DNA of 64,000 bases from Azonexus sp. (GTDB lineage: Bacteria > Pseudomonadota > Gammaproteobacteria > Burkholderiales > Rhodocyclaceae). A program made the position numbers and the translations under genes. The notes beneath the pieces were generated by a model. The model did no database searches and was not told where the DNA came from. It worked only from the letters and a program-made list of their open reading frames with translations. Shown here one piece after another: positions 1-64,000 of this stretch (within the stretch, counting starts at the first letter, position 1; every line of letters starts with the position of its first letter). The stretch covers positions 1-64,000 of the forward strand of contig NZ_JAKLLH010000019.1 of assembly GCF_023150235.1 (NCBI RefSeq), given 5' to 3'.

Positions 1-137
1 GACCAGTTCGTGAATGCATTTGGAATATTGAGGCCGTCATGGAAATTTGGAGCCTCGTTAAATTCATTAAAAACAATGGCTTGCATTTTATCACATGACG
101 GCTTCGGATGGGGTGGGGGGAATCTGACAAAGTAGAA

Positions 138-246
138 TTACGGTCAACCGGGAAAATCTGTTGATTTCTGTGATGAAGTCAGCGGCCTTGAAAGAGCGGG
201 CTGGTATGGGAACAGTGCCCCGGATTGATCTGAGCTGATGGTGGAT
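138..246. repeat. 109-bp direct repeat, copy 1
   Basis: This 109-bp stretch recurs in the same orientation at 5517-5625 with one mismatch (C versus T in GGATTGAT[C/T]TGAGCTG). It opens with TTACGGTCAACCGG, a degenerate form of the palindrome found elsewhere in the window. The two copies bracket 5.3 kb holding toxin-antitoxin modules, a transposase and broken genes. The rest of 1-316 has no gene that I can support. Confidence 0.9.
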
Positions 247-268
247 TAAATAACCCTGACCCCTTTAA
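244..268. repeat. Short dispersed repeat (ATTAAATNACCCTGACCCC), copy 1
   Basis: First of four copies in this region of a roughly 25-bp motif, ATTAAATRACCCTGACCCCT. It lies just downstream of parE; a second copy lies upstream of parD, so the two bracket parDE. It overlaps the end of the 109-bp repeat. Confidence 0.75.
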
Positions 269-316
269 TAATAGACCCCTTTAATACGCATCCGGCATGC
301 TGACACCACAAATCCG

Positions 317-631
317 TCAGTTCGAGTCGAAAATCGTCAGAATATCCTGCCGCTCTCCGAGCAGACGCACCACATCGAGGTGGTCTTCGCGCTCAAAGTA
401 GAACCAGATCAACGGAAAACCGGTCACACGCCAACTGCGCAATCCAGAAATTTCCAGAATCTGGCCGATGCGTAGCGAACCTGTACCGGGATTCTGTTGC
501 AGATGTTGCAAGGCATCATCGGCGGCACCGGCAAGTTGGTTGGCGATGAGCTTGCCGGCTTGCTTTCGGTAGTAAACGATTTCGGCGTGAAGGTCTGCAC
601 GCGCCTGTGGGCGCGGAATGGCCCGCTTCAC
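317..631 (-). CDS. parE: ParE/RelE-family toxin
   Basis: A 104-residue protein with the ParE/RelE look: basic N-terminus (MKRAIPRPQARADL), helical hairpin, and a C-terminal beta-sheet segment (LRSWRVTGFPLIWFYFER, then LDVVRLLGERQDI). ParE toxins poison DNA gyrase, whereas RelE relatives cut mRNA; the sequence does not decide which applies. Its start overlaps the stop of parD by four bases, the usual antitoxin-first coupling. The ILxxRQDI tail is typical of ParE. A complete, apparently intact module. Confidence 0.85.
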   Translation of the reverse strand: MKRAIPRPQARADLHAEIVYYRKQAGKLIANQLAGAADDALQHLQQNPGTGSLRIGQILEISGLRSWRVTGFPLIWFYFEREDHLDVVRLLGERQDILTIFDSN

Positions 632-879
632 TCAATATCGCCGTTGGCGATAGCGAAAAGCTCTTCGCGGTCTGCTTCGGTCCAAGGCCTACCCGGACCA
701 GAAGCCAAGCCCTCTTCAATCAGTGCACGCAAGCGCACCTTTGATTCCTCGGCCTGATCCTTGCGGACCAGATCGCGGATATATTCGCTGGTATTGCCGT
801 AGTGACCGGAGGCAACGCGCGCGTCAATATAGGAACGCATGGCTTCCGGCAGGGCAAAGCTGAGAGTGTTTCGGCTCAT
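628..879 (-). CDS. parD: ParD-family antitoxin
   Basis: An 83-residue protein beginning MSRNTLSFALPEAMRSYIDA, a ribbon-helix-helix DNA-binding start typical of ParD/CopG antitoxins, followed by YGNTSEYIRDLVRKDQ, the second RHH helix. The C-terminal part (PWTEADREELFAIANGD) is the extension that wraps the toxin in this family. It should neutralise ParE and repress its own promoter. A good sigma-70 promoter sits 10 bases upstream of the start codon. Confidence 0.88.
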   Translation of the reverse strand: MSRNTLSFALPEAMRSYIDARVASGHYGNTSEYIRDLVRKDQAEESKVRLRALIEEGLASGPGRPWTEADREELFAIANGDIE

Positions 880-888
880 AGTAAAGCC

Positions 889-917
889 ATCATAGATAGG
901 TTAGTAACTGTTGTCAA
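889..917 (-). promoter_or_regulatory. Sigma-70 promoter of parDE
   Basis: Reading the minus strand, TTGACA (917-912) and TATGAT (894-889) are separated by 17 bases, a near-consensus sigma-70 promoter. The -10 ends 10 bases from the parD start codon, so transcripts would be nearly leaderless or autoregulated by ParD. Confidence 0.7.
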
Positions 918-931
918 AATGTTGGCGGCGT

Positions 932-957
932 GAATTAAATGACCCTGACTCCTTTGG
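932..957. repeat. Short dispersed repeat (ATTAAATGACCCTGACTCC), copy 2
   Basis: Second copy of the motif at 244-268, one base diverged (ACTCC for ACCCC). It adjoins the stop codon of the gene fragment at 958-1029. Confidence 0.75.
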
Positions 958-1029
958 TTACACCAGCAGCACATTCATCCCGGCCATCCCCACGTCCGGC
1001 ATACCGGTCACAGCGACCACTAGCACCTT
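958..1029 (-). pseudogene. 3' fragment of an unidentified gene (fragment family, copy 1)
   Basis: On the minus strand this reads LVVAVTGMPDVGMAGMNVLL then V and TAA. It matches the C-terminal peptide of the fragment at 1695-1838 (VVITVTGIPDAAMAGMNVLL) at most positions. No start or upstream domain survives. I do not recognise the parent family. The coding match ends right at the dispersed repeat, as if the repeat marked the breakpoint. Confidence 0.5.
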
Positions 1030-1056
1030 GAATTAGTGCGGCACGAAATTTATACT
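1028..1056 (+). promoter_or_regulatory. Sigma-70 promoter of the 1085-1673 antitoxin/toxin pair
   Basis: TTGAAT (1028-1033), a 17-base spacer and TATACT (1051-1056) form a strong sigma-70 promoter, followed by a Shine-Dalgarno AAGGAG at 1071-1076, eight bases before the ATG. Confidence 0.75.
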
Positions 1057-1063
1057 ATCGTGC
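1041..1063. promoter_or_regulatory. Inverted-repeat operator over the -10 box
   Basis: GCACGA (1041-1046) and TCGTGC (1058-1063) form a perfect 6-bp inverted repeat centred on the TATACT box. This is the position expected for autorepression by the downstream antitoxin. Confidence 0.6.
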
Positions 1064-1084
1064 ATACCACCAAGGAGTCTCGTC

Positions 1085-1366
1085 ATGGCCATCACTGCAC
1101 ACTTTCCCGCCGTCAAGGTCGTCGGCACCAACGGCCAGATTTCGCTGGGCAAGCAATACGCTGGCCGCCAGGTGCTGGTGGAAGAGCACGAGCCAGGCGT
1201 TTGGCTGGTGCGTACTGCCACTGTCGTTCCCGACAATGAACGCTGGCTGCAAGCGCCCCAAGCAGCAGCCGATCTGCAAGCGGCCATGGCTTGGTCTGTG
1301 GCTCATGCCGCATCTGATGCCGATACCGAAGACACGCTCAAGCGCCTTGGCCATGGCGCGCAGTGA
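1085..1366 (+). CDS. Antitoxin-like protein (AbrB/MazE-like N-terminus)
   Basis: A 93-residue protein whose N-terminal half (VVGTNGQISLGKQYAGRQVL, then VEEHEPGVWLVRTATVVP) looks like a swapped-hairpin AbrB/MazE-type DNA-binding fold. The alanine-rich, acidic C-terminal half would be the toxin-binding tail. It has its own promoter, operator and AAGGAG ribosome site, and overlaps the next gene by 14 bases. Function as antitoxin is inferred from fold resemblance, size and pairing. Confidence 0.65.
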   Translation: MAITAHFPAVKVVGTNGQISLGKQYAGRQVLVEEHEPGVWLVRTATVVPDNERWLQAPQAAADLQAAMAWSVAHAASDADTEDTLKRLGHGAQ

Positions 1367-1673
1367 CGCCAAAGTCAGGCTCGACCTGAACAACCCAGTG
1401 TTTCAGGACAACCTACTCACGCTGCAAAAACCCGAGCGCCACGCGGCACTGGATACACTCCACAAAATTCGCCAGCTGACCTGGAGCCAGTTGTACCGCG
1501 ACCAGGGCCTGAAGTGGGAGAAGATCACCAGCGTCAAGCCACCCCAGGGCATCGATGCGATCTACTCTCTGCGCATCACCCAGGCACGCCGGGCGACTGC
1601 CCACCGTGACGGGGATTTCATCCGACTGCTCACCATCGCGCCCGATCACAACGTTGCCTATGGCAAGAAATAG
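1353..1673 (+). CDS. RelE/ParE-superfamily-like toxin
   Basis: Taken from the ATG at 1353 (MARSDAKVRLDLNNPVFQDN), inside the end of the antitoxin gene, giving 106 residues; a longer reading from 1236 would overlap the antitoxin almost entirely. The C-terminal half (IYSLRITQARRATAHRDGDF, then IRLLTIAPDHNVAY) has the strand-turn-strand and basic residues of RelE-type toxins. No catalytic assignment is possible from sequence alone. Paired with the antitoxin by overlap and shared promoter. Confidence 0.65.
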   Translation: MARSDAKVRLDLNNPVFQDNLLTLQKPERHAALDTLHKIRQLTWSQLYRDQGLKWEKITSVKPPQGIDAIYSLRITQARRATAHRDGDFIRLLTIAPDHNVAYGKK

Positions 1674-1694
1674 CAAGTTAGGCTGGAATGCGCC

Positions 1695-1838
1695 TTACCC
1701 CATCACCAGCAGCACATTCATCCCGGCCATCGCAGCATCAGGAATCCCGGTGACCGTGATGACGACCTCCTCCTCATCGGGTTTTCCGACATGCAGTTAG
1801 GCGCCATCGCCCAGCGGCTGCCAGTCGATGGAGCTGGC
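1695..1838 (-). pseudogene. Gene fragment with internal stop (fragment family, copy 2)
   Basis: The minus strand reads SIDWQPLGDGA, a TAA, then LHVGKPDEEEVVITVTGIPD and AAMAGMNVLLVMG with a final TAA. The third copy (5704-5815) reads SIGWLPMDAGAYLHVGDPEA in the same region, so the internal TAA replaces a tyrosine codon TAC. The gene is therefore broken. The parent family is unknown to me. The fragment ends at the dispersed repeat at 1839-1864. Confidence 0.6.
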
Positions 1839-1864
1839 GAATTAAATGACCCTGACCCCTTTGA
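1839..1864. repeat. Short dispersed repeat, copy 3
   Basis: ATTAAATGACCCTGACCCCT again. Read on the minus strand it supplies the last codons (KGVRVI then TAA) of the reading frame at 1842-2156, so the repeat has truncated that gene. Confidence 0.75.
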
Positions 1865-2156
1865 CCGGATAGTTGGCCTGGATGGCGGCTTCGATGAACG
1901 GCAGCAGCGGTTGCTCATAGCACCCCAGCAACTTGGCGATGTGGCAGCCTTCCGCCGACTGGGGCAGGAAATCGAGGCCCGCCAGAGGCCCTTCCATGAC
2001 TACCGTGCCTTGCTGTTGCAGCAGGGTGTTCTGGATCAGGACGCTACGCCATTTGGACAGCAGGCGCAGAGCATTATTCAGCTGGGCAATCTCGTCAGTT
2101 TGCGACTCAGCCAGTTGTGCCTGCAGTTGCTGGCGGATATTGGCGTGGAGGTTCAT
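1842..2156 (-). pseudogene. 3'-truncated glycosylation-locus gene of unknown function
   Basis: A 104-residue frame, MNLHANIRQQLQAQLAESQT onward, helical with a central LLQQQGTVVMEGPLAGLDFL segment. It overlaps the methyltransferase upstream by four bases (ATGA), so it belonged to that operon. Its last six codons (KGVRVI, stop) are the dispersed repeat read in reverse, so the true C-terminus is lost. I do not recognise the family. It may still be translated, but is better treated as broken. Confidence 0.55.
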
Positions 2157-2767
2157 TTCGGGAAATGCGCCGCCGCCAGTGTCCGCATCTCATCTTCCGT
2201 CCGCACACTCTTGCTGGCGATGGCCCACAGGTCAAAGGCGGCAGGGCGGGCCTTGGAGGCGATCATCTGAAATCCATGGGCACGTAGCGTGCCGATCAGC
2301 ACCTTCTCGGTGAAGCCACAGCGGTGTGCCATATAGAGGTTGCCCCGGGCCATCGCCGGGCGGTGGCCGTAGAGGATGTCGATTGGGGCAATCGGGCCAG
2401 CCGGGGCGGTATAGGCCGGCTCGGTCAACTTGTCTTCGGCGATGAGTTTGCACACCGACTGCAGATCCGGGCAGGTGACGACCAGAAAGCCGTCGGGTTT
2501 CAGCACGCGCAGGAACTCTTTCAACGCCAGGGCGACTTCGTGCGGATAGAGGTGTTCGATGTTGTGGCTGGAGAAAATGGCGTCAACGGAGGCATCGGCG
2601 ACGGCACTCATGTCGGTCATCGTGCCGATCAGGTCCGGTTTGACGGATTCATCGATATCAAAGCGCAGTTCGGTCCAGGCCTCGGCGTTGAAGCCGCGCG
2701 TGGTCTGGTCTTTGTGTTTGGGGCCGCAGCCGATATGGAGGAAGGTTTGGGGTGGTGCCTGGGTCAT
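2153..2767 (-). CDS. SAM-dependent class I methyltransferase
   Basis: A 204-residue methyltransferase: motif I FLHIGCGPKHKD near the N-terminus, acidic motif ELRFDIDE, a post-II region FSSHNIEHLYPHEV, and LRVLKPDGFLVVTCPDL as motif III. This DUF4166/Methyltransf_11-like type is common beside TPR-type glycosyltransferases in surface-glycan loci, and the remnant at 2793-2870 just upstream is such a transferase end. The substrate is unknown. Intact, but stranded among truncated neighbours. Confidence 0.8.
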   Translation of the reverse strand: MTQAPPQTFLHIGCGPKHKDQTTRGFNAEAWTELRFDIDESVKPDLIGTMTDMSAVADASVDAIFSSHNIEHLYPHEVALALKEFLRVLKPDGFLVVTCPDLQSVCKLIAEDKLTEPAYTAPAGPIAPIDILYGHRPAMARGNLYMAHRCGFTEKVLIGTLRAHGFQMIASKARPAAFDLWAIASKSVRTEDEMRTLAAAHFPK

Positions 2768-2792
2768 GAGGTTTCCGGTCTTTACGTGAATT

Positions 2793-2870
2793 TCAACCTG
2801 TTAAATTTTCAGATAGCTGCAGCCAATCCTGCCACATCCCGCGATACGCCGCTTCCATCTCGCGCACGAA
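2793..2870 (-). pseudogene. C-terminal remnant of a TPR-type glycosyltransferase
   Basis: The minus strand reads FVREMEAAYRGMWQDWLQ and then LSENLTG with a TGA. The pattern F-V-R-x-x-E-x-A-Y-R-x-M-W is the usual last helix of SPINDLY/O-GlcNAc-transferase-like bacterial glycosyltransferases. The rest of the gene is missing; upstream sequence switches to TTTGTTTTC and the CTCCAGTTTA repeat. Its stop is 25 bases from the methyltransferase start, so the two were once an operon. Confidence 0.6.
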
Positions 2871-2929
2871 GAAAACAAAGTGTCCTCCAGTTTACCCTTC
2901 ATGCCGACAGCACTTCTATCTACTTACGG

Positions 2930-3265
2930 TTACGCAAAAATCGGAGCGACTTTGGCGAGCACCTCATCAAGCACCGACTGCGGCACACTTTCAAGTTTTC
3001 GACCGTGACGAGAACCAATATCCAACGCACGGGGCTGGTCGCAACGTACAACGCCTGTCGTTTGCGTACCTGAACCCATCAGGGAAACAGCAAAGCCGGC
3101 CGTACGCGCAAAATTACCGCCGCTGGTGATGGGCAGCACAATGGGCGTTCGTGTCAGCCGGTTGAACACTGTTGGCGACACCACCAAAACCGGACGTGTT
3201 CCTTGTTGCTCATGACCCGAGGTCGGATCAAGTGAAACGAGATAGATGTCGCCACGCTCCATCAC
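2930..3265 (-). CDS. mazF: MazF/PemK-family endoribonuclease toxin
   Basis: A 111-residue MazF/ChpB-type mRNA interferase: MERGDIYLVSLDPTSGHEQQ and GTRPVLVVSP are the hallmark beta-strands, followed by TPIVLPITSGGNFARTAGFA and the substrate strand TTGVVRCDQPRALDI. The conserved Arg of the GTRP segment and the Thr of PITS are present, so it should be catalytically competent at single-stranded mRNA sites. The four-base overlap with the upstream antitoxin gene is standard. ChpB or PemK naming would be equally valid. Confidence 0.92.
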   Translation of the reverse strand: MMERGDIYLVSLDPTSGHEQQGTRPVLVVSPTVFNRLTRTPIVLPITSGGNFARTAGFAVSLMGSGTQTTGVVRCDQPRALDIGSRHGRKLESVPQSVLDEVLAKVAPIFA

Positions 3266-3519
3266 AACAGCTCGCTACCGACCGCCGGGGCATCGAGCCA
3301 TTCCCTGTCCTCAACCGAGAGTTCTGCGTTGGCGTCGCATTGAGCAAGCAACTCGTCAAGCGTATAGCGCGGCTGAGGATTTGGATTGACGATCAGACAA
3401 CCGTGATCGACTGCAAGGCCGACCGTCACACCGGCGTGCAGGTGCAGTTGATCAAGGAAAGCGGGGGGGACGGCCAGCATGACCGAACCACCGACCTTGC
3501 GCAAACTGGTTGTATGCAT
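3262..3519 (-). CDS. mazE: MazE/ChpBI-like AbrB-fold antitoxin
   Basis: An 85-residue antitoxin with the AbrB/MazE start (LRKVGGSVMLAVPPAFLDQL) and a disordered acidic tail (YTLDELLAQCDANAELSVED). It should bind MazF and repress the shared promoter. A GGAG Shine-Dalgarno lies just upstream of the ATG, and an AT-rich inverted repeat sits 23 bases upstream of the start. Confidence 0.88.
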   Translation of the reverse strand: MHTTSLRKVGGSVMLAVPPAFLDQLHLHAGVTVGLAVDHGCLIVNPNPQPRYTLDELLAQCDANAELSVEDREWLDAPAVGSELL

Positions 3520-3541
3520 GATTTAATCTCCATGAACATAG

Positions 3542-3559
3542 GTTATATTTTAATATAAC
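3542..3559. promoter_or_regulatory. Inverted repeat in the mazEF promoter
   Basis: GTTATATT-TT-AATATAAC is an 8-2-8 inverted repeat upstream of mazE. It overlaps plausible -10 sequences and is a likely MazE operator. Confidence 0.55.
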
Positions 3560-3699
3560 GCCATCTCCTTTTTCATCCAAGTTCTTTCGCTTATCCTCCG
3601 TGCCTTTTTGTTCGAAAGGAGGATCGTGATGCGCTTACGGTTGCCCCGATTGGCCGGCGTGATTGCCCCCAGTTCGCCGATCCGCTGAAAGTCGCGACC

Positions 3700-4833
3700 T
3701 TACGCCGCGTTCCGTTCAAACGCCTGGCGGGCGGCCCGGATGCCGCGCAGGTATTTCACCTGGCGGACAGCGCAGAGTTCAGTGAGATGCGCCGGCGCAC
3801 CGACGGCGCTGCCGAATTGTTTCATCAAGTCGGTAGCGCAATCGATGAAACGCTCCGGATCGATGGCCAGGCGTTGCAGCAGTTTGGGCACCCGCTCGGT
3901 AATCAAGCCACGCTTGCCCGGATGCAGGCTGCGACCGGTGGTTTCGACCAAGTCGAGGTAATCCTCGAAGGCAAAGGGAATCGCGGCCCGCAGGCGGCAG
4001 GTGCCGTCGAAGGTGAGCAGGGGCTGCAAGGGCAAGGCGGCCAGATGGGTTTCCTGGCGTAGCGTGAGGATGGAGGTGACCTTGGTGCTCTTTTCGTTCG
4101 CCACGCTCGCCGTCACCGCGGGTGCCTCGTTGGTGGCGGTGGTCGGGTCATGAGGGATTTTGGCTTGGTGGGCGGGTTCAGCCTCTGGCTTGAGTTCTGC
4201 CATACGCTCGGCGACCGAGGTGTGCTCAGATTCTTCTGGCGTTTCGGCCATTTTGGCGCGAATCGGATTGAGATCGACATAAGCCATGGCGGTGAGGATG
4301 GCCTGTTCGTCGAGCAGCGCCTGGCTCTTGAAACGGCCTTCCCAGAAATGTCCGGTCACTTCGTCTTCGGCATTGGCTTGACGGGCGACGGTCTCGTTCA
4401 GGATGCGCATGAACCAGGAAATGTCGCTCAGGCGGGCACGGTAGGTTGTTGTCCATTCATCAATGGCATTCAACGTGGCCTGATCCATCTCGCCGCCCTG
4501 CCCGGACAGCAGGCGCTGCACCAGCATGGGCCCATCAAACAACTGCGTCCAGCGGCGCAGCACCTCTTCGTTGCTCCAGCCCTGGGCTCGCTCGGCATCC
4601 ACGCGCAGCACCAGGTGATAGTGATTGCTCATCACGGCGTAGGCAGCCACATCGATCGCGAACACGCCGGCCAACTGCTTGACCCGATCGACAATCCAAC
4701 CCCGACGATGGTCGTGGTTCTTGCCAGTATGGGCATCATCGCCACACAGAAAGGCGCGGCGGACGCAGCGATTCACCACGTGATACCACGGGGTGTCGGC
4801 GAGGGAAATGAGGGTGGAACGCGGTTTGGTCAT
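3700..4833 (-). mobile_element. REP-associated (Y1) tyrosine transposase
   Basis: A 377-residue RAYT/IS200-like transposase. The start (LADTPWYHVVNRCVRRAFLC) and the AYAVMSNHYHLVLRV segment carrying the HxH metal motif (HYH) are diagnostic; the tyrosine region and VDLNPIRAKMAETPEESEHT follow. Such enzymes mobilise REP palindromes in other genomes. Length is longer than the roughly 150-residue IS200 enzymes and matches proteobacterial RAYTs. Its ATG overlaps the TGA of the DUF2442 gene (4830-4833), so it is the last cistron of a three-gene unit. Confidence 0.9.
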
Positions 4834-5081
4834 AATGGCGTTTTATCCTCAATTGGCACGGAACGGTCGTAGAGGGTTTCCGGGGCGATGTCGATGTCGC
4901 CCGGCCAGACGACAGTACCGTAGTCGATGTGTGCCAAGCTGAAAAATCCTGGGTTTTCCAATTGGCGGAATACGGGATAGCGCAGATAAGGCCGCATATC
5001 AAACTGCCTTTGCTCGCCATTGCTGAAAACCAGGCGCAACAAAAAATCTGGAATTGGTTTCACAGAGCGGACTTGAAGCAT
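4830..5081 (-). CDS. DUF2442 protein
   Basis: An 83-residue protein with the DUF2442 pattern: VRSVKPIPDFLLRLVFSNGE, RQFDMRPYLRYPVFRQLENP and GTVVWPGDIDIAPETLYD. The family is small, usually paired with DUF4160, and has been suggested to be toxin-antitoxin-like; no biochemical role is established here. The stop codon overlaps the transposase start and the gene follows the DUF4160 frame after 12 bases, so all three are probably co-translated. Confidence 0.8.
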   Translation of the reverse strand: MLQVRSVKPIPDFLLRLVFSNGEQRQFDMRPYLRYPVFRQLENPGFFSLAHIDYGTVVWPGDIDIAPETLYDRSVPIEDKTPL

Positions 5082-5093
5082 GGCAATGCCCCC

Positions 5094-5363
5094 TTAACGC
5101 AAAGGATCAATCGGAAACACGGGCTCACCTTTGACCGCCAAAGCCCAGTTAGCCATCAACTCCTCTTCGTGGATATCGACCCACACCTGCACGAACTTCA
5201 ACTTCTTTGCTGGCAAGTCGCCTTCGAGAAGCTTTCCGTCAGGAATTGAAATCACGGCCTGCATTCCTTGGTATTCCACATGAAGATGAGGCAAATGGTG
5301 CTGTTGCGTATCCATGAACAGCATTCTGATGATGATGCCGTAAAACATGCTGATGGTGGGCAT
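5094..5363 (-). CDS. DUF4160 protein
   Basis: Started at the internal ATG at 5363 (MPTISMFYGIIIRMLFMD), which is the usual DUF4160 beginning; upstream codons to 5432 look non-coding. The core HHLPHLHVEYQGMQAVISIP and the segment LKFVQVWVDIHEEELMANWA are characteristic. At 89 residues it is a normal length. It pairs with the DUF2442 gene downstream. Its role is unknown; the pair may form an addiction-like module travelling with the transposase. Confidence 0.78.
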   Translation of the reverse strand: MPTISMFYGIIIRMLFMDTQQHHLPHLHVEYQGMQAVISIPDGKLLEGDLPAKKLKFVQVWVDIHEEELMANWALAVKGEPVFPIDPLR

Positions 5364-5447
5364 AGCGTTCTCCGAAGGTCGGCAGGCGATGGAACGATTG
5401 TATTGCAGATAATAGATTTTATGTAAAAGCAAGTGGGTGTCCTCCAG

Positions 5448-5472
5448 TTTAAATGACCCTGACCCCTTTGAC
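5448..5472. repeat. Short dispersed repeat, copy 4
   Basis: TTTAAATGACCCTGACCCCT followed by a tandem second GACCCCTTTG. The flanking GTGTCCTCCAGTTTA also recurs near 2880, beside the glycosyltransferase remnant. Confidence 0.7.
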
Positions 5473-5516
5473 CCCTTTGATTTTTAGGAGAACGCCTTGG
5501 CTGGGACTTGGTTGAG

Positions 5517-5625
5517 TTACGGTCAACCGGGAAAATCTGTTGATTTCTGTGATGAAGTCAGCGGCCTTGAAAGAGCGGGCTGGTATGGGAACAGTGCCCC
5601 GGATTGATTTGAGCTGATGGTGGAT
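5517..5625. repeat. 109-bp direct repeat, copy 2
   Basis: Second copy of 138-246, same orientation, 108 of 109 bases identical. The near-identity implies a recent duplication or recombination exchange. Confidence 0.9.
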
Positions 5626-5703
5626 CTTTTGACCCGAAGGGCTTACCCCCGGTGAGTTGGGGGCTTAGGGGATAGACCGGGGAAACGTGGTCTGACCCCT
5701 AAT

Positions 5704-5815
5704 GTTCTTCGGCACGCCGACCACGGTGATCACCAGCGCTTCCGGGTCACCCACGTGCAGGTAAGCTCCAGCATCCATCGGCAGCCAGCCGATGGACTCG
5801 GCTTCGATGGCGGCG
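5704..5815 (-). pseudogene. Gene fragment (fragment family, copy 3)
   Basis: The minus strand reads AAIEAESIGWLPMDAGAYLH then VGDPEALVITVVGVPKN. It aligns with the broken frame at 1695-1838 and, in its last part, with 958-1029. It has no start codon and directly follows the higA stop codon. The family is unrecognised. Confidence 0.5.
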
Positions 5816-6103
5816 TTACCTCGCCAAAGCGTCGATCACCGCTTGCGGATTGCGCTCAATCACGTTGAGCAGCACCAATGCCGGGCCCTGTGGATTGCGA
5901 TCACCACGTTCCCAGTGCCGCAGCGTTGCCGTTGAGAAACCAAAGCGTGCGGCAAACTGCTCTTGAGTCATTCCCACTTTGGCCCGCACAGCCTTCACGT
6001 CGACGACCCGGGGGCGATGCACGTGCACGCCGTTTGTTTCCCCCCTGGCGTGGGCTATCGCCTCGTGCAAGCCTTGTTTGATACTTTCGAATGCCGTACT
6101 CAT
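5816..6103 (-). CDS. higA: HTH (XRE) antitoxin of a HigBA/RelE-NadS-type module
   Basis: A 95-residue Cro/CI-type protein with the helix-turn-helix VGMTQEQFAARFGFSTATLR followed by HWERGDRNPQGPALVLLNVI, typical of toxin-first modules in which the second gene is the DNA-binding antitoxin. It overlaps the toxin gene by four bases. The HTH residues are intact, so it should repress the promoter at 6462-6490. Confidence 0.85.
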   Translation of the reverse strand: MSTAFESIKQGLHEAIAHARGETNGVHVHRPRVVDVKAVRAKVGMTQEQFAARFGFSTATLRHWERGDRNPQGPALVLLNVIERNPQAVIDALAR

Positions 6104-6456
6104 GGTGTCGTCCTTTCTTTCCAGATGCTGACCAGTGCGTCGGTCAAATCGGCCAGTTCATTGCGTTCTGATTTGGTCAGATTGGCCTTGTCCCCTTTGG
6201 CAAAGAGCGTGAGCAGGTACAGCGGCATGAAATCATCGTGGAAATAGTAAATCACGCGCACGCCGCCACTCTTGCCCTGCCCGCCACGACGCCAGCGTAG
6301 CTTGCGCACCCCACCCGTGCCTTCGATGATGTCCCCGGCCTTTGGATGTTCGGCCAGGTAGTTGATCAAATCCTGGCGCTCATCGGCAGACAGTAACTTG
6401 TCGGCCAAGCGGATGTAAGTTGGCAGTTCGGCGATGCCGCATAGGATTTCGAGCAT
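6100..6456 (-). CDS. higB: RelE/HigB-type toxin
   Basis: A 118-residue RelE-superfamily protein; the segment GGVRVIYYFHDDFMPLYLLT, then LFAKGDKANLTKSERNEL, is the conserved core of the HigB2/RelE group that cleaves ribosome-bound mRNA. Gene order is toxin then antitoxin, as in higBA loci. It has its own sigma-70 promoter with an inverted repeat in the spacer. Confidence 0.87.
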   Translation of the reverse strand: MLEILCGIAELPTYIRLADKLLSADERQDLINYLAEHPKAGDIIEGTGGVRKLRWRRGGQGKSGGVRVIYYFHDDFMPLYLLTLFAKGDKANLTKSERNELADLTDALVSIWKERTTP

Positions 6457-6461
6457 GATGC

Positions 6462-6490
6462 AGTGTAATCCAAAGGATTAGCTGGATCAA
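6462..6490 (-). promoter_or_regulatory. Promoter and operator of higBA
   Basis: Reading the minus strand, TTGATC (6490-6485), 17 bases, then TACACT (6467-6462). Inside the spacer, AATCC-AAA-GGATT (6467-6479) is an inverted repeat suited to binding the HTH antitoxin. Confidence 0.65.
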
Positions 6491-6570
6491 GATCGAACGT
6501 GCCTACTCGACAGCACTGCGCCCAATTGAGCGTTACGTTAAACAGAAACCGTGGTCTGTCCCCTATTATT

Positions 6571-6621
6571 ATTGCACGGCGTATCGGAGAGGGAAACGAG
6601 AGAGGAACGAGCTTGTGTCAT
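6571..6621 (-). pseudogene. N-terminal fragment of a second REP-type transposase
   Basis: Starting from the ATG at 6621 the minus strand reads MTQARSSLVSLSDTPCN, matching the start of the intact transposase at 4833 (MTKPRSTLISLADTPWY). Similarity ends after 17 codons. This is a remnant of another transposase copy, next to higB. Confidence 0.7.
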
Positions 6622-6712
6622 GACAAAAGACTAGACAACAGGGATGCAAATGTCAAAACAAAGTGGGTGTCCTTTTGTTTTTCAAAACCCTGCGCCTTCG
6701 CAAGGCCCTTAT

Positions 6713-6749
6713 GGAAAAAACCCTGCCCCTCTTTCGAAGGACAGGGTTT
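6713..6749 (-). terminator. Rho-independent terminator of the RTX gene
   Basis: On the minus strand, AAACCCTGTCC pairs with the downstream GGGCAGGGTTT and is followed by an uninterrupted T-run (TTTTTT). It lies 51 bases after the RTX stop codon. A second hairpin with arms AAGCACC and GGTGCTT (6760-6785) lies between stop and terminator. Confidence 0.85.
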
Positions 6750-6799
6750 CAATCACCTCAAGCACCTACCCGAGGGCGGGTGCTTGTCTCCGGGGGAGA

Positions 6800-9700
6800 T
6801 TAGGCGATGAAATCAAAGTTATCGATATGGAACTCGCTTGCTGCCAGTGCCGGATTACCAACCAACTTAACCAAATTGGTAACTGTCAACTCGCCTGCGG
6901 CGAAGTCGGTTGCGCTTGCAGCAGCATCAACACGTGCGAGTGCGACATATGCATCGGTGCCGTCGCTGTAAGCCACGAGGAAACCATCACCTGCAGCAAC
7001 ACCAGCGTGGCTGATTTCGTAGTCGCCAGTTTCGAGCGCGTTCTCGACATCAGAGGTGGTATCGAAGGTCGTGCCACGCAGAACGAAGAACGTTGCGTTA
7101 GCAGTTGCTGCAACATCACCCGTTACCTCTTGAATCAGGCCCTCGGTGTCAGCGGTAGAGGCGCCATCATCAAGATTGACAAAGTCGATATTGAAGGCCG
7201 TTTCAAGGGCCGAGATATCGAACTCGATCTGGTCACCGCCGGCACCGTAAGCAAAGCCGGTCACACTATCCACACCAGTTGCTGTCAAGACAACGACGTC
7301 GGTAGTTGCCGTGGTTTCGGTCAGGATGATGGTATCGCTACCGGATCCGCCAGTGATGCTATCGCCACCCTCACCGCCAATGATGGTATCGGCACCAGAG
7401 CCCGCATCAATCACGTCTGCGCCCGCATTGCCGGTGATCGAGTCGTTACCCGTGCCTGTCGTCGCATTCAGAACTGCAGTTACCGCACCCGCCGTAACGA
7501 TGTCAGCACCGGAACCGGTGGTGATGGTCGTCGTGCCGGTGGTGGTGCCGCCGGTGAAGGTCAGGGCAACGGTAGAGGCAGAAGCATTAATCGTAATAGC
7601 CTCAGTACCGGTCACACCGGCTGCATTGATGGTAGCCAGGTTCGCAGAACCAACGATGGCCGTTTCAACGATGATGTCGTTGTCACCAACCAGCGTCAGC
7701 GTGGTCAGATCAGCAGCATTCAGCGTCCTCAGTTGCAGATTGCCGTCAGCCGAGTTCAGTGTCAGAGACTCTTCGTTATCAACTGTCACAACCGTTGCGT
7801 CGTCAGCATCAATCGTATCGGTTAGCGCAACAACCGTCAGTGCATCAGCACTGGTGTCGACCAAACGAGTCAGCGAGGTTGTACCACCCGGGACATCCAG
7901 GCCAAGCGTGGTCAAAGCAGAACCCACATTGGTCAGCGTCAGGGCAGCCCCCATGCTGTTAACTTGCGTGAAGGTGTTATTCACGAAGATAGCCATGTTT
8001 TGCGATTGACCGGTTGCAGAGAAACTCAGCGTTTCGAAGCCGGATACACGTGCGCCAGTCGTACCCGTCGTAATGGCGCTATCGGTCGACAGAATGTCGG
8101 TACCGTCACCACCCACCAAGGTATCACCCTCAGTCAGCAGGGTGTTGGTAGTAATCACCGTATCGTTACCTGCACCACCATTAATGCTGACAGAGCCGCC
8201 TACGGAATCGGTGATCTGATCGTTACCGTCACCACCAGCCAGGGTGTCATTGCCGCCAGCGCCGGCGATAGTGTCATTACCAGCGTCACCAGTGATGGAA
8301 TCAGCAGCCGTGCCACCCGTCAGGCTGTCGTTACCTGCACCGCCGACGATAGTCGACGCAAAGTTACCCACGTCGATCGTGTCTTCGCCAGAAGAACCGG
8401 TGATGCTTGCCGTACCACCCGTACCTTGAGCGGTCGCATCAATCGTCAGGGTAGGAGTACCCGCAGCCTGAGCGGTCAGACCAGAGGCGTCCACAGTGAG
8501 CAGCGCGGTGGAGGTGGTCGTCAGGCTCGTATCAATGTGAACTGCATTGGTGCCCCGAAGGGTCAGCGACACACCAGATGCAACGCTGTCCGGCGTAATA
8601 GTCAGAGTGCCAATATCTTGCTCGGGACCACCTGCATTGGCACCACTATTGATCGTCACAGACTCATAGCCAGTTGAAGTGACATCTTGACCATTGAAAA
8701 CATCAAGATTCAGACCAGTCGTGGAGTTAATCGCTGTGTTATTCAAGGTGACTGCATCAGTAGTGCCTGCGCCTGTATCGGTCACGGTCAGGCTGCCGTC
8801 CATATCGTTGGTGTTACCTGCGGCAGTACCACCGATGTTTACCGTCAATGATCCCGCGGGGCCGGTAATCGCATCGCCACCAGTCATCAGCGTACCTGCA
8901 GCAGATGCAAAAGACAGGTTCACGGTGTTGATAGAAGTTGCGATATTGCCAACTGCAAGCGTACCGTCAAAGGCATCGCTAATGGTCAGAGCCTCGACGT
9001 TCGCAATGGTGTAGGTGGTAGGAGTAGCCGCATCAAGCGCATTGGCCTGTGCCATCACCGTGCTCAGCGTATCGGTACCTTCGCCGCCATCAACGGTGTC
9101 GTTGGCATCTAGAGCGGTATGCACAATGGTGTCGTTACCTGCACCACCATTGATGGACATATCGTTGCTTTCAGCAGAGACGGTCAGGCTGTCATTACCG
9201 GCACCACCCAGCACCGTCACGTCGAGTGCTGCCCCAATGGCAGTTTGATCCGTGGTGGTCAGGGTAATAGCCCCCGTTGCTGAAGAAGCGTCGTACTTAG
9301 AAACACTCAGCGTAGTCGCATCGAAAGTAACGGTTTGATTGGCTGCGCCTGCAAACGACACGGTATTAGCAGCGTCAGCGGCAAGCTCGTAGGTGCTCGC
9401 AGAACCCGATGCGGTCACATTGATGGTCTCAATGCCGTCGATCTGGATTTCAGCGGCAGCAGCACCGGTAACAGCCGTTACTTCAAGTGCGACAGCCTGG
9501 GAACCGGTAGTCGAAGCAAACTGGAATTCTGTCGTTTGCGATGCAACATCAGCAACGGCCAGATTGGTCACGCCCGCAGCCAAGCCAGAGAAGGTCGCCG
9601 CAGCAGAACTACCCTGGTTAACAACCGTAGCAAGGTCAGCTGCATTACCCAAACCCAGCGTCACAGCGCCGCTGAAGTTTGCATTGACCACTTCGATACC

Positions 9701-9922
9701 CGCCAGGTTAGCCGGCGTTACACCCGTGCGGATTTCTGCGATCAGGGTATCTGTACCCGCACCACCATTCAGGTTATCGAGTGCGTTAAGCGTGTTGCTC
9801 GTACCAGCAGCACCAGCCAGAGAGGCTTCAAAAATATCATTACCGGAACCGCCGGTGAAGGTATTCGTACTCGTAGTGAGCGTGAAAACCCACCCCACCA
9901 CCAACCCATTGATTAAAAACAA
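6800..9922 (-). CDS. RTX/S-layer-like secreted surface protein
   Basis: About 1030 residues, almost all Gly/Ala/Thr/Ser/Asp/Asn, without cysteine. RTX calcium-binding nonapeptides recur: GGAGNDSLTGGTAADSITGD in the middle and GSGADTIIGGEGGDSITGGS near the C-terminus. Between them are long beta-rich stretches like those of Caulobacter-type S-layer proteins. The last 60 residues (ending FHIDNFDFIA) would hold the uncleaved type I secretion signal. No transporter genes lie nearby. The start is uncertain: the frame opens from a TTG (9922) after a stop, and the usual FTLTTSTNTFTGG opening is preceded by only a few codons; GTG codons near 9900 are alternatives. Confidence 0.8.
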   Translation of the reverse strand: MFLINGLVVGWVFTLTTSTNTFTGGSGNDIFEASLAGAAGTSNTLNALDNLNGGAGTDTLIAEIRTGVTPANLAGIEVVNANFSGAVTLGLGNAADLATVVNQGSSAAATFSGLAAGVTNLAVADVASQTTEFQFASTTGSQAVALEVTAVTGAAAAEIQIDGIETINVTASGSASTYELAADAANTVSFAGAANQTVTFDATTLSVSKYDASSATGAITLTTTDQTAIGAALDVTVLGGAGNDSLTVSAESNDMSINGGAGNDTIVHTALDANDTVDGGEGTDTLSTVMAQANALDAATPTTYTIANVEALTISDAFDGTLAVGNIATSINTVNLSFASAAGTLMTGGDAITGPAGSLTVNIGGTAAGNTNDMDGSLTVTDTGAGTTDAVTLNNTAINSTTGLNLDVFNGQDVTSTGYESVTINSGANAGGPEQDIGTLTITPDSVASGVSLTLRGTNAVHIDTSLTTTSTALLTVDASGLTAQAAGTPTLTIDATAQGTGGTASITGSSGEDTIDVGNFASTIVGGAGNDSLTGGTAADSITGDAGNDTIAGAGGNDTLAGGDGNDQITDSVGGSVSINGGAGNDTVITTNTLLTEGDTLVGGDGTDILSTDSAITTGTTGARVSGFETLSFSATGQSQNMAIFVNNTFTQVNSMGAALTLTNVGSALTTLGLDVPGGTTSLTRLVDTSADALTVVALTDTIDADDATVVTVDNEESLTLNSADGNLQLRTLNAADLTTLTLVGDNDIIVETAIVGSANLATINAAGVTGTEAITINASASTVALTFTGGTTTGTTTITTGSGADIVTAGAVTAVLNATTGTGNDSITGNAGADVIDAGSGADTIIGGEGGDSITGGSGSDTIILTETTATTDVVVLTATGVDSVTGFAYGAGGDQIEFDISALETAFNIDFVNLDDGASTADTEGLIQEVTGDVAATANATFFVLRGTTFDTTSDVENALETGDYEISHAGVAAGDGFLVAYSDGTDAYVALARVDAAASATDFAAGELTVTNLVKLVGNPALAASEFHIDNFDFIA

Positions 9923-10163
9923 AAATAATCAATTCATCACCCACAAATCAAAGCCGTCCTACGCTCTTCCTCTTTCGTAAAACCCAAAGCACCCGGAAAA
10001 ATCAGCACAACTGATTGTTTCCTATCAGCTATTTCCAGAATTTTCACCTACGCCAGTCCGCCAGCGTGGCCCGGAAATCAGGGGGGAATTCTTTCTTGCA
10101 AGCCCGGCTGTTCATGGGTGGGGGGGCAGTCTTGAATCTGTTACTGGATTCAGTGCCGACAAG

Positions 10164-10213
10164 GATGGTCTGTCCGAGCATTTTTGCCCAAGTATCACGG
10201 TCGACCGTAAAAA
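10164..10213. repeat. 50-bp direct repeat bounding brnTA, copy 1 (with palindrome)
   Basis: Starts GATGGTCTGTCCGAGCATTT and ends with the palindrome ACGGTCGACCGT (10197-10208) plus AAAAA. The same 50 bases, two mismatches, occur at 10811-10860, on the other side of brnTA. The rest of the 9923-10213 interval shows no gene. Confidence 0.9.
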
Positions 10214-10483
10214 TCACGCAGGTGAGTGCGTCTTGAGCCAGTCCTTCAACGCTGCATCCACCCGCGTTTGCCAACCTTCACCGCTGGCGCGGAATTGTTC
10301 CACAACCTCTTTCGATAAGCGAATGGTGATGCGTTCTTTGGTGATGGTAGCCTTTGGACGGCCGCGCAGCTTGGTCTGCAACGATTCCGGTAGCGCATCG
10401 AATCGTACGGACTCCCTGAACATTTCGTCTGTCCATTCCGGATTCTCTTCGTCGATCAGTTCAGGATCGGGTTTCTTGCTCAT
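10214..10483 (-). CDS. brnA: BrnA-family antitoxin
   Basis: An 89-residue BrnA antitoxin: acidic N-terminal part (PELIDEENPEWTDEMFRES), RGRPKATITKERITIRLSKE, then the ribbon-helix-helix C-terminus VVEQFRASGEGWQTRVDAAL, which is diagnostic. It binds BrnT and represses the operon. It overlaps brnT by 23 bases, toxin first, as in known loci. The stop codon abuts the 50-bp repeat. Confidence 0.93.
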   Translation of the reverse strand: MSKKPDPELIDEENPEWTDEMFRESVRFDALPESLQTKLRGRPKATITKERITIRLSKEVVEQFRASGEGWQTRVDAALKDWLKTHSPA

Positions 10484-10736
10484 ACCGTCTTACCTCGCGT
10501 TTATTTGCTTTGCGAAAGCTGATGACCCGAATTCCCCTGGTCGTTTCGCTAAAGACCAGTGCATGCACCCGACCAGCCAACAGCCCCAGTGCGGAGATTC
10601 GTACCTCGGAGTAGGTCTTCCGGGTGTCCACCCAGATGACTGCAGTCTGGAAATCGAAATCTATCACCCGCTCAAAACTCAAGCCGCGCAACTCAATGTT
10701 TCTGATGTTTTTGATGGGGTCGTAAATGATTTCCAC
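10461..10736 (-). CDS. brnT: BrnT-family RelE-fold toxin
   Basis: Started at the GTG at 10736 (VEIIYDPIKNIRNIELRGLS), which matches the normal BrnT opening; upstream codons run into the promoter. 91 residues: FERVIDFDFQTAVIWVDTRK and FSETTRGIRVISFRKANKRE, then VRRYEQE, carry the family's Arg/Lys-rich catalytic end. BrnT is a ribonuclease that halts translation. The module looks complete. Confidence 0.92.
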   Translation of the reverse strand: MEIIYDPIKNIRNIELRGLSFERVIDFDFQTAVIWVDTRKTYSEVRISALGLLAGRVHALVFSETTRGIRVISFRKANKREVRRYEQETRS

Positions 10737-10743
10737 GCGATTT

Positions 10744-10772
10744 ATTGTATGTACGATATATAGGGCGGTCAA
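10744..10772 (-). promoter_or_regulatory. Promoter of brnTA
   Basis: On the minus strand, TTGACC (10772-10767), 17 bases, TACAAT (10749-10744). The spacer contains the imperfect palindrome ATATATCGTACATA, a candidate BrnA site. The -10 ends eight bases before the GTG start, so the message is nearly leaderless. Confidence 0.65.
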
Positions 10773-10810
10773 TCGTTTTTGTGCATGCTCTTCGAGGCGG
10801 GGATGAGCAT

Positions 10811-10860
10811 GATGGTCTGTCCGAGCATTTTTGCCCAAATTTCACGGTCGACCGTAAAAA
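10811..10860. repeat. 50-bp direct repeat bounding brnTA, copy 2 (with palindrome)
   Basis: 48 of 50 bases identical to 10164-10213 and in the same orientation, containing ACGGTCGACCGT at 10844-10855. Together the copies frame the brnTA module with its promoter. Confidence 0.9.
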
Positions 10861-10880
10861 ACACCCAAAATCCCGTCGTT

Positions 10881-11162
10881 TCACTCCGCCGCCGCCGGTG
10901 TTTCCACGCGAAAGACCTTGCCGTCGACGATCAGGGTGAAGCCGCCTTCGGGGGATTCGTCGACGATTCTCACGCCGGCTTCAAGCAGCGCTGCCCTGAT
11001 TTTCGACACGTTCGATAGTCGGGGCGACACGATGCCTGATTCCATGCGGGCAATGCTAACTTGAGATACACCGCACTTGGCGGCCAGGGTCTGTTGCGTC
11101 CAGTTTAGTGCGATACGTGCAGCCTTGAGCGCCGTGATTATTTTCAGCGAATTTGCATCCAT
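10881..11162 (-). CDS. XRE-family transcriptional regulator
   Basis: A 93-residue protein with a helix-turn-helix near residues 20-50 (LNWTQQTLAAKCGVSQVSIA, RMESGIVSPRLSN) and a C-terminal beta segment (GGFTLIVDGKVFRVE). It is divergent from the integrase with 62 bases between start codons. TGACTTTTAT occurs twice there, at 11162-11171 and 11203-11212, as possible direct-repeat operators. A repressor of integrase expression is the natural reading; no partner toxin is adjacent. Confidence 0.75.
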   Translation of the reverse strand: MDANSLKIITALKAARIALNWTQQTLAAKCGVSQVSIARMESGIVSPRLSNVSKIRAALLEAGVRIVDESPEGGFTLIVDGKVFRVETPAAAE

Positions 11163-11224
11163 GACTTTTATTTTTCCGAAATGATATATATTCTTTCAGG
11201 TGTGACTTTTATCTGGAGAACGCC

Positions 11225-12427
11225 ATGCCTGTCATCGCACTCTCAGCCGCCATGGTTCGTACCCTGAGTTGCCCGGCCGACAAGGGGAAGGTCGACTATT
11301 TTGATGCAAATTGTAAGGGCCTGCTGCTTGAGGTTCGGAAATCAGGGGGGAAAAGCTGGTATTTGCGCTATGCCAGCCCGCGCGGGACGCAACATCAGTT
11401 CCGGATTGCTCATGTCGATGACTTGTCGCTGGAGCAGGTGCGCAGGCGTGCCAATGAGTTGCGCGGGCAGATTGCGCTGGGTCTCGATCCGGCGGCGGAG
11501 AGGTCTGTCTTGCGCGCCGTGCCCAGTTTCGCCGAGTTCGTCGAGCAGCGTTATCTGCCTTATGTGATGGGGTACAAGCGGTCGTGGCGGACGGATGAGT
11601 GTTTACTGCGCAATCATCTGCTGCCCAAACTCGGCAAGTGCCACCTGGACGAGATCGGCAAGGCCGACATCATCGCTATCCACCACGGGCGGCGGGCGGC
11701 GGGAGCGGCGCTGGGGTCGGCCAATCGCTTGTTGATCCTGCTGCGCTACATTTTCAATCTGGCCTTGCGTTGGGAGGTTCCCGGGGTGACGGTGAATCCG
11801 ACCAAGGATGTGGTTTTGTTCGAGGATCCGCCAAAGATGGAGCGCTACCTGACGGCGGATGAGGCGCAGCGGCTTTATGTGGCGGTTTGCGACAGCGATA
11901 ACCCGATGCTGCGTTTCATCGTTCCGATGCTGATCCTGACCGGGGCGCGCAAGCGCGAGGTGCTGGATGCGCAGTGGCTGGATTTCGATTTGTCGCTCAA
12001 GCAATGGCGTATTCCGGTGACCAAGTCCGGCAAGCCGCGGCATGTTCCCTTGTCGGATGGGGTGTTGCAGTTGCTGGCCACCTTGCCGCAGGAGGGGGAT
12101 TGTCCCTGGGTGTTCGCCAATCCGAAGACACGGCGACCGTATGTGTCGGTATTTTCCGCCTGGGACCGGGCGCGGCGCCGGGCGGGGCTGGCGGATGTGC
12201 GGATTCACGATCTGCGGCATTCGTTTGCCTCGTTTTTGGTCAATGCCGGGCGTTCGTTGTACGAGGTGCAGAAGATTCTTGGCCACACCCAGGTGAAAAC
12301 GACGCAGCGTTATGCGCATTTGAGCCAGGAAACCCTGCTCGACGCGGCCAATGCGGCGGGGCATTCCTTGGCGAGTGCCTTTGTCCCTCGACAGGCGGCG
12401 TCGCGGGGAGGGCGGCTGGGAGAGTGA
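11225..12427 (+). CDS. Tyrosine recombinase (phage/island integrase)
   Basis: A 400-residue integrase. Residues 1-90 form the Arm-binding domain (DUF4102-like, YFDANCKGLLLEVRKSGGKS), 100-190 the core-binding SAM-like domain, 205-375 the catalytic domain. Catalytic residues are visible: R242 (TGARKREVL), H328-x-x-R331 (HDLRHSF), H354 (ILGHTQVKTT) and the nucleophile Y363 (QRYAHL). GGAG precedes the ATG. Intact, but no tRNA or obvious att core adjoins it, so what it mobilises is unclear. Confidence 0.92.
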   Translation: MPVIALSAAMVRTLSCPADKGKVDYFDANCKGLLLEVRKSGGKSWYLRYASPRGTQHQFRIAHVDDLSLEQVRRRANELRGQIALGLDPAAERSVLRAVPSFAEFVEQRYLPYVMGYKRSWRTDECLLRNHLLPKLGKCHLDEIGKADIIAIHHGRRAAGAALGSANRLLILLRYIFNLALRWEVPGVTVNPTKDVVLFEDPPKMERYLTADEAQRLYVAVCDSDNPMLRFIVPMLILTGARKREVLDAQWLDFDLSLKQWRIPVTKSGKPRHVPLSDGVLQLLATLPQEGDCPWVFANPKTRRPYVSVFSAWDRARRRAGLADVRIHDLRHSFASFLVNAGRSLYEVQKILGHTQVKTTQRYAHLSQETLLDAANAAGHSLASAFVPRQAASRGGRLGE

Positions 12428-12453
12428 GGGGCGTGGGCGCGGGTTTGCCGGGC

Positions 12454-13257
12454 TCAGAAGGCCAGGCAGACGGTGTAGGGTTGGGCGTCGATCAATTGTG
12501 CGTTGGCGACCGGATTGGCGGCGGCGTTCTGGTTGGCGCCCTGATTGTTCATGGTCTGCATCAGGCCGCTGGCGGTGTTGCCGTCGTCCATCGCGATATC
12601 GAGCTGACGGGCATGGCGCCCGAGGATGCCTTGCGAGCAGACGACATGGCTGCCCTGTAGTCCGACGATGGGCGGCGCGGCGGCATTGCTGACGCCGATG
12701 ATGCCGCTGTCGGCGTTGCGCGGCAGGTAGTCGGCGGCGTTCGGGTCGCTTGGCCCCGCGGCCAGGCCGGCGAGGCGGATGTGCTGCCAGAGCAGGCGGC
12801 TCTCGTCGGCGGGATTGCTGCTGTTCCAGGCACCGTCGATGACGCCGTTGCCGAGACAGTTGGCGCAGGTGGCGGGGCTGCCTCCGGTCAGGTGTTGCGC
12901 GGCGGCGGGGTCGTCGCCGGGTAGCGTCCTGAACTTGTCCTGGTAGCCGTAGAGGTAGAGCGGAACGGTACGGAAATCCTGGGCGAAGTTTTTGACCTTG
13001 GCACTGGCGATCAGCTCCTGCCCCTTGAAGACGCCGCCGAGCAGAAGGCCGATGACGACCAGGACGATGGCCATTTCGACCAGGGTGAATCCCTCTGGCC
13101 GGCAGGTGGGGCGGTGGCTGCGCGGGCATGGGCGTTGCGGTGCCGCCGCGATCCGTGATGGTGCGTGGGGGCTGGGTTGGGGGGCGGTTTCGGATGCGAA
13201 CTTGCGTGGATACTCGGGCGGCGTTCCGGGGCTGGGCAAGAGGGACGGTGTGGGCAT
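12454..13257 (-). CDS. Prepilin-like protein (GFTLVE class)
   Basis: Contains a classic type IV prepilin site PEG|FTLVEMAIVLVVIGLLLG at about residue 57 followed by about 210 residues with paired cysteines (ATCANCLGN, SHVVCSQ, YTVCLAF). The leader before the cleavage site would be about 56 residues, much longer than normal, and no start codon lies closer in frame, so the start is uncertain. It is last in the pilus operon, 69 bases after the preceding gene, and could be the major pilin. It converges on the integrase with a 26-base gap. Confidence 0.75.
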   Translation of the reverse strand: MPTPSLLPSPGTPPEYPRKFASETAPQPSPHAPSRIAAAPQRPCPRSHRPTCRPEGFTLVEMAIVLVVIGLLLGGVFKGQELIASAKVKNFAQDFRTVPLYLYGYQDKFRTLPGDDPAAAQHLTGGSPATCANCLGNGVIDGAWNSSNPADESRLLWQHIRLAGLAAGPSDPNAADYLPRNADSGIIGVSNAAAPPIVGLQGSHVVCSQGILGRHARQLDIAMDDGNTASGLMQTMNNQGANQNAAANPVANAQLIDAQPYTVCLAF

Positions 13258-13326
13258 GCTGGGCTCCGTGGGCTGGGTGGAGAGCGGTTGAGGGACGGTT
13301 GAGGAACGGGCGGGGCGGTGGAGGCG

Positions 13327-13977
13327 TCAGGAGAGACGGCCGACGGCGGCGAGGCGGCTCTTGAGGATGGCCGGGCCGATCCATAGCAGCAGGTCGTCGA
13401 AATCGGGAGCGGGGTCGCGGTGGACGAAGATCAGGTCGGCATCGGCGTTTTCTGCTTCGTCGCCACTGCTGGCGGGAATCTGGCGCTCATCGCGCCAGGC
13501 GCCGCCGCCGCGTTGGCCGTGGCAGACCACGACGAGCGGCAGCTTGTCGGCCAGGTCGCCGCCGGCGTCACGCGCGGCCTTGATGCGGGCGTTGCCGTTG
13601 CTGTCGAGGGCGATGCTGCTGCTCAGTGGGTCGCTGACCGGGTGGGTGAAGCGTGGGTCGGCGTAGTAGCTCAGGGATTGACCCCAGGGGTCGCGCGCGG
13701 GCAGGGCCAGGGTGGACCAGGGCAGGATGCCGTGTTCGCGGCCGCAGTCTTCGCGTCCGTCGCCGCCGGGGGCGGCGGGGCAGGGCAGGCGACCGTGGGC
13801 GAGGGTGAAGCCGAGGAGGCTGTCGCGTACCTGTTCGAGGAGCTGTTGTGCCTCCTGACGGGCGGCAATTTCGCGTCGGGCGCCTTGTAGTGGCAGGAGT
13901 GCCCCGAGCAGCAGGGCGATGACGACCAGGGCGATGGCCAGTTCGATCAGGGAAAAGCCGGCGGTTTGCTGTTTCAT
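13327..13977 (-). CDS. Prepilin-like protein (GFSLIE class, LPCP motif)
   Basis: Started at the ATG at 13977: MKQQTAGFSLIELAIALVVI, a six-residue leader, cleavage G|F, Glu5, then a hydrophobic helix. The 216-residue protein then carries HGRLPCPAAPGGDGREDCGR, ILPWSTLALPARDPWGQSLS and YYADPRF. The same LPCP/LPW-TL signature appears in the large protein encoded just upstream. Overlaps that gene by ATGA. Probably a minor pilin of the MSHA-like system. Confidence 0.82.
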   Translation of the reverse strand: MKQQTAGFSLIELAIALVVIALLLGALLPLQGARREIAARQEAQQLLEQVRDSLLGFTLAHGRLPCPAAPGGDGREDCGREHGILPWSTLALPARDPWGQSLSYYADPRFTHPVSDPLSSSIALDSNGNARIKAARDAGGDLADKLPLVVVCHGQRGGGAWRDERQIPASSGDEAENADADLIFVHRDPAPDFDDLLLWIGPAILKSRLAAVGRLS

Positions 13978-16478
13978 GGGGCCTCGTTTTCGGCGAGCGG
14001 GGGAGCAAAAATGTCGTTGAACACGGTCGACCGTGGTAAACGGGAAAAAAGCCGGCTCGGGTTTTGCCCCTGGCCGTTGCGGCCGGGATCGGCGTTCTCT
14101 CCTTCCAGGTAATCGGCGATTCCTTGTCGGGGGCGTATCTGTCCCGCCAGGGCGCCGCCGGCTGCGAGCACGATCAGCGCTTGCCCGCCGTGCGGGCCGA
14201 GGTGCAGGCGTCCCGGCGCCTTGGCGGTGCGTTCGCCGAACTGGTAGAAGACGCTGTCGTACCAGCGATTGCGCCACCACCAGCTGGAAAGTGCGCGCTC
14301 GGGGCGGAGAAAGTCGCAGCTGGCGCTACGCCAGACCAGCGGCCAGGCTCTTGCCGCTGTGCTGCCGATCGATGGGTCCAGGGTGTCCAGGAGACCTTGC
14401 CCGCCCGCGTTCAGGTGCTTGCCGCCGGCGAGTGCGGCGGCGAGGGTTTCGTCGGCTTTTTGCAGCTTGCTGCGGCTGGGGGCGCGCTCGGCGTTTTCGC
14501 GGGCGGTGGCGGCCAGTTTTTCCAGCCTTTCCTGTTCTTCCGCCAAGCCGAAGAGGCTGTCCGCCGTTGCCGCCGGCAGGTCTTCGTCCACCACTGGTGC
14601 CAGGGCGAGGCGGCTGAGTTGCCGGGCGCTGTTTTCGATGGCGGTGAGGACTTGCAGCAGCGGTGCGCTTTCGCTGGCCAGTTTTTGGGCGTGGGGAAGG
14701 ATGTCTTGTTGCAGGGGGCGCGGTTCGGCCTGGTCTTGTGCCAGGAATTGCTCGAATGCGGCTTGCTGCCGCGCTTGCCAGTAGGCCAGGGTGCTGCGGC
14801 TGAGATTGTGTTCGCTGGCTTCTTGCTCGGCGAGCGCCGATGCCAGGCGATCGAGAAGGATGAGGGCCATGGCTTGATCGCCGGTTTCGAGAAAATGGCG
14901 GGCTTCGTCGCGCAGGGCGAGTAGCGGCGGGGCGCCGTGCTGCAGGCGGGCGAGCAGCGCCAGGCTGAGTTCGCTCTGGCGTGCCGGCGCGTTGCTGGCT
15001 TCGAGCGGTGGGCTGGGGGGCGGATCGGGTGCCGCTTCGGGTTCCGCCTCAAGTTGCGCCTCAAGTTGCGCCTCAATGCGCAGGCGCAGGTCGGCGGCGA
15101 GGATTTCGCTGCGGCGGTTGGCGAGGGCGTGCAGGAGGTCGGCGCCCGCCTGCACGGCGGCCGAGGCGGCATTGGCCGGGTCGCCGTGGCAGAAGGCGGC
15201 GATGTGGGTGCTGGCGGCCGGCAAGGTATTTTGCAGGGCCGGGTGCTCGCTCCGGCTGATGTCCAGATGCTCGGCCAGTTGGCAGACTTCGGCGTTGCCC
15301 GGCATCTGTGTTGCCAGGAGCGGCAGGCGGCGCAGGCCGGCGGCGAGCAAGGCCGCCCACGGATCGAGGCCACTGTCGGCGAGGGCGAGCGGCAGGCTTT
15401 GCCAGCTTTCCTGGCTGTTACGGGTGGCAGTGGCAATGGCCTTGCCTTCGCTGCGGCTGATCCGTTCGTTTTTGCCGGCGCTGTCGAGGGTGGCCTGCAA
15501 GCGTTCGCCCTCTTGCCGGCCTCCGGCGGCAGCCAGCGTCAGGGCTTGCCCGCTGGTGAACAGGGCAGCGGCAAAATTGCGCAGCGCGGCAATTTCCTCG
15601 CTGCGCTGGCGGTGCCAGTCTTGCTGCCCGGCGGGGCTGGGGGGTGTGGCACTGGCAGCGAATCCTTGCAGCGCATTCTCCAGCGCGGCGGCAGGGAGTG
15701 CGTCCGCCTGCGTGCTCGGGATGCGCCCGAAGCGGCTGCCGGCCTGGCCGCGCCCATCGCCGACGGCAAGCGGCGCCGGCCAGGGGTAATCGCGACCGGC
15801 GGCGTGGCGGAGCAGACAGTTGCGAACCTGGCCGACGATGCGGCTTTCGACGGCGGCCATCAGCTCGCTGCGGGTAATGGCCTGGATGCGGTCGTTGCCG
15901 GTGCCGTTCTCCAGGTAATCGGCGGCAAGCGAGGATGGACGTTGCTGGCCGGGCAGCGCGGCGCCGGGGGCGATCAGCAGGGCGGCGATGTTGCTTTGGC
16001 CGGCGTGCTCGAGGCCGGTCACGGTGTCGCTGTTGATCGGCTCGGCATTGTCGTCGTCGTAGAGGCCGGGGGCAATGGCGTACCACAGGCGCTGTCCGTC
16101 GCGATCAAGGAGCGGCGCTTGCGCCAGCGTGGCCCAGGGCAGCCGGCCGAGGTCGCTGGGGCAGCGGTTGCGGGTCAGGTTGTCGGCCTTGCCATCGTCG
16201 GGGTAATTGCGCAAGCCGGCGTCGTCGGTCAGCAGGTCGGGGCAGGGCAGGCTGCCGGGGCGATTGTCGTCGGCCACGGCCCGTGCAATCAGGGCCGCGC
16301 GGGCTTGCGCCAGCTGGCGGGCCGCCGTTTCCGTCTGCTGCAAGCGGCTCCGGGTGGCGTCCCGCTCCAGCCGGAAGGCGGCGCCGAGGGCGGGGACAAG
16401 GAGCAGGGCCAGCGGCAAGATGAGCGGCAGCAGGCGCCCATGCTGCTTGCGCCGGCCTGGCTTCAGGGGGCGGTCCAT
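13974..16478 (-). CDS. Large membrane-anchored pilus-operon protein of unknown function
   Basis: Started at MDRPLKPGRR (16478), giving 834 residues. One transmembrane helix (residues 15-35), then a periplasmic region rich in Ala, Leu and Gln. Near residue 75 it has GSLPCPDLLTDDAGLRNYPD, CPSDLGRLPWATLAQAPLLD and RDGQRLWYAIAPGLYDD, the same motif order as the downstream prepilin. The middle is coiled-coil-like, with a 12-bp tandem repeat encoding EAQLEAQLEAEPEA. The C-terminus has WPLVWRSASCDFLRPERALS and WWWRNRWYDSVFYQFGER. A palindromic repeat encodes RSTV near the end. Position suggests a MSHA accessory or tip role (compare MshQ), unproven. Confidence 0.65.
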   Translation of the reverse strand: MDRPLKPGRRKQHGRLLPLILPLALLLVPALGAAFRLERDATRSRLQQTETAARQLAQARAALIARAVADDNRPGSLPCPDLLTDDAGLRNYPDDGKADNLTRNRCPSDLGRLPWATLAQAPLLDRDGQRLWYAIAPGLYDDDNAEPINSDTVTGLEHAGQSNIAALLIAPGAALPGQQRPSSLAADYLENGTGNDRIQAITRSELMAAVESRIVGQVRNCLLRHAAGRDYPWPAPLAVGDGRGQAGSRFGRIPSTQADALPAAALENALQGFAASATPPSPAGQQDWHRQRSEEIAALRNFAAALFTSGQALTLAAAGGRQEGERLQATLDSAGKNERISRSEGKAIATATRNSQESWQSLPLALADSGLDPWAALLAAGLRRLPLLATQMPGNAEVCQLAEHLDISRSEHPALQNTLPAASTHIAAFCHGDPANAASAAVQAGADLLHALANRRSEILAADLRLRIEAQLEAQLEAEPEAAPDPPPSPPLEASNAPARQSELSLALLARLQHGAPPLLALRDEARHFLETGDQAMALILLDRLASALAEQEASEHNLSRSTLAYWQARQQAAFEQFLAQDQAEPRPLQQDILPHAQKLASESAPLLQVLTAIENSARQLSRLALAPVVDEDLPAATADSLFGLAEEQERLEKLAATARENAERAPSRSKLQKADETLAAALAGGKHLNAGGQGLLDTLDPSIGSTAARAWPLVWRSASCDFLRPERALSSWWWRNRWYDSVFYQFGERTAKAPGRLHLGPHGGQALIVLAAGGALAGQIRPRQGIADYLEGENADPGRNGQGQNPSRLFSRLPRSTVFNDIFAPPLAENEAP
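14023..14034. repeat. ACGGTCGACCGT palindrome, copy within coding sequence
   Basis: Exact 12-mer near the 3' end of the 834-residue gene, in extended form CACGGTCGACCGTG, with GCAAAAATG on one side and GGGAAAAAAGCC on the other. Read in frame on the minus strand it encodes the STV of RLPRSTVFND. Confidence 0.95.
15047..15078. repeat. 12-bp tandem repeat in the 834-residue pilus gene
   Basis: GCCTCAAGTTGC-type units repeat about three times and encode EAQL repeats in the coiled-coil region. Confidence 0.8.
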
Positions 16479-17122
16479 GTGGGCCAGAGCAGATCGCAGG
16501 AGAGGGCGATGCCGTGCCCGGTGCCGGGATTGCCCTCGCCGGCTTCGTCCAGGCGGCAACGCTCGGGGCGGGCGGCGCTGCCGTAAAAAAGCGTGCCGAG
16601 CAGCCGGGAAAGCATCTGGGGGCTGCTCACGACTGCATCGAGACGTAGCCGTTGCCAGCGAGCAGTGCTTTTTGCCTTCGGATCACGGTCGACCGTGGCG
16701 GGCGGCAAAAATGCGGGGATGGGGGTGGTCGCCGCTATCGAGGTCAGGCGGGGGGCGCTTTCCGGGTTTTCATCCTCGAACTGGAGGCGGAGCTGGCGTA
16801 ACGCTCGGCCCGGTCCGCTGTTTGCAAGGCGGAGGAGGCGGTCGAGGGTGGCGGCATGCTGTTCCGGCGTGCCCTCTTCTGCCGCCAGGTGGAGATGCAG
16901 TGCCTGTCGCCGGTAGTCGGCGATCAGCGGTGCCTGTTTCCGGCGCAGGGTGGCTTGGTGTTGCTCGATATGGTGCTGGTGGGCCAGATGGCGGCTTGCC
17001 GCATCCTGCCGCAGGCGCTCGTTCGTGCCGGCGCGTTCGTTGGCGAGGTGCAGGAAAGCCGCTGCGGCAAACAGCAAGATGCCGGCGACAAGGCGGAAGG
17101 GGCGGGGTAAGGAAATCGTCAT
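16463..17122 (-). CDS. Bitopic inner-membrane protein, PilO/GspM-like position
   Basis: Started at MTISLPRPFRLVAGILLFAA (17122), 219 residues. One N-terminal transmembrane helix (about 9-28), then a long coiled coil (HLAHQHHIEQHQATLRRKQA), and a C-terminal domain (LRLDAVVSSPQMLSRLLGTL). This architecture resembles PilO, GspM or MshJ alignment proteins, but no signature proves it. The segment ATVDRD is encoded by a palindromic repeat. Overlaps the next gene by 16 bases and the previous one by four. Confidence 0.55.
   Translation of the reverse strand: MTISLPRPFRLVAGILLFAAAAFLHLANERAGTNERLRQDAASRHLAHQHHIEQHQATLRRKQAPLIADYRRQALHLHLAAEEGTPEQHAATLDRLLRLANSGPGRALRQLRLQFEDENPESAPRLTSIAATTPIPAFLPPATVDRDPKAKSTARWQRLRLDAVVSSPQMLSRLLGTLFYGSAARPERCRLDEAGEGNPGTGHGIALSCDLLWPTWTAP
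16685..16696. repeat. ACGGTCGACCGT palindrome, copy within coding sequence
   Basis: Exact 12-mer (CACGGTCGACCGTG extended) inside the gene at 16463-17122, flanked by TTTTTGCC on one side and GGCAAAAATGC on the other. It encodes TVDR. Confidence 0.95.
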
Positions 17123-18432
17123 CCTTCTTCCCGCGCCAGACGTAGCGGCCAAGCGCCGGGGAGCCCCGGCTTTCTCTCCAGGCAGCGCGCTTGTGCCGCG
17201 GCTGCCTTGCTTTTCCCCGTTTCTCCGCTTTCTTCCTCATCTTCCTCCTTGTTCTCGTCCTGGCTCGGGCCTGTTTCCGCCCGGCGCAGGCGAAGGTGCA
17301 GGCGATGCTCGTGCCAGCGCCACTCGTCAACCGGTAGCAGGGTGTGGCAGCGCGCAGGCATCGCGGCCCAGGTGGCGAGGCTGTCGAGGGCTTGGTGCGA
17401 GGCTTGGCCGGCTGCCAGCATTTCCTGCAGCAAAGCCTCGCCCGCTGGCGAGAGCAGGGCCTCTTCGCTCGTTGCCGGGCGCTCTTGCGGTCTGTCCGTC
17501 AGGGCGGGTACGGGTTGGATGTCGGCGGCGGCGAGGCGCTCGAACTCGTAGCGACCCAGGGTGAAGGCCAGCAGCAGGGCGCCGAGGCCGAGGAATAGCG
17601 TTTCCGCGCATCGCCTGCGCGCTGCCCGGCGCAAGGCGGGCGGCAGGAGATTGGCGCCGGGGGCACGGGTGAGTGCCCGCAGTATTTCTTGCTGCCATTG
17701 CCCGCTGTCGCGGCTGTGCGCCGACCAGGGGATGCCGGTGGCCGCGGCGAGGGTTGGCGGCAAGCTCTCGGCGAGGGTGGGCGGGAGGATGATCCAGGCT
17801 CGTTCGGGCGTGGGCTGTCCGCGATGCAGGTGCAGGTGCTGCAGTAACTGCCGGGATTCCTCCACGATGCGCCCGACCGGATCTTCGTCGCCGGCGAGGG
17901 CGATTTTGCGGCTGAAACAGGGTTGACCGTGGCGGACGAGAATCTGCCGCAAGTGCTGCTCGCCGAGAATCTGCAGGATGCCGTTGTAATTGGCTTCCGG
18001 GAGGTGGCAGGCGAGGGCCAGCGGGCCGATGGCGTGGATGCCGTCGGCGAGTTCGGCTCGCGCCTGCAGAAGGCGCAGCCAGGGCTGGATTTCTTCGTCG
18101 TCGACGGAGAGCAGTTGCCAGGTGGGCGCGGCACCGGAAGTCGGCTGGCCCAGGGGGGCGCGCAGGAGGCGCCCGGGATAGCGTTCCTCCAGGCGGCGGG
18201 CGAGAAGCAGGCGGCGGTCGAAGGTGGAGAGTCCGTGATTCGGGGGGAGGCTCAATTCGGCGTATTCCTCGTTGGCCAGATCGAGTAGCAGGCGCCAGCG
18301 TCGCTCGCCGGTGCGGGCGAGATAGACGGCGAATTCTTCCAGCCCCTGGGCGTCCGCAGGGAAAAAACACACCGGATCGCTACGCCGGCGCCAGGCCCGC
18401 AGTCCCTCGTGAGTGAGCCAGAACAGCATCAT
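17119..18432 (-). CDS. Pilus assembly protein, GspL/MshI-like position
   Basis: 437 residues from the ATG at 18432, overlapping the platform-protein gene by ATGA. The N-terminal part (VYLARTGERRWRLLLDLANE and EYAELSLPPNHGLSTFDRRL) resembles the cytoplasmic actin-like PilM/GspL region in outline. One transmembrane helix lies near residue 280 (LFLGLGALLLAFTLGRYEF), followed by a periplasmic tail with a very acidic stretch (DENKEEDEEESGE). The role as inner-membrane scaffold is inferred from topology and operon position. Confidence 0.55.
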   Translation of the reverse strand: MMLFWLTHEGLRAWRRRSDPVCFFPADAQGLEEFAVYLARTGERRWRLLLDLANEEYAELSLPPNHGLSTFDRRLLLARRLEERYPGRLLRAPLGQPTSGAAPTWQLLSVDDEEIQPWLRLLQARAELADGIHAIGPLALACHLPEANYNGILQILGEQHLRQILVRHGQPCFSRKIALAGDEDPVGRIVEESRQLLQHLHLHRGQPTPERAWIILPPTLAESLPPTLAAATGIPWSAHSRDSGQWQQEILRALTRAPGANLLPPALRRAARRRCAETLFLGLGALLLAFTLGRYEFERLAAADIQPVPALTDRPQERPATSEEALLSPAGEALLQEMLAAGQASHQALDSLATWAAMPARCHTLLPVDEWRWHEHRLHLRLRRAETGPSQDENKEEDEEESGETGKSKAAAAQARCLERKPGLPGAWPLRLAREEG

Positions 18433-19625
18433 CGCCCTCCGCCGCCGAGCCCGATCAGCTCGTTGAGCGGTGCAAAGATGCTCCAGGTCGTGAAAATCAG
18501 CAGGCTGCCGAGAAGCAGGGTCAGGAGCGGCGGCAGCAGGCTTTGTATCTGCTGCATTCTCATTTGTGCCTGGCGGGTGAAATGCTCGGCCAGGGTGTGC
18601 AGGCATTCGCCGAGACGCCCGGCGTGCTCGCCGACGGCGAGCAGATGCAGGAGCAGGGAGGGGAATTGCCGACTGTCGGCAAATGCCGCGCTCAGGGAGC
18701 GTCCTTCGCGGATTCTCTCGATGGCCTGGCCGCAGGCTGCGTGCAGATGCCGGTTGTGCAGCAGTTCGCGGCCGGTATCCAGCGCGGCGAGCAGGGGAAG
18801 TCCGGCGTCGTAGAGCATCCCCAGTGTGCGGCAGAAACGGGCCAGCTCGAATTGCAGCCATAGTCGTCCGAGCAGCGGCAGGCCGAGTAACAGGCGGTGC
18901 AGGGGGCGGCGTATGCTTGTCAGCCGGGTGAGGAGGGCGAGGATCAGGAGTGCGGGGAGGACGGGAAGCCAGAACGAGGCGCTCTGCAGTGCCGGCGCCA
19001 GTTGCAGCAGCCAGCGCGTGGCCGTTGGCAGGGGCAGGCCCTGGGCTACGGCAAATTGCTGTAGCAGCGGTCCCGTGTGGTAGATCAGGAAGAGACAGGC
19101 ACCGAGCGTGGCCAGGCCACCAAATAGCGGTGCCAGCAGATCCTGGCCTAATTGCCGGCGGAATTGCTCCAGCCAGCGGCGGTTGCCGTGGAGGGTGTTG
19201 AAGGCGGCGGCCAGATCGCCGCTGTGCTCGGCGGCGTGGATGGCGGCAATCAGGGCGAGGTCGAAATGCCGCGATTGCCGTTGCAGTGCCTGCGATAGCG
19301 GCAGGCCTTGGCGCAGATCGTAGGTGAGGCGGTGCAGGCAGGCCTGGAGTTGCCGGTTGCCGGACTCCTCGCGGCAGATACTCAGGGCTTCGAGCAGGGG
19401 CAGTCCGGCACCCAGGAGTTGCCCCAGCTGGAAGCAGCATTCGGTCAGTGCCGTCGGTGGCAGGCGTTGTTCGCGGATGGGCAGGGGCCAGGCCAGGAGG
19501 CAGATGCTGGCGTCCTCGCGCAGCAGACCTTCCAGGTCGTGGCGGTCGATGGCTGGCAGGTAGCCGTGTTGCAGGCGACCGTCGGCGCGCAGGGCGCGGT
19601 AGAAGTGGGGGCGCAGCGTGCTCAT
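18429..19625 (-). CDS. mshG: Pilus inner-membrane platform protein (PilC/GspF/MshG family)
   Basis: 398 residues from the ATG at 19625. Two copies of the T2SSF domain are visible: LTECCFQLGQLLGAGLPLLE with CLHRLTYDLRQGLPLSQALQ, then ELARFCRTLGMLYDAGLPLL with RIREGRSLSAAFADSRQFPS. Three hydrophobic segments, the last being LPPLLTLLLGSLLIFTTWSI, give the usual topology. It should form the membrane platform turned by the ATPase encoded upstream. ATGA overlaps lie on both sides. Confidence 0.88.
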   Translation of the reverse strand: MSTLRPHFYRALRADGRLQHGYLPAIDRHDLEGLLREDASICLLAWPLPIREQRLPPTALTECCFQLGQLLGAGLPLLEALSICREESGNRQLQACLHRLTYDLRQGLPLSQALQRQSRHFDLALIAAIHAAEHSGDLAAAFNTLHGNRRWLEQFRRQLGQDLLAPLFGGLATLGACLFLIYHTGPLLQQFAVAQGLPLPTATRWLLQLAPALQSASFWLPVLPALLILALLTRLTSIRRPLHRLLLGLPLLGRLWLQFELARFCRTLGMLYDAGLPLLAALDTGRELLHNRHLHAACGQAIERIREGRSLSAAFADSRQFPSLLLHLLAVGEHAGRLGECLHTLAEHFTRQAQMRMQQIQSLLPPLLTLLLGSLLIFTTWSIFAPLNELIGLGGGGR

Positions 19626-21292
19626 GGATCGAGGTCGATGATGCGCGCGGCTTCGGCCAGGGTGGTCGAGCCGTCGAGCGCCAGTTGCCGGGCGCGTTCG
19701 GCGAGGGAGCGGTAGCCCGCGGCAAAAGCAGCCTGGCGTAGCTGCTCCGGGGGGGCGCCGGCAGCGATGAGGTCGGCGAACTCGGGCGTGATGCGGATGA
19801 TCTCCATCACGGCCAGCCGTCCCCGGTAGCCTTGCCAGTCGCAGTCGGGGCAGCCGTCCGCGACCCAGGTTTCCCGTCCGCCATTGTTTTCTCCCAAGCC
19901 TTCGCGCCGACGGCAATGCGGACAAAGGCGCCGCAGCAGGCGCTGGGCAACGATGCCGTTGAGGCTGCCGGCGAGGGTGGCCGGGGAAATGCCGAGGTCG
20001 AGCAGGCGCGGCAAGGCGGCCAGTGCCGAGTTGGCATGCAGGGTGGTGTACACCTGGTGGCCGGTCATGGCGGCGCGAAAGGCCATGCTGGCGCTGGCCG
20101 CGTCGCGGATTTCGCCGACCATCACGATATCCGGGTCCTGACGCAGCAGCGAGCGGATGCCGTTGGCGAAGTCGAGGCGGACCGCTTCGCAGACCTGGGT
20201 CTGGCGGATCAGGGGCAGGGGGTGTTCGACCGGGTCTTCGAGGGTCATGGTGTTGACCCCGGGATGGCTGGCGATGTGCAGCAGGGAATATAGCGTCGTG
20301 GTCTTGCCGCTGCCCGTCGGTCCGGTGATGACCAGAATGCCTTCCGGGCGTCGGCAGATGCGTTCGAGTTGCTGGCGACTGTCGCCGTCGAGGCCGAGTT
20401 GATCGAGGCGGAGCAGGCTGCGCTGGCGGTCGTGAATGCGCAGAACGAGGTTTTCGCCGTGCAGGGTGGGCAGGCTGGCGACGCGGAAATCGACTTCGCG
20501 GCCGGCGATGGCTTGGGTGAAGCGCCCGTCCTGCGGGCTGCGGCTATCGGCGATATCCATCCCCGCGAGCAGTTTCAGGCAGATCAGCAGCGGTTGCCAG
20601 ATGTTGCCGGGCAGCAGGCGGACGATGCGCAGCAGGCCGTCGATACGGTAGCGGATACGGGCGAATCCGGCTTCCGGCTCGAAATGGATGTCGGAGGCTT
20701 CGAGGCGGACTGCGTCGGCAATGAAGGCGTCGAGCAGGGGGCGGATCGTTGCCCGCTCGCTGCGTGCCGTCACGGCGCTACTCACGCCGTCCGCCGCCAG
20801 GGTTTCCAGAAGGCGGTCGATATCGGTGCTGTATCCGTAATGGCGGTCGATGGCCTGCTCGATTTCTTCAGCTGCCGCTGCCCGCAATTCGACCACGGTC
20901 CCTGCCGGCAGGCGATGGCGCAGGCGCTCGCGCAAGGCCAGGTCTTCCGGGTGTTCGCCGACCAGTAGCAGGCGGCTTTCGGCTTCGTCGTGGCGAAGCG
21001 GAAAAACCTTCAGGCCGACGGCGAGGGAACGCGGAATCAGCTGTTCCAGCCGGGGGTCGTGACGGTGGCGCGTCCAGTCGATGCCCGGGGGGTGTCCGCT
21101 TGCCGTCTCGAGTTGGCGCAGGCTTGCGGCCTGGATGAAGCCGAGTTCAAGCAAGGCCTGGCGCAGGCTTTGGCCTTTATCGCGGCTGCGCTGGGCGGCG
21201 ATGCGGTGCTGGTCGATATCGATCAGGCCGCTGGCAAGGAAGAAATCGTCCTTTTGCGGCGTTGACCGTGAAAGTGTTTCAAAGCGTGTCAT
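19622..21292 (-). CDS. mshE: Pilus assembly ATPase (GspE/PilB/MshE family)
   Basis: 556 residues. N-terminal MshEN-like region (residues 30-150), then the ATPase core: Asp-box AVRLEASDIHFEP, Walker A GPTGSGKTTTLYSLL near 327, His-box GEIRDAASASMAFRAAMTGH and Walker B DPDIVMVGEIRD. A zinc-binding tetracysteine (RRLCPHCRR and GCPDCDW) is present, as in extension ATPases of type II/IV systems. The N-terminal MshEN region would bind cyclic-di-GMP in true MshE; its motifs were not verified residue by residue. It powers pilin polymerisation. Confidence 0.92.
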   Translation of the reverse strand: MTRFETLSRSTPQKDDFFLASGLIDIDQHRIAAQRSRDKGQSLRQALLELGFIQAASLRQLETASGHPPGIDWTRHRHDPRLEQLIPRSLAVGLKVFPLRHDEAESRLLLVGEHPEDLALRERLRHRLPAGTVVELRAAAAEEIEQAIDRHYGYSTDIDRLLETLAADGVSSAVTARSERATIRPLLDAFIADAVRLEASDIHFEPEAGFARIRYRIDGLLRIVRLLPGNIWQPLLICLKLLAGMDIADSRSPQDGRFTQAIAGREVDFRVASLPTLHGENLVLRIHDRQRSLLRLDQLGLDGDSRQQLERICRRPEGILVITGPTGSGKTTTLYSLLHIASHPGVNTMTLEDPVEHPLPLIRQTQVCEAVRLDFANGIRSLLRQDPDIVMVGEIRDAASASMAFRAAMTGHQVYTTLHANSALAALPRLLDLGISPATLAGSLNGIVAQRLLRRLCPHCRRREGLGENNGGRETWVADGCPDCDWQGYRGRLAVMEIIRITPEFADLIAAGAPPEQLRQAAFAAGYRSLAERARQLALDGSTTLAEAARIIDLDP

Positions 21293-22191
21293 GGCTGCGG
21301 CTCCGTCGGCCGTGGGCCGGCATGATCTGCTTGCCTCGTCTCCAGTGCTTGTAGCCGTTGGGCAACGGCGGCGGGCGTGAAGCGGTGAGGCAGGGTTTCC
21401 GCCAGTTCCAGGGCGCGGCGGTAGGCGGCACTGGCCTCGGTGCCCTCGCCCCGGCGTTCATGGACGACGGCAAGGTTGTACCAGGTATCCGGATGCTCGG
21501 CGCCAAGCCGCAGATTGTGACGGAAGGCCTGGGCGGCCTCTGCCCAGCGGCCTTCCCGCCCCAGGGCGACGCCTTGGGCAAAGCGCAGGTTTGCGCTATC
21601 GGCGTGGAGATGGGCCAGGAGCGCGATGTGTCCGGCAGCATGCGGCTGCTCCCGCTTCAGCCAGGCGCCGGCACGGCTTTCCGGTGTTTCGCCACGGCCG
21701 TTGTCGGCGAGACGGCGCAGCATCGCCGCCTCGCTGGCGTCGCGGCCGCTGTTCTCCCGCAGCAGCGCCAGGGCTCGCAGGCCGGGGGCGTGTTCCGGGT
21801 ATTCCTTCAAAAGGCGGCGCAGATGGATTTCGGCGGTGGCTGGGTCGTTTTTTTCCAGCGCCTGACGGGCAGCTTCCCAGTGTTCGCCAATCTCCGGCTC
21901 GACCTCAAGGGGGCCGGCGGGGGGTGGAGCTTCCTGCTCGCCGGGGGGCGCCTCGCAGCGGGAGAGGCTGCTGTCATCGACGATTCCGGCAGGGGGGGCG
22001 GGCAGGGTCAGTGCTTGTGTCGGCAGGGAGGCGAATTTTTCCTGTGGCGGCAAGTCGGCGACGGCAAGAGCGGTCGGCGTGCTGCTTTCAGCCTGCAGGT
22101 AGATGGCCAGCGAGCCACCGCAGGCTGCCCCGGCAAGCAGCAGCCAGAGGGCGTTGCGCCAGGCAGTGGCGGTGGCGGCGAGGGGTTTCAT
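21289..22191 (-). CDS. TPR protein of the pilus operon (MshN-like)
   Basis: 300 residues from the ATG at 22191. One transmembrane helix (residues 13-31), a proline-rich linker, then at least four TPRs: EHWEAARQALEKNDPATAEI, AGHIALLAHLHADSANLRFA, GREGRWAEAAQAFRHNLRLG and PDTWYNLAVVHERRGEGTEA. Its place between secretin and ATPase is that of mshN in Vibrio-type MSHA operons. It probably assists periplasmic assembly. ATGA overlaps both neighbours. Confidence 0.75.
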   Translation of the reverse strand: MKPLAATATAWRNALWLLLAGAACGGSLAIYLQAESSTPTALAVADLPPQEKFASLPTQALTLPAPPAGIVDDSSLSRCEAPPGEQEAPPPAGPLEVEPEIGEHWEAARQALEKNDPATAEIHLRRLLKEYPEHAPGLRALALLRENSGRDASEAAMLRRLADNGRGETPESRAGAWLKREQPHAAGHIALLAHLHADSANLRFAQGVALGREGRWAEAAQAFRHNLRLGAEHPDTWYNLAVVHERRGEGTEASAAYRRALELAETLPHRFTPAAVAQRLQALETRQADHAGPRPTEPQP

Positions 22192-23939
22192 GGCGCGGCC
22201 ACCTCGCGCTCGCCGGCCGGCAAGCGTTCGCGCCAGTCGGCGTAGTCGCCGCGCAGACTGGCCTGGCGAATGAGCAGGGGGCGGAGGAAAACCACCAGTT
22301 CGGTCTTGCGCCGCAACTGGTGACGGTTGGTGAAGACTTCGCCCAGGGTCGGGATATCCGCCAGCCCGGGTACCTGCCGGTTGCGTTCTTCGCTGGCGTC
22401 TTCCATCAGCCCGCCGAGCACGGCGATCTGGCCGCTGCCGATGCGCATGACCGACTCGATCTCCCGGGTGCGAATCACCGGCACCAGGTTTTCGATACCG
22501 TTCTTGCGCAGATCGGGATTGGGGTCCGGGACCTCGCGTCCGATGCTGGTGATGGTCGGGCGGATGTTGAGAATGATCTGGCCGTTTTCCCCGATCTGCG
22601 GTGTTACCGTCATGGTCAGGCCGACCGGGACAGTCTGCGGCGTCGTGGTGTAGGTCGTGGTGGTGCCGACGTTGGCGGTGGCGATGGCGTCCGCCTTGAC
22701 GGTGAAATAAACGTAATTCTCGACCACCTTGAGCAGGGCACTCTGGTTGTTTAGCACCGAGAGGCGGGGGCTGGAAAGGACGCGCGTCTGGCCAAAACTG
22801 GCAAGCAGGGAAATCAGGACGTCCGGGTTTTCGCCGCGTGTGTATTTGAGATTGACTCCGGTGCGCAGGGGGTTGCCGAGAAACTCGAACAGGCCACCGG
22901 CGCTGAGGCGGCTCCAGTCGATGCCCTGTTCGTAACCATCGTTGAGGGCTACTTCGACGATGGTGGCCTCGATCAATACCTGGCGATGGGCGGAGAGCAG
23001 AACGCGTTCGATGAATTCGCGGATCTTGTCGTGCTGGCGCTGCGTGGCGCGGATGGCGATCACGCCGCTTTCCTGGTGCACGATGATGGCCGCGGCTTCG
23101 CGCAGGGTGCTGCGCCTTACCCGCAGGTTGCTGCTGGCCTGCGTATCGCTGAAGACCGGCGGCGTGGCGGCAGTGTTGCCCTGGCGTTGGCGGGACGCGC
23201 TGCGGTTGGGCGCGACAAAGCCGCTGGCCTGTTGGGAAACCTGTTGTTCGACCTGGGTCTCGCTGGAGCCTTGCGGCAGCGCCTGGTCCTGCTCGCGCAG
23301 GATTTCCTTGAGATTGCGTTCCAGGTTTTCCCAGAAAAGATGGCGGCTGCTGTTTTCGATGCGGCTGCTCGACTGGTTGCCGGCACCGGCCGGCATGCCC
23401 TGCCCGCCGGGCGAAAGGCTGGCCGGGTTCACGGCGCTGCCGGCAATCTGCGCATTGCTGCCGACCTGGGTGCTGGCATTGCGGCTGAGATTGGGATAGT
23501 CGACCTGGTAGTGCGCCAGGTAGGGGGCGTCCGGTAGTACCGACAGGCTGTTGTCGGAAATTTCGTAGCGCAGATCGTGCTGGCGGGCGATGCGTTCGAG
23601 AATGTGCGCCAGCGGCTGGTCGACCGCGTGCAGCGTGACCTTGCCGCCGATACCGGGGTGCAGGTCGAGATTCAGGCGGGCGTCGCGGGCCAGGGCAAGC
23701 AGCAATTCCTGCAGATTTTGGTTGTTGACCGTGATGCTCAGGCGTAGCTGGTCCTTTTTCGGGCGCAAGGGCGGCAACTGCAGGGCTTCGTCGAGCAGGG
23801 GCGGAATTCGTGCCTCGCCGCGCACTCCGGCTTCCGCCGCGAGGTGGCCGCCGTTCGGCGCCAGGGCCTGCTGCGGCGCGCAAGCATGGCAGCAGAGAAG
23901 CAGCGGGACGAGCAGAAGGAGGAAGAAAGGAGAGGACAT
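22188..23939 (-). CDS. mshL: Outer-membrane secretin (MshL/PilQ family)
   Basis: 583 residues. N-terminal signal ending near LLLCCHACAP, possibly lipidated although the lipobox is atypical. STN/N0 domain at about 70-135 (LQELLLALARDARLNLDLHP, ILERIARQHDLRYEISDNSL), a Ser/Gln-rich linker, N1 domain (VIAIRATQRQHDKIREFIER) and secretin barrel with VLSSPRLSVLNNQSALLKVV, VPVGLTMTVTPQIGENGQII and AVLGGLMEDASEERNRQVPG. It forms the pilus exit pore. First gene of the operon; a 137-base gap separates it from divergent mlaF. Confidence 0.9.
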   Translation of the reverse strand: MSSPFFLLLLVPLLLCCHACAPQQALAPNGGHLAAEAGVRGEARIPPLLDEALQLPPLRPKKDQLRLSITVNNQNLQELLLALARDARLNLDLHPGIGGKVTLHAVDQPLAHILERIARQHDLRYEISDNSLSVLPDAPYLAHYQVDYPNLSRNASTQVGSNAQIAGSAVNPASLSPGGQGMPAGAGNQSSSRIENSSRHLFWENLERNLKEILREQDQALPQGSSETQVEQQVSQQASGFVAPNRSASRQRQGNTAATPPVFSDTQASSNLRVRRSTLREAAAIIVHQESGVIAIRATQRQHDKIREFIERVLLSAHRQVLIEATIVEVALNDGYEQGIDWSRLSAGGLFEFLGNPLRTGVNLKYTRGENPDVLISLLASFGQTRVLSSPRLSVLNNQSALLKVVENYVYFTVKADAIATANVGTTTTYTTTPQTVPVGLTMTVTPQIGENGQIILNIRPTITSIGREVPDPNPDLRKNGIENLVPVIRTREIESVMRIGSGQIAVLGGLMEDASEERNRQVPGLADIPTLGEVFTNRHQLRRKTELVVFLRPLLIRQASLRGDYADWRERLPAGEREVAAP

Positions 23940-24076
23940 GATGTCGCTGATATTTGTATGGCATCTTTATATGCGATTTGCAAATAAAATGCAAGACCAT
24001 GCCGGCGTTCTTGCCGCGAGTGTGCTCCGTGCGGGCTTCTGCTAAAATCCGGCTCTTGCCTTCAGAGGGGATCGCC

Positions 24077-24889
24077 TTGCCGACCGATATCCTGGTCGAT
24101 ATCGAAGACCTGCACTTTGCGTACGACGGACGCCCGATATTGCGTGGAATCGACATGCGGATTCCGCGTGGCCGGGTGGTGGCGATCATGGGCGGTTCGG
24201 GTTGCGGCAAAACCACCCTGCTGCGCTGCATCGGAGGTCAGCTGCGACCTTCGGGCGGGGTGGTCCGTTTCGGCGGCGACGTGGTTTCGGCCATGTCGGA
24301 GAAGGATTTGTATCGCCTGCGCCGCAAGATGGGCATGCTTTTCCAGTTCGGTGCGCTGTTTACCGACATGTCGGTCTTCGATAACGTGGCTTTTCCCTTG
24401 CGCGAACATTCCGCCCTGCCGGAAGGCATGGTGCGCGATCTGGTGTTGATGAAGCTGGAGGCGGTGGGCCTGCGCGGTGCGGGGCGGCTGATGCCCAGCG
24501 AGCTTTCCGGAGGCATGGCGCGGCGCGTGGCGCTGGCACGGGCCATTGCCCTGGACCCGATGCTGGTGATGTACGACGAGCCGTTTGCCGGCCTCGATCC
24601 AATTGCGCTGGGCGTGATCGGGCAGTTGATCCGGCGCTTGAACGATGCCCTGGGCGCAACCTCGATCATGGTGACGCACGATGTCCATGAATCGCTGGCC
24701 ATCGTCGATTACGTCTATTTCCTGTCCGAGGGGCGAGTGGTGGCCGAGGGAACGCCGGATGAGATCCGTACCTCGCGGGATCCCTTCGTGCATCAGTTCG
24801 TGCACGCCGAGGCGGCAGGCCCGGTGCGTTTCGATTACCCGGCGCCGACGGTCGGCGACGAATTCCTTGGCGGGAGAAGGCATGCCTGA
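24077..24889 (+). CDS. mlaF: Mla phospholipid transport ATPase MlaF
   Basis: Start chosen at TTG 24077, seven bases after AGAGGGG; upstream codons look non-coding. 270 residues with Walker A GGSGCGKTT (39-47), Q-loop LFQFGALFTDM, signature LSGGMARRVALARA, Walker B MLVMYDEPFAGLDP and H-loop VTHDVHES. The LFQFGALFTDMSVFDNVAFP segment is typical of MlaF/Ttg2A. It drives lipid trafficking between the membranes with MlaE, MlaD and MlaB. Overlaps mlaE by eight bases. Confidence 0.93.
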   Translation: MPTDILVDIEDLHFAYDGRPILRGIDMRIPRGRVVAIMGGSGCGKTTLLRCIGGQLRPSGGVVRFGGDVVSAMSEKDLYRLRRKMGMLFQFGALFTDMSVFDNVAFPLREHSALPEGMVRDLVLMKLEAVGLRGAGRLMPSELSGGMARRVALARAIALDPMLVMYDEPFAGLDPIALGVIGQLIRRLNDALGATSIMVTHDVHESLAIVDYVYFLSEGRVVAEGTPDEIRTSRDPFVHQFVHAEAAGPVRFDYPAPTVGDEFLGGRRHA

Positions 24890-25676
24890 TCTGTTCAAGC
24901 CCATCCGCAGGCTCGGGCACGCCGCCGTCGAGCGTATCTGGCGTCTCGGGTTCGCCACACGCTTCCTTTTTGCCATTCTTCAGCATTCGGGCATGGCTTT
25001 TCTCCGCCTTCCCCTGCTGCTGCGCGAAATCTATTTCAGCGGCGTTCTCTCCCTGGTCATCATCCTGGTTTCCGGGCTGTTCGTTGGCCTGGTGCTCGGC
25101 CTGCAGGGCTACGAGACCCTGCAGCGCTACGGTTCGACCGAGGCCTTGGGTGTGCTCGTGGCGCTTTCCCTGACGCGCGAGCTGGGACCGGTGGTGGCCG
25201 GCCTGCTTTTTGCCTCGCGTGCCGGTTCGTCGATTACCGCCGAGATCGGCTTGATGAAGGCGACCGAACAACTCAAGGCGATGGACATGATGGCGGTCAG
25301 CCCGATTGCCCGTGTCGTGGCGCCGCGCTTCTGGGGCGGTGTGATTGCCATGCCCTTGCTGGCGGCGCTTTTTTCGGCGATGGGCGTGATCGGCGGCTGG
25401 TTGATCGGCGTCGTCTTCATCGGTGTCGACGACGGTGCTTTCTGGTCGCAGATGCAGGCCAGCGTCGATTTTCGTTATGACATTGTCAATGGGGTGATCA
25501 AGAGCATGGTGTTCGGCTTTGCCGTGGCCTTGATTGCCGTTTTCGAGGGCTACGATTCGGCGCCGACCGCCGAGGGGGTGTCGCGGGCGATTACCCGTAC
25601 CGTGGTGACCTCGGCGCTGGCCATTCTGGCGCTGGATTTCGTCCTGACCTCGTTCATGTTCCGGGGAACCTCATGA
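24882..25676 (+). CDS. mlaE: Mla permease MlaE
   Basis: 264 residues, five to six hydrophobic helices, with the conserved MlaE core SGLFVGLVLGLQGYETLQRY, LTRELGPVVAGLLFASRAGS and AEIGLMKATEQLKAMDMMAV. It is the inner-membrane subunit that moves phospholipid between MlaD and the bilayer. Start at ATG 24882 after GGGAGAAGG; ATGA overlap with mlaD. Confidence 0.93.
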   Translation: MPDLFKPIRRLGHAAVERIWRLGFATRFLFAILQHSGMAFLRLPLLLREIYFSGVLSLVIILVSGLFVGLVLGLQGYETLQRYGSTEALGVLVALSLTRELGPVVAGLLFASRAGSSITAEIGLMKATEQLKAMDMMAVSPIARVVAPRFWGGVIAMPLLAALFSAMGVIGGWLIGVVFIGVDDGAFWSQMQASVDFRYDIVNGVIKSMVFGFAVALIAVFEGYDSAPTAEGVSRAITRTVVTSALAILALDFVLTSFMFRGTS

Positions 25677-26143
25677 ATCGTACCGTACTCGACCTCTGGG
25701 TCGGTTTCTTCGTCGCCATCGGAATCGCCGCGCTGTTGTTCCTGGCCCTCAAGGTGGGCAACCTTTCGTCGGCACAGTTGTCCGAGACCTACGTACTGCA
25801 GGCCAAGTTTGATAATATCGGCGGCCTCAAGGTTCGCGGGCCGGTCAAAAGCGCCGGTGTCGTCGTTGGCCGGATTGCTGAAATCCGTTTCGATCCGGCT
25901 AGTTACGAGGCAGTAGTCGTCCTCAATGTCGATGGGCGCTACCGCTTCCCGAAGGACACCTTCGCTTCGATCTACACTGCGGGCCTGCTGGGCGAGCAGT
26001 ATGTCGGACTGGATGTCGGCGGCGATGAAAAAATGCTGAATCCGGGAGAGACGATTGCCAAAACCCAATCGGCCGTGGTGCTGGAGAAAATGATCAGCCA
26101 ATTCCTCTTCAACAAGGCGGCGGAAGGACAGGACAACAAATAA
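25673..26143 (+). CDS. mlaD: Mla MCE-domain protein MlaD
   Basis: 156 residues: one N-terminal transmembrane helix (FFVAIGIAALLFLALKVGNL) and one MCE domain (YVLQAKFDNIGGLKVRGPVK, SAGVVVGRIAEIRFDP, TAGLLGEQYVGLDVGGDE). It forms the periplasmic hexamer of the MlaFEDB complex. The C-terminal helix (VLEKMISQFLFNKAAEG) is present. The stop codon overlaps the mlaA start by one base. Confidence 0.93.
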   Translation: MNRTVLDLWVGFFVAIGIAALLFLALKVGNLSSAQLSETYVLQAKFDNIGGLKVRGPVKSAGVVVGRIAEIRFDPASYEAVVVLNVDGRYRFPKDTFASIYTAGLLGEQYVGLDVGGDEKMLNPGETIAKTQSAVVLEKMISQFLFNKAAEGQDNK

Positions 26144-26862
26144 TGCAACTGAACGGGAAACGATCGGCCAGGGCCGGCAGGCGCCTCTCCCTGTGTCTGG
26201 CCGCACTGGCCCTGAGCACGGCCGTGTGGGCCGGCGACAATCCGCGCGATCCGTACGAGGGTTTCAACCGTACCATGTTCGCGGTACATGAAACCCTGGA
26301 TCGCTCGCTGCTCAAGCCGGTAGCCCGGGGCTACGACCGTGCGCTCCCCTTGCCGGTGAAGGCGGGGGTCGGCAATTTCTTCGGCAACGTCGGCGATGCC
26401 TGGACGGGGGCCAACAATCTGCTGCAGGGCAAGGCCGGAGATGCCGGAGTCGATCTTGCCCGTCTATTGGTCAACTCCACGCTCGGTATCTTCGGTCTCT
26501 TCGATGTCGCCAGCGAACTCGGTCTGGAAAAACATGACGAGGATTTCGGCCAGACCCTGGCCGTCTGGGGGGTTGGCGACGGCGCCTACTTGTTCTGGCC
26601 CCTGATCGGTCCGCGCAGCGTGCGCGATACGGCTGGCTTCGTGACCGATGCCTGGGTCGATCCCGTCGGGTGGGTCGATCCGGTGCGTGTGCGCAACACT
26701 TTCCGTGGCGTGCGCATCGTCGATGTTCGCGCCAGTCTCCTGCCTTCCGACAAGGTGGTCGATGAGGCCGCGCTCGACAAGTATTCCTACATTCGCGATG
26801 CTTATTTCCAGCGTCGCCAGAACCAGATCCACGACGGCCGCCCGCCGCGCCTGGACGATTGA
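26143..26862 (+). CDS. mlaA: MlaA (VacJ) outer-membrane lipid channel
   Basis: 239 residues with the MlaA core DPYEGFNRTMFAVHETLDRS, VGNFFGNVGDAWTGANNLLQ, RLLVNSTLGIFGLFDVASEL and QTLAVWGVGDGAYLFWPLIG. It removes misplaced phospholipid from the outer leaflet. Unlike E. coli, the gene is inside the mla operon. The signal peptide ends LSTAVWAGD without a lipobox cysteine at the cleavage point, so it may be released by signal peptidase I instead of being a lipoprotein. Confidence 0.92.
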   Translation: MQLNGKRSARAGRRLSLCLAALALSTAVWAGDNPRDPYEGFNRTMFAVHETLDRSLLKPVARGYDRALPLPVKAGVGNFFGNVGDAWTGANNLLQGKAGDAGVDLARLLVNSTLGIFGLFDVASELGLEKHDEDFGQTLAVWGVGDGAYLFWPLIGPRSVRDTAGFVTDAWVDPVGWVDPVRVRNTFRGVRIVDVRASLLPSDKVVDEAALDKYSYIRDAYFQRRQNQIHDGRPPRLDD

Positions 26863-26872
26863 GAGTAGATCG

Positions 26873-27496
26873 ATGATCCGGAAGTTTGCCATTGCCCTGC
26901 TGGGTTGCCTTGCCTTATCGCTGTTCGCGCCGGCTTTTGCCCAGGAGGCGCCGGATGTGCTGGTGCATCGGGTGACCGAGGAAGTGCTTGAAATCGTTCG
27001 CAAGGACAAGGAAATACAGAACGGCAATACGCAGAAGGCGATTGATCTGGTCGAAGTCCGGGTTTTGCCGCATTTCAATTTTGCCCGCATGACCGCGCTG
27101 GCGGTCGGCAAGGACTGGCGCAAGGCGAGCCCGCAGCAGCAGCAGCAGTTGACGCAGGAATTCAAGACCCTGCTGGTGCGCACCTACTCCAACGCCCTGA
27201 CCGGCTACCGCAACCAGAAGATGGTCTACAAGCCCTTGAAGATGAACCCCGGCGATGGCGATGCCTTGGTGCGGACCGAGGTCGTGCAGCCGGGCAACAA
27301 ACCGGTGCAGATCGATTACAGCCTGGAGAAGGTGGAGGCCGTCTGGAAGGTGTACGACGTGGTCGTGGCCGGGATCAGCCTGGTCACCAATTACCGCGAT
27401 CAGTTCGGCCAGGAAGTCCGGAATGGCGGGATCGACGGTTTGATCGCCGCGATTGCCGGTAAAAACAAGTCGCTCTCGACACCGCCAGGCAAGTAA
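26873..27496 (+). CDS. mlaC: Mla periplasmic lipid-shuttle protein MlaC
   Basis: 207 residues, start at ATG 26873, with a clear signal peptide (FAIALLGCLALSLFAPAFAQ). The mature part matches MlaC: IDLVEVRVLPHFNFARMTAL, AVGKDWRKASPQQQQQLTQE and FKTLLVRTYSNALTGYRNQK, ending with VTNYRDQFGQEVRNGGIDGL. It carries phospholipid between MlaA and MlaD across the periplasm. Follows mlaA after ten bases. Confidence 0.93.
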   Translation: MIRKFAIALLGCLALSLFAPAFAQEAPDVLVHRVTEEVLEIVRKDKEIQNGNTQKAIDLVEVRVLPHFNFARMTALAVGKDWRKASPQQQQQLTQEFKTLLVRTYSNALTGYRNQKMVYKPLKMNPGDGDALVRTEVVQPGNKPVQIDYSLEKVEAVWKVYDVVVAGISLVTNYRDQFGQEVRNGGIDGLIAAIAGKNKSLSTPPGK

Positions 27497-27503
27497 GCAG
27501 CCG

Positions 27504-27785
27504 ATGATCGACGTTCAGCCCGGTCGCCTGCGAATTACCGTCCCGATGCGGATGGAGACCGCCGCCGCCTTGCTGGCGGCGGGGTCGGGTGCCTTGCAGC
27601 CGGGCGAGCAGGTGATCGATCTGGGGGCGGTGGATGATGCCGATTCGTCGGCTGTCGCGGTGATGCTGGGATGGCTGCGCGCGGCGCCCGAGTCACGGTC
27701 GACCCTGCGTTTTGCCAATATTCCCGACGGTGTCGCCGCATTGGCCGATCTGTACGGCGTCAGCGAACTGCTGCCGCGCCTCTGA
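27504..27785 (+). CDS. mlaB: STAS-domain protein MlaB
   Basis: 93 residues from ATG 27504, seven bases after mlaC. A STAS fold: GEQVIDLGAVDDADSSAVAV, with the conserved DSSAVA loop, and VMLGWLRAA. MlaB stabilises MlaF in the complex. The peptide PESRSTLRF is encoded by a one-mismatch copy of the palindromic repeat (27695-27706). Confidence 0.88.
   Translation: MIDVQPGRLRITVPMRMETAAALLAAGSGALQPGEQVIDLGAVDDADSSAVAVMLGWLRAAPESRSTLRFANIPDGVAALADLYGVSELLPRL
27695..27706. repeat. Degenerate palindrome copy in mlaB
   Basis: ACGGTCGACCCT, one base different from the 12-mer core, preceded by AGTC. It lies in frame in mlaB and encodes SRST, the same reading frame as in uup. Confidence 0.6.
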
Positions 27786-27798
27786 ACCCGGAGTTTTT

Positions 27799-28518
27799 TT
27801 GTCTGCTGCCGTATCCATTGACGGGGTCGCCAAGCGTTTTGGTGCGTTGCAGGCCCTCGCCGGCGTTTCGCTGGAAATCCCCGCCGGCGAGTTTTTCGGT
27901 CTGCTCGGCCCCAACGGTGCCGGCAAAACGACCCTGATCTCGACTCTGGCCGGCCTGGCCCGGCCGGATGCCGGTACGATCAGGGTGATGGGGCACGACG
28001 TCGTTCGCGATTTTCGCGAGGCCCGGCGGCATCTTGGCGTGGTGCCACAGGAACTGGTCTTCGATCCCTTCTTCAATGTCCGCGAAACCCTGCGCATCCA
28101 GTCCGGTTATTTCGGCATCCGCAACAACGACGACTGGATCGACGAAATCCTCGAAAACCTCGACCTGACGAGCAAGGCCGAGGTCAACATGCGACGCCTG
28201 TCGGGCGGCATGAAGCGGCGCGTACTGGTAGCCCAGGCACTGGTGCACAAGCCGCCGGTGATCGTGCTCGACGAGCCGACGGCCGGTGTCGATGTCGAAC
28301 TGCGCCAGGGACTTTGGCAGTTCATCCGCCGCTTGAACGGAGAAGGCCATACCATCATTCTGACCACGCATTACCTGGAAGAAGCCGAGGCGCTGTGCAA
28401 CCGCATCGCGCTGATGAAGCTGGGCAAGGTGCTGGCGCTCGATACCACGGCCAACCTGATGGCGGCCCACCCCGGCGCTTCGCTGGAAGAAGTGTTCATG
28501 CGCATGGTGCAGCAGTGA
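27799..28518 (+). CDS. ABC transporter ATP-binding protein (YadG-like)
   Basis: Start placed at TTG 27799 with GGAG six bases before it, giving 239 residues. Walker A GPNGAGKTTLI, signature LSGGMKRRVLVAQAL, Walker B VIVLDEPTAGVD and H-loop TTHYLEEAEALCNR. Closest in pattern to the YadG/CcmA ABC-2 type exporters. It pairs with the permease downstream through a GTGA overlap. The substrate is unknown. Confidence 0.88.
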   Translation: MSAAVSIDGVAKRFGALQALAGVSLEIPAGEFFGLLGPNGAGKTTLISTLAGLARPDAGTIRVMGHDVVRDFREARRHLGVVPQELVFDPFFNVRETLRIQSGYFGIRNNDDWIDEILENLDLTSKAEVNMRRLSGGMKRRVLVAQALVHKPPVIVLDEPTAGVDVELRQGLWQFIRRLNGEGHTIILTTHYLEEAEALCNRIALMKLGKVLALDTTANLMAAHPGASLEEVFMRMVQQ

Positions 28519-29267
28519 TCGGCTTTCTGACCTTGTTCTACAAGGAATTCCTGCGGTTCTGGAAGGTCGCTTTCCAGACCATCGCGGCGCCGGTTCTGAC
28601 CGCCTTGCTCTACCTGCTGATCTTCGGCCACGTGCTCGATGGTCAACTGCGGGTGCATGGCGTCGAATACACCGCCTTCCTGATTCCGGGCCTGGTGATG
28701 ATGCAGGTGCTGCAGAACGCCTTCGCCAACTCCTCTTCCAGCCTGATCCAGGCCAAGATTACCGGCTCGATCGTGTTCGTGCTGCTGCCGCCGATTTCCT
28801 ATGGCGCCTTTTTCCTCGCTTACGTGCTGGCGGCGACCTTGCGCGGCTTGCTGGTCGGTCTCGGGGTTTTGCTCGCGACGGTCTGGTTCGCCGATTTGCA
28901 GGTGGTGGCGCCGGGCTGGATCCTGATCTTCGCGCTGCTCGGCGGCGCCCTGTTCGGCGCGGCCGGGATGATTGCCGGAATCTGGGCCGAGAAGTTCGAC
29001 CAGCTGGCAGCTTTCCAGAATTTCCTGATCATGCCGCTGACCATGCTCTCCGGCGTCTTTTATTCGCTTCACTCGCTGCCGGCGTTCTGGCAGCAAGTCT
29101 CGCATTACAATCCCGTTTTTTACATGATTGATGGCTTCCGCTATGGCTTTTTCGGCGTTTCCGACGTTTCGCCGCTGAACAGCCTGGGCGTGGTCGTCGT
29201 CTGCTTTGCCGCGGTCTCCCTGCTGACGCTGGAACTCCTGCGCCGCGGCTGGAAGTTGAGAGGTTGA
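28515..29267 (+). CDS. ABC-2 type permease (YadH-like)
   Basis: 250 residues from the GTG at 28515, six predicted helices. ABC-2 landmarks are FLIPGLVMMQVLQNAFANSS, LLPPISYGAFFLAYVLAATL and FLIMPLTMLSGVFYSLHSLP. It forms an exporter with the ATPase upstream. Its insertion between mlaB and ibaG is a common arrangement in beta-proteobacteria, which suggests an envelope role, but no substrate can be named. Confidence 0.88.
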   Translation: MIGFLTLFYKEFLRFWKVAFQTIAAPVLTALLYLLIFGHVLDGQLRVHGVEYTAFLIPGLVMMQVLQNAFANSSSSLIQAKITGSIVFVLLPPISYGAFFLAYVLAATLRGLLVGLGVLLATVWFADLQVVAPGWILIFALLGGALFGAAGMIAGIWAEKFDQLAAFQNFLIMPLTMLSGVFYSLHSLPAFWQQVSHYNPVFYMIDGFRYGFFGVSDVSPLNSLGVVVVCFAAVSLLTLELLRRGWKLRG

Positions 29268-29272
29268 ACCCG

Positions 29273-30764
<1,492 letters not shown>

Positions 30765-30805
30765 TCTGAATACTTGAGTTGCCGTGATGCGCGGCAGCGA
30801 TTTTG

Positions 30806-30837
30806 GCCCGTTTTCACGGTCGACCGTGAAAACGGGC
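30806..30837. terminator. 32-bp perfect palindrome downstream of murA (repeat family member)
   Basis: Arms GCCCGTTTTCACGGTC and the exact reverse complement, then CTATTTT. The centre is ACGGTCGACCGT (30816-30827). This is the most perfect copy of the dispersed palindrome in the window and could act as the murA terminator. Confidence 0.8.
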
Positions 30838-30872
30838 TATTTTCATCGTAAGACTAACTCCGGTTTGAAACC

Positions 30873-30922
30873 CCGCCCTTCAGGGCGGAGGGAGCCGACC
30901 CCGGCCTGAAGGCCGGGGTTTC
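30873..30922. terminator. Two consecutive GC-rich hairpins
   Basis: CCGCCCT-TC-AGGGCGG (30873-30888) is followed by ACCCCGGCC-TGAA-GGCCGGGGT (30898-30919) and TTTC. The outer flanks GAAACCCC and GGGGTTTC can also pair with each other. A terminator or a REP-like element; no T-run longer than three. Confidence 0.6.
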
Positions 30923-30972
30923 AGGCGACCGTTTTGGGAGGGGATGCAAACCTCTTCCAAAACATGTTTGAC

Positions 30973-30994
30973 CGACAGGCATGAATGCCTGTCG
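30973..30994. terminator. Hairpin directly after the dmeF stop codon
   Basis: CGACAGGCAT-GA-ATGCCTGTCG, a perfect 10-bp stem, touches the stop codon of the minus-strand metal exporter gene. There is no clear T-run on the minus strand, so termination efficiency is uncertain. Confidence 0.55.
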
Positions 30995-32062
30995 CTAATT
31001 TCTTGCTTGCGGGCAGTCGGGGCAGCGCTGGATTTCGACCGTCAGGTGCGCCACTTCGTCGTGAATGGCCAGTGCGGTGCGTACGCTTTGCGCGGTCAGG
31101 CCAGGGTCATGGGTGAGCAGGGCCAGGGCGCAGGCGTAGCTGCCGCTGCCGACACGCCAGACGTGGAGGTCGGTGATTTCGCTGCGGCCGGGCAGTTCGG
31201 CGACCAGGGCGTGAATCTCGGCGACGATGGGGTGATCCATCTCGCGGTCGAGCAGGATGCGGCCGCTGTCGCGCAGCAGATTCTTCGCCCACAGCCCGAC
31301 CAGCACCCCGCCAAGCACCGCGCAGGCCGGATCGAGCCAGTCCCAGCCCAGCCACCAGCCGCCGGCCAGCGCGGCAATCGCCAGCAGCGAGGTCAGCGCG
31401 TCGGTCAGCACGTGGATGTGCGCGGCGCGCAGGTTCAGGTCGTGCCCGGCCGCATGCTCATGCGTGTGTGGGTGAGTGTGCGAATGGGGATGCGAGTCGG
31501 CATGCGCATGCGCGTGATCGTGGCCGTGGTGCGCATGCCCGTGTCCGGCATCGCCGGCACGTTCGAGGATCAAGGCGCAGAGCAGGTTGACCGCCAGGCC
31601 GATGACGGCCACCAGCAGCGCTTCGCCGTAGCGGATCGGCTGCGGTGCCAGCAGGCGTTCGCCGGCGCTCCACAGCATCGCCAGCGCCACCCCGAGCAGC
31701 GCCAGGGCGCTGGTGTAGCTGGCCAGGATCTCGATTTTCCAGGTGCCGAAGGCAAAGCGCGGGTCGTCGGCGTAGCGCCGGGCGGCGGCGTAAGCCAAGG
31801 CGGCGAGGCCGATGGCCAGCGCGTGCGAACTCATGTGCAGGCCGTCGGCAAGGACCGCCAGCGAATTGAACCACCAACCGGCGACGATCTCGCCGACCAT
31901 GGTCAGCAGCGTCAGCCACAGCACCTGGCGGGTGCCGCGTTCGGCGGCGGCACGCGGGCTGGTGAAGCGGTGCGCATGCCGCCAGCGAGTCAGGTCGTGA
32001 GCGGCCTGAGTGTTCGCCTTGGAGGGGGCGGTGGCCGTGGGAGTTTCCGGGGCGGCGCTCAT
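30995..32062 (-). CDS. dmeF: Cation diffusion facilitator, DmeF-like Co/Ni exporter
   Basis: 355 residues, six transmembrane helices. CDF landmarks: GWWFNSLAVLADGLHMSSHA (metal site HxxxD in TM2), AAHIHVLTDALTSLLAIAAL (second metal site in TM5). A histidine-rich loop (HAHHGHDHAHAHADSHPHSH and on) lies between TM4 and TM5, and a long N-terminal region starts before RHAHRF, as in DmeF. Expected to export Co, Ni or Zn. Overlaps the aldolase gene by ATGA. Confidence 0.85.
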   Translation of the reverse strand: MSAAPETPTATAPSKANTQAAHDLTRWRHAHRFTSPRAAAERGTRQVLWLTLLTMVGEIVAGWWFNSLAVLADGLHMSSHALAIGLAALAYAAARRYADDPRFAFGTWKIEILASYTSALALLGVALAMLWSAGERLLAPQPIRYGEALLVAVIGLAVNLLCALILERAGDAGHGHAHHGHDHAHAHADSHPHSHTHPHTHEHAAGHDLNLRAAHIHVLTDALTSLLAIAALAGGWWLGWDWLDPACAVLGGVLVGLWAKNLLRDSGRILLDREMDHPIVAEIHALVAELPGRSEITDLHVWRVGSGSYACALALLTHDPGLTAQSVRTALAIHDEVAHLTVEIQRCPDCPQARN

Positions 32063-32688
32063 TGCTGGCCGTAGCCCTTGAACTGCTCAAGGACGGCTGC
32101 CATTTCTGCCGCATCGAGCAGGATGGGCGCGCCGAGCTGGCAGGCACGCCAGTATTGCTCGCACAACTCTTCCAGCTCGACGGCGAGGGCGAAGGCCTCG
32201 TCCAGGTCGCGGCCGGCGACGAGCAGGCCGTGGTTGGCGAGCAGGCAGGCCTTGCGCTCGTGCATGGCCTGCAGTGCCACGGTCGACAAGGCTTCAGACC
32301 CAAAAATGGCGTAGTCGGCGCAGCGGATGGTCGTACCGCCGAAGCGCGCGATCATGTAGTGAAAGGGCGGAATCTCGCGGCGCAGGCAGGCCAGACTGAC
32401 CGCAAACGGCGAGTGCGCGTGCAGTACGGCGCCGACTTCGGGCCGGCTGGCGTAGAGGTCGCGGTGAAAGCGCCACTCCGACGACGGCTTGCGCGGCCCT
32501 TGCCAGCTGCCGTCGAGGGCCATCAGCGGGATGTCGTCCAGGCTCAGCGCCGCGTAGGGGAGGCCGGTCGGGGTGATCAGGAAATCGTCGCCGCAGCGTA
32601 CCGAGAGGTTGCCGGAGGTGCCCTTGTTGAGCCCGGCCGGCTGCATGGCGCAGGCCTTGGCGATCAGTTCGCGGCGGAGGTCGTTCAT
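32059..32688 (-). CDS. Class II aldolase/adducin-family protein
   Basis: 209 residues from ATG 32688. Class II aldolase residues are visible: GTSGNLSVR phosphate loop, SSEWRFHRDLY with the catalytic Glu, the zinc pair VLHAHSPFAV and third zinc ligand LANHGLLVAG. Beside mtnA, it could cleave 5-methylthioribulose-1-phosphate or 5-deoxyribulose-1-phosphate to DHAP plus an aldehyde (Ald2 of the DHAP shunt), or dehydrate methylthioribulose-1-phosphate as MtnB. Sequence alone does not separate these. Confidence 0.8.
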   Translation of the reverse strand: MNDLRRELIAKACAMQPAGLNKGTSGNLSVRCGDDFLITPTGLPYAALSLDDIPLMALDGSWQGPRKPSSEWRFHRDLYASRPEVGAVLHAHSPFAVSLACLRREIPPFHYMIARFGGTTIRCADYAIFGSEALSTVALQAMHERKACLLANHGLLVAGRDLDEAFALAVELEELCEQYWRACQLGAPILLDAAEMAAVLEQFKGYGQQ

Positions 32689-32693
32689 TGCTT

Positions 32694-33251
32694 TCAGGCG
32701 TAAATGGTGGCCAGCGGCAGCAGCAGGCCGAGGCTGGCGAATTCGGCGCAATCGTCGTCGGTAAATGGCAGGTAACGCCAGCCGATGTCGCCTTCGCGGC
32801 GATAGATTTCAACGCTGCGCTCGTCCTGCGCGACCAGCACGTATTCCTGGAGCGAGGGGATGCGGCGGTAAGCGGCCAGCTTTTCGCGGCGGTCGGTGGC
32901 TTCGGTCGACGGCGACAGGACTTCGACGATCAGCGTCGGGTCGTCGATCACCCGCTGTTCGTCGGCCAGCGGCTGCGGCTGGCAGCGCACCACCAAGTCG
33001 GGGTAGTAAAAGGCGTTGGCCGCCGCTGCATGCACCTTGAGATCGGCGATGAAAGTTTCGCAGGGCCGGCCGGCGAGGTGCTGGCGAAAGGCAAGCGCCA
33101 GGTTGAGCGAAATCCGGTTGTGCTTGACCGTGGTCCCGGTCATCGCGTGGATTTCGCCATCGACGTACTCGTGCTTGAGCTCGGCGCTGGCGTCGAAGGC
33201 CAGGTATTCGGCGGAGCTGAGCAGGTGCGGCTTGCGAGCAGGACTGGGCAT
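32694..33251 (-). CDS. Uma2-family (DUF820) putative endonuclease
   Basis: 185 residues from ATG 33251. Uma2 pattern: LLSSAEYLAFDASAELKHEY with VDGEIHAMTG, then FYYPDLVVRCQP and DDPTLIVEVLSPSTEATDRR with EKLAAYRRIPSLQEYVLVAQ. The PD-(D/E)xK-like residues (PDLVV, EVLS) are kept. The function of the family is unknown. It sits between mtnA and the aldolase gene, five bases before the latter, and looks like an insertion into a metabolic operon. Confidence 0.83.
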   Translation of the reverse strand: MPSPARKPHLLSSAEYLAFDASAELKHEYVDGEIHAMTGTTVKHNRISLNLALAFRQHLAGRPCETFIADLKVHAAAANAFYYPDLVVRCQPQPLADEQRVIDDPTLIVEVLSPSTEATDRREKLAAYRRIPSLQEYVLVAQDERSVEIYRREGDIGWRYLPFTDDDCAEFASLGLLLPLATIYA

Positions 33252-33288
33252 GAAAAACCTCAAGGTCGGCGGCGTTCCGCCCATTCTC

Positions 33289-34383
33289 TCATTTTTCGTC
33301 GGCGGCTTCCGGGTACAACGCGTGCAGGCCGGCGGCGCTGGCCGGGCAGACGCCGCGCTCGGTGATCAGCGCGGTGACCAGGCGGGCCGGGGTGACGTCG
33401 AAGGCCGGGTTGGCCACCGCCTCGCTGGCCGGCAACTGGCGTAAAGCGCTGGGCTGGGCATGCTGGTCGAGGCCGTGCACCAGGCGGAATTCGTCGCCGT
33501 CGCGTTCTTCAATCGGGATCGCATCACCGCTGGCGCAGGCGAAATCGAGGGTTGAGCGCGGCGCCGCGACGTAGAAGGGGACACCGTTGTCGGCGCAGGC
33601 CAGGGCCTTGAGATAGGTGCCGACCTTGTTGGCGACGTCGCCGTTGGCGGCGATCCGGTCGGCGCCGACGATCACCGCATCGACCTGACGGTTGCGCAGC
33701 AGGATGCCGGCGGCGTTGTCGGCGAGCAGCGTGTGCGGCACGCCGTGCTGCGCCAGTTCCCAGGCGGTGAGCAGGCCCTGGTTGCGTGGCCGGGTTTCCG
33801 AGACCAGCACCTCGACCGGGACGCCGGCAGCGTGCGCGGCATAGACCGGTGACAGCGCGGTGCCCCAGTCGACCGTCGCCAGCCAGCCGGCGTTGCAGTG
33901 GGTCATGATCCGCAGCGGCTGGCCCTTGCGGGCGGCGATCAGTTCGCCCCAGGCGGCCAGGCCGTGGCGGCCGATGGCGGCGTTCTGGGCGACGTCCTCG
34001 TCGGCAATCGCGGCGGCTTCCTGCCACGCCGCCGCATGGCGGGCGGCCGGCGGCAGCGGGCGCAGGTGGCGGGCCATGCGCGCCAGTGCCCAGTGCAGGT
34101 TGACGGCGGTCGGCCGGGTCGCGCCGAGCTGGGCGATGGCAGCGTCGAGGCGGGCGTCGGAGGCTTCGAAATCGAGCGCGATGGCCAGGCCGTAGGCGGC
34201 GGTGGCGCCGATCAGCGGCGCCCCGCGCACCTGCATCGCGCGGATCGCATGCGCCGCCTGGTCGAGGCTGGCGACGCGGACCCAGGCCAGCGCGTGTGGC
34301 AGGCGGGTCTGGTCGATGATGTCGATGCAGTTCTGCGCCGGGTGGGCGCGCACGGTGCGGGTCGGGATGCCGTCGATGTTCAT
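33289..34383 (-). CDS. mtnA: S-methyl-5-thioribose-1-phosphate isomerase MtnA
   Basis: 364 residues. It isomerises methylthioribose-1-phosphate to methylthioribulose-1-phosphate in methionine salvage. Motifs: MQVRGAPLIGATAAYGLAIA, the catalytic cysteine in IMTHCNAGWLATVDWGTALS, and the catalytic aspartate in VIVGADRIAANGDVANKVGT. Full length. First gene of a four-gene minus-strand unit with uma2, the aldolase and dmeF. Confidence 0.95.
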   Translation of the reverse strand: MNIDGIPTRTVRAHPAQNCIDIIDQTRLPHALAWVRVASLDQAAHAIRAMQVRGAPLIGATAAYGLAIALDFEASDARLDAAIAQLGATRPTAVNLHWALARMARHLRPLPPAARHAAAWQEAAAIADEDVAQNAAIGRHGLAAWGELIAARKGQPLRIMTHCNAGWLATVDWGTALSPVYAAHAAGVPVEVLVSETRPRNQGLLTAWELAQHGVPHTLLADNAAGILLRNRQVDAVIVGADRIAANGDVANKVGTYLKALACADNGVPFYVAAPRSTLDFACASGDAIPIEERDGDEFRLVHGLDQHAQPSALRQLPASEAVANPAFDVTPARLVTALITERGVCPASAAGLHALYPEAADEK

Positions 34384-34878
34384 GATTCTGGGGAAAAAAA
34401 GGTTGAGCGCGGATGACGCAGGTCAGTCACCGATGGTGCGGACTTTTCGATGTCTTTGGCGTGCGCGGATAATTACCTGGCTGGTACTTCGGAAACGCCG
34501 GGATAAGTCATTGGAAAATCTGCGTTTATCAGTGAGATTCACGTCTGAACCGAGGTTGTCGGGATCATTCCACGGGAAAAGTCGCCGCCAGCGATAGGCG
34601 GGGAAGGACGCATTCTAGCTTGTCGGACCCGAGCATTTCCGGCCTTTTTTCCGGTTGACCGTGAAGGCTTGCAGCGGACAAGCGCTTCTCGATCCGTCAA
34701 GGATTTGCCAGGTTATCGACGAGAAGGCGTGGGTGCAGTGGATAAAACCCGCAGCAATCCGGTGACGGCTATCGACGGACATTGCCCCCGTCTCTTCACC
34801 TCCTTCCCGGCACGAGCATGCTGACTGTGCCGGGGGGAGGCAGGGAAATGAGACTGGGAAGTGAGACAGGAAAATCGC
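34384..34878. other. 495-bp intergenic region with degenerate palindrome and hairpin
   Basis: No gene seen. It holds a diverged repeat copy, GACCCGAGCATTTCCGG ... CCGGTTGACCGT (34627-34662), sharing the CCGAGCATTT flank of the copies around brnTA. A hairpin with arms around CCCGGCAC and GTGCCGG (34799-34840) lies 39 bases after the stop of the large glycosyltransferase and could terminate that operon. Confidence 0.6.
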
Positions 34879-37800
34879 CTACCCCCGTGCTTCCCGCGGT
34901 GCCGTTTCGTCCAGCCAGGCGGATCGCCAGCTTTCCTGGAACTTGTCCAGCGTCCAGTCGCGTAGTACCGCGGTGCGCAGGGCGTCGCCGGTGCTTGCCA
35001 GGGCATCGCGGTCGGCGACGGCCTTGCGGATGGCTTCGATCCAGGATGTCGGAGCGTTGTCGACAAGGGTGACTGGCAGGCCGCAGCGATAAGGCGTCAG
35101 GTCGGTGGCGATGACCGGATAGCCGAGGACGCCGTATTCCAGCAGCCGGAGATTGCTCTTGCACTCGTTGAACAGGTTTTCCTCCAGTGGCGCCAGGGCC
35201 AGGTCCAGGTCCAGCGTGGCGAGCTTGGGGGCGTATTCGGCAAAGCTGACGCCGCCGTGGTACTCCTGGATCAACTCACGGGTGCCGGCCGGGAACATGC
35301 CGAAGAAGACCCAGTCGACTTCGTCCTTGAGGGCCTCGATGACCGGTAGCAGGATTTCCAGGTCGCCGGTATGGCTGCTGCCGCCGGCCCAGCCGACGCG
35401 TGGCTTGGGGTCCTTGCGGCGGCGCGGTGTCAGGGTGCCCCAGATCGCGGTATCGATGCTGTTGGGGACGACGCGAACCTCGGGCGCGAGGTCGCGCAGC
35501 ATCTCGGCCAGGGGTTCGGTGGTGACGATCAGTCGGTCGCAGAGGCTGAGGGAGTGGGTAATGCGCTCCCTGAGATCGGCGGGAAGATCCTTGCGGTGCA
35601 CACTCTTTTCCGGAACGGCCCACATCAGGTCGTCCAACTCGAAGACGATGCGGGTCTGCGGGAAGTGACGGCGATAGTTGGCGAGCGCAGCCTGGTGGAC
35701 ATCGAGCACGTGGCGCTGGAGATAAAGGATATCCGGCGCCATGCGGGCTACATCGAGAGGCTGGAAGGTGCCAAAACGGCACCAGCCGTCGACCTGGTTG
35801 GCCTTGAGCGCAGCGTTGAAAGGCTCGACGACGCGGTAATTGCCACAGCCGGCGTTGTCCATCGGGATGGCCAGCATGCGTGGCAGCGGGCGCCAGGTGA
35901 GCTTGAGCTTGGTCAGTTCCGAGCGGGGCTCGATCACGCCCTCGGTGTTGAAGAGAGAGAGGTTGCGGTTGTAGCTGGGGTCGTTGGCCAGAGCGTCGAG
36001 CCAGAAATCGTAGAGGCGATTACGGTCGACCTCGTAAACCCCCTGTTTTTCATCATCGTGGATATCCGAAAGAATCAGCAGATCGAGGGCTTCGTGCATC
36101 AGTGTCGCCTCCGGTGTCCACACGTGGGCGAGCCCCTGAGCGCGCAAGCGCAGGCACAAATCGGCGTCGGCGAAGAGATAGCGGAAGCCCTCGTCGAAGC
36201 CACCGGCCTCGACGAAGGTGGCGCGCTTGAGCAGCAGGCATTCCAGCGACAGCGCCTGACGCTGCTGCGTGCAATGCAGGCGACCGAAATAACCCGGTTG
36301 GTCGAATTTGATCCCTTGCCACGGTGAAGCGGCATCGCCGAGCAGGCCGAGAATGCGGCCGGCGGAAACGATCTGTCCCTGTTTGTCGATCAGTCGGCCG
36401 CCGACGCAGCCGATACCGGGACGGTTGGCATGTGCCAGCATCGCCGTCAGCCAGTTGGGCGAGAGCGGAACGCAATCGGCGGCCAGGAAGAGCAGGTAGT
36501 CGCCGCAGGTCTGGGCAGCGCCGATATTGAGCAGACGGGTATAACCCTGTTCGATGCTGTCGGCCGGGAATACGCGTAGCCGGTCGTTATCGCTGCCGTC
36601 GATTTCCTGCAGGTAGGCGAGGGTTTCGGGATCGTCGGATGCGGCATCGATGACGATGATTTCGCACTGCAGCCCGTCGGGCAGTTGGGCCGTTTGCGCC
36701 AGCAAGGCCGCCAGGCTGCGGCGCAGCGTATCCGGCCGGTTGTGGCTGAGCAGAACGATGCTGACCATGGCTTCGGCCGGCAATGGGTAGTCGACCCGAT
36801 AGGTGCCGGGCAGGCTGCCGGTTTTTACGCTTTCCGCCGGTAGACCGTGGTTTTCCAGGTGGCGGGCCAGGGCTTGCTGCCCGAGTTGGAGCAGTTGCTC
36901 GGTTGGCTGCTTGGCGGTGCTGCGTTCGCGGACGAGGTGGAAAAGGATATCGGGTACGTGGCCAAAGACGGCCGGGCCATATTGTTCGAGCAGCCGCAAT
37001 TGCAATTGGTATTCGGCCATCCCGGCAAATTCCGGCGCATAGCCGCCCAGTTCCTCCAGGGTCTGGCGCGAGATCAAATAGCAGTCGCCGATCCAGGGCA
37101 GGCTATGCAGGTAGTCGGTATCGAAATCCGGCTTGAAGAAGGGTTGGTCGAAGACCCCGGTCTTGCTGTCGCGCCGGTCATCGTCGGCATAAATCAGCTT
37201 CCAGTCGGGATGGGTGTGGGCCGCTTCGAGTAGCAGGAGTAAAGCGTGCGGCGCGATCTGGTCGCCGGCATTGAGCGAAAGAACCCAGTCCGCATCGCTG
37301 TCGGCAATGACCTGGTTCAAGGCCGCATGCGGCGCGGCGCTGCTTTGGTGCCAGCGGATGCGAGTGCCCGCGCGCAGTTCATCGGGAACTTCCGCCGGAG
37401 AGGCAATCACCACCTCGACGTGGTCGTAATATTGACCGGCCAGGGCCTGGATGCTCGCGGTCAGCGCCTCGAAGTATTCCGGCAGCAGGTAGATCGTGAT
37501 CAGTACTCGCGGTGCGCTGCCGCGCTCGCTTTCCCACTCAGCCAAACGGCGCTCGAACATTTCGGCTTCCGGCCGGGTGATCAAATGCGAGCTGAGGAAG
37601 TTCGCATAGACCTGCTCCGGTGCCTGCTGGAATTGCCCGACCTGTTCGTAGCCGACCAGCTGTTCGCGACCCGGTTCGACCAGCATGAAGAACTGCAGGC
37701 TGCACATCTCCATCAGCTCTTCCTGGCTGACATTCCGGATCACCATCTTGCCGGTATCGATGTCGCAGGGGCAGTGATCCTTGTAACGCTGGAAAATCTC

Positions 37801-39693
37801 GTTCAAGCGGGTGTCGATGCCAAAAACGTTCTTCACCACGTGGTAGCCGGTTTCGTGGAAGAAGCGCTGCAACTCCTTGTAAGTGAAGAAGCGAATATGG
37901 GTGATATCGAGCAGGCCGAGGCGTTCGTAGCGGAAATAACCCTTCGCCAGGTCGTCCATCAGCGCCAGGTTGCGGACGTTGGGAATCGAGACGGCGATCT
38001 GCGCGGTGGGTGATAGCCACGGGCGCAGAACCTCCATCACCTTCCACGGGTTGTACATGTGTTCGAGCACATCGGCGAGAATCACCGCATCGACGCTGCC
38101 CGGCTGCAGCCCGGCAGCGGCCAGGTCGGTTTCCTCGAATTTGCCGGTGAACACCCGGTCCAGGCGCTGGCTGGCAATGGCGGCGGCCGAGCGGTTGAGC
38201 TCGAAACCCCAGACCGTGCCTTCGGGATATTTCTGCTTGAAGGCGGCGCCTGTGCCGCCGGCGGCGCAGCCGATATCGAGCAGCATCTTCGGCGCGTTGG
38301 TGAAGTAATCGACCAGGTCGCCGCGGGCCCCGCCGTGGTAGCCGGTGGCGTCGATGTCGGGTACGTCGAGGCAGTCCTGCCAGACGTAGCCTTGATGGAT
38401 CGCGGCTTGCTGGCGATACTGCTCGCTCATCAGCTCGGCGACCCGGAGGCTGGCCTTGCCGTCGACGCCGATGTTGTAGCGCGGGGCGGCGGCTCGCATC
38501 CGGTCGATCTTGTCTTTGCGCCAGAGCGGATCGGCGATCAGCTTGAGCAGGGTCTTGCCGAGTTCGTCGGCCGGGACTTCGACGATGCCGCTGTCGCCGT
38601 CGAAACTGGGACCCAGGCGCAGGCCCCAGTCGGTCATCAGGTTGATCGCCGGGGTGCCGCAGAGCAGGGCTTCGACCAGGATGTTGGAGTCGATCCCGAT
38701 CAAGACGTCGGCCGCGACGACCCAAGGTTCCGGGGCGTCCTGCAGATAATGGAAGCTGTCACGGTCAACGCCCAGTTCGGCGCAAATTTCGCTAAAGCGT
38801 TGTTTGCCGAACTCGTAGTTGTGCGGCCGATCCTTGATGACCGCGTTGATCTCCAGGCCTTGTTCGCGCAATTCGCGGATCGTTTCGATGAAGGCGGTCA
38901 GCGAGCGGCCGAAAATATGTTCGTCGGAGATCGCGCTCAGATTGTGGGCCCAGGTCGGCGAGAAGACGACGATCGGGGCTGCGGGGTCGAGTCCGTAACT
39001 TGCTTGCAGCTGCGCTTTTTCTTCCGCCCGCCGGGGCAGGCGTTCGGGGTAGTCGTCCCAGGCCGGATTGCCGGTGATGCGGATACGGTCGCCGCCGATC
39101 CCGGCATCGAGATAGCTTTCGACGCTGCGTTCGCCATATACCGCCAGGGTGTCGCAAATCAAGCGTTCATGGACGGTGTAAGGGCGGGCCAGCGCGACGC
39201 CGTGCAGCAGATGGATGCTGGGGATCTTGCGCAGGCGGCTCCAGTAGGCGGTGGTCTTGCCCAGTGCCAGCAGGTCCTCGCTGAGGATGGTCAGGCCGAT
39301 CTGGTAGGTTTCGCTGGCCTTGTCGAGCATCTGGAGCAGCGAGATCTGGGCCGGCACGGTTTGCTCGGCGACCTGGGTCACTTCGGCTGCGAGCGCTTCC
39401 GGGGCGATTTCCCAGCGGGCCGAGAAGTCGTTCCAGCCGAGCGTCTGCTGGTGGTCGCCGATGGTCGTGGCGATGGCGCGCGCGCGCTCGCGGCAGAGGC
39501 TGACGTCGGCTTCGGTCAGCAGGTCGTCGATCAGGACCAATTGTCCGTTGGCGCGGGCGACGGCATTGACCAGCTCCTGCGATGCCTGGAAGCGGGGGGC
39601 GAGAATCGCGGTGCCCGGGTTTTTGGCCAGAAACGGCTCGACGACTCGGGCAAAACGGGGCCAGAGCAGGCAAAGGATGGCGGGAGTCTTCAT
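34879..39693 (-). CDS. Five-domain glycosyltransferase/methyltransferase mosaic protein
   Basis: 1604 residues without a signal peptide or membrane helix. Rough order: 1-430 GT-B/CDP-glycerol-transferase-like region (FSPTWAHNLSAISDEHIFGR); 460-620 SAM methyltransferase (MLLDIGCAAGGTGAAF, DAVILADVLEHMYNPWKV); 725-960 GT2 domain (WVLSLNAGDQIAPHALLLLL, LIYADDDRRD); 974-1215 second GT2 domain (MVSIVLLSHNRPDTLRRSLA, RYLFADADLCLRLRAQG); 1271-1600 GT4-like domain (RVVPNSIDTAIW, PRVGWAGGSSHTGDLEILLP). Probably a cytosolic polymerising or sequentially acting enzyme for a surface or flagellin glycan. The last gene of the 21-kb minus-strand run. Confidence 0.82.
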   Translation of the reverse strand: MKTPAILCLLWPRFARVVEPFLAKNPGTAILAPRFQASQELVNAVARANGQLVLIDDLLTEADVSLCRERARAIATTIGDHQQTLGWNDFSARWEIAPEALAAEVTQVAEQTVPAQISLLQMLDKASETYQIGLTILSEDLLALGKTTAYWSRLRKIPSIHLLHGVALARPYTVHERLICDTLAVYGERSVESYLDAGIGGDRIRITGNPAWDDYPERLPRRAEEKAQLQASYGLDPAAPIVVFSPTWAHNLSAISDEHIFGRSLTAFIETIRELREQGLEINAVIKDRPHNYEFGKQRFSEICAELGVDRDSFHYLQDAPEPWVVAADVLIGIDSNILVEALLCGTPAINLMTDWGLRLGPSFDGDSGIVEVPADELGKTLLKLIADPLWRKDKIDRMRAAAPRYNIGVDGKASLRVAELMSEQYRQQAAIHQGYVWQDCLDVPDIDATGYHGGARGDLVDYFTNAPKMLLDIGCAAGGTGAAFKQKYPEGTVWGFELNRSAAAIASQRLDRVFTGKFEETDLAAAGLQPGSVDAVILADVLEHMYNPWKVMEVLRPWLSPTAQIAVSIPNVRNLALMDDLAKGYFRYERLGLLDITHIRFFTYKELQRFFHETGYHVVKNVFGIDTRLNEIFQRYKDHCPCDIDTGKMVIRNVSQEELMEMCSLQFFMLVEPGREQLVGYEQVGQFQQAPEQVYANFLSSHLITRPEAEMFERRLAEWESERGSAPRVLITIYLLPEYFEALTASIQALAGQYYDHVEVVIASPAEVPDELRAGTRIRWHQSSAAPHAALNQVIADSDADWVLSLNAGDQIAPHALLLLLEAAHTHPDWKLIYADDDRRDSKTGVFDQPFFKPDFDTDYLHSLPWIGDCYLISRQTLEELGGYAPEFAGMAEYQLQLRLLEQYGPAVFGHVPDILFHLVRERSTAKQPTEQLLQLGQQALARHLENHGLPAESVKTGSLPGTYRVDYPLPAEAMVSIVLLSHNRPDTLRRSLAALLAQTAQLPDGLQCEIIVIDAASDDPETLAYLQEIDGSDNDRLRVFPADSIEQGYTRLLNIGAAQTCGDYLLFLAADCVPLSPNWLTAMLAHANRPGIGCVGGRLIDKQGQIVSAGRILGLLGDAASPWQGIKFDQPGYFGRLHCTQQRQALSLECLLLKRATFVEAGGFDEGFRYLFADADLCLRLRAQGLAHVWTPEATLMHEALDLLILSDIHDDEKQGVYEVDRNRLYDFWLDALANDPSYNRNLSLFNTEGVIEPRSELTKLKLTWRPLPRMLAIPMDNAGCGNYRVVEPFNAALKANQVDGWCRFGTFQPLDVARMAPDILYLQRHVLDVHQAALANYRRHFPQTRIVFELDDLMWAVPEKSVHRKDLPADLRERITHSLSLCDRLIVTTEPLAEMLRDLAPEVRVVPNSIDTAIWGTLTPRRRKDPKPRVGWAGGSSHTGDLEILLPVIEALKDEVDWVFFGMFPAGTRELIQEYHGGVSFAEYAPKLATLDLDLALAPLEENLFNECKSNLRLLEYGVLGYPVIATDLTPYRCGLPVTLVDNAPTSWIEAIRKAVADRDALASTGDALRTAVLRDWTLDKFQESWRSAWLDETAPREARG

Positions 39694-40949
39694 GTGCGGT
39701 TACCGGAAAAAACGCCGAAATGGCGGGTCAGCAGAGCTTCCATCAAGTGGTATTCGAGGCCGGGAGCGAGCGGGATGCCTTTGTGGGTCAGCGATTCGCC
39801 GGCCACCGAGGCGGTGGTCCAGGTGCGGATCATGTCCAGCGTGGCATCGTCGATCTGTTCTTGCAGCAGCCAGTCATCGAACAGGTCGACAAAGGCCGGG
39901 GGCAACAACTCGCGCCAGCTGAGTTGCGGGAAACTGCGGCATAACTCGGTGAGCAGCAAATGCAGCAACTGGCGGTTGCGCGGCCAGGCCAGGTGGCGAC
40001 AGAGCGCCTGCTGCCAGCCCGAGTCGAGCAGGTGAGGCAGGGCCGTCTCCGGCTGGCTGCTGCAGGCAGCGATCCGTTCATTGAATTGGCTGTATTGCGC
40101 CAGCCAGGCGGCATTTTCGGCCGGGGCATCGGAGTTTTCGAGCAAGGCAAAAAAGCGGCAGGTGCTGCGGCTGGTCAGGAAGGCCGGGAAGGACTCCTCG
40201 AGAAAGACGGCAAAATCGAGCAGGCGATTGTCGTGGCCGAGCCAGGAAAGCAGTCGTTTCCAGGCAAAACGATCCTCCAGCGGCTTGATCCACTGGTTGT
40301 AGGCAGGTGGGCCGAAAAAGCCGCCGACCGGGATGATGGCGAGGACGCGCAGTCCGTTCTCGCTGCACCAGGCGGTCAGGTCGCTAACCCGCATGTGTGA
40401 CATGTAGGCCCCGTGTGCGCCATCGTTGAGGCCGGCTTCGGCGATCTGCCGGGCCTGTTCGGCAGGGAGCGCGGCTTCCAGGTGGTCGAGTGAGTGGATG
40501 TCGAAGAGCATCCGGCCGCCCGGACGGACGACCCGCTTCCATTCCTGCAGCACCGGTTGCCAGTGCGGGAAGTGCACCATCACGTTGAGCGAAATCAGGG
40601 TATCGAAGGCCGCATCGGCCACCGGCAATTCGCGGACATCGCCCTGGCGCAGCTCGATCGGCGTTTCGGCGGCCTGGCGCCGGGTTTCGTCGAGCATCGC
40701 CTGCGAACTGTCGATGCCGGTCACCCGGTAGCCGCGCCGCGCCAGCGGCAGCGAGCCCCGGCCGGTGCCGATCCCGACGTCGAGGATGTCTTGGCCGATC
40801 ACGCAGCGGTCGACGATGTGGCGCTCGACGCGGTTCTTCAGCGGGTTGGTGCCGCTGCTGTCGGTCATCCGCATGGCGTACCAGGCGACCATGTCAGGGT
40901 TGGTCCAGGCCTGGGTCTTCCAGGCGATCAGCGAGTTTTGATCAGTCAT
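39690..40949 (-). CDS. SAM-dependent methyltransferase with C-terminal helical domain
   Basis: 419 residues. Methyltransferase fold at 45-165: DILDVGIGTGRGSLPLARRG, VTGIDSSQAMLDETRRQAAE, VRPGGRMLFDIHSLDH. The C-terminal 200 residues are helical with no recognised motif (SYSQFNERIAACSS-like turns). ATGA overlap with the mosaic transferase and an eight-base overlap with the acetyltransferase upstream place it in the glycan pathway; the sugar methylated is unknown. Confidence 0.78.
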   Translation of the reverse strand: MTDQNSLIAWKTQAWTNPDMVAWYAMRMTDSSGTNPLKNRVERHIVDRCVIGQDILDVGIGTGRGSLPLARRGYRVTGIDSSQAMLDETRRQAAETPIELRQGDVRELPVADAAFDTLISLNVMVHFPHWQPVLQEWKRVVRPGGRMLFDIHSLDHLEAALPAEQARQIAEAGLNDGAHGAYMSHMRVSDLTAWCSENGLRVLAIIPVGGFFGPPAYNQWIKPLEDRFAWKRLLSWLGHDNRLLDFAVFLEESFPAFLTSRSTCRFFALLENSDAPAENAAWLAQYSQFNERIAACSSQPETALPHLLDSGWQQALCRHLAWPRNRQLLHLLLTELCRSFPQLSWRELLPPAFVDLFDDWLLQEQIDDATLDMIRTWTTASVAGESLTHKGIPLAPGLEYHLMEALLTRHFGVFSGNRT

Positions 40950-41517
40950 GACGGGCCTTTTCGGCTTGAGCAGTCTGGTTCAGGAAATCGTTCCGGGTCA
41001 TCCCGAATTCGACAATGTCTTGGTAGTTGCCGGCGACGAAGGCCGCTTCGCGGCGGCGCCCCTCTTCGCGCATGCCGAGCGCCAGGGCCAGTCGCTGCAT
41101 GGCGAGGTTGCCGGCAAAGGTACCGCATTCGATGCGCTGCAGGTTGAGGCGCTGGAAACCGTGACGGCAGAGCAGGCGCCCGGCTTCCAGGCCGTAGCCC
41201 TGGCTGCGGCAGGCGGCGTCGCCAAGCAGGATGGCGAATTCGGCACGGCGGTGGATCGGGTGGATGGCTTGCAGGGCGATGTTGCCGATATGGCGGCCAT
41301 CGAGCAGTTCGATGGCGAGAATCAGCGCGTCCTGGCGACCGTGGCTGGCGGCAATGTAGCGACGGGCTTCTTCGCGGCTGTAGGGAAATACGCCGTGGGT
41401 GTTGCCGCTATTGGTTGCCTGGTCGTTGAGCCAGACCGGGTAATCGCCGTCGGCGTCAGCTTCGGACAGCGGGCGCAGGCGCAGGCGCTCGCCCTGGAGC
41501 AGGGTCAGCGGCTTCAT
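40942..41517 (-). CDS. GNAT acetyltransferase (RimJ/PseH-like)
   Basis: 191 residues. GNAT pattern: LRLRPLSEADADGDYPVWLN, HIGNIALQAIHPIHRRAEFA, ILLGDAACRSQGYGLEAGRL (acetyl-CoA loop Q/RxxGxG/A variant), LNLQRIECGTFAGNLAMQRL. The W-L-N-D opening is shared with PseH-like sugar N-acetyltransferases. It may acetylate the amino sugar made by the aminotransferase encoded next to it (ATGA overlap), or serve as PseH. Confidence 0.75.
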   Translation of the reverse strand: MKPLTLLQGERLRLRPLSEADADGDYPVWLNDQATNSGNTHGVFPYSREEARRYIAASHGRQDALILAIELLDGRHIGNIALQAIHPIHRRAEFAILLGDAACRSQGYGLEAGRLLCRHGFQRLNLQRIECGTFAGNLAMQRLALALGMREEGRRREAAFVAGNYQDIVEFGMTRNDFLNQTAQAEKARHD

Positions 41518-42797
41518 GCGGCAATGCCCCGCAAGGCATCGAGGTGGCGGTCGATTTTGTGGAAGGCAGCAATTACCTGATCGAGTTCGGCCGGACCCAG
41601 ATCGGCATGGACCAGCGGCGAGTAGAGCAATTCGTCAAAGTGCATGCGCTCGGTGACCGGGCACAGGCCACGCTCATAGCTGACCTCGGGGCGCAAGGAG
41701 AAGGGGAAGTGCGCCTTGCCGTAAGCGATTTTCTGCTGGTAGAGCGGTTGCAGGTAGAGCGGCTCGACGTAACCGGCTGCGATCTCGACCCCCTCCGCGC
41801 GCAAGGCGGCGAGGTAGGTCGCACGGCTGACGCCGGTGGCCGCAGCCGAATACTTGAGCGGATAGACGTACCAGCCATGCGTGCAGCCGGTGGCTACCTG
41901 CGGCAGGCTGAGGCCGCGCAGCCCCTGCAGGCCCTGGCTCAGATAGGCGGCATTTTCCTGCCGCCGGGCCACCAGTTGCGGCAATTTTTTCAACTGCTCG
42001 CGGGCAATCGCGGCTTCGATTTCGGTCATCCGGTAGTTGAAGCCGACCAGATTGCTCAGCTCGCCTTGATACCCCATGTGCTTGACCACGGCCTCGCCGT
42101 GGTTGCGGATCAGTTGCAGGCGCTCGGCCAATGCCGGATCGTCGGTGACGACGACGCCGCCTTCGCCGCAGTGAATGGTCTTGTGGTAATTGAGGCTGTA
42201 CACCCCCATGTGCGCCAGCGTGCCGGCCGCCTTGCCGTGGTACAGCGCGCCGGGAGCCTGGGCGCAGTCTTCGATCACGGTCAACCCGTGGGTACGGGCC
42301 AATTCCATGATCGGCGCGAAATCGGCCGGGTGGCCGAAGATGTCGACCACGATCACGGCCTTGGTCCGCTCGCTGAGCTTGGCCCGGATCGTCTCGGCAC
42401 TCAGGCAGTAGGTGTCTGGGTCGATGTCGGCAAACACCGGCACGGCGCCATAGACCAGCGCGGCGGCGGCCGAGGCCGACATGGTGTAGGGCGAGACGAT
42501 GACCTCGTCGCCGGGGCCGACGCCGGCGGCGCCGACGGCAGCGTAGAGGCCGGAGGTCGCCGAGTTGACCGAAACCGCGTGGGCGACGGCGAAATCCCGG
42601 CACCAGTCGGCTTCCAGTTCGCGCACGCGCGGGCCACCGAAGAAATCGGGCGTCCAGGCACCCAGGAATTGCGACAGCACGCCGCTGTCGAGCACGGCCA
42701 TCACCGCCTGTTTTTCCTCGGCGCCAATGGTGCGATAGACGGGAAACGGGGTGTTGCGTACCGGCGTGCCGCCGAGCAGGGCGGGGAGGTCGTTCAT
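41514..42797 (-). CDS. DegT/DnrJ/EryC1-family sugar aminotransferase
   Basis: 427 residues, PLP-dependent. VSVNSATSGLYAAVGAAGVG binds the cofactor phosphate, VIEDCAQAPGALYHGK holds the Asp/Gln pair, and the Schiff-base lysine is in SLNYHKTIHCGEGGVVVTDD. It transfers an amino group from glutamate to a keto-sugar nucleotide. Longer than PseC and from a different branch, so it likely serves a second sugar. Followed by an acetyltransferase gene, a usual pairing. Confidence 0.88.
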   Translation of the reverse strand: MNDLPALLGGTPVRNTPFPVYRTIGAEEKQAVMAVLDSGVLSQFLGAWTPDFFGGPRVRELEADWCRDFAVAHAVSVNSATSGLYAAVGAAGVGPGDEVIVSPYTMSASAAAALVYGAVPVFADIDPDTYCLSAETIRAKLSERTKAVIVVDIFGHPADFAPIMELARTHGLTVIEDCAQAPGALYHGKAAGTLAHMGVYSLNYHKTIHCGEGGVVVTDDPALAERLQLIRNHGEAVVKHMGYQGELSNLVGFNYRMTEIEAAIAREQLKKLPQLVARRQENAAYLSQGLQGLRGLSLPQVATGCTHGWYVYPLKYSAAATGVSRATYLAALRAEGVEIAAGYVEPLYLQPLYQQKIAYGKAHFPFSLRPEVSYERGLCPVTERMHFDELLYSPLVHADLGPAELDQVIAAFHKIDRHLDALRGIAA

Positions 42798-42844
42798 GCG
42801 TCGTGATTCCTGTGCAATGGCGGATTGATCCGCATTTTAAGCAA

Positions 42845-43966
42845 TTAGCGTTCCATCATCGAGTCGAGCAGGTCGAGCAGGTCGAGCAGGCGCTGGGTGG
42901 CGCCGGCCGGTGGACAGGCGCGGCGGGCGCCCTGGCGCAAGGCGGCCAGTGCGGCGTCATCCTGCAGATAACGGCGGATGACCGGGATAAGCTTAGCCAT
43001 TTCGTAGATGACGGCACTGGCGCCGCTCCGGTTGCTGGGCAAGGGGTCGTCGGCGGGGGCCTGGCCGGGTTGCAGGCTGAGGACCGGGCAACCCAGGCAG
43101 CAGGCTTCGAGCAGCAGCATCGAATGGATGCCGAGGACCAGGTCGGCGGCCTGCACCAGCTGGCGCGAGGAGTGGCCGGTGTCGACGGCGATGGCGCTGC
43201 GACTCGGGCTGCCCGGCCGGCACCAGCGGTCATACTTCCCCGCTGTTTCGCGCGGGTGGGGGCGGATCAGCAAGGTCGGTGGTGGCGCGACGGCGGGGCC
43301 GTCGAGGGCGGCGATCACTTGTTGCAGAATGGCGTGTTCGTCGGGCAGCACCGGCGATGGTCCGAGCAGGGCGTGCAATTCGGACAAGGGCTGGGAAACG
43401 AAAACCAGCAAACGGGCAGTGGGGGCGATCTCCAGCGTTTGCCGCAGCCGGGCGCGTTGCCCGGGGTCGAGTTGCTCGGCTTGCAAAGCGTCGAAGCCGG
43501 GATGGCCAACGATGCTGAGCTGCGCCGCCGGGCAGCCGGCGGCGCGCATGCCGCTGGCGGCGACTTCATCCATTACCGCGATCTGCTCGGGCCAGAACGG
43601 CTTTTTGTCAATTTCGAAGCGTTGACCGTAGTTGGACCAGAAATCGAGCACCGCCAGCGTCGGTCGGGCGGCGGCACGGGCGGCCTGCCAGTAGCGGCGT
43701 TCGAGATTGAGTTCGTTGCACGAGGTCGCGCTCAGCAACAGCCCGGCCGCGCGGCAGGCCTGGTCGATCGCTGTCGGGTCGTGGGGTGCCGGTTCCGGCT
43801 GCCAGCCCTGGTTTTGCCACAGGGTGAAGGCGGGGCCGTAAGCGAGCAGGCGGACCGGTTGGTCGCGTTGCCGCAGCGCTGCCAGCAGCGGGCTGAGCGC
43901 GGCGGCGCCGCCGGCGTCGCCGGCTAGGCAGAGAACGCTTGCGGCGGCGGCCGGCAGCTTCAGCAT
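42845..43966 (-). CDS. GT-B-fold protein of the glycosylation locus
   Basis: 373 residues. LLIRPHPRETAGKYDRWCRP and AADLVLGIHSMLLLEACCLG have the look of CDP-glycerol transferase/UDP-GlcNAc-epimerase-like GT-B folds, as does LAVLDFWSNYGQRFEI. No catalytic role can be assigned. The C-terminus LLDLLDLLDSMMER comes from a 9-bp tandem repeat, GTCGAGCAG three times (42863-42889), which could vary in copy number without frameshift. Overlaps the oxidoreductase gene by seven bases. Confidence 0.6.
   Translation of the reverse strand: MLKLPAAAASVLCLAGDAGGAAALSPLLAALRQRDQPVRLLAYGPAFTLWQNQGWQPEPAPHDPTAIDQACRAAGLLLSATSCNELNLERRYWQAARAAARPTLAVLDFWSNYGQRFEIDKKPFWPEQIAVMDEVAASGMRAAGCPAAQLSIVGHPGFDALQAEQLDPGQRARLRQTLEIAPTARLLVFVSQPLSELHALLGPSPVLPDEHAILQQVIAALDGPAVAPPPTLLIRPHPRETAGKYDRWCRPGSPSRSAIAVDTGHSSRQLVQAADLVLGIHSMLLLEACCLGCPVLSLQPGQAPADDPLPSNRSGASAVIYEMAKLIPVIRRYLQDDAALAALRQGARRACPPAGATQRLLDLLDLLDSMMER
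42863..42889. repeat. 9-bp tandem repeat in a glycosylation gene
   Basis: GTCGAGCAG occurs three times in a row; on the minus strand it encodes LDL repeated at the C-terminus of the GT-B-like protein. Length changes would be in-frame. Confidence 0.85.
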
Positions 43967-44970
43967 CTCACCGGGCGGCCGCTGGCCAGCGAGCGGCAGG
44001 CGGCGTCGGCGAGGCGCAGGGCAGCCAACGCATCGGCGCCGCTGCAGGCCGGCGGGCGCGCGTCGCGGATCGCGGCCAGCAAATCGGCGACCGCGTGCAG
44101 CAGCAGGTTGCTCATCAGCGTGTCTTCCGGGTTGCCGTCGGCCAGGGTCCGGTAGCCGGCGTAGAGCGGGCTGTCGATCACCGGCTGCCAGCAGGCGCGA
44201 TGTCCCGACTGGTCGATGCGCAGACGGCCGGCATCGCCGCTGAGCGCGATCTCGAACAGGCTGTAGGCGCTGTGGTTGGCGGCTTGCAGCTGGGCGACCA
44301 GGCCGCTGGCAAAATGGATCATCAGTTGCGGGCTGGGATCGTCGCCGAAGGCCTCGCCGCCGGGATAGGCCATCACTTCGGCCGGACCGTCGGCGGCGGC
44401 ACCGAGCAGCAGCCGCAGCCAGTCGAACCAGTGCGTGCCGTTGTGGCGGATGCCTTTGCTGTAGCAGCCGCTGACGGAGTTGATCCGGCCCAGCGCGCCT
44501 GCCGCCAGGCGCCGGGCCAGCGCCTGCTGGCTGGGCGCGTAGCGGCGCGAGTAATTGACGGCGAGGACGACGCCGCGCTGGGCAGCAGTCGCGACCAGCT
44601 GGCTGGCGGCCGCGACCTCAAGGGCCAGCGGCTTTTCTGCGAGCACTCCGCGCAGGCCGGGGCTGAGCAGCACTTCGGCGAGGATCGCCGCGTGTGTGTC
44701 GTCCGGTGTGCACAGGCTGACCACTTCCGGCTGTACCGCCGCCAGCAGGCTGCGGTAATCGCTGAAGGCGGGAACCCCGAGGCGGGCGCCGGCGGCAGCG
44801 GCAACTTCGGCGCGGGCATCGCAGACCGCCACCAGTTCGCTGTCCGGGCAGGCCTGGTAGGCGGCGGCGTGCGAGGCAGCCTGCAGCGCCGGGTGGTCGT
44901 CAGGATGACCGATGGCGATGCGGCCGCAGCCGATCAGCGCGGCGCGTAGGGGGCGAGGGGGAGTGATCAT
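43960..44970 (-). CDS. Gfo/Idh/MocA-family sugar oxidoreductase
   Basis: 336 residues. N-terminal Rossmann fold LRAALIGCGRIAIGHPDDHP and VSLCTPDDTHAAILAEVLLS, catalytic EKPLALEV (Glu-Lys-Pro), then RRYAPSQQALARRLAAGALG. NAD(P)-dependent oxidation or reduction of a sugar or sugar nucleotide. The start codon lies within the first 55-bp direct repeat; the defence-like cassette is immediately upstream, and originally pseI would have been. Confidence 0.87.
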   Translation of the reverse strand: MITPPRPLRAALIGCGRIAIGHPDDHPALQAASHAAAYQACPDSELVAVCDARAEVAAAAGARLGVPAFSDYRSLLAAVQPEVVSLCTPDDTHAAILAEVLLSPGLRGVLAEKPLALEVAAASQLVATAAQRGVVLAVNYSRRYAPSQQALARRLAAGALGRINSVSGCYSKGIRHNGTHWFDWLRLLLGAAADGPAEVMAYPGGEAFGDDPSPQLMIHFASGLVAQLQAANHSAYSLFEIALSGDAGRLRIDQSGHRACWQPVIDSPLYAGYRTLADGNPEDTLMSNLLLHAVADLLAAIRDARPPACSGADALAALRLADAACRSLASGRPVRC

Positions 44971-45021
44971 GCTTAATCGGCGAGCAGTTCGGGTTTTACC
45001 GGTGTACAGGCGTGGACCGTG
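44967..45021. repeat. 55-bp direct repeat, downstream copy (remnant of pseI 3' end)
   Basis: 54 of 55 bases equal 46719-46773, same orientation. On the minus strand it reads the end of pseI (HACTPVKPELLAD, stop TAA) followed by the ATG of the oxidoreductase gene. The only difference changes the pseI stop from TGA to TAA. It marks one edge of the inserted ATPase/TOPRIM-like cassette. Confidence 0.95.
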
Positions 45022-45027
45022 AGAAGG

Positions 45028-45528
45028 TTATTTAGAGAACAGCCATGTAAACACGCCTTTGTCTCGCATTCGCTGCAATTCGCCTAGGTTGCACTGCAGA
45101 TGTCGGTTGTGCCAAGTCTGATTCGTATTGTTTGGGCAGTCGGACAGCAGAGTACGAGCGATGGCCTCGTTATTTGATTGACCCAGTGTTTGCTTCAAGT
45201 CCTCGCTTTCTTTGTCATCAATTCCAAGCATGAAAACGCGTTCGGCACAGGAGCGATTGTCTGTTATCCCCTGTAAGCGCTGCTTGCGGGCGCTGTAATC
45301 ATTGTCGAAATCCATTAACAGCAAAACATGCATGTGTTGATTGGCATCCAGCAGCTTGACGTTCTCGCTCAAGGTTTCGAAGACCTTCGGCCATCCTCCG
45401 GCAGGGGGTTTGACATCCAAAACATTGGGGTTGATGTACGTGAGGGTCTTAACCCGGTTCATGATTTCACGATAGGGTTTGTCTTCCAGGTAAACGACCA
45501 GATGTGCCTGGTATCGATTGACGGCCAT
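45028..45528 (-). CDS. TOPRIM-like protein partner of an AAA ATPase
   Basis: 166 residues. HLVVYLEDKPYREIMNRVKT has the strand-Glu pattern of TOPRIM motif 1, and HVLLLMDFDNDYSARKQRL gives the DxDxD-like motif (MDFDND). This suggests a metal-dependent nuclease or nucleotidyl domain, as in OLD-family or PARIS-type partners, but length and sequence match no named partner that I recognise. Its start codon overlaps the stop of the ATPase gene by one base. The lower GC content and AT-rich codons differ from flanking genes, indicating transfer. Confidence 0.55.
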   Translation of the reverse strand: MAVNRYQAHLVVYLEDKPYREIMNRVKTLTYINPNVLDVKPPAGGWPKVFETLSENVKLLDANQHMHVLLLMDFDNDYSARKQRLQGITDNRSCAERVFMLGIDDKESEDLKQTLGQSNNEAIARTLLSDCPNNTNQTWHNRHLQCNLGELQRMRDKGVFTWLFSK

Positions 45529-46631
45529 TAGTCCAGCTCCCCATTTTCATAGGCCTGCACAGGGTCGGGACTCAGGAATGTTCTATCCTCGAGTCGCTCT
45601 TGTCGTGTAGGTTGTAAGTGCGATGGGCGTGACAGTACAAAGCAGTTATGCCCGGAGAATTCGTACATTACCCTTGCGTTGTGGCTAGTCAGGATGAGTT
45701 GGGCTTGGCCGTTGCTGGCTTCAAACTCCTTCCGGCATGCGATGATGAAATGGCTCAATTCCGGTAAGGCAATAAACTGATCCGCCGCATCCCACAGGCA
45801 CAAAATGGGACGGCCACTACTGATGATGGCCAGGAGCATTGCGGTCAGCAGGTAGGTTTTTTCACCGTCGGCGAGCTTGCTTAGATTCAATTCGATGGAG
45901 GATTGCAGGTCTTTAAAAGTGCATAACAGTTCACGCTCTTCCCGGCCGGTGACTTCAAGCTTGAAGGAATCGAAATCCGGCATCCACTGGCGCAAGTAAC
46001 GCTCCATCTTGCCGTAAAGAGCCGGTTGCAAGGCGAGGTTGTAGCGAATCCAGTCCACGAGATTGGCCAGGTTTTTATGCAGGTAGGGGCTTTCTTCCTT
46101 GCTGGAGGGGGATACCTGTGCTGGCGCTGGATCCAAGTACAGGATGTTGCCTAGCCATGTACGAAATACCGCAATCGGATCGCTATCGTTGCGTGTCGAG
46201 ATCAGGGGCAGGCCGACATGGTGCCAGTCGAGGGTGAATTCAGCTCTGTCGCCCAGTTGGGTCTTGCCTCCTTCGCGAACAAAAATGCTCTGGCCGTCAA
46301 CACTCAACGACTCCTGCTGCACCTTGAGTGAATGAAAATGCAGAGGGAGGTCGATTTCCAACCGATAAAGGTAGCTGCGGTTTCCCAGAGAAGTGCTGAT
46401 TTCAAAAACCATTGGTTTGCTGTGGTCAAGGAAGGCAAAGTCTTCTGGTTTGAGTAAATCACTGACTTTCGTTTCCCCGCGGCCAATTCTTTGCAAAATC
46501 TCGAAGGCGGCAAATACCGTTGATTTCCCCGCGCCATTACGACCCAACAAAAGTGCCGAACTGATATTGCTCAAATCCAGCTCGAAATTCTGTAAACAGC
46601 GGAAGTGATGGATATAGAGCTTATTGATCAT
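45528..46631 (-). CDS. AAA/OLD-like ATPase (SMC-type) of a putative defence cassette
   Basis: 367 residues. INKLYIHHFRCLQNFELDLS and the Walker A LLGRNGAGKSTVF open the ABC-type head; NLSKLADGEKTYLLTAMLLA is the signature-like loop; PILCLWDAADQF is a variant Walker B with D-A-A-D where D-E is usual; LILTSHNARVMYEF is the H-switch. These are features of AAA_15/AAA_21 ATPases found in anti-phage pairs (PARIS, AbiL, RloA and others). The partner is the TOPRIM-like gene downstream. Confidence 0.75.
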   Translation of the reverse strand: MINKLYIHHFRCLQNFELDLSNISSALLLGRNGAGKSTVFAAFEILQRIGRGETKVSDLLKPEDFAFLDHSKPMVFEISTSLGNRSYLYRLEIDLPLHFHSLKVQQESLSVDGQSIFVREGGKTQLGDRAEFTLDWHHVGLPLISTRNDSDPIAVFRTWLGNILYLDPAPAQVSPSSKEESPYLHKNLANLVDWIRYNLALQPALYGKMERYLRQWMPDFDSFKLEVTGREERELLCTFKDLQSSIELNLSKLADGEKTYLLTAMLLAIISSGRPILCLWDAADQFIALPELSHFIIACRKEFEASNGQAQLILTSHNARVMYEFSGHNCFVLSRPSHLQPTRQERLEDRTFLSPDPVQAYENGELD

Positions 46632-46718
46632 GGTGTGGCCTGATGGGGATGCTTTTAACGAGTGCTGACAAGAATTCTATCTTGCGAAGATTGTTGCTCG
46701 TTGGGCTGGTTGGGGGAT

Positions 46719-46773
46719 TCATGCTCAATCGGCGAGCAGTTCGGGTTTTACCGGTGTACAGGCGTGGACCGTG
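46719..46773. repeat. 55-bp direct repeat, upstream copy (3' end of intact pseI)
   Basis: Contains the last 13 codons of pseI, its TGA stop and, two bases later, an ATG that in the uninterrupted arrangement would start the oxidoreductase gene. Together with 44967-45021 it frames a 1.7-kb insertion. Confidence 0.95.
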
Positions 46774-47765
46774 GCTGTCACCCGTTTGCCGATGATCGCG
46801 TCGTAATGCTTGGGCGCCATCCCGTAACCGGGGCGGACGCTGCGGATGCAGTCGGCAGTGATCACCTCGCCGGCCTGCAGGTCGCGCACGAAGTAGAGCG
46901 AGCGGCGGAATTTGACATTGCCTTGCTCGCTCGATTTGCGCGCGTAATTGACCTGGCCAAGCGCTTCCCAGGCGGTCCGCGTGCCCCGGCAGAGTTCGGC
47001 CAGCCCGGCCGGCTCCAGCGAGAAGCTGTCGTCGGGGCCGCCGCCCTGACGGTCGAGGGTGAAGTGCTTTTCGACGATGCAGGCACCGAGCGCGATGCTG
47101 GCGATGGCGGTGGTGTTGTCGAGGGTGTGGTCGGAGAGCCCGACCAGGGTGCCGAAGCGCTGCTGCATGTCGAGCAGGGTGCGCAGGTTGTAGTCGGCGG
47201 CCGGTGCCGGGTAGCCGCTGACGCAATGAAGCACGGCGAGTTCGCGGCAGCCGCCGCTGCGGGCGGCGTCGACCGCTTCGCCGATTTCCTCAGCGTCGGC
47301 CATTCCGGTCGAAATGATCAGCGGCTTGCCGGTGGCGGCGACGTAGCGGATCAGCGGCAGGTCGATGGCTTCGAACGATGCGATCTTGTAAGCCGGCGTA
47401 TTCAGGTCTTCGAGCAGGTCGACCGCAGTGGTGTCGAAAGGTGTGCTGAAAATGGCGATGCCCAGCTTGCGGGCATGCGCGAACAGCGGCTGGTGCCAGT
47501 CCCAGGGCATGTGCGCGTTCTGGTACAGCTGGTACAGCGTCTGGCCGGCCCATAAGCCATCGTTGATCTGGAATTCCGGCAGTGACGAATCGAGGGTGAT
47601 CGTATCGGGGCGGTAGGTTTGCAGCTTGACTGCGTCGGCGCCGGCCAGCTTCGCCTGTTCGATGATGCGCAGCGCCGTGGCCAGCGAACCGTTGTGATTG
47701 GCCGACATTTCGGCGATGACGTAGGGCGGCTGGTCGCAGCCGATACGGCGGTCAAGAATTTTCAT
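46725..47765 (-). CDS. pseI: Pseudaminic acid synthase PseI
   Basis: 346 residues of the NeuB/PseI family. It condenses the 2,4-diacetamido-trideoxy sugar with phosphoenolpyruvate. Motifs: YVIAEMSANHNGSLATALRI, AVKLQTYRPDTITLDS, PAYKIASFEAIDLPLIRYVA, VGLSDHTLDN, VEKHFTLDRQGGGPDDSFSL, and the C-terminal SAF domain FRRSLYFVRDLQAGEVITAD. The pattern after HFTLDR fits PseI better than NeuB. Overlaps pseG by 14 bases. Confidence 0.9.
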   Translation of the reverse strand: MKILDRRIGCDQPPYVIAEMSANHNGSLATALRIIEQAKLAGADAVKLQTYRPDTITLDSSLPEFQINDGLWAGQTLYQLYQNAHMPWDWHQPLFAHARKLGIAIFSTPFDTTAVDLLEDLNTPAYKIASFEAIDLPLIRYVAATGKPLIISTGMADAEEIGEAVDAARSGGCRELAVLHCVSGYPAPAADYNLRTLLDMQQRFGTLVGLSDHTLDNTTAIASIALGACIVEKHFTLDRQGGGPDDSFSLEPAGLAELCRGTRTAWEALGQVNYARKSSEQGNVKFRRSLYFVRDLQAGEVITADCIRSVRPGYGMAPKHYDAIIGKRVTATVHACTPVKPELLAD

Positions 47766-49422
47766 GGTCGGGCCTTTTCGGTAAGCGATCCGGCAGCAGG
47801 ACGAAGTGCCGATGTCCGTCTTCCCCCTGGGTCTCGCTGAAACCGAGGCTGCTCAGGGTCTGCCGGGAGGTCTGATTGTCTGCCAAAGTCCGGGCCAGGA
47901 TGCGCTGCGGCCCGAGTGCTTGCCACTGTGCCTCGCAGCCCGCGGCGATCAGGCGGGCGCCCAGGCTTTGGCCACGGGTGGCCGGGGCCAGCGCATAACT
48001 CAGCTCCCAGGCATCGCCGTTGCCGGGAGCATCCGGGCGCCGGTCGAAGCGGATCTGGCCGAGGGCCTGGCCGTCGGCGTGCTGCAGGATGAATAGCCGG
48101 TGCCGGGCGGGCTCGGCGAGCACGCGCTGGAGCCAGCCGTGGTGCTCTGCGGCGGCAATCGGCCGGGGATTGAAGGCGTTGGCACGGGTTTGCGGGTCGT
48201 TGGCCCAGGCCAGCAGCAGGGCTTCGTCGGCGGCGTTGGCGGTGCGGATGGTCAAAGGCTGCAGCAGGGCGTGCAAGCGTTGGCCAATCCGGCGGCAGCC
48301 CTGAGCGTCGATCAGTAGGTTGTCGTCGTTCGGGGGCGGGTTCAGCTTCTGCTGCAGCTGTGCGGCCTGTCGCGCGTAGGTGGCAATCCCGTCGGCCAGC
48401 TGTTCGGGGCCGGTCAGTGCGATTGCCAGGCCGTGCTCGACCAGCGCGGCGGCGCCATCGCGCTGGTTGTCGGCGAGGATGAGCAGCAGGGTCGGGACGC
48501 CGAGTGCCACCCGTTCCCAGGCGCTACCACCGGCAGCCCCAAGTGCCAGATCGCAGCTGGCGAGCACTTCGGCCATGTTGTCGATGCCGGCCAGGACCTG
48601 ACAGGGGCGAGCCAGTTGGCTCGCCTGCCGGCGCAGCGCTGCCAGATGCGGCGCGTTGCGGCCGAGAACGACGGTGACCCGGCAGGTGGCCGGCAGCGCG
48701 CAATGTTCGAGTTGGGCGAGCAGCTGGCCGCTCAGATTGTCCTGGTCGACGCCGCCGAGGGCGATCAGCAGATGCTCCGGCGGGTGGCTGCGGTGGCGTG
48801 CCAGGCTGGCACCGCGCCAAGCCGCAAACTCTTCGCGCAGCAGGGCGTAGCGTGGCCCGATCAGGCGGATTGCCAGCGCCGGCAACTGCGTCGCGTAGTC
48901 GGCCGGCGTCCGTCCGAGATTCTGGTCGAGCAGCAGGTCGCAGTCGTGGGCGCGGTCAGCCAGGTCGTCGATCACCAGCAGGCGCCGGCAATACGGTCGC
49001 AGCAGACGCTCCCAGATTTGGTCGAGGGCGTAGTGATCGACCACCAGCCAGTCGATCGGGGCGGTCAGCATCGCCGCTGCCTGCAGCGCCGCCAGGCATT
49101 CCTGCGCATCCTGTTCCTGGGCGACGCCCAGCCAGTCGGCGTGGGCCAGCGCCGAGCACGCGCCGGCAGCCGTGTGCTCGGTTGGCGCGGGCAGGGCGAG
49201 CGCGACGAAGCCTCGGGCGCGGATCAGGGCCAGCAGGTGGCCAGGGTGCTCGCGGCAGACAAACAGGCATTCCGCCTGCTGCTGCCGCAGGTGGCCGGCC
49301 AGCGTCAGGCAGCGCATGACGTGCCCGCTGCCGATCCGTTGCGATGCGTCGCAGCGAAAAACAATACGGCGGCCGGCGAGGGAACCGGTCGGCGCTGGCG
49401 CGGGCGGGGCGGTGACGCTCAT
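47752..49422 (-). CDS. pseG: PseG sugar-nucleotide hydrolase fused to a GNAT domain
   Basis: 556 residues. Residues 18-360 are PseG, the UDP-2,4-diacetamido-trideoxy-altropyranose hydrolase: VFRCDASQRIGSGHVMRCLT, LLIALGGVDQDNLSGQLLAQ, and SCDLALGAAGGSAWERVALG. Residues about 390-540 are a GNAT acetyltransferase (LTIRTANAADEALLLAWAND, TRGQSLGARLIAAGCEAQWQ, RTLADNQTSRQTLSSLGF). The fusion puts a PseH-like step and PseG in one chain. ATGA overlap with pseF. Confidence 0.87.
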   Translation of the reverse strand: MSVTAPPAPAPTGSLAGRRIVFRCDASQRIGSGHVMRCLTLAGHLRQQQAECLFVCREHPGHLLALIRARGFVALALPAPTEHTAAGACSALAHADWLGVAQEQDAQECLAALQAAAMLTAPIDWLVVDHYALDQIWERLLRPYCRRLLVIDDLADRAHDCDLLLDQNLGRTPADYATQLPALAIRLIGPRYALLREEFAAWRGASLARHRSHPPEHLLIALGGVDQDNLSGQLLAQLEHCALPATCRVTVVLGRNAPHLAALRRQASQLARPCQVLAGIDNMAEVLASCDLALGAAGGSAWERVALGVPTLLLILADNQRDGAAALVEHGLAIALTGPEQLADGIATYARQAAQLQQKLNPPPNDDNLLIDAQGCRRIGQRLHALLQPLTIRTANAADEALLLAWANDPQTRANAFNPRPIAAAEHHGWLQRVLAEPARHRLFILQHADGQALGQIRFDRRPDAPGNGDAWELSYALAPATRGQSLGARLIAAGCEAQWQALGPQRILARTLADNQTSRQTLSSLGFSETQGEDGHRHFVLLPDRLPKRPDHENS

Positions 49423-50120
49423 GCCGGAGGGCGCTGCTGCAGTGCAAACAATTGTTCTGCCTGTGCCCAGTCTTCGAGCGTATCAATGTCCTGGACCCGG
49501 TTGCGCGGCAGGCGTAAAGGAATCGACTGCGGGCTGAAAATCGGCAGGCCCTGCAGCCAGGCCTCGGGGCGGCCCCAGTAAAACTGGCCGGCATCGTGGA
49601 AGGCGTCTTCAAGATCCTGCGAGCGGGTCGCGAAATGCTCGGGATTGAACATCTCGGCCCGGCCCTGGGCATTGATCCGGATCGCCCGCTGGATCGGGAA
49701 GGGAAAACTGGTGGCGCTGAAAACATAGGCGCAATCCTCGGCCATCAGCGCCGCCAGTCCGGCCCGCAAGTCCTCGGCGCGGACGAAGGGGGCGGTGGCG
49801 TAAATGCAGCAGGCGGCGTCGACCGCTTCGCCCCGGTCGAGATACCACTGGATGGCGTGGGCGATCACCGGGATGGTCGGGGTGTGGTCGTCGGCCAGTT
49901 CAGGCGGCCGGACGAACGGGGTTTCGGCGCCGTGGGCGCGGGCCACGGCAGCAATCTCGGGGTCGTCGGTCGAGACCACGATGCGGTCGAAACAGCCACT
50001 GTCCTGGGCGGCGGCAATCGACCAGGCGATCATCGGCCGGCCGAAAAAGTCCTTGATGTTCTTGCGCGGAATCCGCTTGCTGCCGCCACGGGCGGGAATG
50101 ACTGCGAGTTTCATGGGCAT
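49419..50120 (-). CDS. pseF: CMP-pseudaminic acid cytidylyltransferase PseF
   Basis: 233 residues. It activates pseudaminic acid with CTP. The nucleotide-binding start LAVIPARGGSKRIPRKNIKD and FFGRPMIAWSIAAAQDSGCF, the RIVVSTDDPEIA segment and PFVRPPELADDHTPTIPVIA are PseF/NeuA hallmarks. Arg and Lys of RGGSKR are intact. Coupled to pseG; 43 bases separate it from pseC. Confidence 0.9.
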   Translation of the reverse strand: MPMKLAVIPARGGSKRIPRKNIKDFFGRPMIAWSIAAAQDSGCFDRIVVSTDDPEIAAVARAHGAETPFVRPPELADDHTPTIPVIAHAIQWYLDRGEAVDAACCIYATAPFVRAEDLRAGLAALMAEDCAYVFSATSFPFPIQRAIRINAQGRAEMFNPEHFATRSQDLEDAFHDAGQFYWGRPEAWLQGLPIFSPQSIPLRLPRNRVQDIDTLEDWAQAEQLFALQQRPPA

Positions 50121-50163
50121 GGTCCGGTGAAGGGCGCTCGGAAAAGGGCAACTCAGCGGTAGC

Positions 50164-52328
<2,165 letters not shown>

Positions 52329-52396
52329 TTAGTCCTGTTGATCCGCGAGATTGAACGTGGGTCGAAGCAAATTATGTGCCGTTGGTCTGGGGTGGG

Positions 52397-54022
52397 TCAG
52401 CGGCCGAAATATTCGCCGAGCGCGCCGGCCAGTTCGGCGAGCGGCGTCGCCCAGTCGCCGGGGCTAGGTTGGCGGAACAAGCGCAGGCCGGGATACCAGG
52501 GGCTGTCGCTGCGCCCGTCGAGCCAGCGCCAGCAGGCGTCGAAGCGCGACAGCACCCAGGTTGGCTTGCCCAGCGCTGCCGATAAATGCGCCATTGCGGT
52601 GTCGACCGTGATCACCAGGTCGAGCTGCGCCACCAGCGCCGCAGTGTCGGCAAAATCCTGCCATTCGTCACTGTAGTCGAGCAATTGCGGCCAGGCTGCA
52701 GCCTGGGCGGCGGCGCTGCCTTTTTGCAGGCTGAACCAGGCGTATTCCGGCGCCTTGGCAAACAAGGGCGCCAGTTGTGCCAGCGGCAGGCTGCGCCGGG
52801 CATCGATGCGCTGGCTTTCCGGGTCGTGCGGGCGCGGGTCGCCGGACCAGACCAGGCCGATGCGCGGACACGGTTTTGCCTGTCCGCCTGTGCTCGGCAG
52901 GTCGGCAAGGCGCTGCCGCCAGGCGGCAAGATTTTCTGCCGGCGCCGCCAGGTAAGGCAGGGCGCCGGGCAGGTCGGTAAGTTGCAGGCCGAGGCGGGCG
53001 GGCAGGCTGAGCAGGGGGAGCACGTAATCGGCGGCCGGCGGCGGCTCGGTCTGAGCGACTACCGCATCGAGCCAGGGCAGCGGCTGCAGCAGGCGCAGCA
53101 GCGCCGGTTGCGCCATCAGTTTGACGCAGGCGCCGGCGGCCTTGACCTGGCGGGCGAGGCGGACGAACTGCAGGGTATCGCCGTGGCCCTGTTCGGCCAC
53201 CAGCAACAAGGTTTTGCCGGCCAGCGGCTGCCTGGCCTCGCCCTGCCACAGCGGCAGCCCGAAATCCGGGTAGTGGCCGCGCATCTGCGGCAGCCGGGTG
53301 CGCCATTCGTACTCACGCCAGCCAAGGTCGAAGTTGCCCTGGGCCAGCGCCGCCAGGCCGAGGTTCCAGTGCGCGGCGGCGTTGTCGGGGTCGTTCTCGA
53401 TGGCGTGCCGGTAGCAGGTGACGGCGGCGGCGAAGGCCCGTTGATCCTGGGCCAGCGTGCCCAGCGCCTGCCAGGCGCCGGCGTGCGTCGGCTGGAGGCG
53501 CAGCGCGCTTTCGGCGCAGAGCTGGGCGTCTTCAGTGGCGCCCAGCGTGCGCAGATAAGTCGACAGGTTGGCGAAGACGTCGGGGTCGTCCGGGTGCGCT
53601 TCCAGCGCCGCGTGCGCCAGGCGCAGCGCGCTTTCGCTGTCGCCCAGCGCGAACTCGACCAGCGACAGGTTGACCCGGGCCGCATGCAGGTCGGGCGCCA
53701 GTTCGAGGGCGCGGGTGAGGGCGCTGCGGGCGTCCGGCAACTGGTTGAGCTGGCGCAGACTGCTGCCGAGGTTGTACCAGGCCAGCGCAAAATCCGGCGC
53801 CCCGGCGACTGCTGTCTTGAAGTATTCGCAGGCGCCGGCCCAGTCGCCGCGTTGGGCGCAGTAGGTGCCGAGGTTGTAATGCACCGCCGGATTGCCTTCG
53901 CCGCTGGCCAGTGCGGCGCGGTAGTGGTCTTCGGCAGTGCTGTGGTCGCCCTGGCTGCGGGCAGACTCGGCGGCGGCGAGGTGGTCGGGCCGGGGGCTGG
54001 GCGGTGAGGGCGGGGTAGTCAT
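52397..54022 (-). CDS. TPR-glycosyltransferase, FlmG-like (copy 1)
   Basis: 541 residues from ATG 54022. About six N-terminal TPRs (PAVHYNLGTYCAQRGDWAGA, ALAWYNLGSSLRQLNQLPDA, DVFANLSTYLRTLGATEDAQ, AAAHWNLGLAALAQGNFDLG), then a GT domain: LLLVAEQGHGDTLQFVRLAR, PCPRIGLVWSGDPRPHDPES, DARRSLPLAQLAPLF and VITVDTAMAHLSAALGKPTW. This TPR-plus-GT design is that of FlmG, which attaches pseudaminic acid to flagellin in Caulobacter. Located beside a flagellin gene and pse genes. Confidence 0.8.
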   Translation of the reverse strand: MTTPPSPPSPRPDHLAAAESARSQGDHSTAEDHYRAALASGEGNPAVHYNLGTYCAQRGDWAGACEYFKTAVAGAPDFALAWYNLGSSLRQLNQLPDARSALTRALELAPDLHAARVNLSLVEFALGDSESALRLAHAALEAHPDDPDVFANLSTYLRTLGATEDAQLCAESALRLQPTHAGAWQALGTLAQDQRAFAAAVTCYRHAIENDPDNAAAHWNLGLAALAQGNFDLGWREYEWRTRLPQMRGHYPDFGLPLWQGEARQPLAGKTLLLVAEQGHGDTLQFVRLARQVKAAGACVKLMAQPALLRLLQPLPWLDAVVAQTEPPPAADYVLPLLSLPARLGLQLTDLPGALPYLAAPAENLAAWRQRLADLPSTGGQAKPCPRIGLVWSGDPRPHDPESQRIDARRSLPLAQLAPLFAKAPEYAWFSLQKGSAAAQAAAWPQLLDYSDEWQDFADTAALVAQLDLVITVDTAMAHLSAALGKPTWVLSRFDACWRWLDGRSDSPWYPGLRLFRQPSPGDWATPLAELAGALGEYFGR

Positions 54023-55869
54023 GATGCTCCTTGCGGGGTTCCGGCGGTGGGGTCTAGATAGTCTTGCCGCCAGCGTTCGAGTTCGTCGCTGACCTGGGCC
54101 AGTACGGGGGCCCATTCGCCGCTCTGGGCTTGGTGGAAAAGCCGCATCTGCGGATACCAGGGGCTGTCGCTGCGCTGGTCCAGCCACCGCCAGCAGGCGT
54201 CGAAGCGCGACAGGATCCAGGTTGGCCGGGCGAGGGCGCCGGCCAGGTGGGCGACGGCGGTGTCGACGCTGATGATCAGGTCGAGTTGTTCGACCAATGC
54301 GGCGGTACGGGCGAAGTCGGTGAACTCGTCGCTCCAGTCGGCGAGTCCGCCAGCGGCCGGCAACTGCGCGCAGGCGCTGCCTTTTTGCAGGCTAACGAAG
54401 GCGATCTGCGGATGCGCCGCGAGCAGCGGCTGGAGTTGCGAAAAGTGCAGGCTGCGCCGGGCGTCGATGCGGTTCGATGCCGGGTCGCCGGGGCGCGGGT
54501 CGCCGGCCCAGACCAGACCGACCCGTGGCCGGGGCAGCGCGGCCAGGCGTTTTTGCCAGAATTCACGGTCGACCGTGGAAATAGTCAAAAACGGCGGTTG
54601 GGCGGCCAGTTGCGGCAGCTTTTCCGGGGTCAGCCCAAGCACGGCGGGCAGCGACAGCAGTGGCAGCACCCAGTCGGCCTGCGGCGTGTCCGGGCCGTGT
54701 AGCGGCAGCACCGCGTCGAGCCAGGGCAGCGGCGCCAGCAGCCGGACCAGTGCCGGCTGGGCGAGCAGGACCACCCGCCCGACCCGCCCCTGCAGGTGGC
54801 GGGCGAGGCGGATGAATTGCAGGGTGTCGCCGTGGCCCTGTTCGGCAACCAGCAGCAAGGTTTGCCCCGGTGCCGGCCGGCCATCCCAGCGCGGCCGCCC
54901 GAAATCGGGGTAAACGCCGGCGACGCCTTCCTGGCGGGTGCGCCATTCGTATTCGGCAAAACCCTCGCGCCAGTCACCCAGCGTCAGGCGGGCGAGGCCG
55001 AGGTTGAAATGCGCCGCCGGATGGTTCCGGTCTACGGCCAAGGCCTGGCGGAAGCAGAATTCGGCGTCGGCCAGCTGGCGCAGGTCGAGCAGCACGGTGC
55101 CGCAGGTGTTCCAGGCGGTGGCCGAGTGGCGGTCGGCTTGCAGCGCCTGTTCGCTGGCGGCAAGCGCCTGCGGTAGCTGCTGCAGATCGCGCAGCAGCGC
55201 GGCGCGGTTGCGCAGCGATTCGGGGTCGCCGGGGCGTAGTGCCAGGGCTTGTTCGACTAATGCCAGCGCATCGCTGCAAGCGCCGCTGCGGCGCAGCAGG
55301 GCGGCTTTCAGATTGAGGGCGGCGGCGGTCGGCGCCTGTTGCAGGGTGTGCTCGATGGCTTGTCGCGCCGGGGCATTCCGGCCGCCACGGTAGAGCAGGG
55401 CGGCGAGGTTGTGGGCGACCGGTGCCGGACAGTGCTGCAGTTCGGCGCGGCCTGCCTCGTCGAGCGCGGCCTGCGCCTGCCCCAGGGCGAGCAGCAATTC
55501 GGCGGCGCGCAATGCCAGCTCCGGCTGGCCCGGCTGGCAGCGCAGACCGGCGCGCAGCAGGGCAAGGGCCTCGCCGTTGCGTCTCTCGCTGGCGAGCAGA
55601 TTGGCCACATTGAGGAAATAATCCGCCGGTGCGCCGTCCTGGCAGGAGGCTTGCAGCAGCGGCCAGGCGGCTTCGCTTTGTCCGTCGGTAAAGAGCGCCA
55701 GTCCGAGATGGTGACGTGCGACGGCGTTTTCCGGCTCTTCGGCCAGTATCCGACGGTAGCCGGCAGTGGCGGCAGCCAGGTGGCCGGCACGATGATCGGC
55801 GAGTGCGCGGGCGAGGCGGTCGCTGCTCGCTGAGTCGCTGGACGGCGGTGAGTCGCTGGGCGGGGGCAT
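54019..55869 (-). CDS. TPR-glycosyltransferase, FlmG-like (copy 2)
   Basis: 616 residues, paralogous to the gene downstream: TPRs (NAVARHHLGLALFTDGQSEA, HSATAWNTCGTVLLDLRQLA, AAHFNLGLARLTLGDWREGF) and the same GT domain (LLLVAEQGHGDTLQFIRLAR, RVGLVWAGDPRPGDPASNRI, IISVDTAVAHLAGALARPTW). ISTVDREF between them is encoded by a palindromic repeat. It starts the operon, divergent from the flagellin. ATGA overlap with copy 1. Confidence 0.8.
   Translation of the reverse strand: MPPPSDSPPSSDSASSDRLARALADHRAGHLAAATAGYRRILAEEPENAVARHHLGLALFTDGQSEAAWPLLQASCQDGAPADYFLNVANLLASERRNGEALALLRAGLRCQPGQPELALRAAELLLALGQAQAALDEAGRAELQHCPAPVAHNLAALLYRGGRNAPARQAIEHTLQQAPTAAALNLKAALLRRSGACSDALALVEQALALRPGDPESLRNRAALLRDLQQLPQALAASEQALQADRHSATAWNTCGTVLLDLRQLADAEFCFRQALAVDRNHPAAHFNLGLARLTLGDWREGFAEYEWRTRQEGVAGVYPDFGRPRWDGRPAPGQTLLLVAEQGHGDTLQFIRLARHLQGRVGRVVLLAQPALVRLLAPLPWLDAVLPLHGPDTPQADWVLPLLSLPAVLGLTPEKLPQLAAQPPFLTISTVDREFWQKRLAALPRPRVGLVWAGDPRPGDPASNRIDARRSLHFSQLQPLLAAHPQIAFVSLQKGSACAQLPAAGGLADWSDEFTDFARTAALVEQLDLIISVDTAVAHLAGALARPTWILSRFDACWRWLDQRSDSPWYPQMRLFHQAQSGEWAPVLAQVSDELERWRQDYLDPTAGTPQGAS
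54565..54576. repeat. ACGGTCGACCGT palindrome inside FlmG-like copy 2
   Basis: Exact 12-mer with TTC before it and GGAAATAG after, framed by TTTTTGCC and GTCAAAAACGG. In frame on the minus strand it encodes STVDR. The paralogue at 52397-54022 has no repeat at the matching place. Confidence 0.95.
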
Positions 55870-55898
55870 GGTGGATCAGAGGAAAACAGGCGTTTTTT

Positions 55899-55910
55899 AC
55901 GGTCGACCGT
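55899..55910. repeat. ACGGTCGACCGT palindrome in the FlmG/flagellin intergenic region
   Basis: Exact 12-mer between AGGCGTTTTTT and AGAAGAAGGGCATTTTTGCC, about 30 bases upstream of the FlmG-like copy 2 start. Confidence 0.95.
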
Positions 55911-56069
55911 AGAAGAAGGGCATTTTTGCCGCGATCCGCATTTTACGGCAAGCCATCCGCCGGGCGGCAGGCGGTTTCCGGGGCCAAGGGGGGTGTCCCC
56001 GTTTCTCCTTGTTTCTTTCCGGTGCCGGAGTGATGCGGCAAGCACTTCATCTCCCTTCCGGCAGCGGCC

Positions 56070-56096
56070 TAAAGATCTTTAGCCGCCAGTCGTTAT
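56070..56096 (+). promoter_or_regulatory. Sigma-28 (FliA) type flagellin promoter
   Basis: TAAAGATC, 11 bases, GTCGTTAT compares with the FliA consensus TAAAGTTT-N11-GCCGATAA. Six of eight and five of eight bases match. It lies 24 bases before the start codon, and a GAGG ribosome site is at 56112-56115. Confidence 0.7.
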
Positions 56097-56120
56097 TACT
56101 TTTGTTATATCGAGGCCCGC

Positions 56121-57812
56121 ATGCAGATACTGACCAATACCCTGAGTCTCAACGTCCAGCAGTCCCTGCGCAGGAACGAGCTGTCCTTGCAGCGTTCATT
56201 GCAACGGGTGGCTTCGGGGGTGCGGATCACGGCGGCGCAGGACGATCCGGCGCGTCTGGCCATCGGCGACCGGATGGGGGCGCAGATTCGTGGCGGCGAT
56301 CAGGCCCGGCGCAATGTGAACGATGCCGTTTCCGTAATGCAGGTGGCGGAGGGCGGTTTGAACGAGGTTTCGCGCATGCTGCAGCGCATGCGCGAACTGG
56401 CGGTACAGGCTGCCAACGGCACGTTGTCTACGGGCGACCGGCAGTCGCTGCAAAAAGAAGCGGGGCAATTGCTGGCTGGGATAGAGCAGATTTCCAGCAC
56501 CGCCGAATTCAACGGCGAAAAGGTGTTCGAGCAAGGGCGCTCGGGGATAGGCGGCGATCCCAACCGGCTTGCCGTCCTTGACGGTTTGCGCCTGGGCTGG
56601 CTGGAAGAGGCGGAAAACCGGGTTGCCGAGTATTACGGCATCAAGGCCGACGGCGCGCTGGCCATGAAGGTCAATCTCGAAACCACCGACGGCGCGGGCG
56701 GCGCCCTGGCCTCGGTCAGCACCACGGCAGTCGGTGGAAATGGCCAGTGGCAGGACATCACGCTCAATATCGACATGGCCGATTTCACCCCGGCTAATTT
56801 GCCCGACGGCGGCAATGCGCCGGTGTACAACGACCGCATCATTGCGCATGAGATGGTGCATGCGGTGATGTCGCGCTCGATGGATTTTGCTGCCTTGCCC
56901 AGTTGGTTCAAGGAAGGCATGGCCGAATTGATCCACGGCGCCGACGAACGGGTTGCCGGCGATTACAACGGGGGAGCCGGCTGGGCGGCGATGAGTGCCG
57001 CCTTCACCGCCGACAATGTCAGCGCCAGTGCCGGCTACTCGGCGGGTTACGCGGCGGTGCGCTACATGCACCAGAAAATCAAGGAAGCCGGCGGCTCGGG
57101 GATCAAGGAGGTGATGCGCTACCTCAACGAGAACCAGGGCGCGACGCTGGATCAGGCGCTGACCAACGCCAGCAGCGGTGCCTTTGCCGATCTTGCCGCC
57201 TTCAAGACCAGTTTCACCACCAACGGCAATGCCTTTGTCGCGAGTTTCGATTTCGGCAACGGCGATACGGGAGCCATTGGTGGCCTTGATGTCGATGGCG
57301 GCAGCGCCTTGTCGGCGAAGGATGTCCTCCTCGGCAACGGCACGCGCAGCGGCGAGAATGCGCTTGAGGGCTTCAAGCTGGATATTCCCGACTACATCAG
57401 GAGTTCCGGACAGCGCTTCATCGATCTGCAGATCGGCGCCAACGACGTCGACCGCCTGCGTGTCGGTCTGGCCGGTGTCAATACCGATGCCTTGGCGATT
57501 TCCACGGTCGACCTGATCAGCGGGGCAAAATTCGCCCTGGCCCGCATCGACGAGGCCATCGACGCGGTGGCCAATGCGCGCGGACGGATCGGCGCGATAA
57601 TGACGCGACTGGATTTTGCCTCGCGGGCGCTGGAAACCCGGCGCGACAACCTGAGCATGGCCAGGCAGCGCATGAATGACAGCGATTACGCCGAAGAAAT
57701 GACGGCACTGACACGCGACCAGATATTGCGCCAGTCGGCGGGCAACATGTTGAAAGTGGCCAACAGCTCGCACGAGAGCGTACTCAGCCTGCTGCGCTTC
57801 GCCAGCGGCTGA
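56121..57812 (+). CDS. Flagellin with internal zinc-metallopeptidase domain (flagellinolysin type)
   Basis: 563 residues. Residues 1-135 are the flagellin N-terminal D0/D1 domain (LTNTLSLNVQQSLRRNELSL, MRELAVQAANGTLSTGDRQS, ISSTAEFNGEKVFEQG) and about 430-563 the C-terminal D1/D0 domain (FIDLQIGANDVDRLRVGLAG, LDFASRALETRRDNLSMARQ, SAGNMLKVANSSHESVLSLL). The variable region holds a protease: HEMVH zinc motif at 243-247 (IIAHEMVHAVMSRSM) and WFKEGMAELIHGAD, where E265 or E269 could be the third ligand. Known family: flagellinolysin, first shown active in Clostridium haemolyticum. The filament would be proteolytic along its length. Divergent FlmG-like genes suggest it is glycosylated. Confidence 0.92.
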   Translation: MQILTNTLSLNVQQSLRRNELSLQRSLQRVASGVRITAAQDDPARLAIGDRMGAQIRGGDQARRNVNDAVSVMQVAEGGLNEVSRMLQRMRELAVQAANGTLSTGDRQSLQKEAGQLLAGIEQISSTAEFNGEKVFEQGRSGIGGDPNRLAVLDGLRLGWLEEAENRVAEYYGIKADGALAMKVNLETTDGAGGALASVSTTAVGGNGQWQDITLNIDMADFTPANLPDGGNAPVYNDRIIAHEMVHAVMSRSMDFAALPSWFKEGMAELIHGADERVAGDYNGGAGWAAMSAAFTADNVSASAGYSAGYAAVRYMHQKIKEAGGSGIKEVMRYLNENQGATLDQALTNASSGAFADLAAFKTSFTTNGNAFVASFDFGNGDTGAIGGLDVDGGSALSAKDVLLGNGTRSGENALEGFKLDIPDYIRSSGQRFIDLQIGANDVDRLRVGLAGVNTDALAISTVDLISGAKFALARIDEAIDAVANARGRIGAIMTRLDFASRALETRRDNLSMARQRMNDSDYAEEMTALTRDQILRQSAGNMLKVANSSHESVLSLLRFASG

Positions 57813-58016
57813 GGTCGTGGCTGAGGTCGTGGCTGAGGCGGCGCGGCCGATGTGCATTTTTCCGGATCGTCTGCCCGGGGCTGCTAAAATCCCGCCTCCG
57901 TCCAGCCCTCGCCGTTTGGCGTGGGCCGCTTCCGCTGTGCCTGGCGCTTGCGTCGTCCCGCAGCCTTGCCGACTTTTCGCCGCTTCCAGCGACTTCCGCC
58001 CGGAGTCTTTTCCGCC

Positions 58017-60020
<2,004 letters not shown>

Positions 60021-60024
60021 ACGC

Positions 60025-60054
60025 CCGCCGGCGGCAGCTTTTGCCGCCCGGCGG
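60025..60054. terminator. Bidirectional hairpin between uup and the HDOD gene
   Basis: CCGCCGGCGGCA pairs with TGCCGCCCGGCGG, one bulged C, loop GCTT. It lies in the convergent gap and can serve both genes; there are short T-runs only. Confidence 0.55.
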
Positions 60055-60081
60055 CTGCCGGCAACGTGGCCGGGCGAAGTT

Positions 60082-60945
60082 TTACGGCTGCGGGTCGGCG
60101 TCGTCCTGATCGGCGAACTGCACCGGGACGTCGATGCCGAGGCGGCGGCACACCGTCGCCGGGCTGACGTTGAGCAGCCGGCCGATATCGATGTAGTCGT
60201 CGGGCAGCGCCGGATCGTTCCAGCCATGCGCCGAATGGCGCGCCAGCCGGACCGCCAGGGTAACGTTGCGGACCCGCACCTGTTCGGCGTGGTCGTCGTC
60301 GATCAGCGTCTTGAGTAGTTCGGGCAGGTGCCAGACGCCGCACAGCGCAAGCTGGATGTCGAGGAAGGTGAATTCGAGCACGCGTTTTTGCGCATCGACG
60401 CTGCGCAGCGTCGGTTCGAGCGCCTGCAACTGGTGGATCATCAGCCCCAGCCGCGGCGCGAAACACCACACCAGGATCTCCGCCAGATCGTGCAGCAGCG
60501 CCGCGATCCGCACGTCTTCCATGTTGATGTCCTGGCGGCGGATCGCCCAGTCCTGCGCGTAGTCGGCGGCCCGCTGGGCGCGGCGGATCACCTGCAGGAC
60601 GCCGAGCAGCGCGTGCGGGTCCTGGTCGTGCAACTGTTCCTCGATCGTCGGCAGGTTCTCGAAACGGTGGAAGAAGGGCTCGATCCCGGCCATCAGAATG
60701 GCGCTGCCGATGGTCGTGATGTCGTGCTGCAGGAAGCGCCCGCGCATCGGCTGGATGTAGGCGAGCACGCGCACGGTCATGATCGGATCCTGCAGGATCA
60801 CCCGCGCCAGCTCGCGGACATCGACCGCGTCGAGATTCTCGCGCATTTCTTCGAGCCGGCGTTTGGTCACGCGTAATACCGGCAGGCTGTTGTTCGAGAA
60901 CAGCAGGATCCAGTCTTCGAGTGCGGGCAGCGGATGGTCGAGCAT
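60082..60945 (-). CDS. HDOD-domain signalling protein
   Basis: 287 residues from ATG 60945. HDOD core: LARVILQDPIMTVRVLAYIQ, HDITTIGSAILMAGIEPFFH, DVRIAALLHDLAEILVWCFA. HDOD proteins lack a proven enzymatic site and act in regulation of motility, taxis or stress. The C-terminal extension (NVSPATVCRRLGI) resembles a helix-turn-helix-like segment. It has no operon partner. A different, longer start at 61536 is unlikely. Confidence 0.82.
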   Translation of the reverse strand: MLDHPLPALEDWILLFSNNSLPVLRVTKRRLEEMRENLDAVDVRELARVILQDPIMTVRVLAYIQPMRGRFLQHDITTIGSAILMAGIEPFFHRFENLPTIEEQLHDQDPHALLGVLQVIRRAQRAADYAQDWAIRRQDINMEDVRIAALLHDLAEILVWCFAPRLGLMIHQLQALEPTLRSVDAQKRVLEFTFLDIQLALCGVWHLPELLKTLIDDDHAEQVRVRNVTLAVRLARHSAHGWNDPALPDDYIDIGRLLNVSPATVCRRLGIDVPVQFADQDDADPQP

Positions 60946-61113
60946 GGTCGGGTCTTTCGCAACAAAGGCAGCTGGCAGCGGATAGCAGTGGGCCAGCCGT
61001 GGCGGGCAAGCGGAAACAGTGGCAACGGCGCAGGTCAATGCAAACTCCGTACCATGCGATAATCGCCGCCTTCCCAGCTTCTTTCGTCCTTCCTCATTAC
61101 TGCAGGTGACAGC

Positions 61114-61755
61114 ATGCGCCATCTCATCGTTCCGGTGACTCCCTTCGAGCAGAATTGCACCATTTTCTGGTGCGAGCAGACCCGCCAGGCGGCGGTCATC
61201 GATCCCGGCGGCGATATCGACCGCATCCTGCAGGCCCTGAAAAGGGAAAACCTGGCGCTGGCCATGATCCTGGTCACGCACGGGCATATCGATCATGCCG
61301 GCGGCGTGCATGCCCTGGCCGAGCGGACCGGCGTGCCGGTTGCCGGGCCGCACGAGGATGACCGCTTCTGGATCGACGGCATGCCGCAGCAGAGCCGGAC
61401 CTTCGGTTTTCCCGAAGCCCCGGCCTTCATACCGGGGCGCTGGTTGGTCGATGGCGACAAGCTGCGGTTCGGCGAGATCGAACTCGATGTCCTGCATTGC
61501 CCTGGCCACACCCCCGGCCACGTCGTCTTTTTCCACGCCCCGAGCCGCCTTGCCCAGGTCGGCGACGTGCTATTCCAGGGCTCGATCGGCCGTACCGATT
61601 TCCCGCGCGGCGATCACGACACTCTGATCCGTTCGATCAAGGAAAAGCTCTTTCCGCTTGGCGACGATGTCGAATTCATTCCCGGCCACGGCCCCTTGTC
61701 CACCTTCGGCGAGGAGCGCCGTTACAACCCCTTTCTTTCCGGCCGCTTCGGTTAA
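61114..61755 (+). CDS. MBL-fold hydrolase, YcbL/glyoxalase-II-like
   Basis: 213 residues. Metal motifs: [16 protein letters not shown] (HxHxDH), [33 protein letters not shown], and [14 protein letters not shown]. It matches the short YcbL group of glyoxalase II-like proteins lacking the C-terminal helical domain, which hydrolyse S-lactoylglutathione slowly or have other thioester substrates. Single gene; starts after CAGGTGACAGC. Confidence 0.9.
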
Positions 61756-61811
61756 CTGCAAACGACCTGACCGTCATCTGCTTTTCACTTTGCTTCAACA
61801 GATTGTATCGA

Positions 61812-61825
61812 CTGATCCAGATCAA
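61812..61825 (+). promoter_or_regulatory. FNR/CRP-type site upstream of the hydrogenase operon
   Basis: CTGAT-CCAG-ATCAA, compared with the FNR consensus TTGAT-N4-ATCAA, has 9 of 10 matching bases. It is 102 bases before the hyaA start. Oxygen-responsive control of the uptake hydrogenase is plausible. Confidence 0.55.
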
Positions 61826-61927
61826 TTAATCCATTACTCCTTCATGATAAAAACCCCGTGCGGGGTAAATAATTGCCCGGGACGATCACGATTCCGGGAA
61901 AAACACTATAAAAATGAAGGATGTGGA

Positions 61928-63046
61928 ATGAAGGAAAAGCCGACGTTCTACGACGTGCTGATGCAACGGGGCGTCAGCCGACGGGATTTTTTGGGATTTT
62001 GCGCGTTGACCGCGACTCATCTCGGTCTCGACGCCAGCGGCGCCGCCAGCGTCGCCCATGCACTCGAAACCAAGCCGCGAATACCGGTCCTCTGGCTGCA
62101 TGGCCTGGAGTGCACCTGCTGCTCCGAGAGCTTTTTGCGTTCCGGGCATCCCCTGGCCTCCGATATCGTCATGAGCATGATTTCGCTCGACTACGACGAT
62201 ACGATCATGGCTGCCGCGGGCGACCAGGCGGAGGAAATCCTCCAGGACATCATCCGGGATTATCGCGGCGCCTACCTGCTGGCGGTGGAGGGCAACGTGC
62301 CGCTGGCCAACGACGGCATGAGCTGCATCGTCGGCGGGCGCCCCTTTCGCAAGAAATTCGAGGAAACCGCGCGGCACGCCAAGGCGATCATTTCCTGGGG
62401 AACCTGCGCCACTTCCGGTTGTGTCCAGGCGGCCAAGCCCAATCCCACGCGCGCCACGCCCATTCACCGGCTGGTTGACCGCGTGCCGGTCATCAATGTC
62501 CCCGGTTGTCCGCCGATTGCCGAAGTCATGACCGGTGTCATCAGTTACATCCTGATGTACGACCGCCTGCCCGAACTCGACAAACAATTGCGGCCCAAGC
62601 TTTTCTATTCGCAACGGGTACATGACAAATGTTATCGCCGGGCGCATTTCGACGCCGGGCAGTTCGTCGAACGCTGGGACGACGAAGGTGCGCGCCAGGG
62701 ATGGTGCCTGTACAAGATGGGCTGTCGCGGGCCGACCACCTACAACGCTTGCGCCACCATTGGCTGGAACGAGAACACCAGTTGGCCGGTCCGCTCCGGG
62801 CATGGCTGCATCGGTTGCTCCGAAGACGGTTTCTGGGACCGGGGGCCGTTCTACGAGCGCCTCCCCGACATGCAGCAATGGGGGATCGAGGCCAACGCCG
62901 ACAAGGTGGCCGCCGTCGGTGCCGCCGCTCTCGGCGGCGCGGTAGCCGCGCAGTTGGGCGGCTCGCTGCTCAAGCGCATGGTCAAGGGAAAACGTGGCGA
63001 CGAAACACCGTCGGCCGACGATGACAAGAAGGGGACGCAGTCATGA
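61928..63046 (+). CDS. hyaA: [NiFe] hydrogenase small subunit, oxygen-tolerant type (HyaA/HoxK)
   Basis: 372 residues. N-terminal Tat signal with [12 protein letters not shown] (residues 18-29). Carries electrons from the active site through three iron-sulfur clusters. The proximal cluster has the six-cysteine arrangement: LECTCCSES (C62, C64, C65), [11 protein letters not shown] (C133), [11 protein letters not shown] (C160, C165) and VPGCPPI (C194). The supernumerary C64 and C133 correspond to Cys19 and Cys120 of E. coli Hyd-1 and predict oxygen tolerance. The C-terminal helix ([18 protein letters not shown]) anchors it to the membrane. ATGA overlap with hyaB. Confidence 0.95.
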
Positions 63047-64000
63047 GCCAGACCACCACCGCCAACGGTTTCCAGCTGGATGACTCGGGTCGCCGCGTGG
63101 TGATCGACCCGGTAACGCGCATCGAGGGGCACATGCGTATCGAGGTCAATCTCGATAGCGCCAACGTCATCCGTAACGCCGTGTCGGTCGGCACCATGTG
63201 GCGCGGCCTGGAGCCCATCCTGCAGGGGCGCGACCCGCGCGATGCCTGGGCTTTCGTCCAGCGCATCTGCGGCGTGTGCACCGGTGTGCATGCCCTGGCG
63301 TCGATCCGCGCCGTCGAGGATGCGCTGGCCATTGAAATCCCCGCCAACGCCAACACCATCCGCAACATCATGCACCTGGCCTTGTTCGTGCATGATCATC
63401 TGGTGCACTTCTACCATCTGCACGCGCTTGACTGGGTCGACGTCGTTTCCGCCCTCAATGCCTCGCCCAAGGCCACGGCCGAGTTGCAGCAATCGATTTC
63501 GCCCTGGCACAATGCCTCGCCCGGCTACTTCAAGGATGTGCAGGAGCGGATCCGAAAAATGGTCGGCTCCGGTCAACTGGGGCCGTTCCGCAACGGTTAC
63601 TGGGGGCATAGCGCCTACAAGCTGCCGCCCGAAGCCAATCTGATGGCGGTGGCGCATTACATCGAGGCGCTCAATTTTCAGCGCGAGATTGTCAAGATTC
63701 AGGCCGTTTTCGGTGGCAAGAATCCTCATCCGATGTGGCTGGTCGGCGGAGTGCCCTCGGCCATCAACATGCACACTTCGGGCTCTTCCGGGGCCTCGAT
63801 CAACATGGAGCGGCTCAATCTGGTCGAGAGCATTGCTACCCGGACGCAGATATTCATCGAACAGGTTTATATTCCCGATCTGCTGGCCATTGCCAGCTTC
63901 TACCCGGAGTGGTTCAAGTACGGCGATGGGCTGGCCAGTCGCAACCTGCTGTCTTATGGGGAATTCCCCCGGCGCGCCAATGATGACTCCAATGCCAGCT
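63043..64000 (+). CDS. hyaB: [NiFe] hydrogenase large subunit (HyaB/HoxG), partial
   Basis: The first 319 residues are in the window; the gene continues beyond 64000. Binds the NiFe(CN)2CO centre. [20 protein letters not shown] holds the conserved E28, and [20 protein letters not shown] is the L1 motif with C76 and C79. [19 protein letters not shown] is another family segment. The second cysteine pair near the C-terminus is outside the window. Translation is coupled to hyaA. Confidence 0.96.

Follow-up and report, generated by a model that had tools for sequence, protein, structure and literature searches.

The window, a stretch of 64,000 nucleotides at the start of an Azonexus sp. contig (NZ_JAKLLH010000019.1), carries a two-gene insert between pseI and an oxidoreductase gene, with a direct repeat of the pseI end on either side. 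All features lie on the minus strand and are given here in operon order:

46725..47765, minus strand: pseI, intact, with NeuB and SAF domain matches
46719..46773, minus strand: upstream copy of the 55-bp repeat, the pseI 3' end with TGA stop, then GC and ATGA
46632..46718, minus strand: leader of the insert, 87 nt
45528..46631, minus strand: ATPase gene, 367 aa, AAA/ABC-SMC-type, matching AAA_21 and AAA_15
45028..45528, minus strand: TOPRIM-like partner gene, 166 aa, with TOPRIM-like residues E15, D73 and D75
45022..45027, minus strand: right end of the insert, 6 nt between the TOPRIM-like gene stop and the downstream repeat
44967..45021, minus strand: downstream copy of the 55-bp repeat, the pseI 3' end with TAA stop and the oxidoreductase ATG
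43960..44970, minus strand: oxidoreductase of the GFO_IDH_MocA type, intact

The two repeats are 55 nt each, start 1752 nt apart and are identical at 54 of 55 positions, and beyond either end the identity stops immediately. Each copy is made of the final 49 nt of pseI with its stop codon, followed by GCATGA, which brings in the oxidoreductase ATG, confirming the original prediction of two repeats with one mismatch that join the pseI 3' end to the next start codon. The sole mismatch is a T/C difference within the pseI stop codon, TGA in the pseI-side copy and TAA in the oxidoreductase-side copy. A 61-nt repeat query matches its own genome at these two sites only. The insert consists of little more than two genes in operon order, at a GC content of 0.505 against 0.636 for the window. 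Neither gene matches a recombinase, in agreement with the earlier reading of the cassette, and no sigma-70-like promoter was matched within 44900-46900. A 33-codon ORF starts at the duplicated ATG (46722-46720) and runs 11 nt into the ATPase gene, as far as 46621; translational coupling is possible. The partner gene overlaps the ATPase stop codon by one base (TAATG).

G064 (locus L125), a genome of the same genus with the operon at 83-89% DNA identity to the window, has pseI followed directly by the oxidoreductase and a single 55-bp copy, and thus represents the empty site. It aligns to window positions 34946-45021 and 46718-47755, and since 56 bp of G064 belong to both alignments, one repeat copy is present there. 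The stop codon of the upstream copy in the window agrees with this empty site. In two loci of one other genus (L126 and L127), pseI also adjoins the oxidoreductase with no insert at the protein level. The proposal that the cassette inserted at this junction with target duplication, leaving both genes intact, is therefore borne out by G064, where the single-copy site that the proposal suggested seeking in relatives is found. The window pseI is 0.73-0.88 identical to that of G064 in the first 400 nt and 0.88-0.96 identical thereafter, and is a mosaic relative to G064.

The two insert genes appear to belong to an uncurated family of ATPase and TOPRIM-like pairs, most of which come from cyanobacteria and others from proteobacteria and further groups. 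E15, D73 and D75 of the partner (E...DxD) are invariant across 37 aligned partner proteins; conserved E and DxD residues are the motif of TOPRIM-type nucleases. No PDB chain was matched by the partner's sequence profile at E up to 1, no name for the small gene was found in the libraries searched, and as a single query the protein returned nothing in genome contigs or plasmids. The Walker-B region of the window ATPase reads WDAADQ and lacks the glutamate, while the other 23 sequences aligned with it read WDEP; Walker B is intact in the Marinobacter pair introduced below. A search of 369 genomes of the class for the ATPase (E up to 1e-25) returned only itself, and a search of 293 genomes of the Marinospirillum order (E up to 1e-30) only the Marinospirillum genome that is discussed below. 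No ATPase relatives were found in phage records, nor in viral contigs searched with two alignments. Two plasmid records, both cyanobacterial, carry relatives at 37-38% identity, one with the partner gene and the other with no partner match.

A defence function for the insert is plausible from homology, and the module would probably act against phages or plasmids, as a system of the general OLD/PARIS/HEC-01 type. One family locus (L104) has a defence-like neighbourhood. The best PADLOC match of the window ATPase is AbiLi (7.5e-18), and all 25 ATPases scanned match an AriA model at E up to 1e-10, with AbiLi and HEC-01A matching equally widely. HEC-01, a PADLOC candidate with a two-gene layout, resembles the cassette in pairing an ATPase with a small partner, and its HEC-01A models match 25 of 25 ATPases, 10 of which are also matched by one model named HEC-01B. 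Among the 38 partners, however, the best HEC-01B model matches 3, at E no better than 4.3e-4, and not the window protein. A HEC-01A/HEC-01B two-gene layout is seen beside family locus L036, where the HEC-01B protein scores 2.4e-73 with the HEC-01B model. For AbiL, the AbiLi model matches every one of the 25 ATPases, but the 38 partners match no AbiL model. PARIS (AriA/AriB), which PMC10568477 describes as forming a proposed class 4 among OLD proteins, likewise has its AAA ATPase and TOPRIM protein on separate genes. It differs in that the cassette partner is only about 165 aa, and at E up to 0.1 none of the 38 partners matched an AriB-type model.

Flanking repeats were compared across 81 rows (80 family loci and the window), with the cassette end set at the end of the ATPase match where a locus had no partner frame. 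A strict test dropped 10 rows with flanks under 200 bp, and a test with 2-kb flanks dropped 11 of the 81 with flanks under 300 bp. The original prediction named homologues with no flanking repeat as evidence against itself, and across the family such homologues predominate: 65 of 71 loci in the strict test (64 when L033, detected in the 2-kb test, is counted) and 60 of 70 with 2-kb flanks. Flanking repeats were thus rejected as a mark of the family; since most loci do without one, the repeat does not belong to the module itself and records how the copies in the clade of the window copy arrived. The repeat in the window does exceed chance. Scores of at least 35 bits were reached by 2 of 4970 pairs of upstream flanks with other loci's downstream flanks (400 bp) and by 6 of 1063 shifted intervals within the same loci. 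Outside the clade of the window copy, 4 of 68 loci have a repeat in the strict test against those 6 of 1063 shifted controls (p 0.002), and 7 of 67 against 20 of 337 with 2-kb flanks (p 0.18). Some of these outside repeats may be dispersed elements. Those of L036, L038 and L073 were left out as gene-end duplications because they are possibly dispersed, their copies having been checked among family loci only. L067, with duplicated pieces of an antitoxin gene and an internal deletion in one copy, is a possible further case of gene-end duplication.

The window copy forms a clade (support 0.949) with L033 from Marinobacter persicus, L034 from Marinospirillum, and L035, which ends inside the ATPase. 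Three members have both flanks, and in every one of them part of the preceding gene is duplicated: 55 bp of pseI in the window, 63 bp of a DegT aminotransferase gene in L034 and 971 bp of a Tle1-like gene in L033. The three duplicated stretches share no sequence that aligns beyond shuffles. By eye, the window and Marinospirillum repeats have a GCTCGCC heptamer in register, but it is not significant, since 0.21 of shuffles reach the local alignment. The neighbouring genes suggest that all four members lie in surface-glycan loci. The right end of the insert falls 5-6 nt past the TOPRIM-like stop codon in the window and L033, and 60 nt past it in L034.

In a relative of M. persicus (G907), a single copy of the Tle1-like gene occupies the same place. 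The upstream and downstream copies of L033 and the G907 copy are mutually equidistant (0.910, 0.903 and 0.905). Between the two L033 copies dN is 0.023-0.026 and dS about 0.37 (dN/dS 0.06-0.07), and the changes unique to the 5'-truncated downstream copy are 7 nonsynonymous and 29 synonymous, so this copy was a working gene until recently. The two Marinobacter copies diverged as functional alleles. A third copy of this gene lies downstream at 74-75%. The two L034 copies are identical (63/63), and the copies in the window and in L034 are too alike to show import. In L034 the second, TOPRIM-like cassette gene is broken, and two further genes separate the downstream copy from neuC. In a Marinospirillum relative (G867) the 63-bp stretch occurs once, and the same aminotransferase/neuC junction is occupied by different cargo (genes for HicA and HicB plus one more) that has no flanking repeat of its own.

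The reading favoured here, with moderate confidence, is homologous one-sided insertion of the ATPase and TOPRIM-like module at gene ends. It is favoured on account of the G064 empty site, the duplications in three of three clade members, their varied targets and lengths, the Marinobacter alleles, the other cargo in G867 and the mosaicism of pseI. A donor DNA molecule would have carried a pseI gene end together with the two-gene module, and one homologous exchange would have taken place in the pseI end. The other end of the insert would be closed by the same exchange if the donor were circular (Campbell type), or else by illegitimate joining, as in homology-facilitated illegitimate recombination. 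The module would thereby be placed right after the pseI stop, leaving the resident pseI 3' end and the oxidoreductase start downstream, with both neighbours intact and the operon presumably read through; the two repeats might later recombine and so recreate the empty site. We infer the use of RecA and the form of the donor, and no donor molecule or circle was seen. Precedents are described for illegitimate recombination assisted by homology (PMC2884548), where one homologous and one illegitimate end likewise capture foreign DNA, and for transformation with repeat-mediated duplications (PMC3784515). Among the matches listed, no title or abstract opening links homology-facilitated illegitimate recombination to a recurrent, defence-like cassette that duplicates gene ends. 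Some observations count against homologous entry. Given the third copy downstream, the L033 flanking copies could be older tandem paralogues. The right end 5-6 nt after the stop codon in two of three cases is tidier than random illegitimate joining, the right flank of L034 is not clean and the G867 cargo is free of flanking repeats.

A linear cassette fragment may instead have been captured while a break or stalled fork was being repaired, the target being copied on one side by a staggered break or template switch. This is a less probable alternative, though one to be taken seriously. Such capture gives duplications of any length with no imported homology, as with the 55, 63 and 971 bp seen here, and the near identity of the window copies (54/55) and of the L034 copies (63/63) is as expected for a local copy. 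However, the two Marinobacter copies stand as far apart as either does from the copy in another genome, and they diverged under purifying selection. Selection alone would also have to account for three insertions that fall in glycan loci and at gene ends or a few nt from them.

Entry by a recombinase of the tyrosine or serine type, supplied in trans or lost since then, is unlikely; its attachment site would be the pseI 3' end, and the repeats would be attL and attR. The repeat length, the position at a gene 3' end and the restored gene all fit, and integration of the tRNA or guaA type looks alike in its site and in restoring the gene. Integrative elements at gene 3' ends insert after the gene, whose 3' end is repeated on the far side. 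The cassette differs in having no integrase and in targets and repeat lengths that vary between close relatives, and no ATPase relative was found in phage records or viral contigs. Since the clade targets are unrelated genes, the duplications unequal and no shared core detectable, site-specific recombination is argued against; of the two routes that the original prediction left open, site-specific or homologous, the homologous one fits better. A transposon with a short fixed target duplication does not fit lengths of 55, 63 and 971 bp.

The ATPase and TOPRIM-like nuclease could themselves be the mobility machinery, with paired distant nicks and fill-in producing long, variable target duplications; this is doubtful. 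The insert does hold two genes and little else, in two cases only 5-6 nt separate the second gene from the right end, and all three testable clade members have the duplication. Against this, 64 of 71 family loci have no repeat (strict test with L033 added), the L033 flanking alleles are divergent, the window ATPase lacks its Walker-B glutamate and the second gene of L034 is broken, although both of these losses could be decay after insertion. In a bolder and still more doubtful form, the pair would be a minimal self-mobilising element that makes two distant nicks in the end of a target gene, inserts just after the stop codon and duplicates from tens to about a thousand bp, with the same enzymes serving host defence. 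If true, this mobile element would need neither a transposase nor a recombinase nor a reverse transcriptase. An assembly artefact, in which an unrelated contig was built into the operon through an overlap of k-mer length, is very improbable: 55 is a common assembler k-mer size, but the internal mismatch, the coherent operon order and similar duplications in the assemblies of two other genomes speak against it.

Defence genes are gained and lost quickly, and many lie outside any recognisable mobile element. Here a compact module sits at gene ends in all three clade cases that could be checked, both neighbours in the window were kept working, and the flanking repeat would allow clean loss of the cassette. 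The like behaviour of relatives at other genes points to entry via the host's own recombination and not a cassette enzyme. If shown by experiment, this would be a simple, recombinase-free way to shuffle defence genes, with duplicated gene ends as its signature.

The insertion between pseI and the GFO_IDH_MocA-type oxidoreductase gene is confirmed and well-bounded, and it has an empty site in a relative. The flanking 55-bp repeats, which the original prediction gave one mismatch, are genuine, and the two copies differ at a single base. The order on the minus strand is as follows.

46725-47765, minus strand: pseI
46719-46773, minus strand: 55-bp repeat, copy beside pseI
next, minus strand: 87-nt leader
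45528-46631, minus strand: ATPase gene (367 aa)
next, minus strand: gene for a 166-aa TOPRIM-like protein
next, minus strand: 6 nt
44967-45021, minus strand: 55-bp repeat, copy beside the oxidoreductase gene
next, minus strand: oxidoreductase gene

An oxidoreductase search of 199 relatives (E up to 1e-45) returned four matches, own genome included. G064, a genome of the same genus, matches the window in two blocks, 34946-45021 and 46718-47755 (83% and 89% DNA identity), which overlap there by 56 bp, so that G064 has one copy of the 55 bp and no cassette, the empty site that the original prediction called for. In two relatives from one other genus pseI adjoins the oxidoreductase gene likewise. 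At the sole base separating the window copies, the one beside pseI has the G064 state. Since several positions common to both copies differ in G064, the duplication originated in the window lineage or was imported from a near relative. The pseI gene is also a mosaic relative to G064 (identity 0.73-0.88 in the first 400 nt and 0.88-0.96 beyond, with the step near that point), so exchange inside it has probably occurred. The pseGH-like gene upstream of pseI has 52% protein identity to G064 over residues 9-385.

The insert has 50% GC, against 64% for the window. A 33-codon frame starts at the duplicated ATG beside pseI and stops 11 nt within the ATPase gene, which in turn overlaps the second cassette gene by one base, so that translation of the insert appears tied to that of the operon. 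No match to a sigma-70-like promoter was found within 44900-46900, a slight hint that the cassette depends on operon transcription.

The window contains other repeats as well. The 12-base core ACGGTCGACCGT has eight matches (10197, 10844, 14023, 16685, 30816, 54565, 55899 and 59732) versus 0 expected. With its outer runs (TTTT-N10-core-N10-AAAA) the core is found 25 times in the own genome but never in 30 relatives, G064 excluded. Copies of the perfect palindrome CACGGTCGACCGTG number 187 in the own genome, 164 in G064, two in G010 and none in G044. By eye, the palindrome arms vary among many copies yet stay mutually complementary. It is no ordinary terminator, since its T-run is on the 5' side. 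A 115-nt direct repeat (132-246 and 5511-5625, 97% identical) encloses a transposase-like gene at 3700-4833, by eye of the REP-associated kind, and dispersed copies related to TTAAATGACCCTGACCCCTTT lie between the repeats.

A tree built from 75 family ATPases plus one outgroup (76 sequences) joins the window copy to three others with support 0.949: L033 from Marinobacter persicus, L034 from Marinospirillum minutulum and L035 from a Thiomicrospira assembly. The L035 contig stops within the ATPase, which leaves three members with both flanks, and all three have a flanking duplication of the preceding gene.

Flanking duplications in the clade.
Window: 55 bp of pseI
L034: end of a DegT aminotransferase gene, 63/63 bp identical, stop included; second cassette gene broken
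L033: Tle1-like gene, 971 bp at 91% identity, ending two codons short of the stop

The duplication pattern is thus recurrent within this small clade. Neighbors at the four loci (pseI; an aminotransferase with neuC/neuB homologues; a sugar transferase with an epimerase; a polysaccharide flippase) suggest a surface-glycan setting for all four copies.

With 400-bp flanks and at least 35 bits, repeats were found at 6 of 71 family loci. The same criteria picked up 2 of 4970 mismatched pairs and, among shifted intervals, 6 of 1063. Against this second control Fisher's p is 3e-5; p values are rough because the shifted intervals overlap one another. L033 fails this test, as its long repeat is larger than the tested flank; adding it by hand, a rule not extended to the controls, gives 7/71 (p 4e-6). 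Outside the clade the strict count is 4/68 (p 0.002). Flanks of 2 kb give 10/70 versus 20/337 (p 0.02) for the whole family and 7/67 (p 0.18) outside the clade. By these counts the signal is strong within the clade and weak beyond. Homologues without a flanking repeat, the result named in the original prediction as contrary to it, make up most of the family.

On mechanism, the Marinobacter locus is the most informative. A relative, G907, has one Tle1-like copy that matches both L033 flanks, and G907 is as far from the upstream and the downstream copy as these are from each other (0.90-0.91; pairwise dN 0.023-0.030, dS 0.37-0.40). The truncated downstream copy has 7 nonsynonymous and 29 synonymous changes of its own; a long-abandoned fragment should show less selection, so two working alleles were joined recently. 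This fits a cassette that imported a foreign gene copy, or perhaps insertion between tandem paralogues, given a third Tle1-like copy downstream (74-75%). In Marinospirillum, the relative G867 has the 63-bp stretch in single copy, and its corresponding junction holds HicA, HicB and one further gene that matches nothing in Pfam, with no flanking repeat around them. This junction thus accepts varied cargo, and the empty site is less clean than that of the window because this cargo lacks a repeat and L034 has two extra genes between the downstream copy and neuC.

One-sided insertion at gene ends through homology is the reading we favor, with roughly an even chance of being right, because targets and lengths vary and because of the Marinobacter and Marinospirillum evidence. 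Of the two modes of entry originally proposed, homologous entry is thus the preferred one, as an inference. The other, site-specific entry, is not borne out: three unrelated targets, three duplication lengths and no detected common core among the clade loci disfavor a site-specific recombinase, and equally a fixed-length transposase. Homology-facilitated illegitimate recombination (PMC2884548) and repeat-mediated duplications in transformation (PMC3784515) have been covered elsewhere; among the titles and abstract beginnings listed, no account of the cassette or its duplication pattern was recognized.

Other loci show varied surroundings. L033 4155-15301 is a sugar-transferase locus with three Tle1-like copies, between which lie PDDEXK_3-type genes, an MqsR toxin gene and other cargo, with CCACGGAA-type repeats intergenic. 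A second copy, in a genome of the same genus (G010; L025, about 7911-9474, on the same contig as L104), has both genes broken. Its neighbors, a dynamin-like gene on one side and a NERD-helicase gene on the other, match defence models. In a Chromatiaceae assembly (L109, 6918-9984) the module, with its ATPase frame shortened to 291 aa, lies 3 nt past a recA-like and 12 nt ahead of a recX-like gene (names assigned by eye), an unusual position for a defence-like pair. In Parabeggiatoa (L036, 3155-4836) the family cassette is followed, about 400 bp downstream, by a HEC-01B protein (2.4e-73) next to what by eye is another ATPase, an arrangement that places two distinct pairs of ATPase and small partner side by side.

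The window ATPase has AAA_21 and AAA_15 domains. A profile of four ATPases, run on 84,980 species genomes pre-scanned by two short motifs, found 84 relatives among 104 candidate stretches (the scan is non-exhaustive), of which 80 were kept. A partner frame of 150-180 aa with an N-terminal ED motif, whose start lies no more than 400 nt from where the ATPase match ends, is present at 64 of these 80 loci, the remainder being contig-end cuts, broken frames or frames beyond these limits. E15, D73 and D75 are invariant across 37 aligned partners, the residue pattern of TOPRIM nucleases. Pfam and PADLOC gave weak, scattered matches on 38 partners; for the 166-aa protein, NCBIfam gave no match and no related solved structure was found. 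PARIS has been proposed as class 4 of the OLD proteins (PMC10568477). Because the AbiLi, HEC-01A and AriA models each match all 25 scanned ATPases, the module looks like a two-gene system of the OLD, PARIS or HEC-01 type, and we assign it to none of them. By homology, the gene pair is an uncurated and putatively defence-like one. Of the 24 aligned ATPases, only that of the window lacks the Walker-B glutamate (WDAADQ, versus WDEP in the other 23), and this copy may therefore be impaired, perhaps an inactive or ATP-binding-only form.
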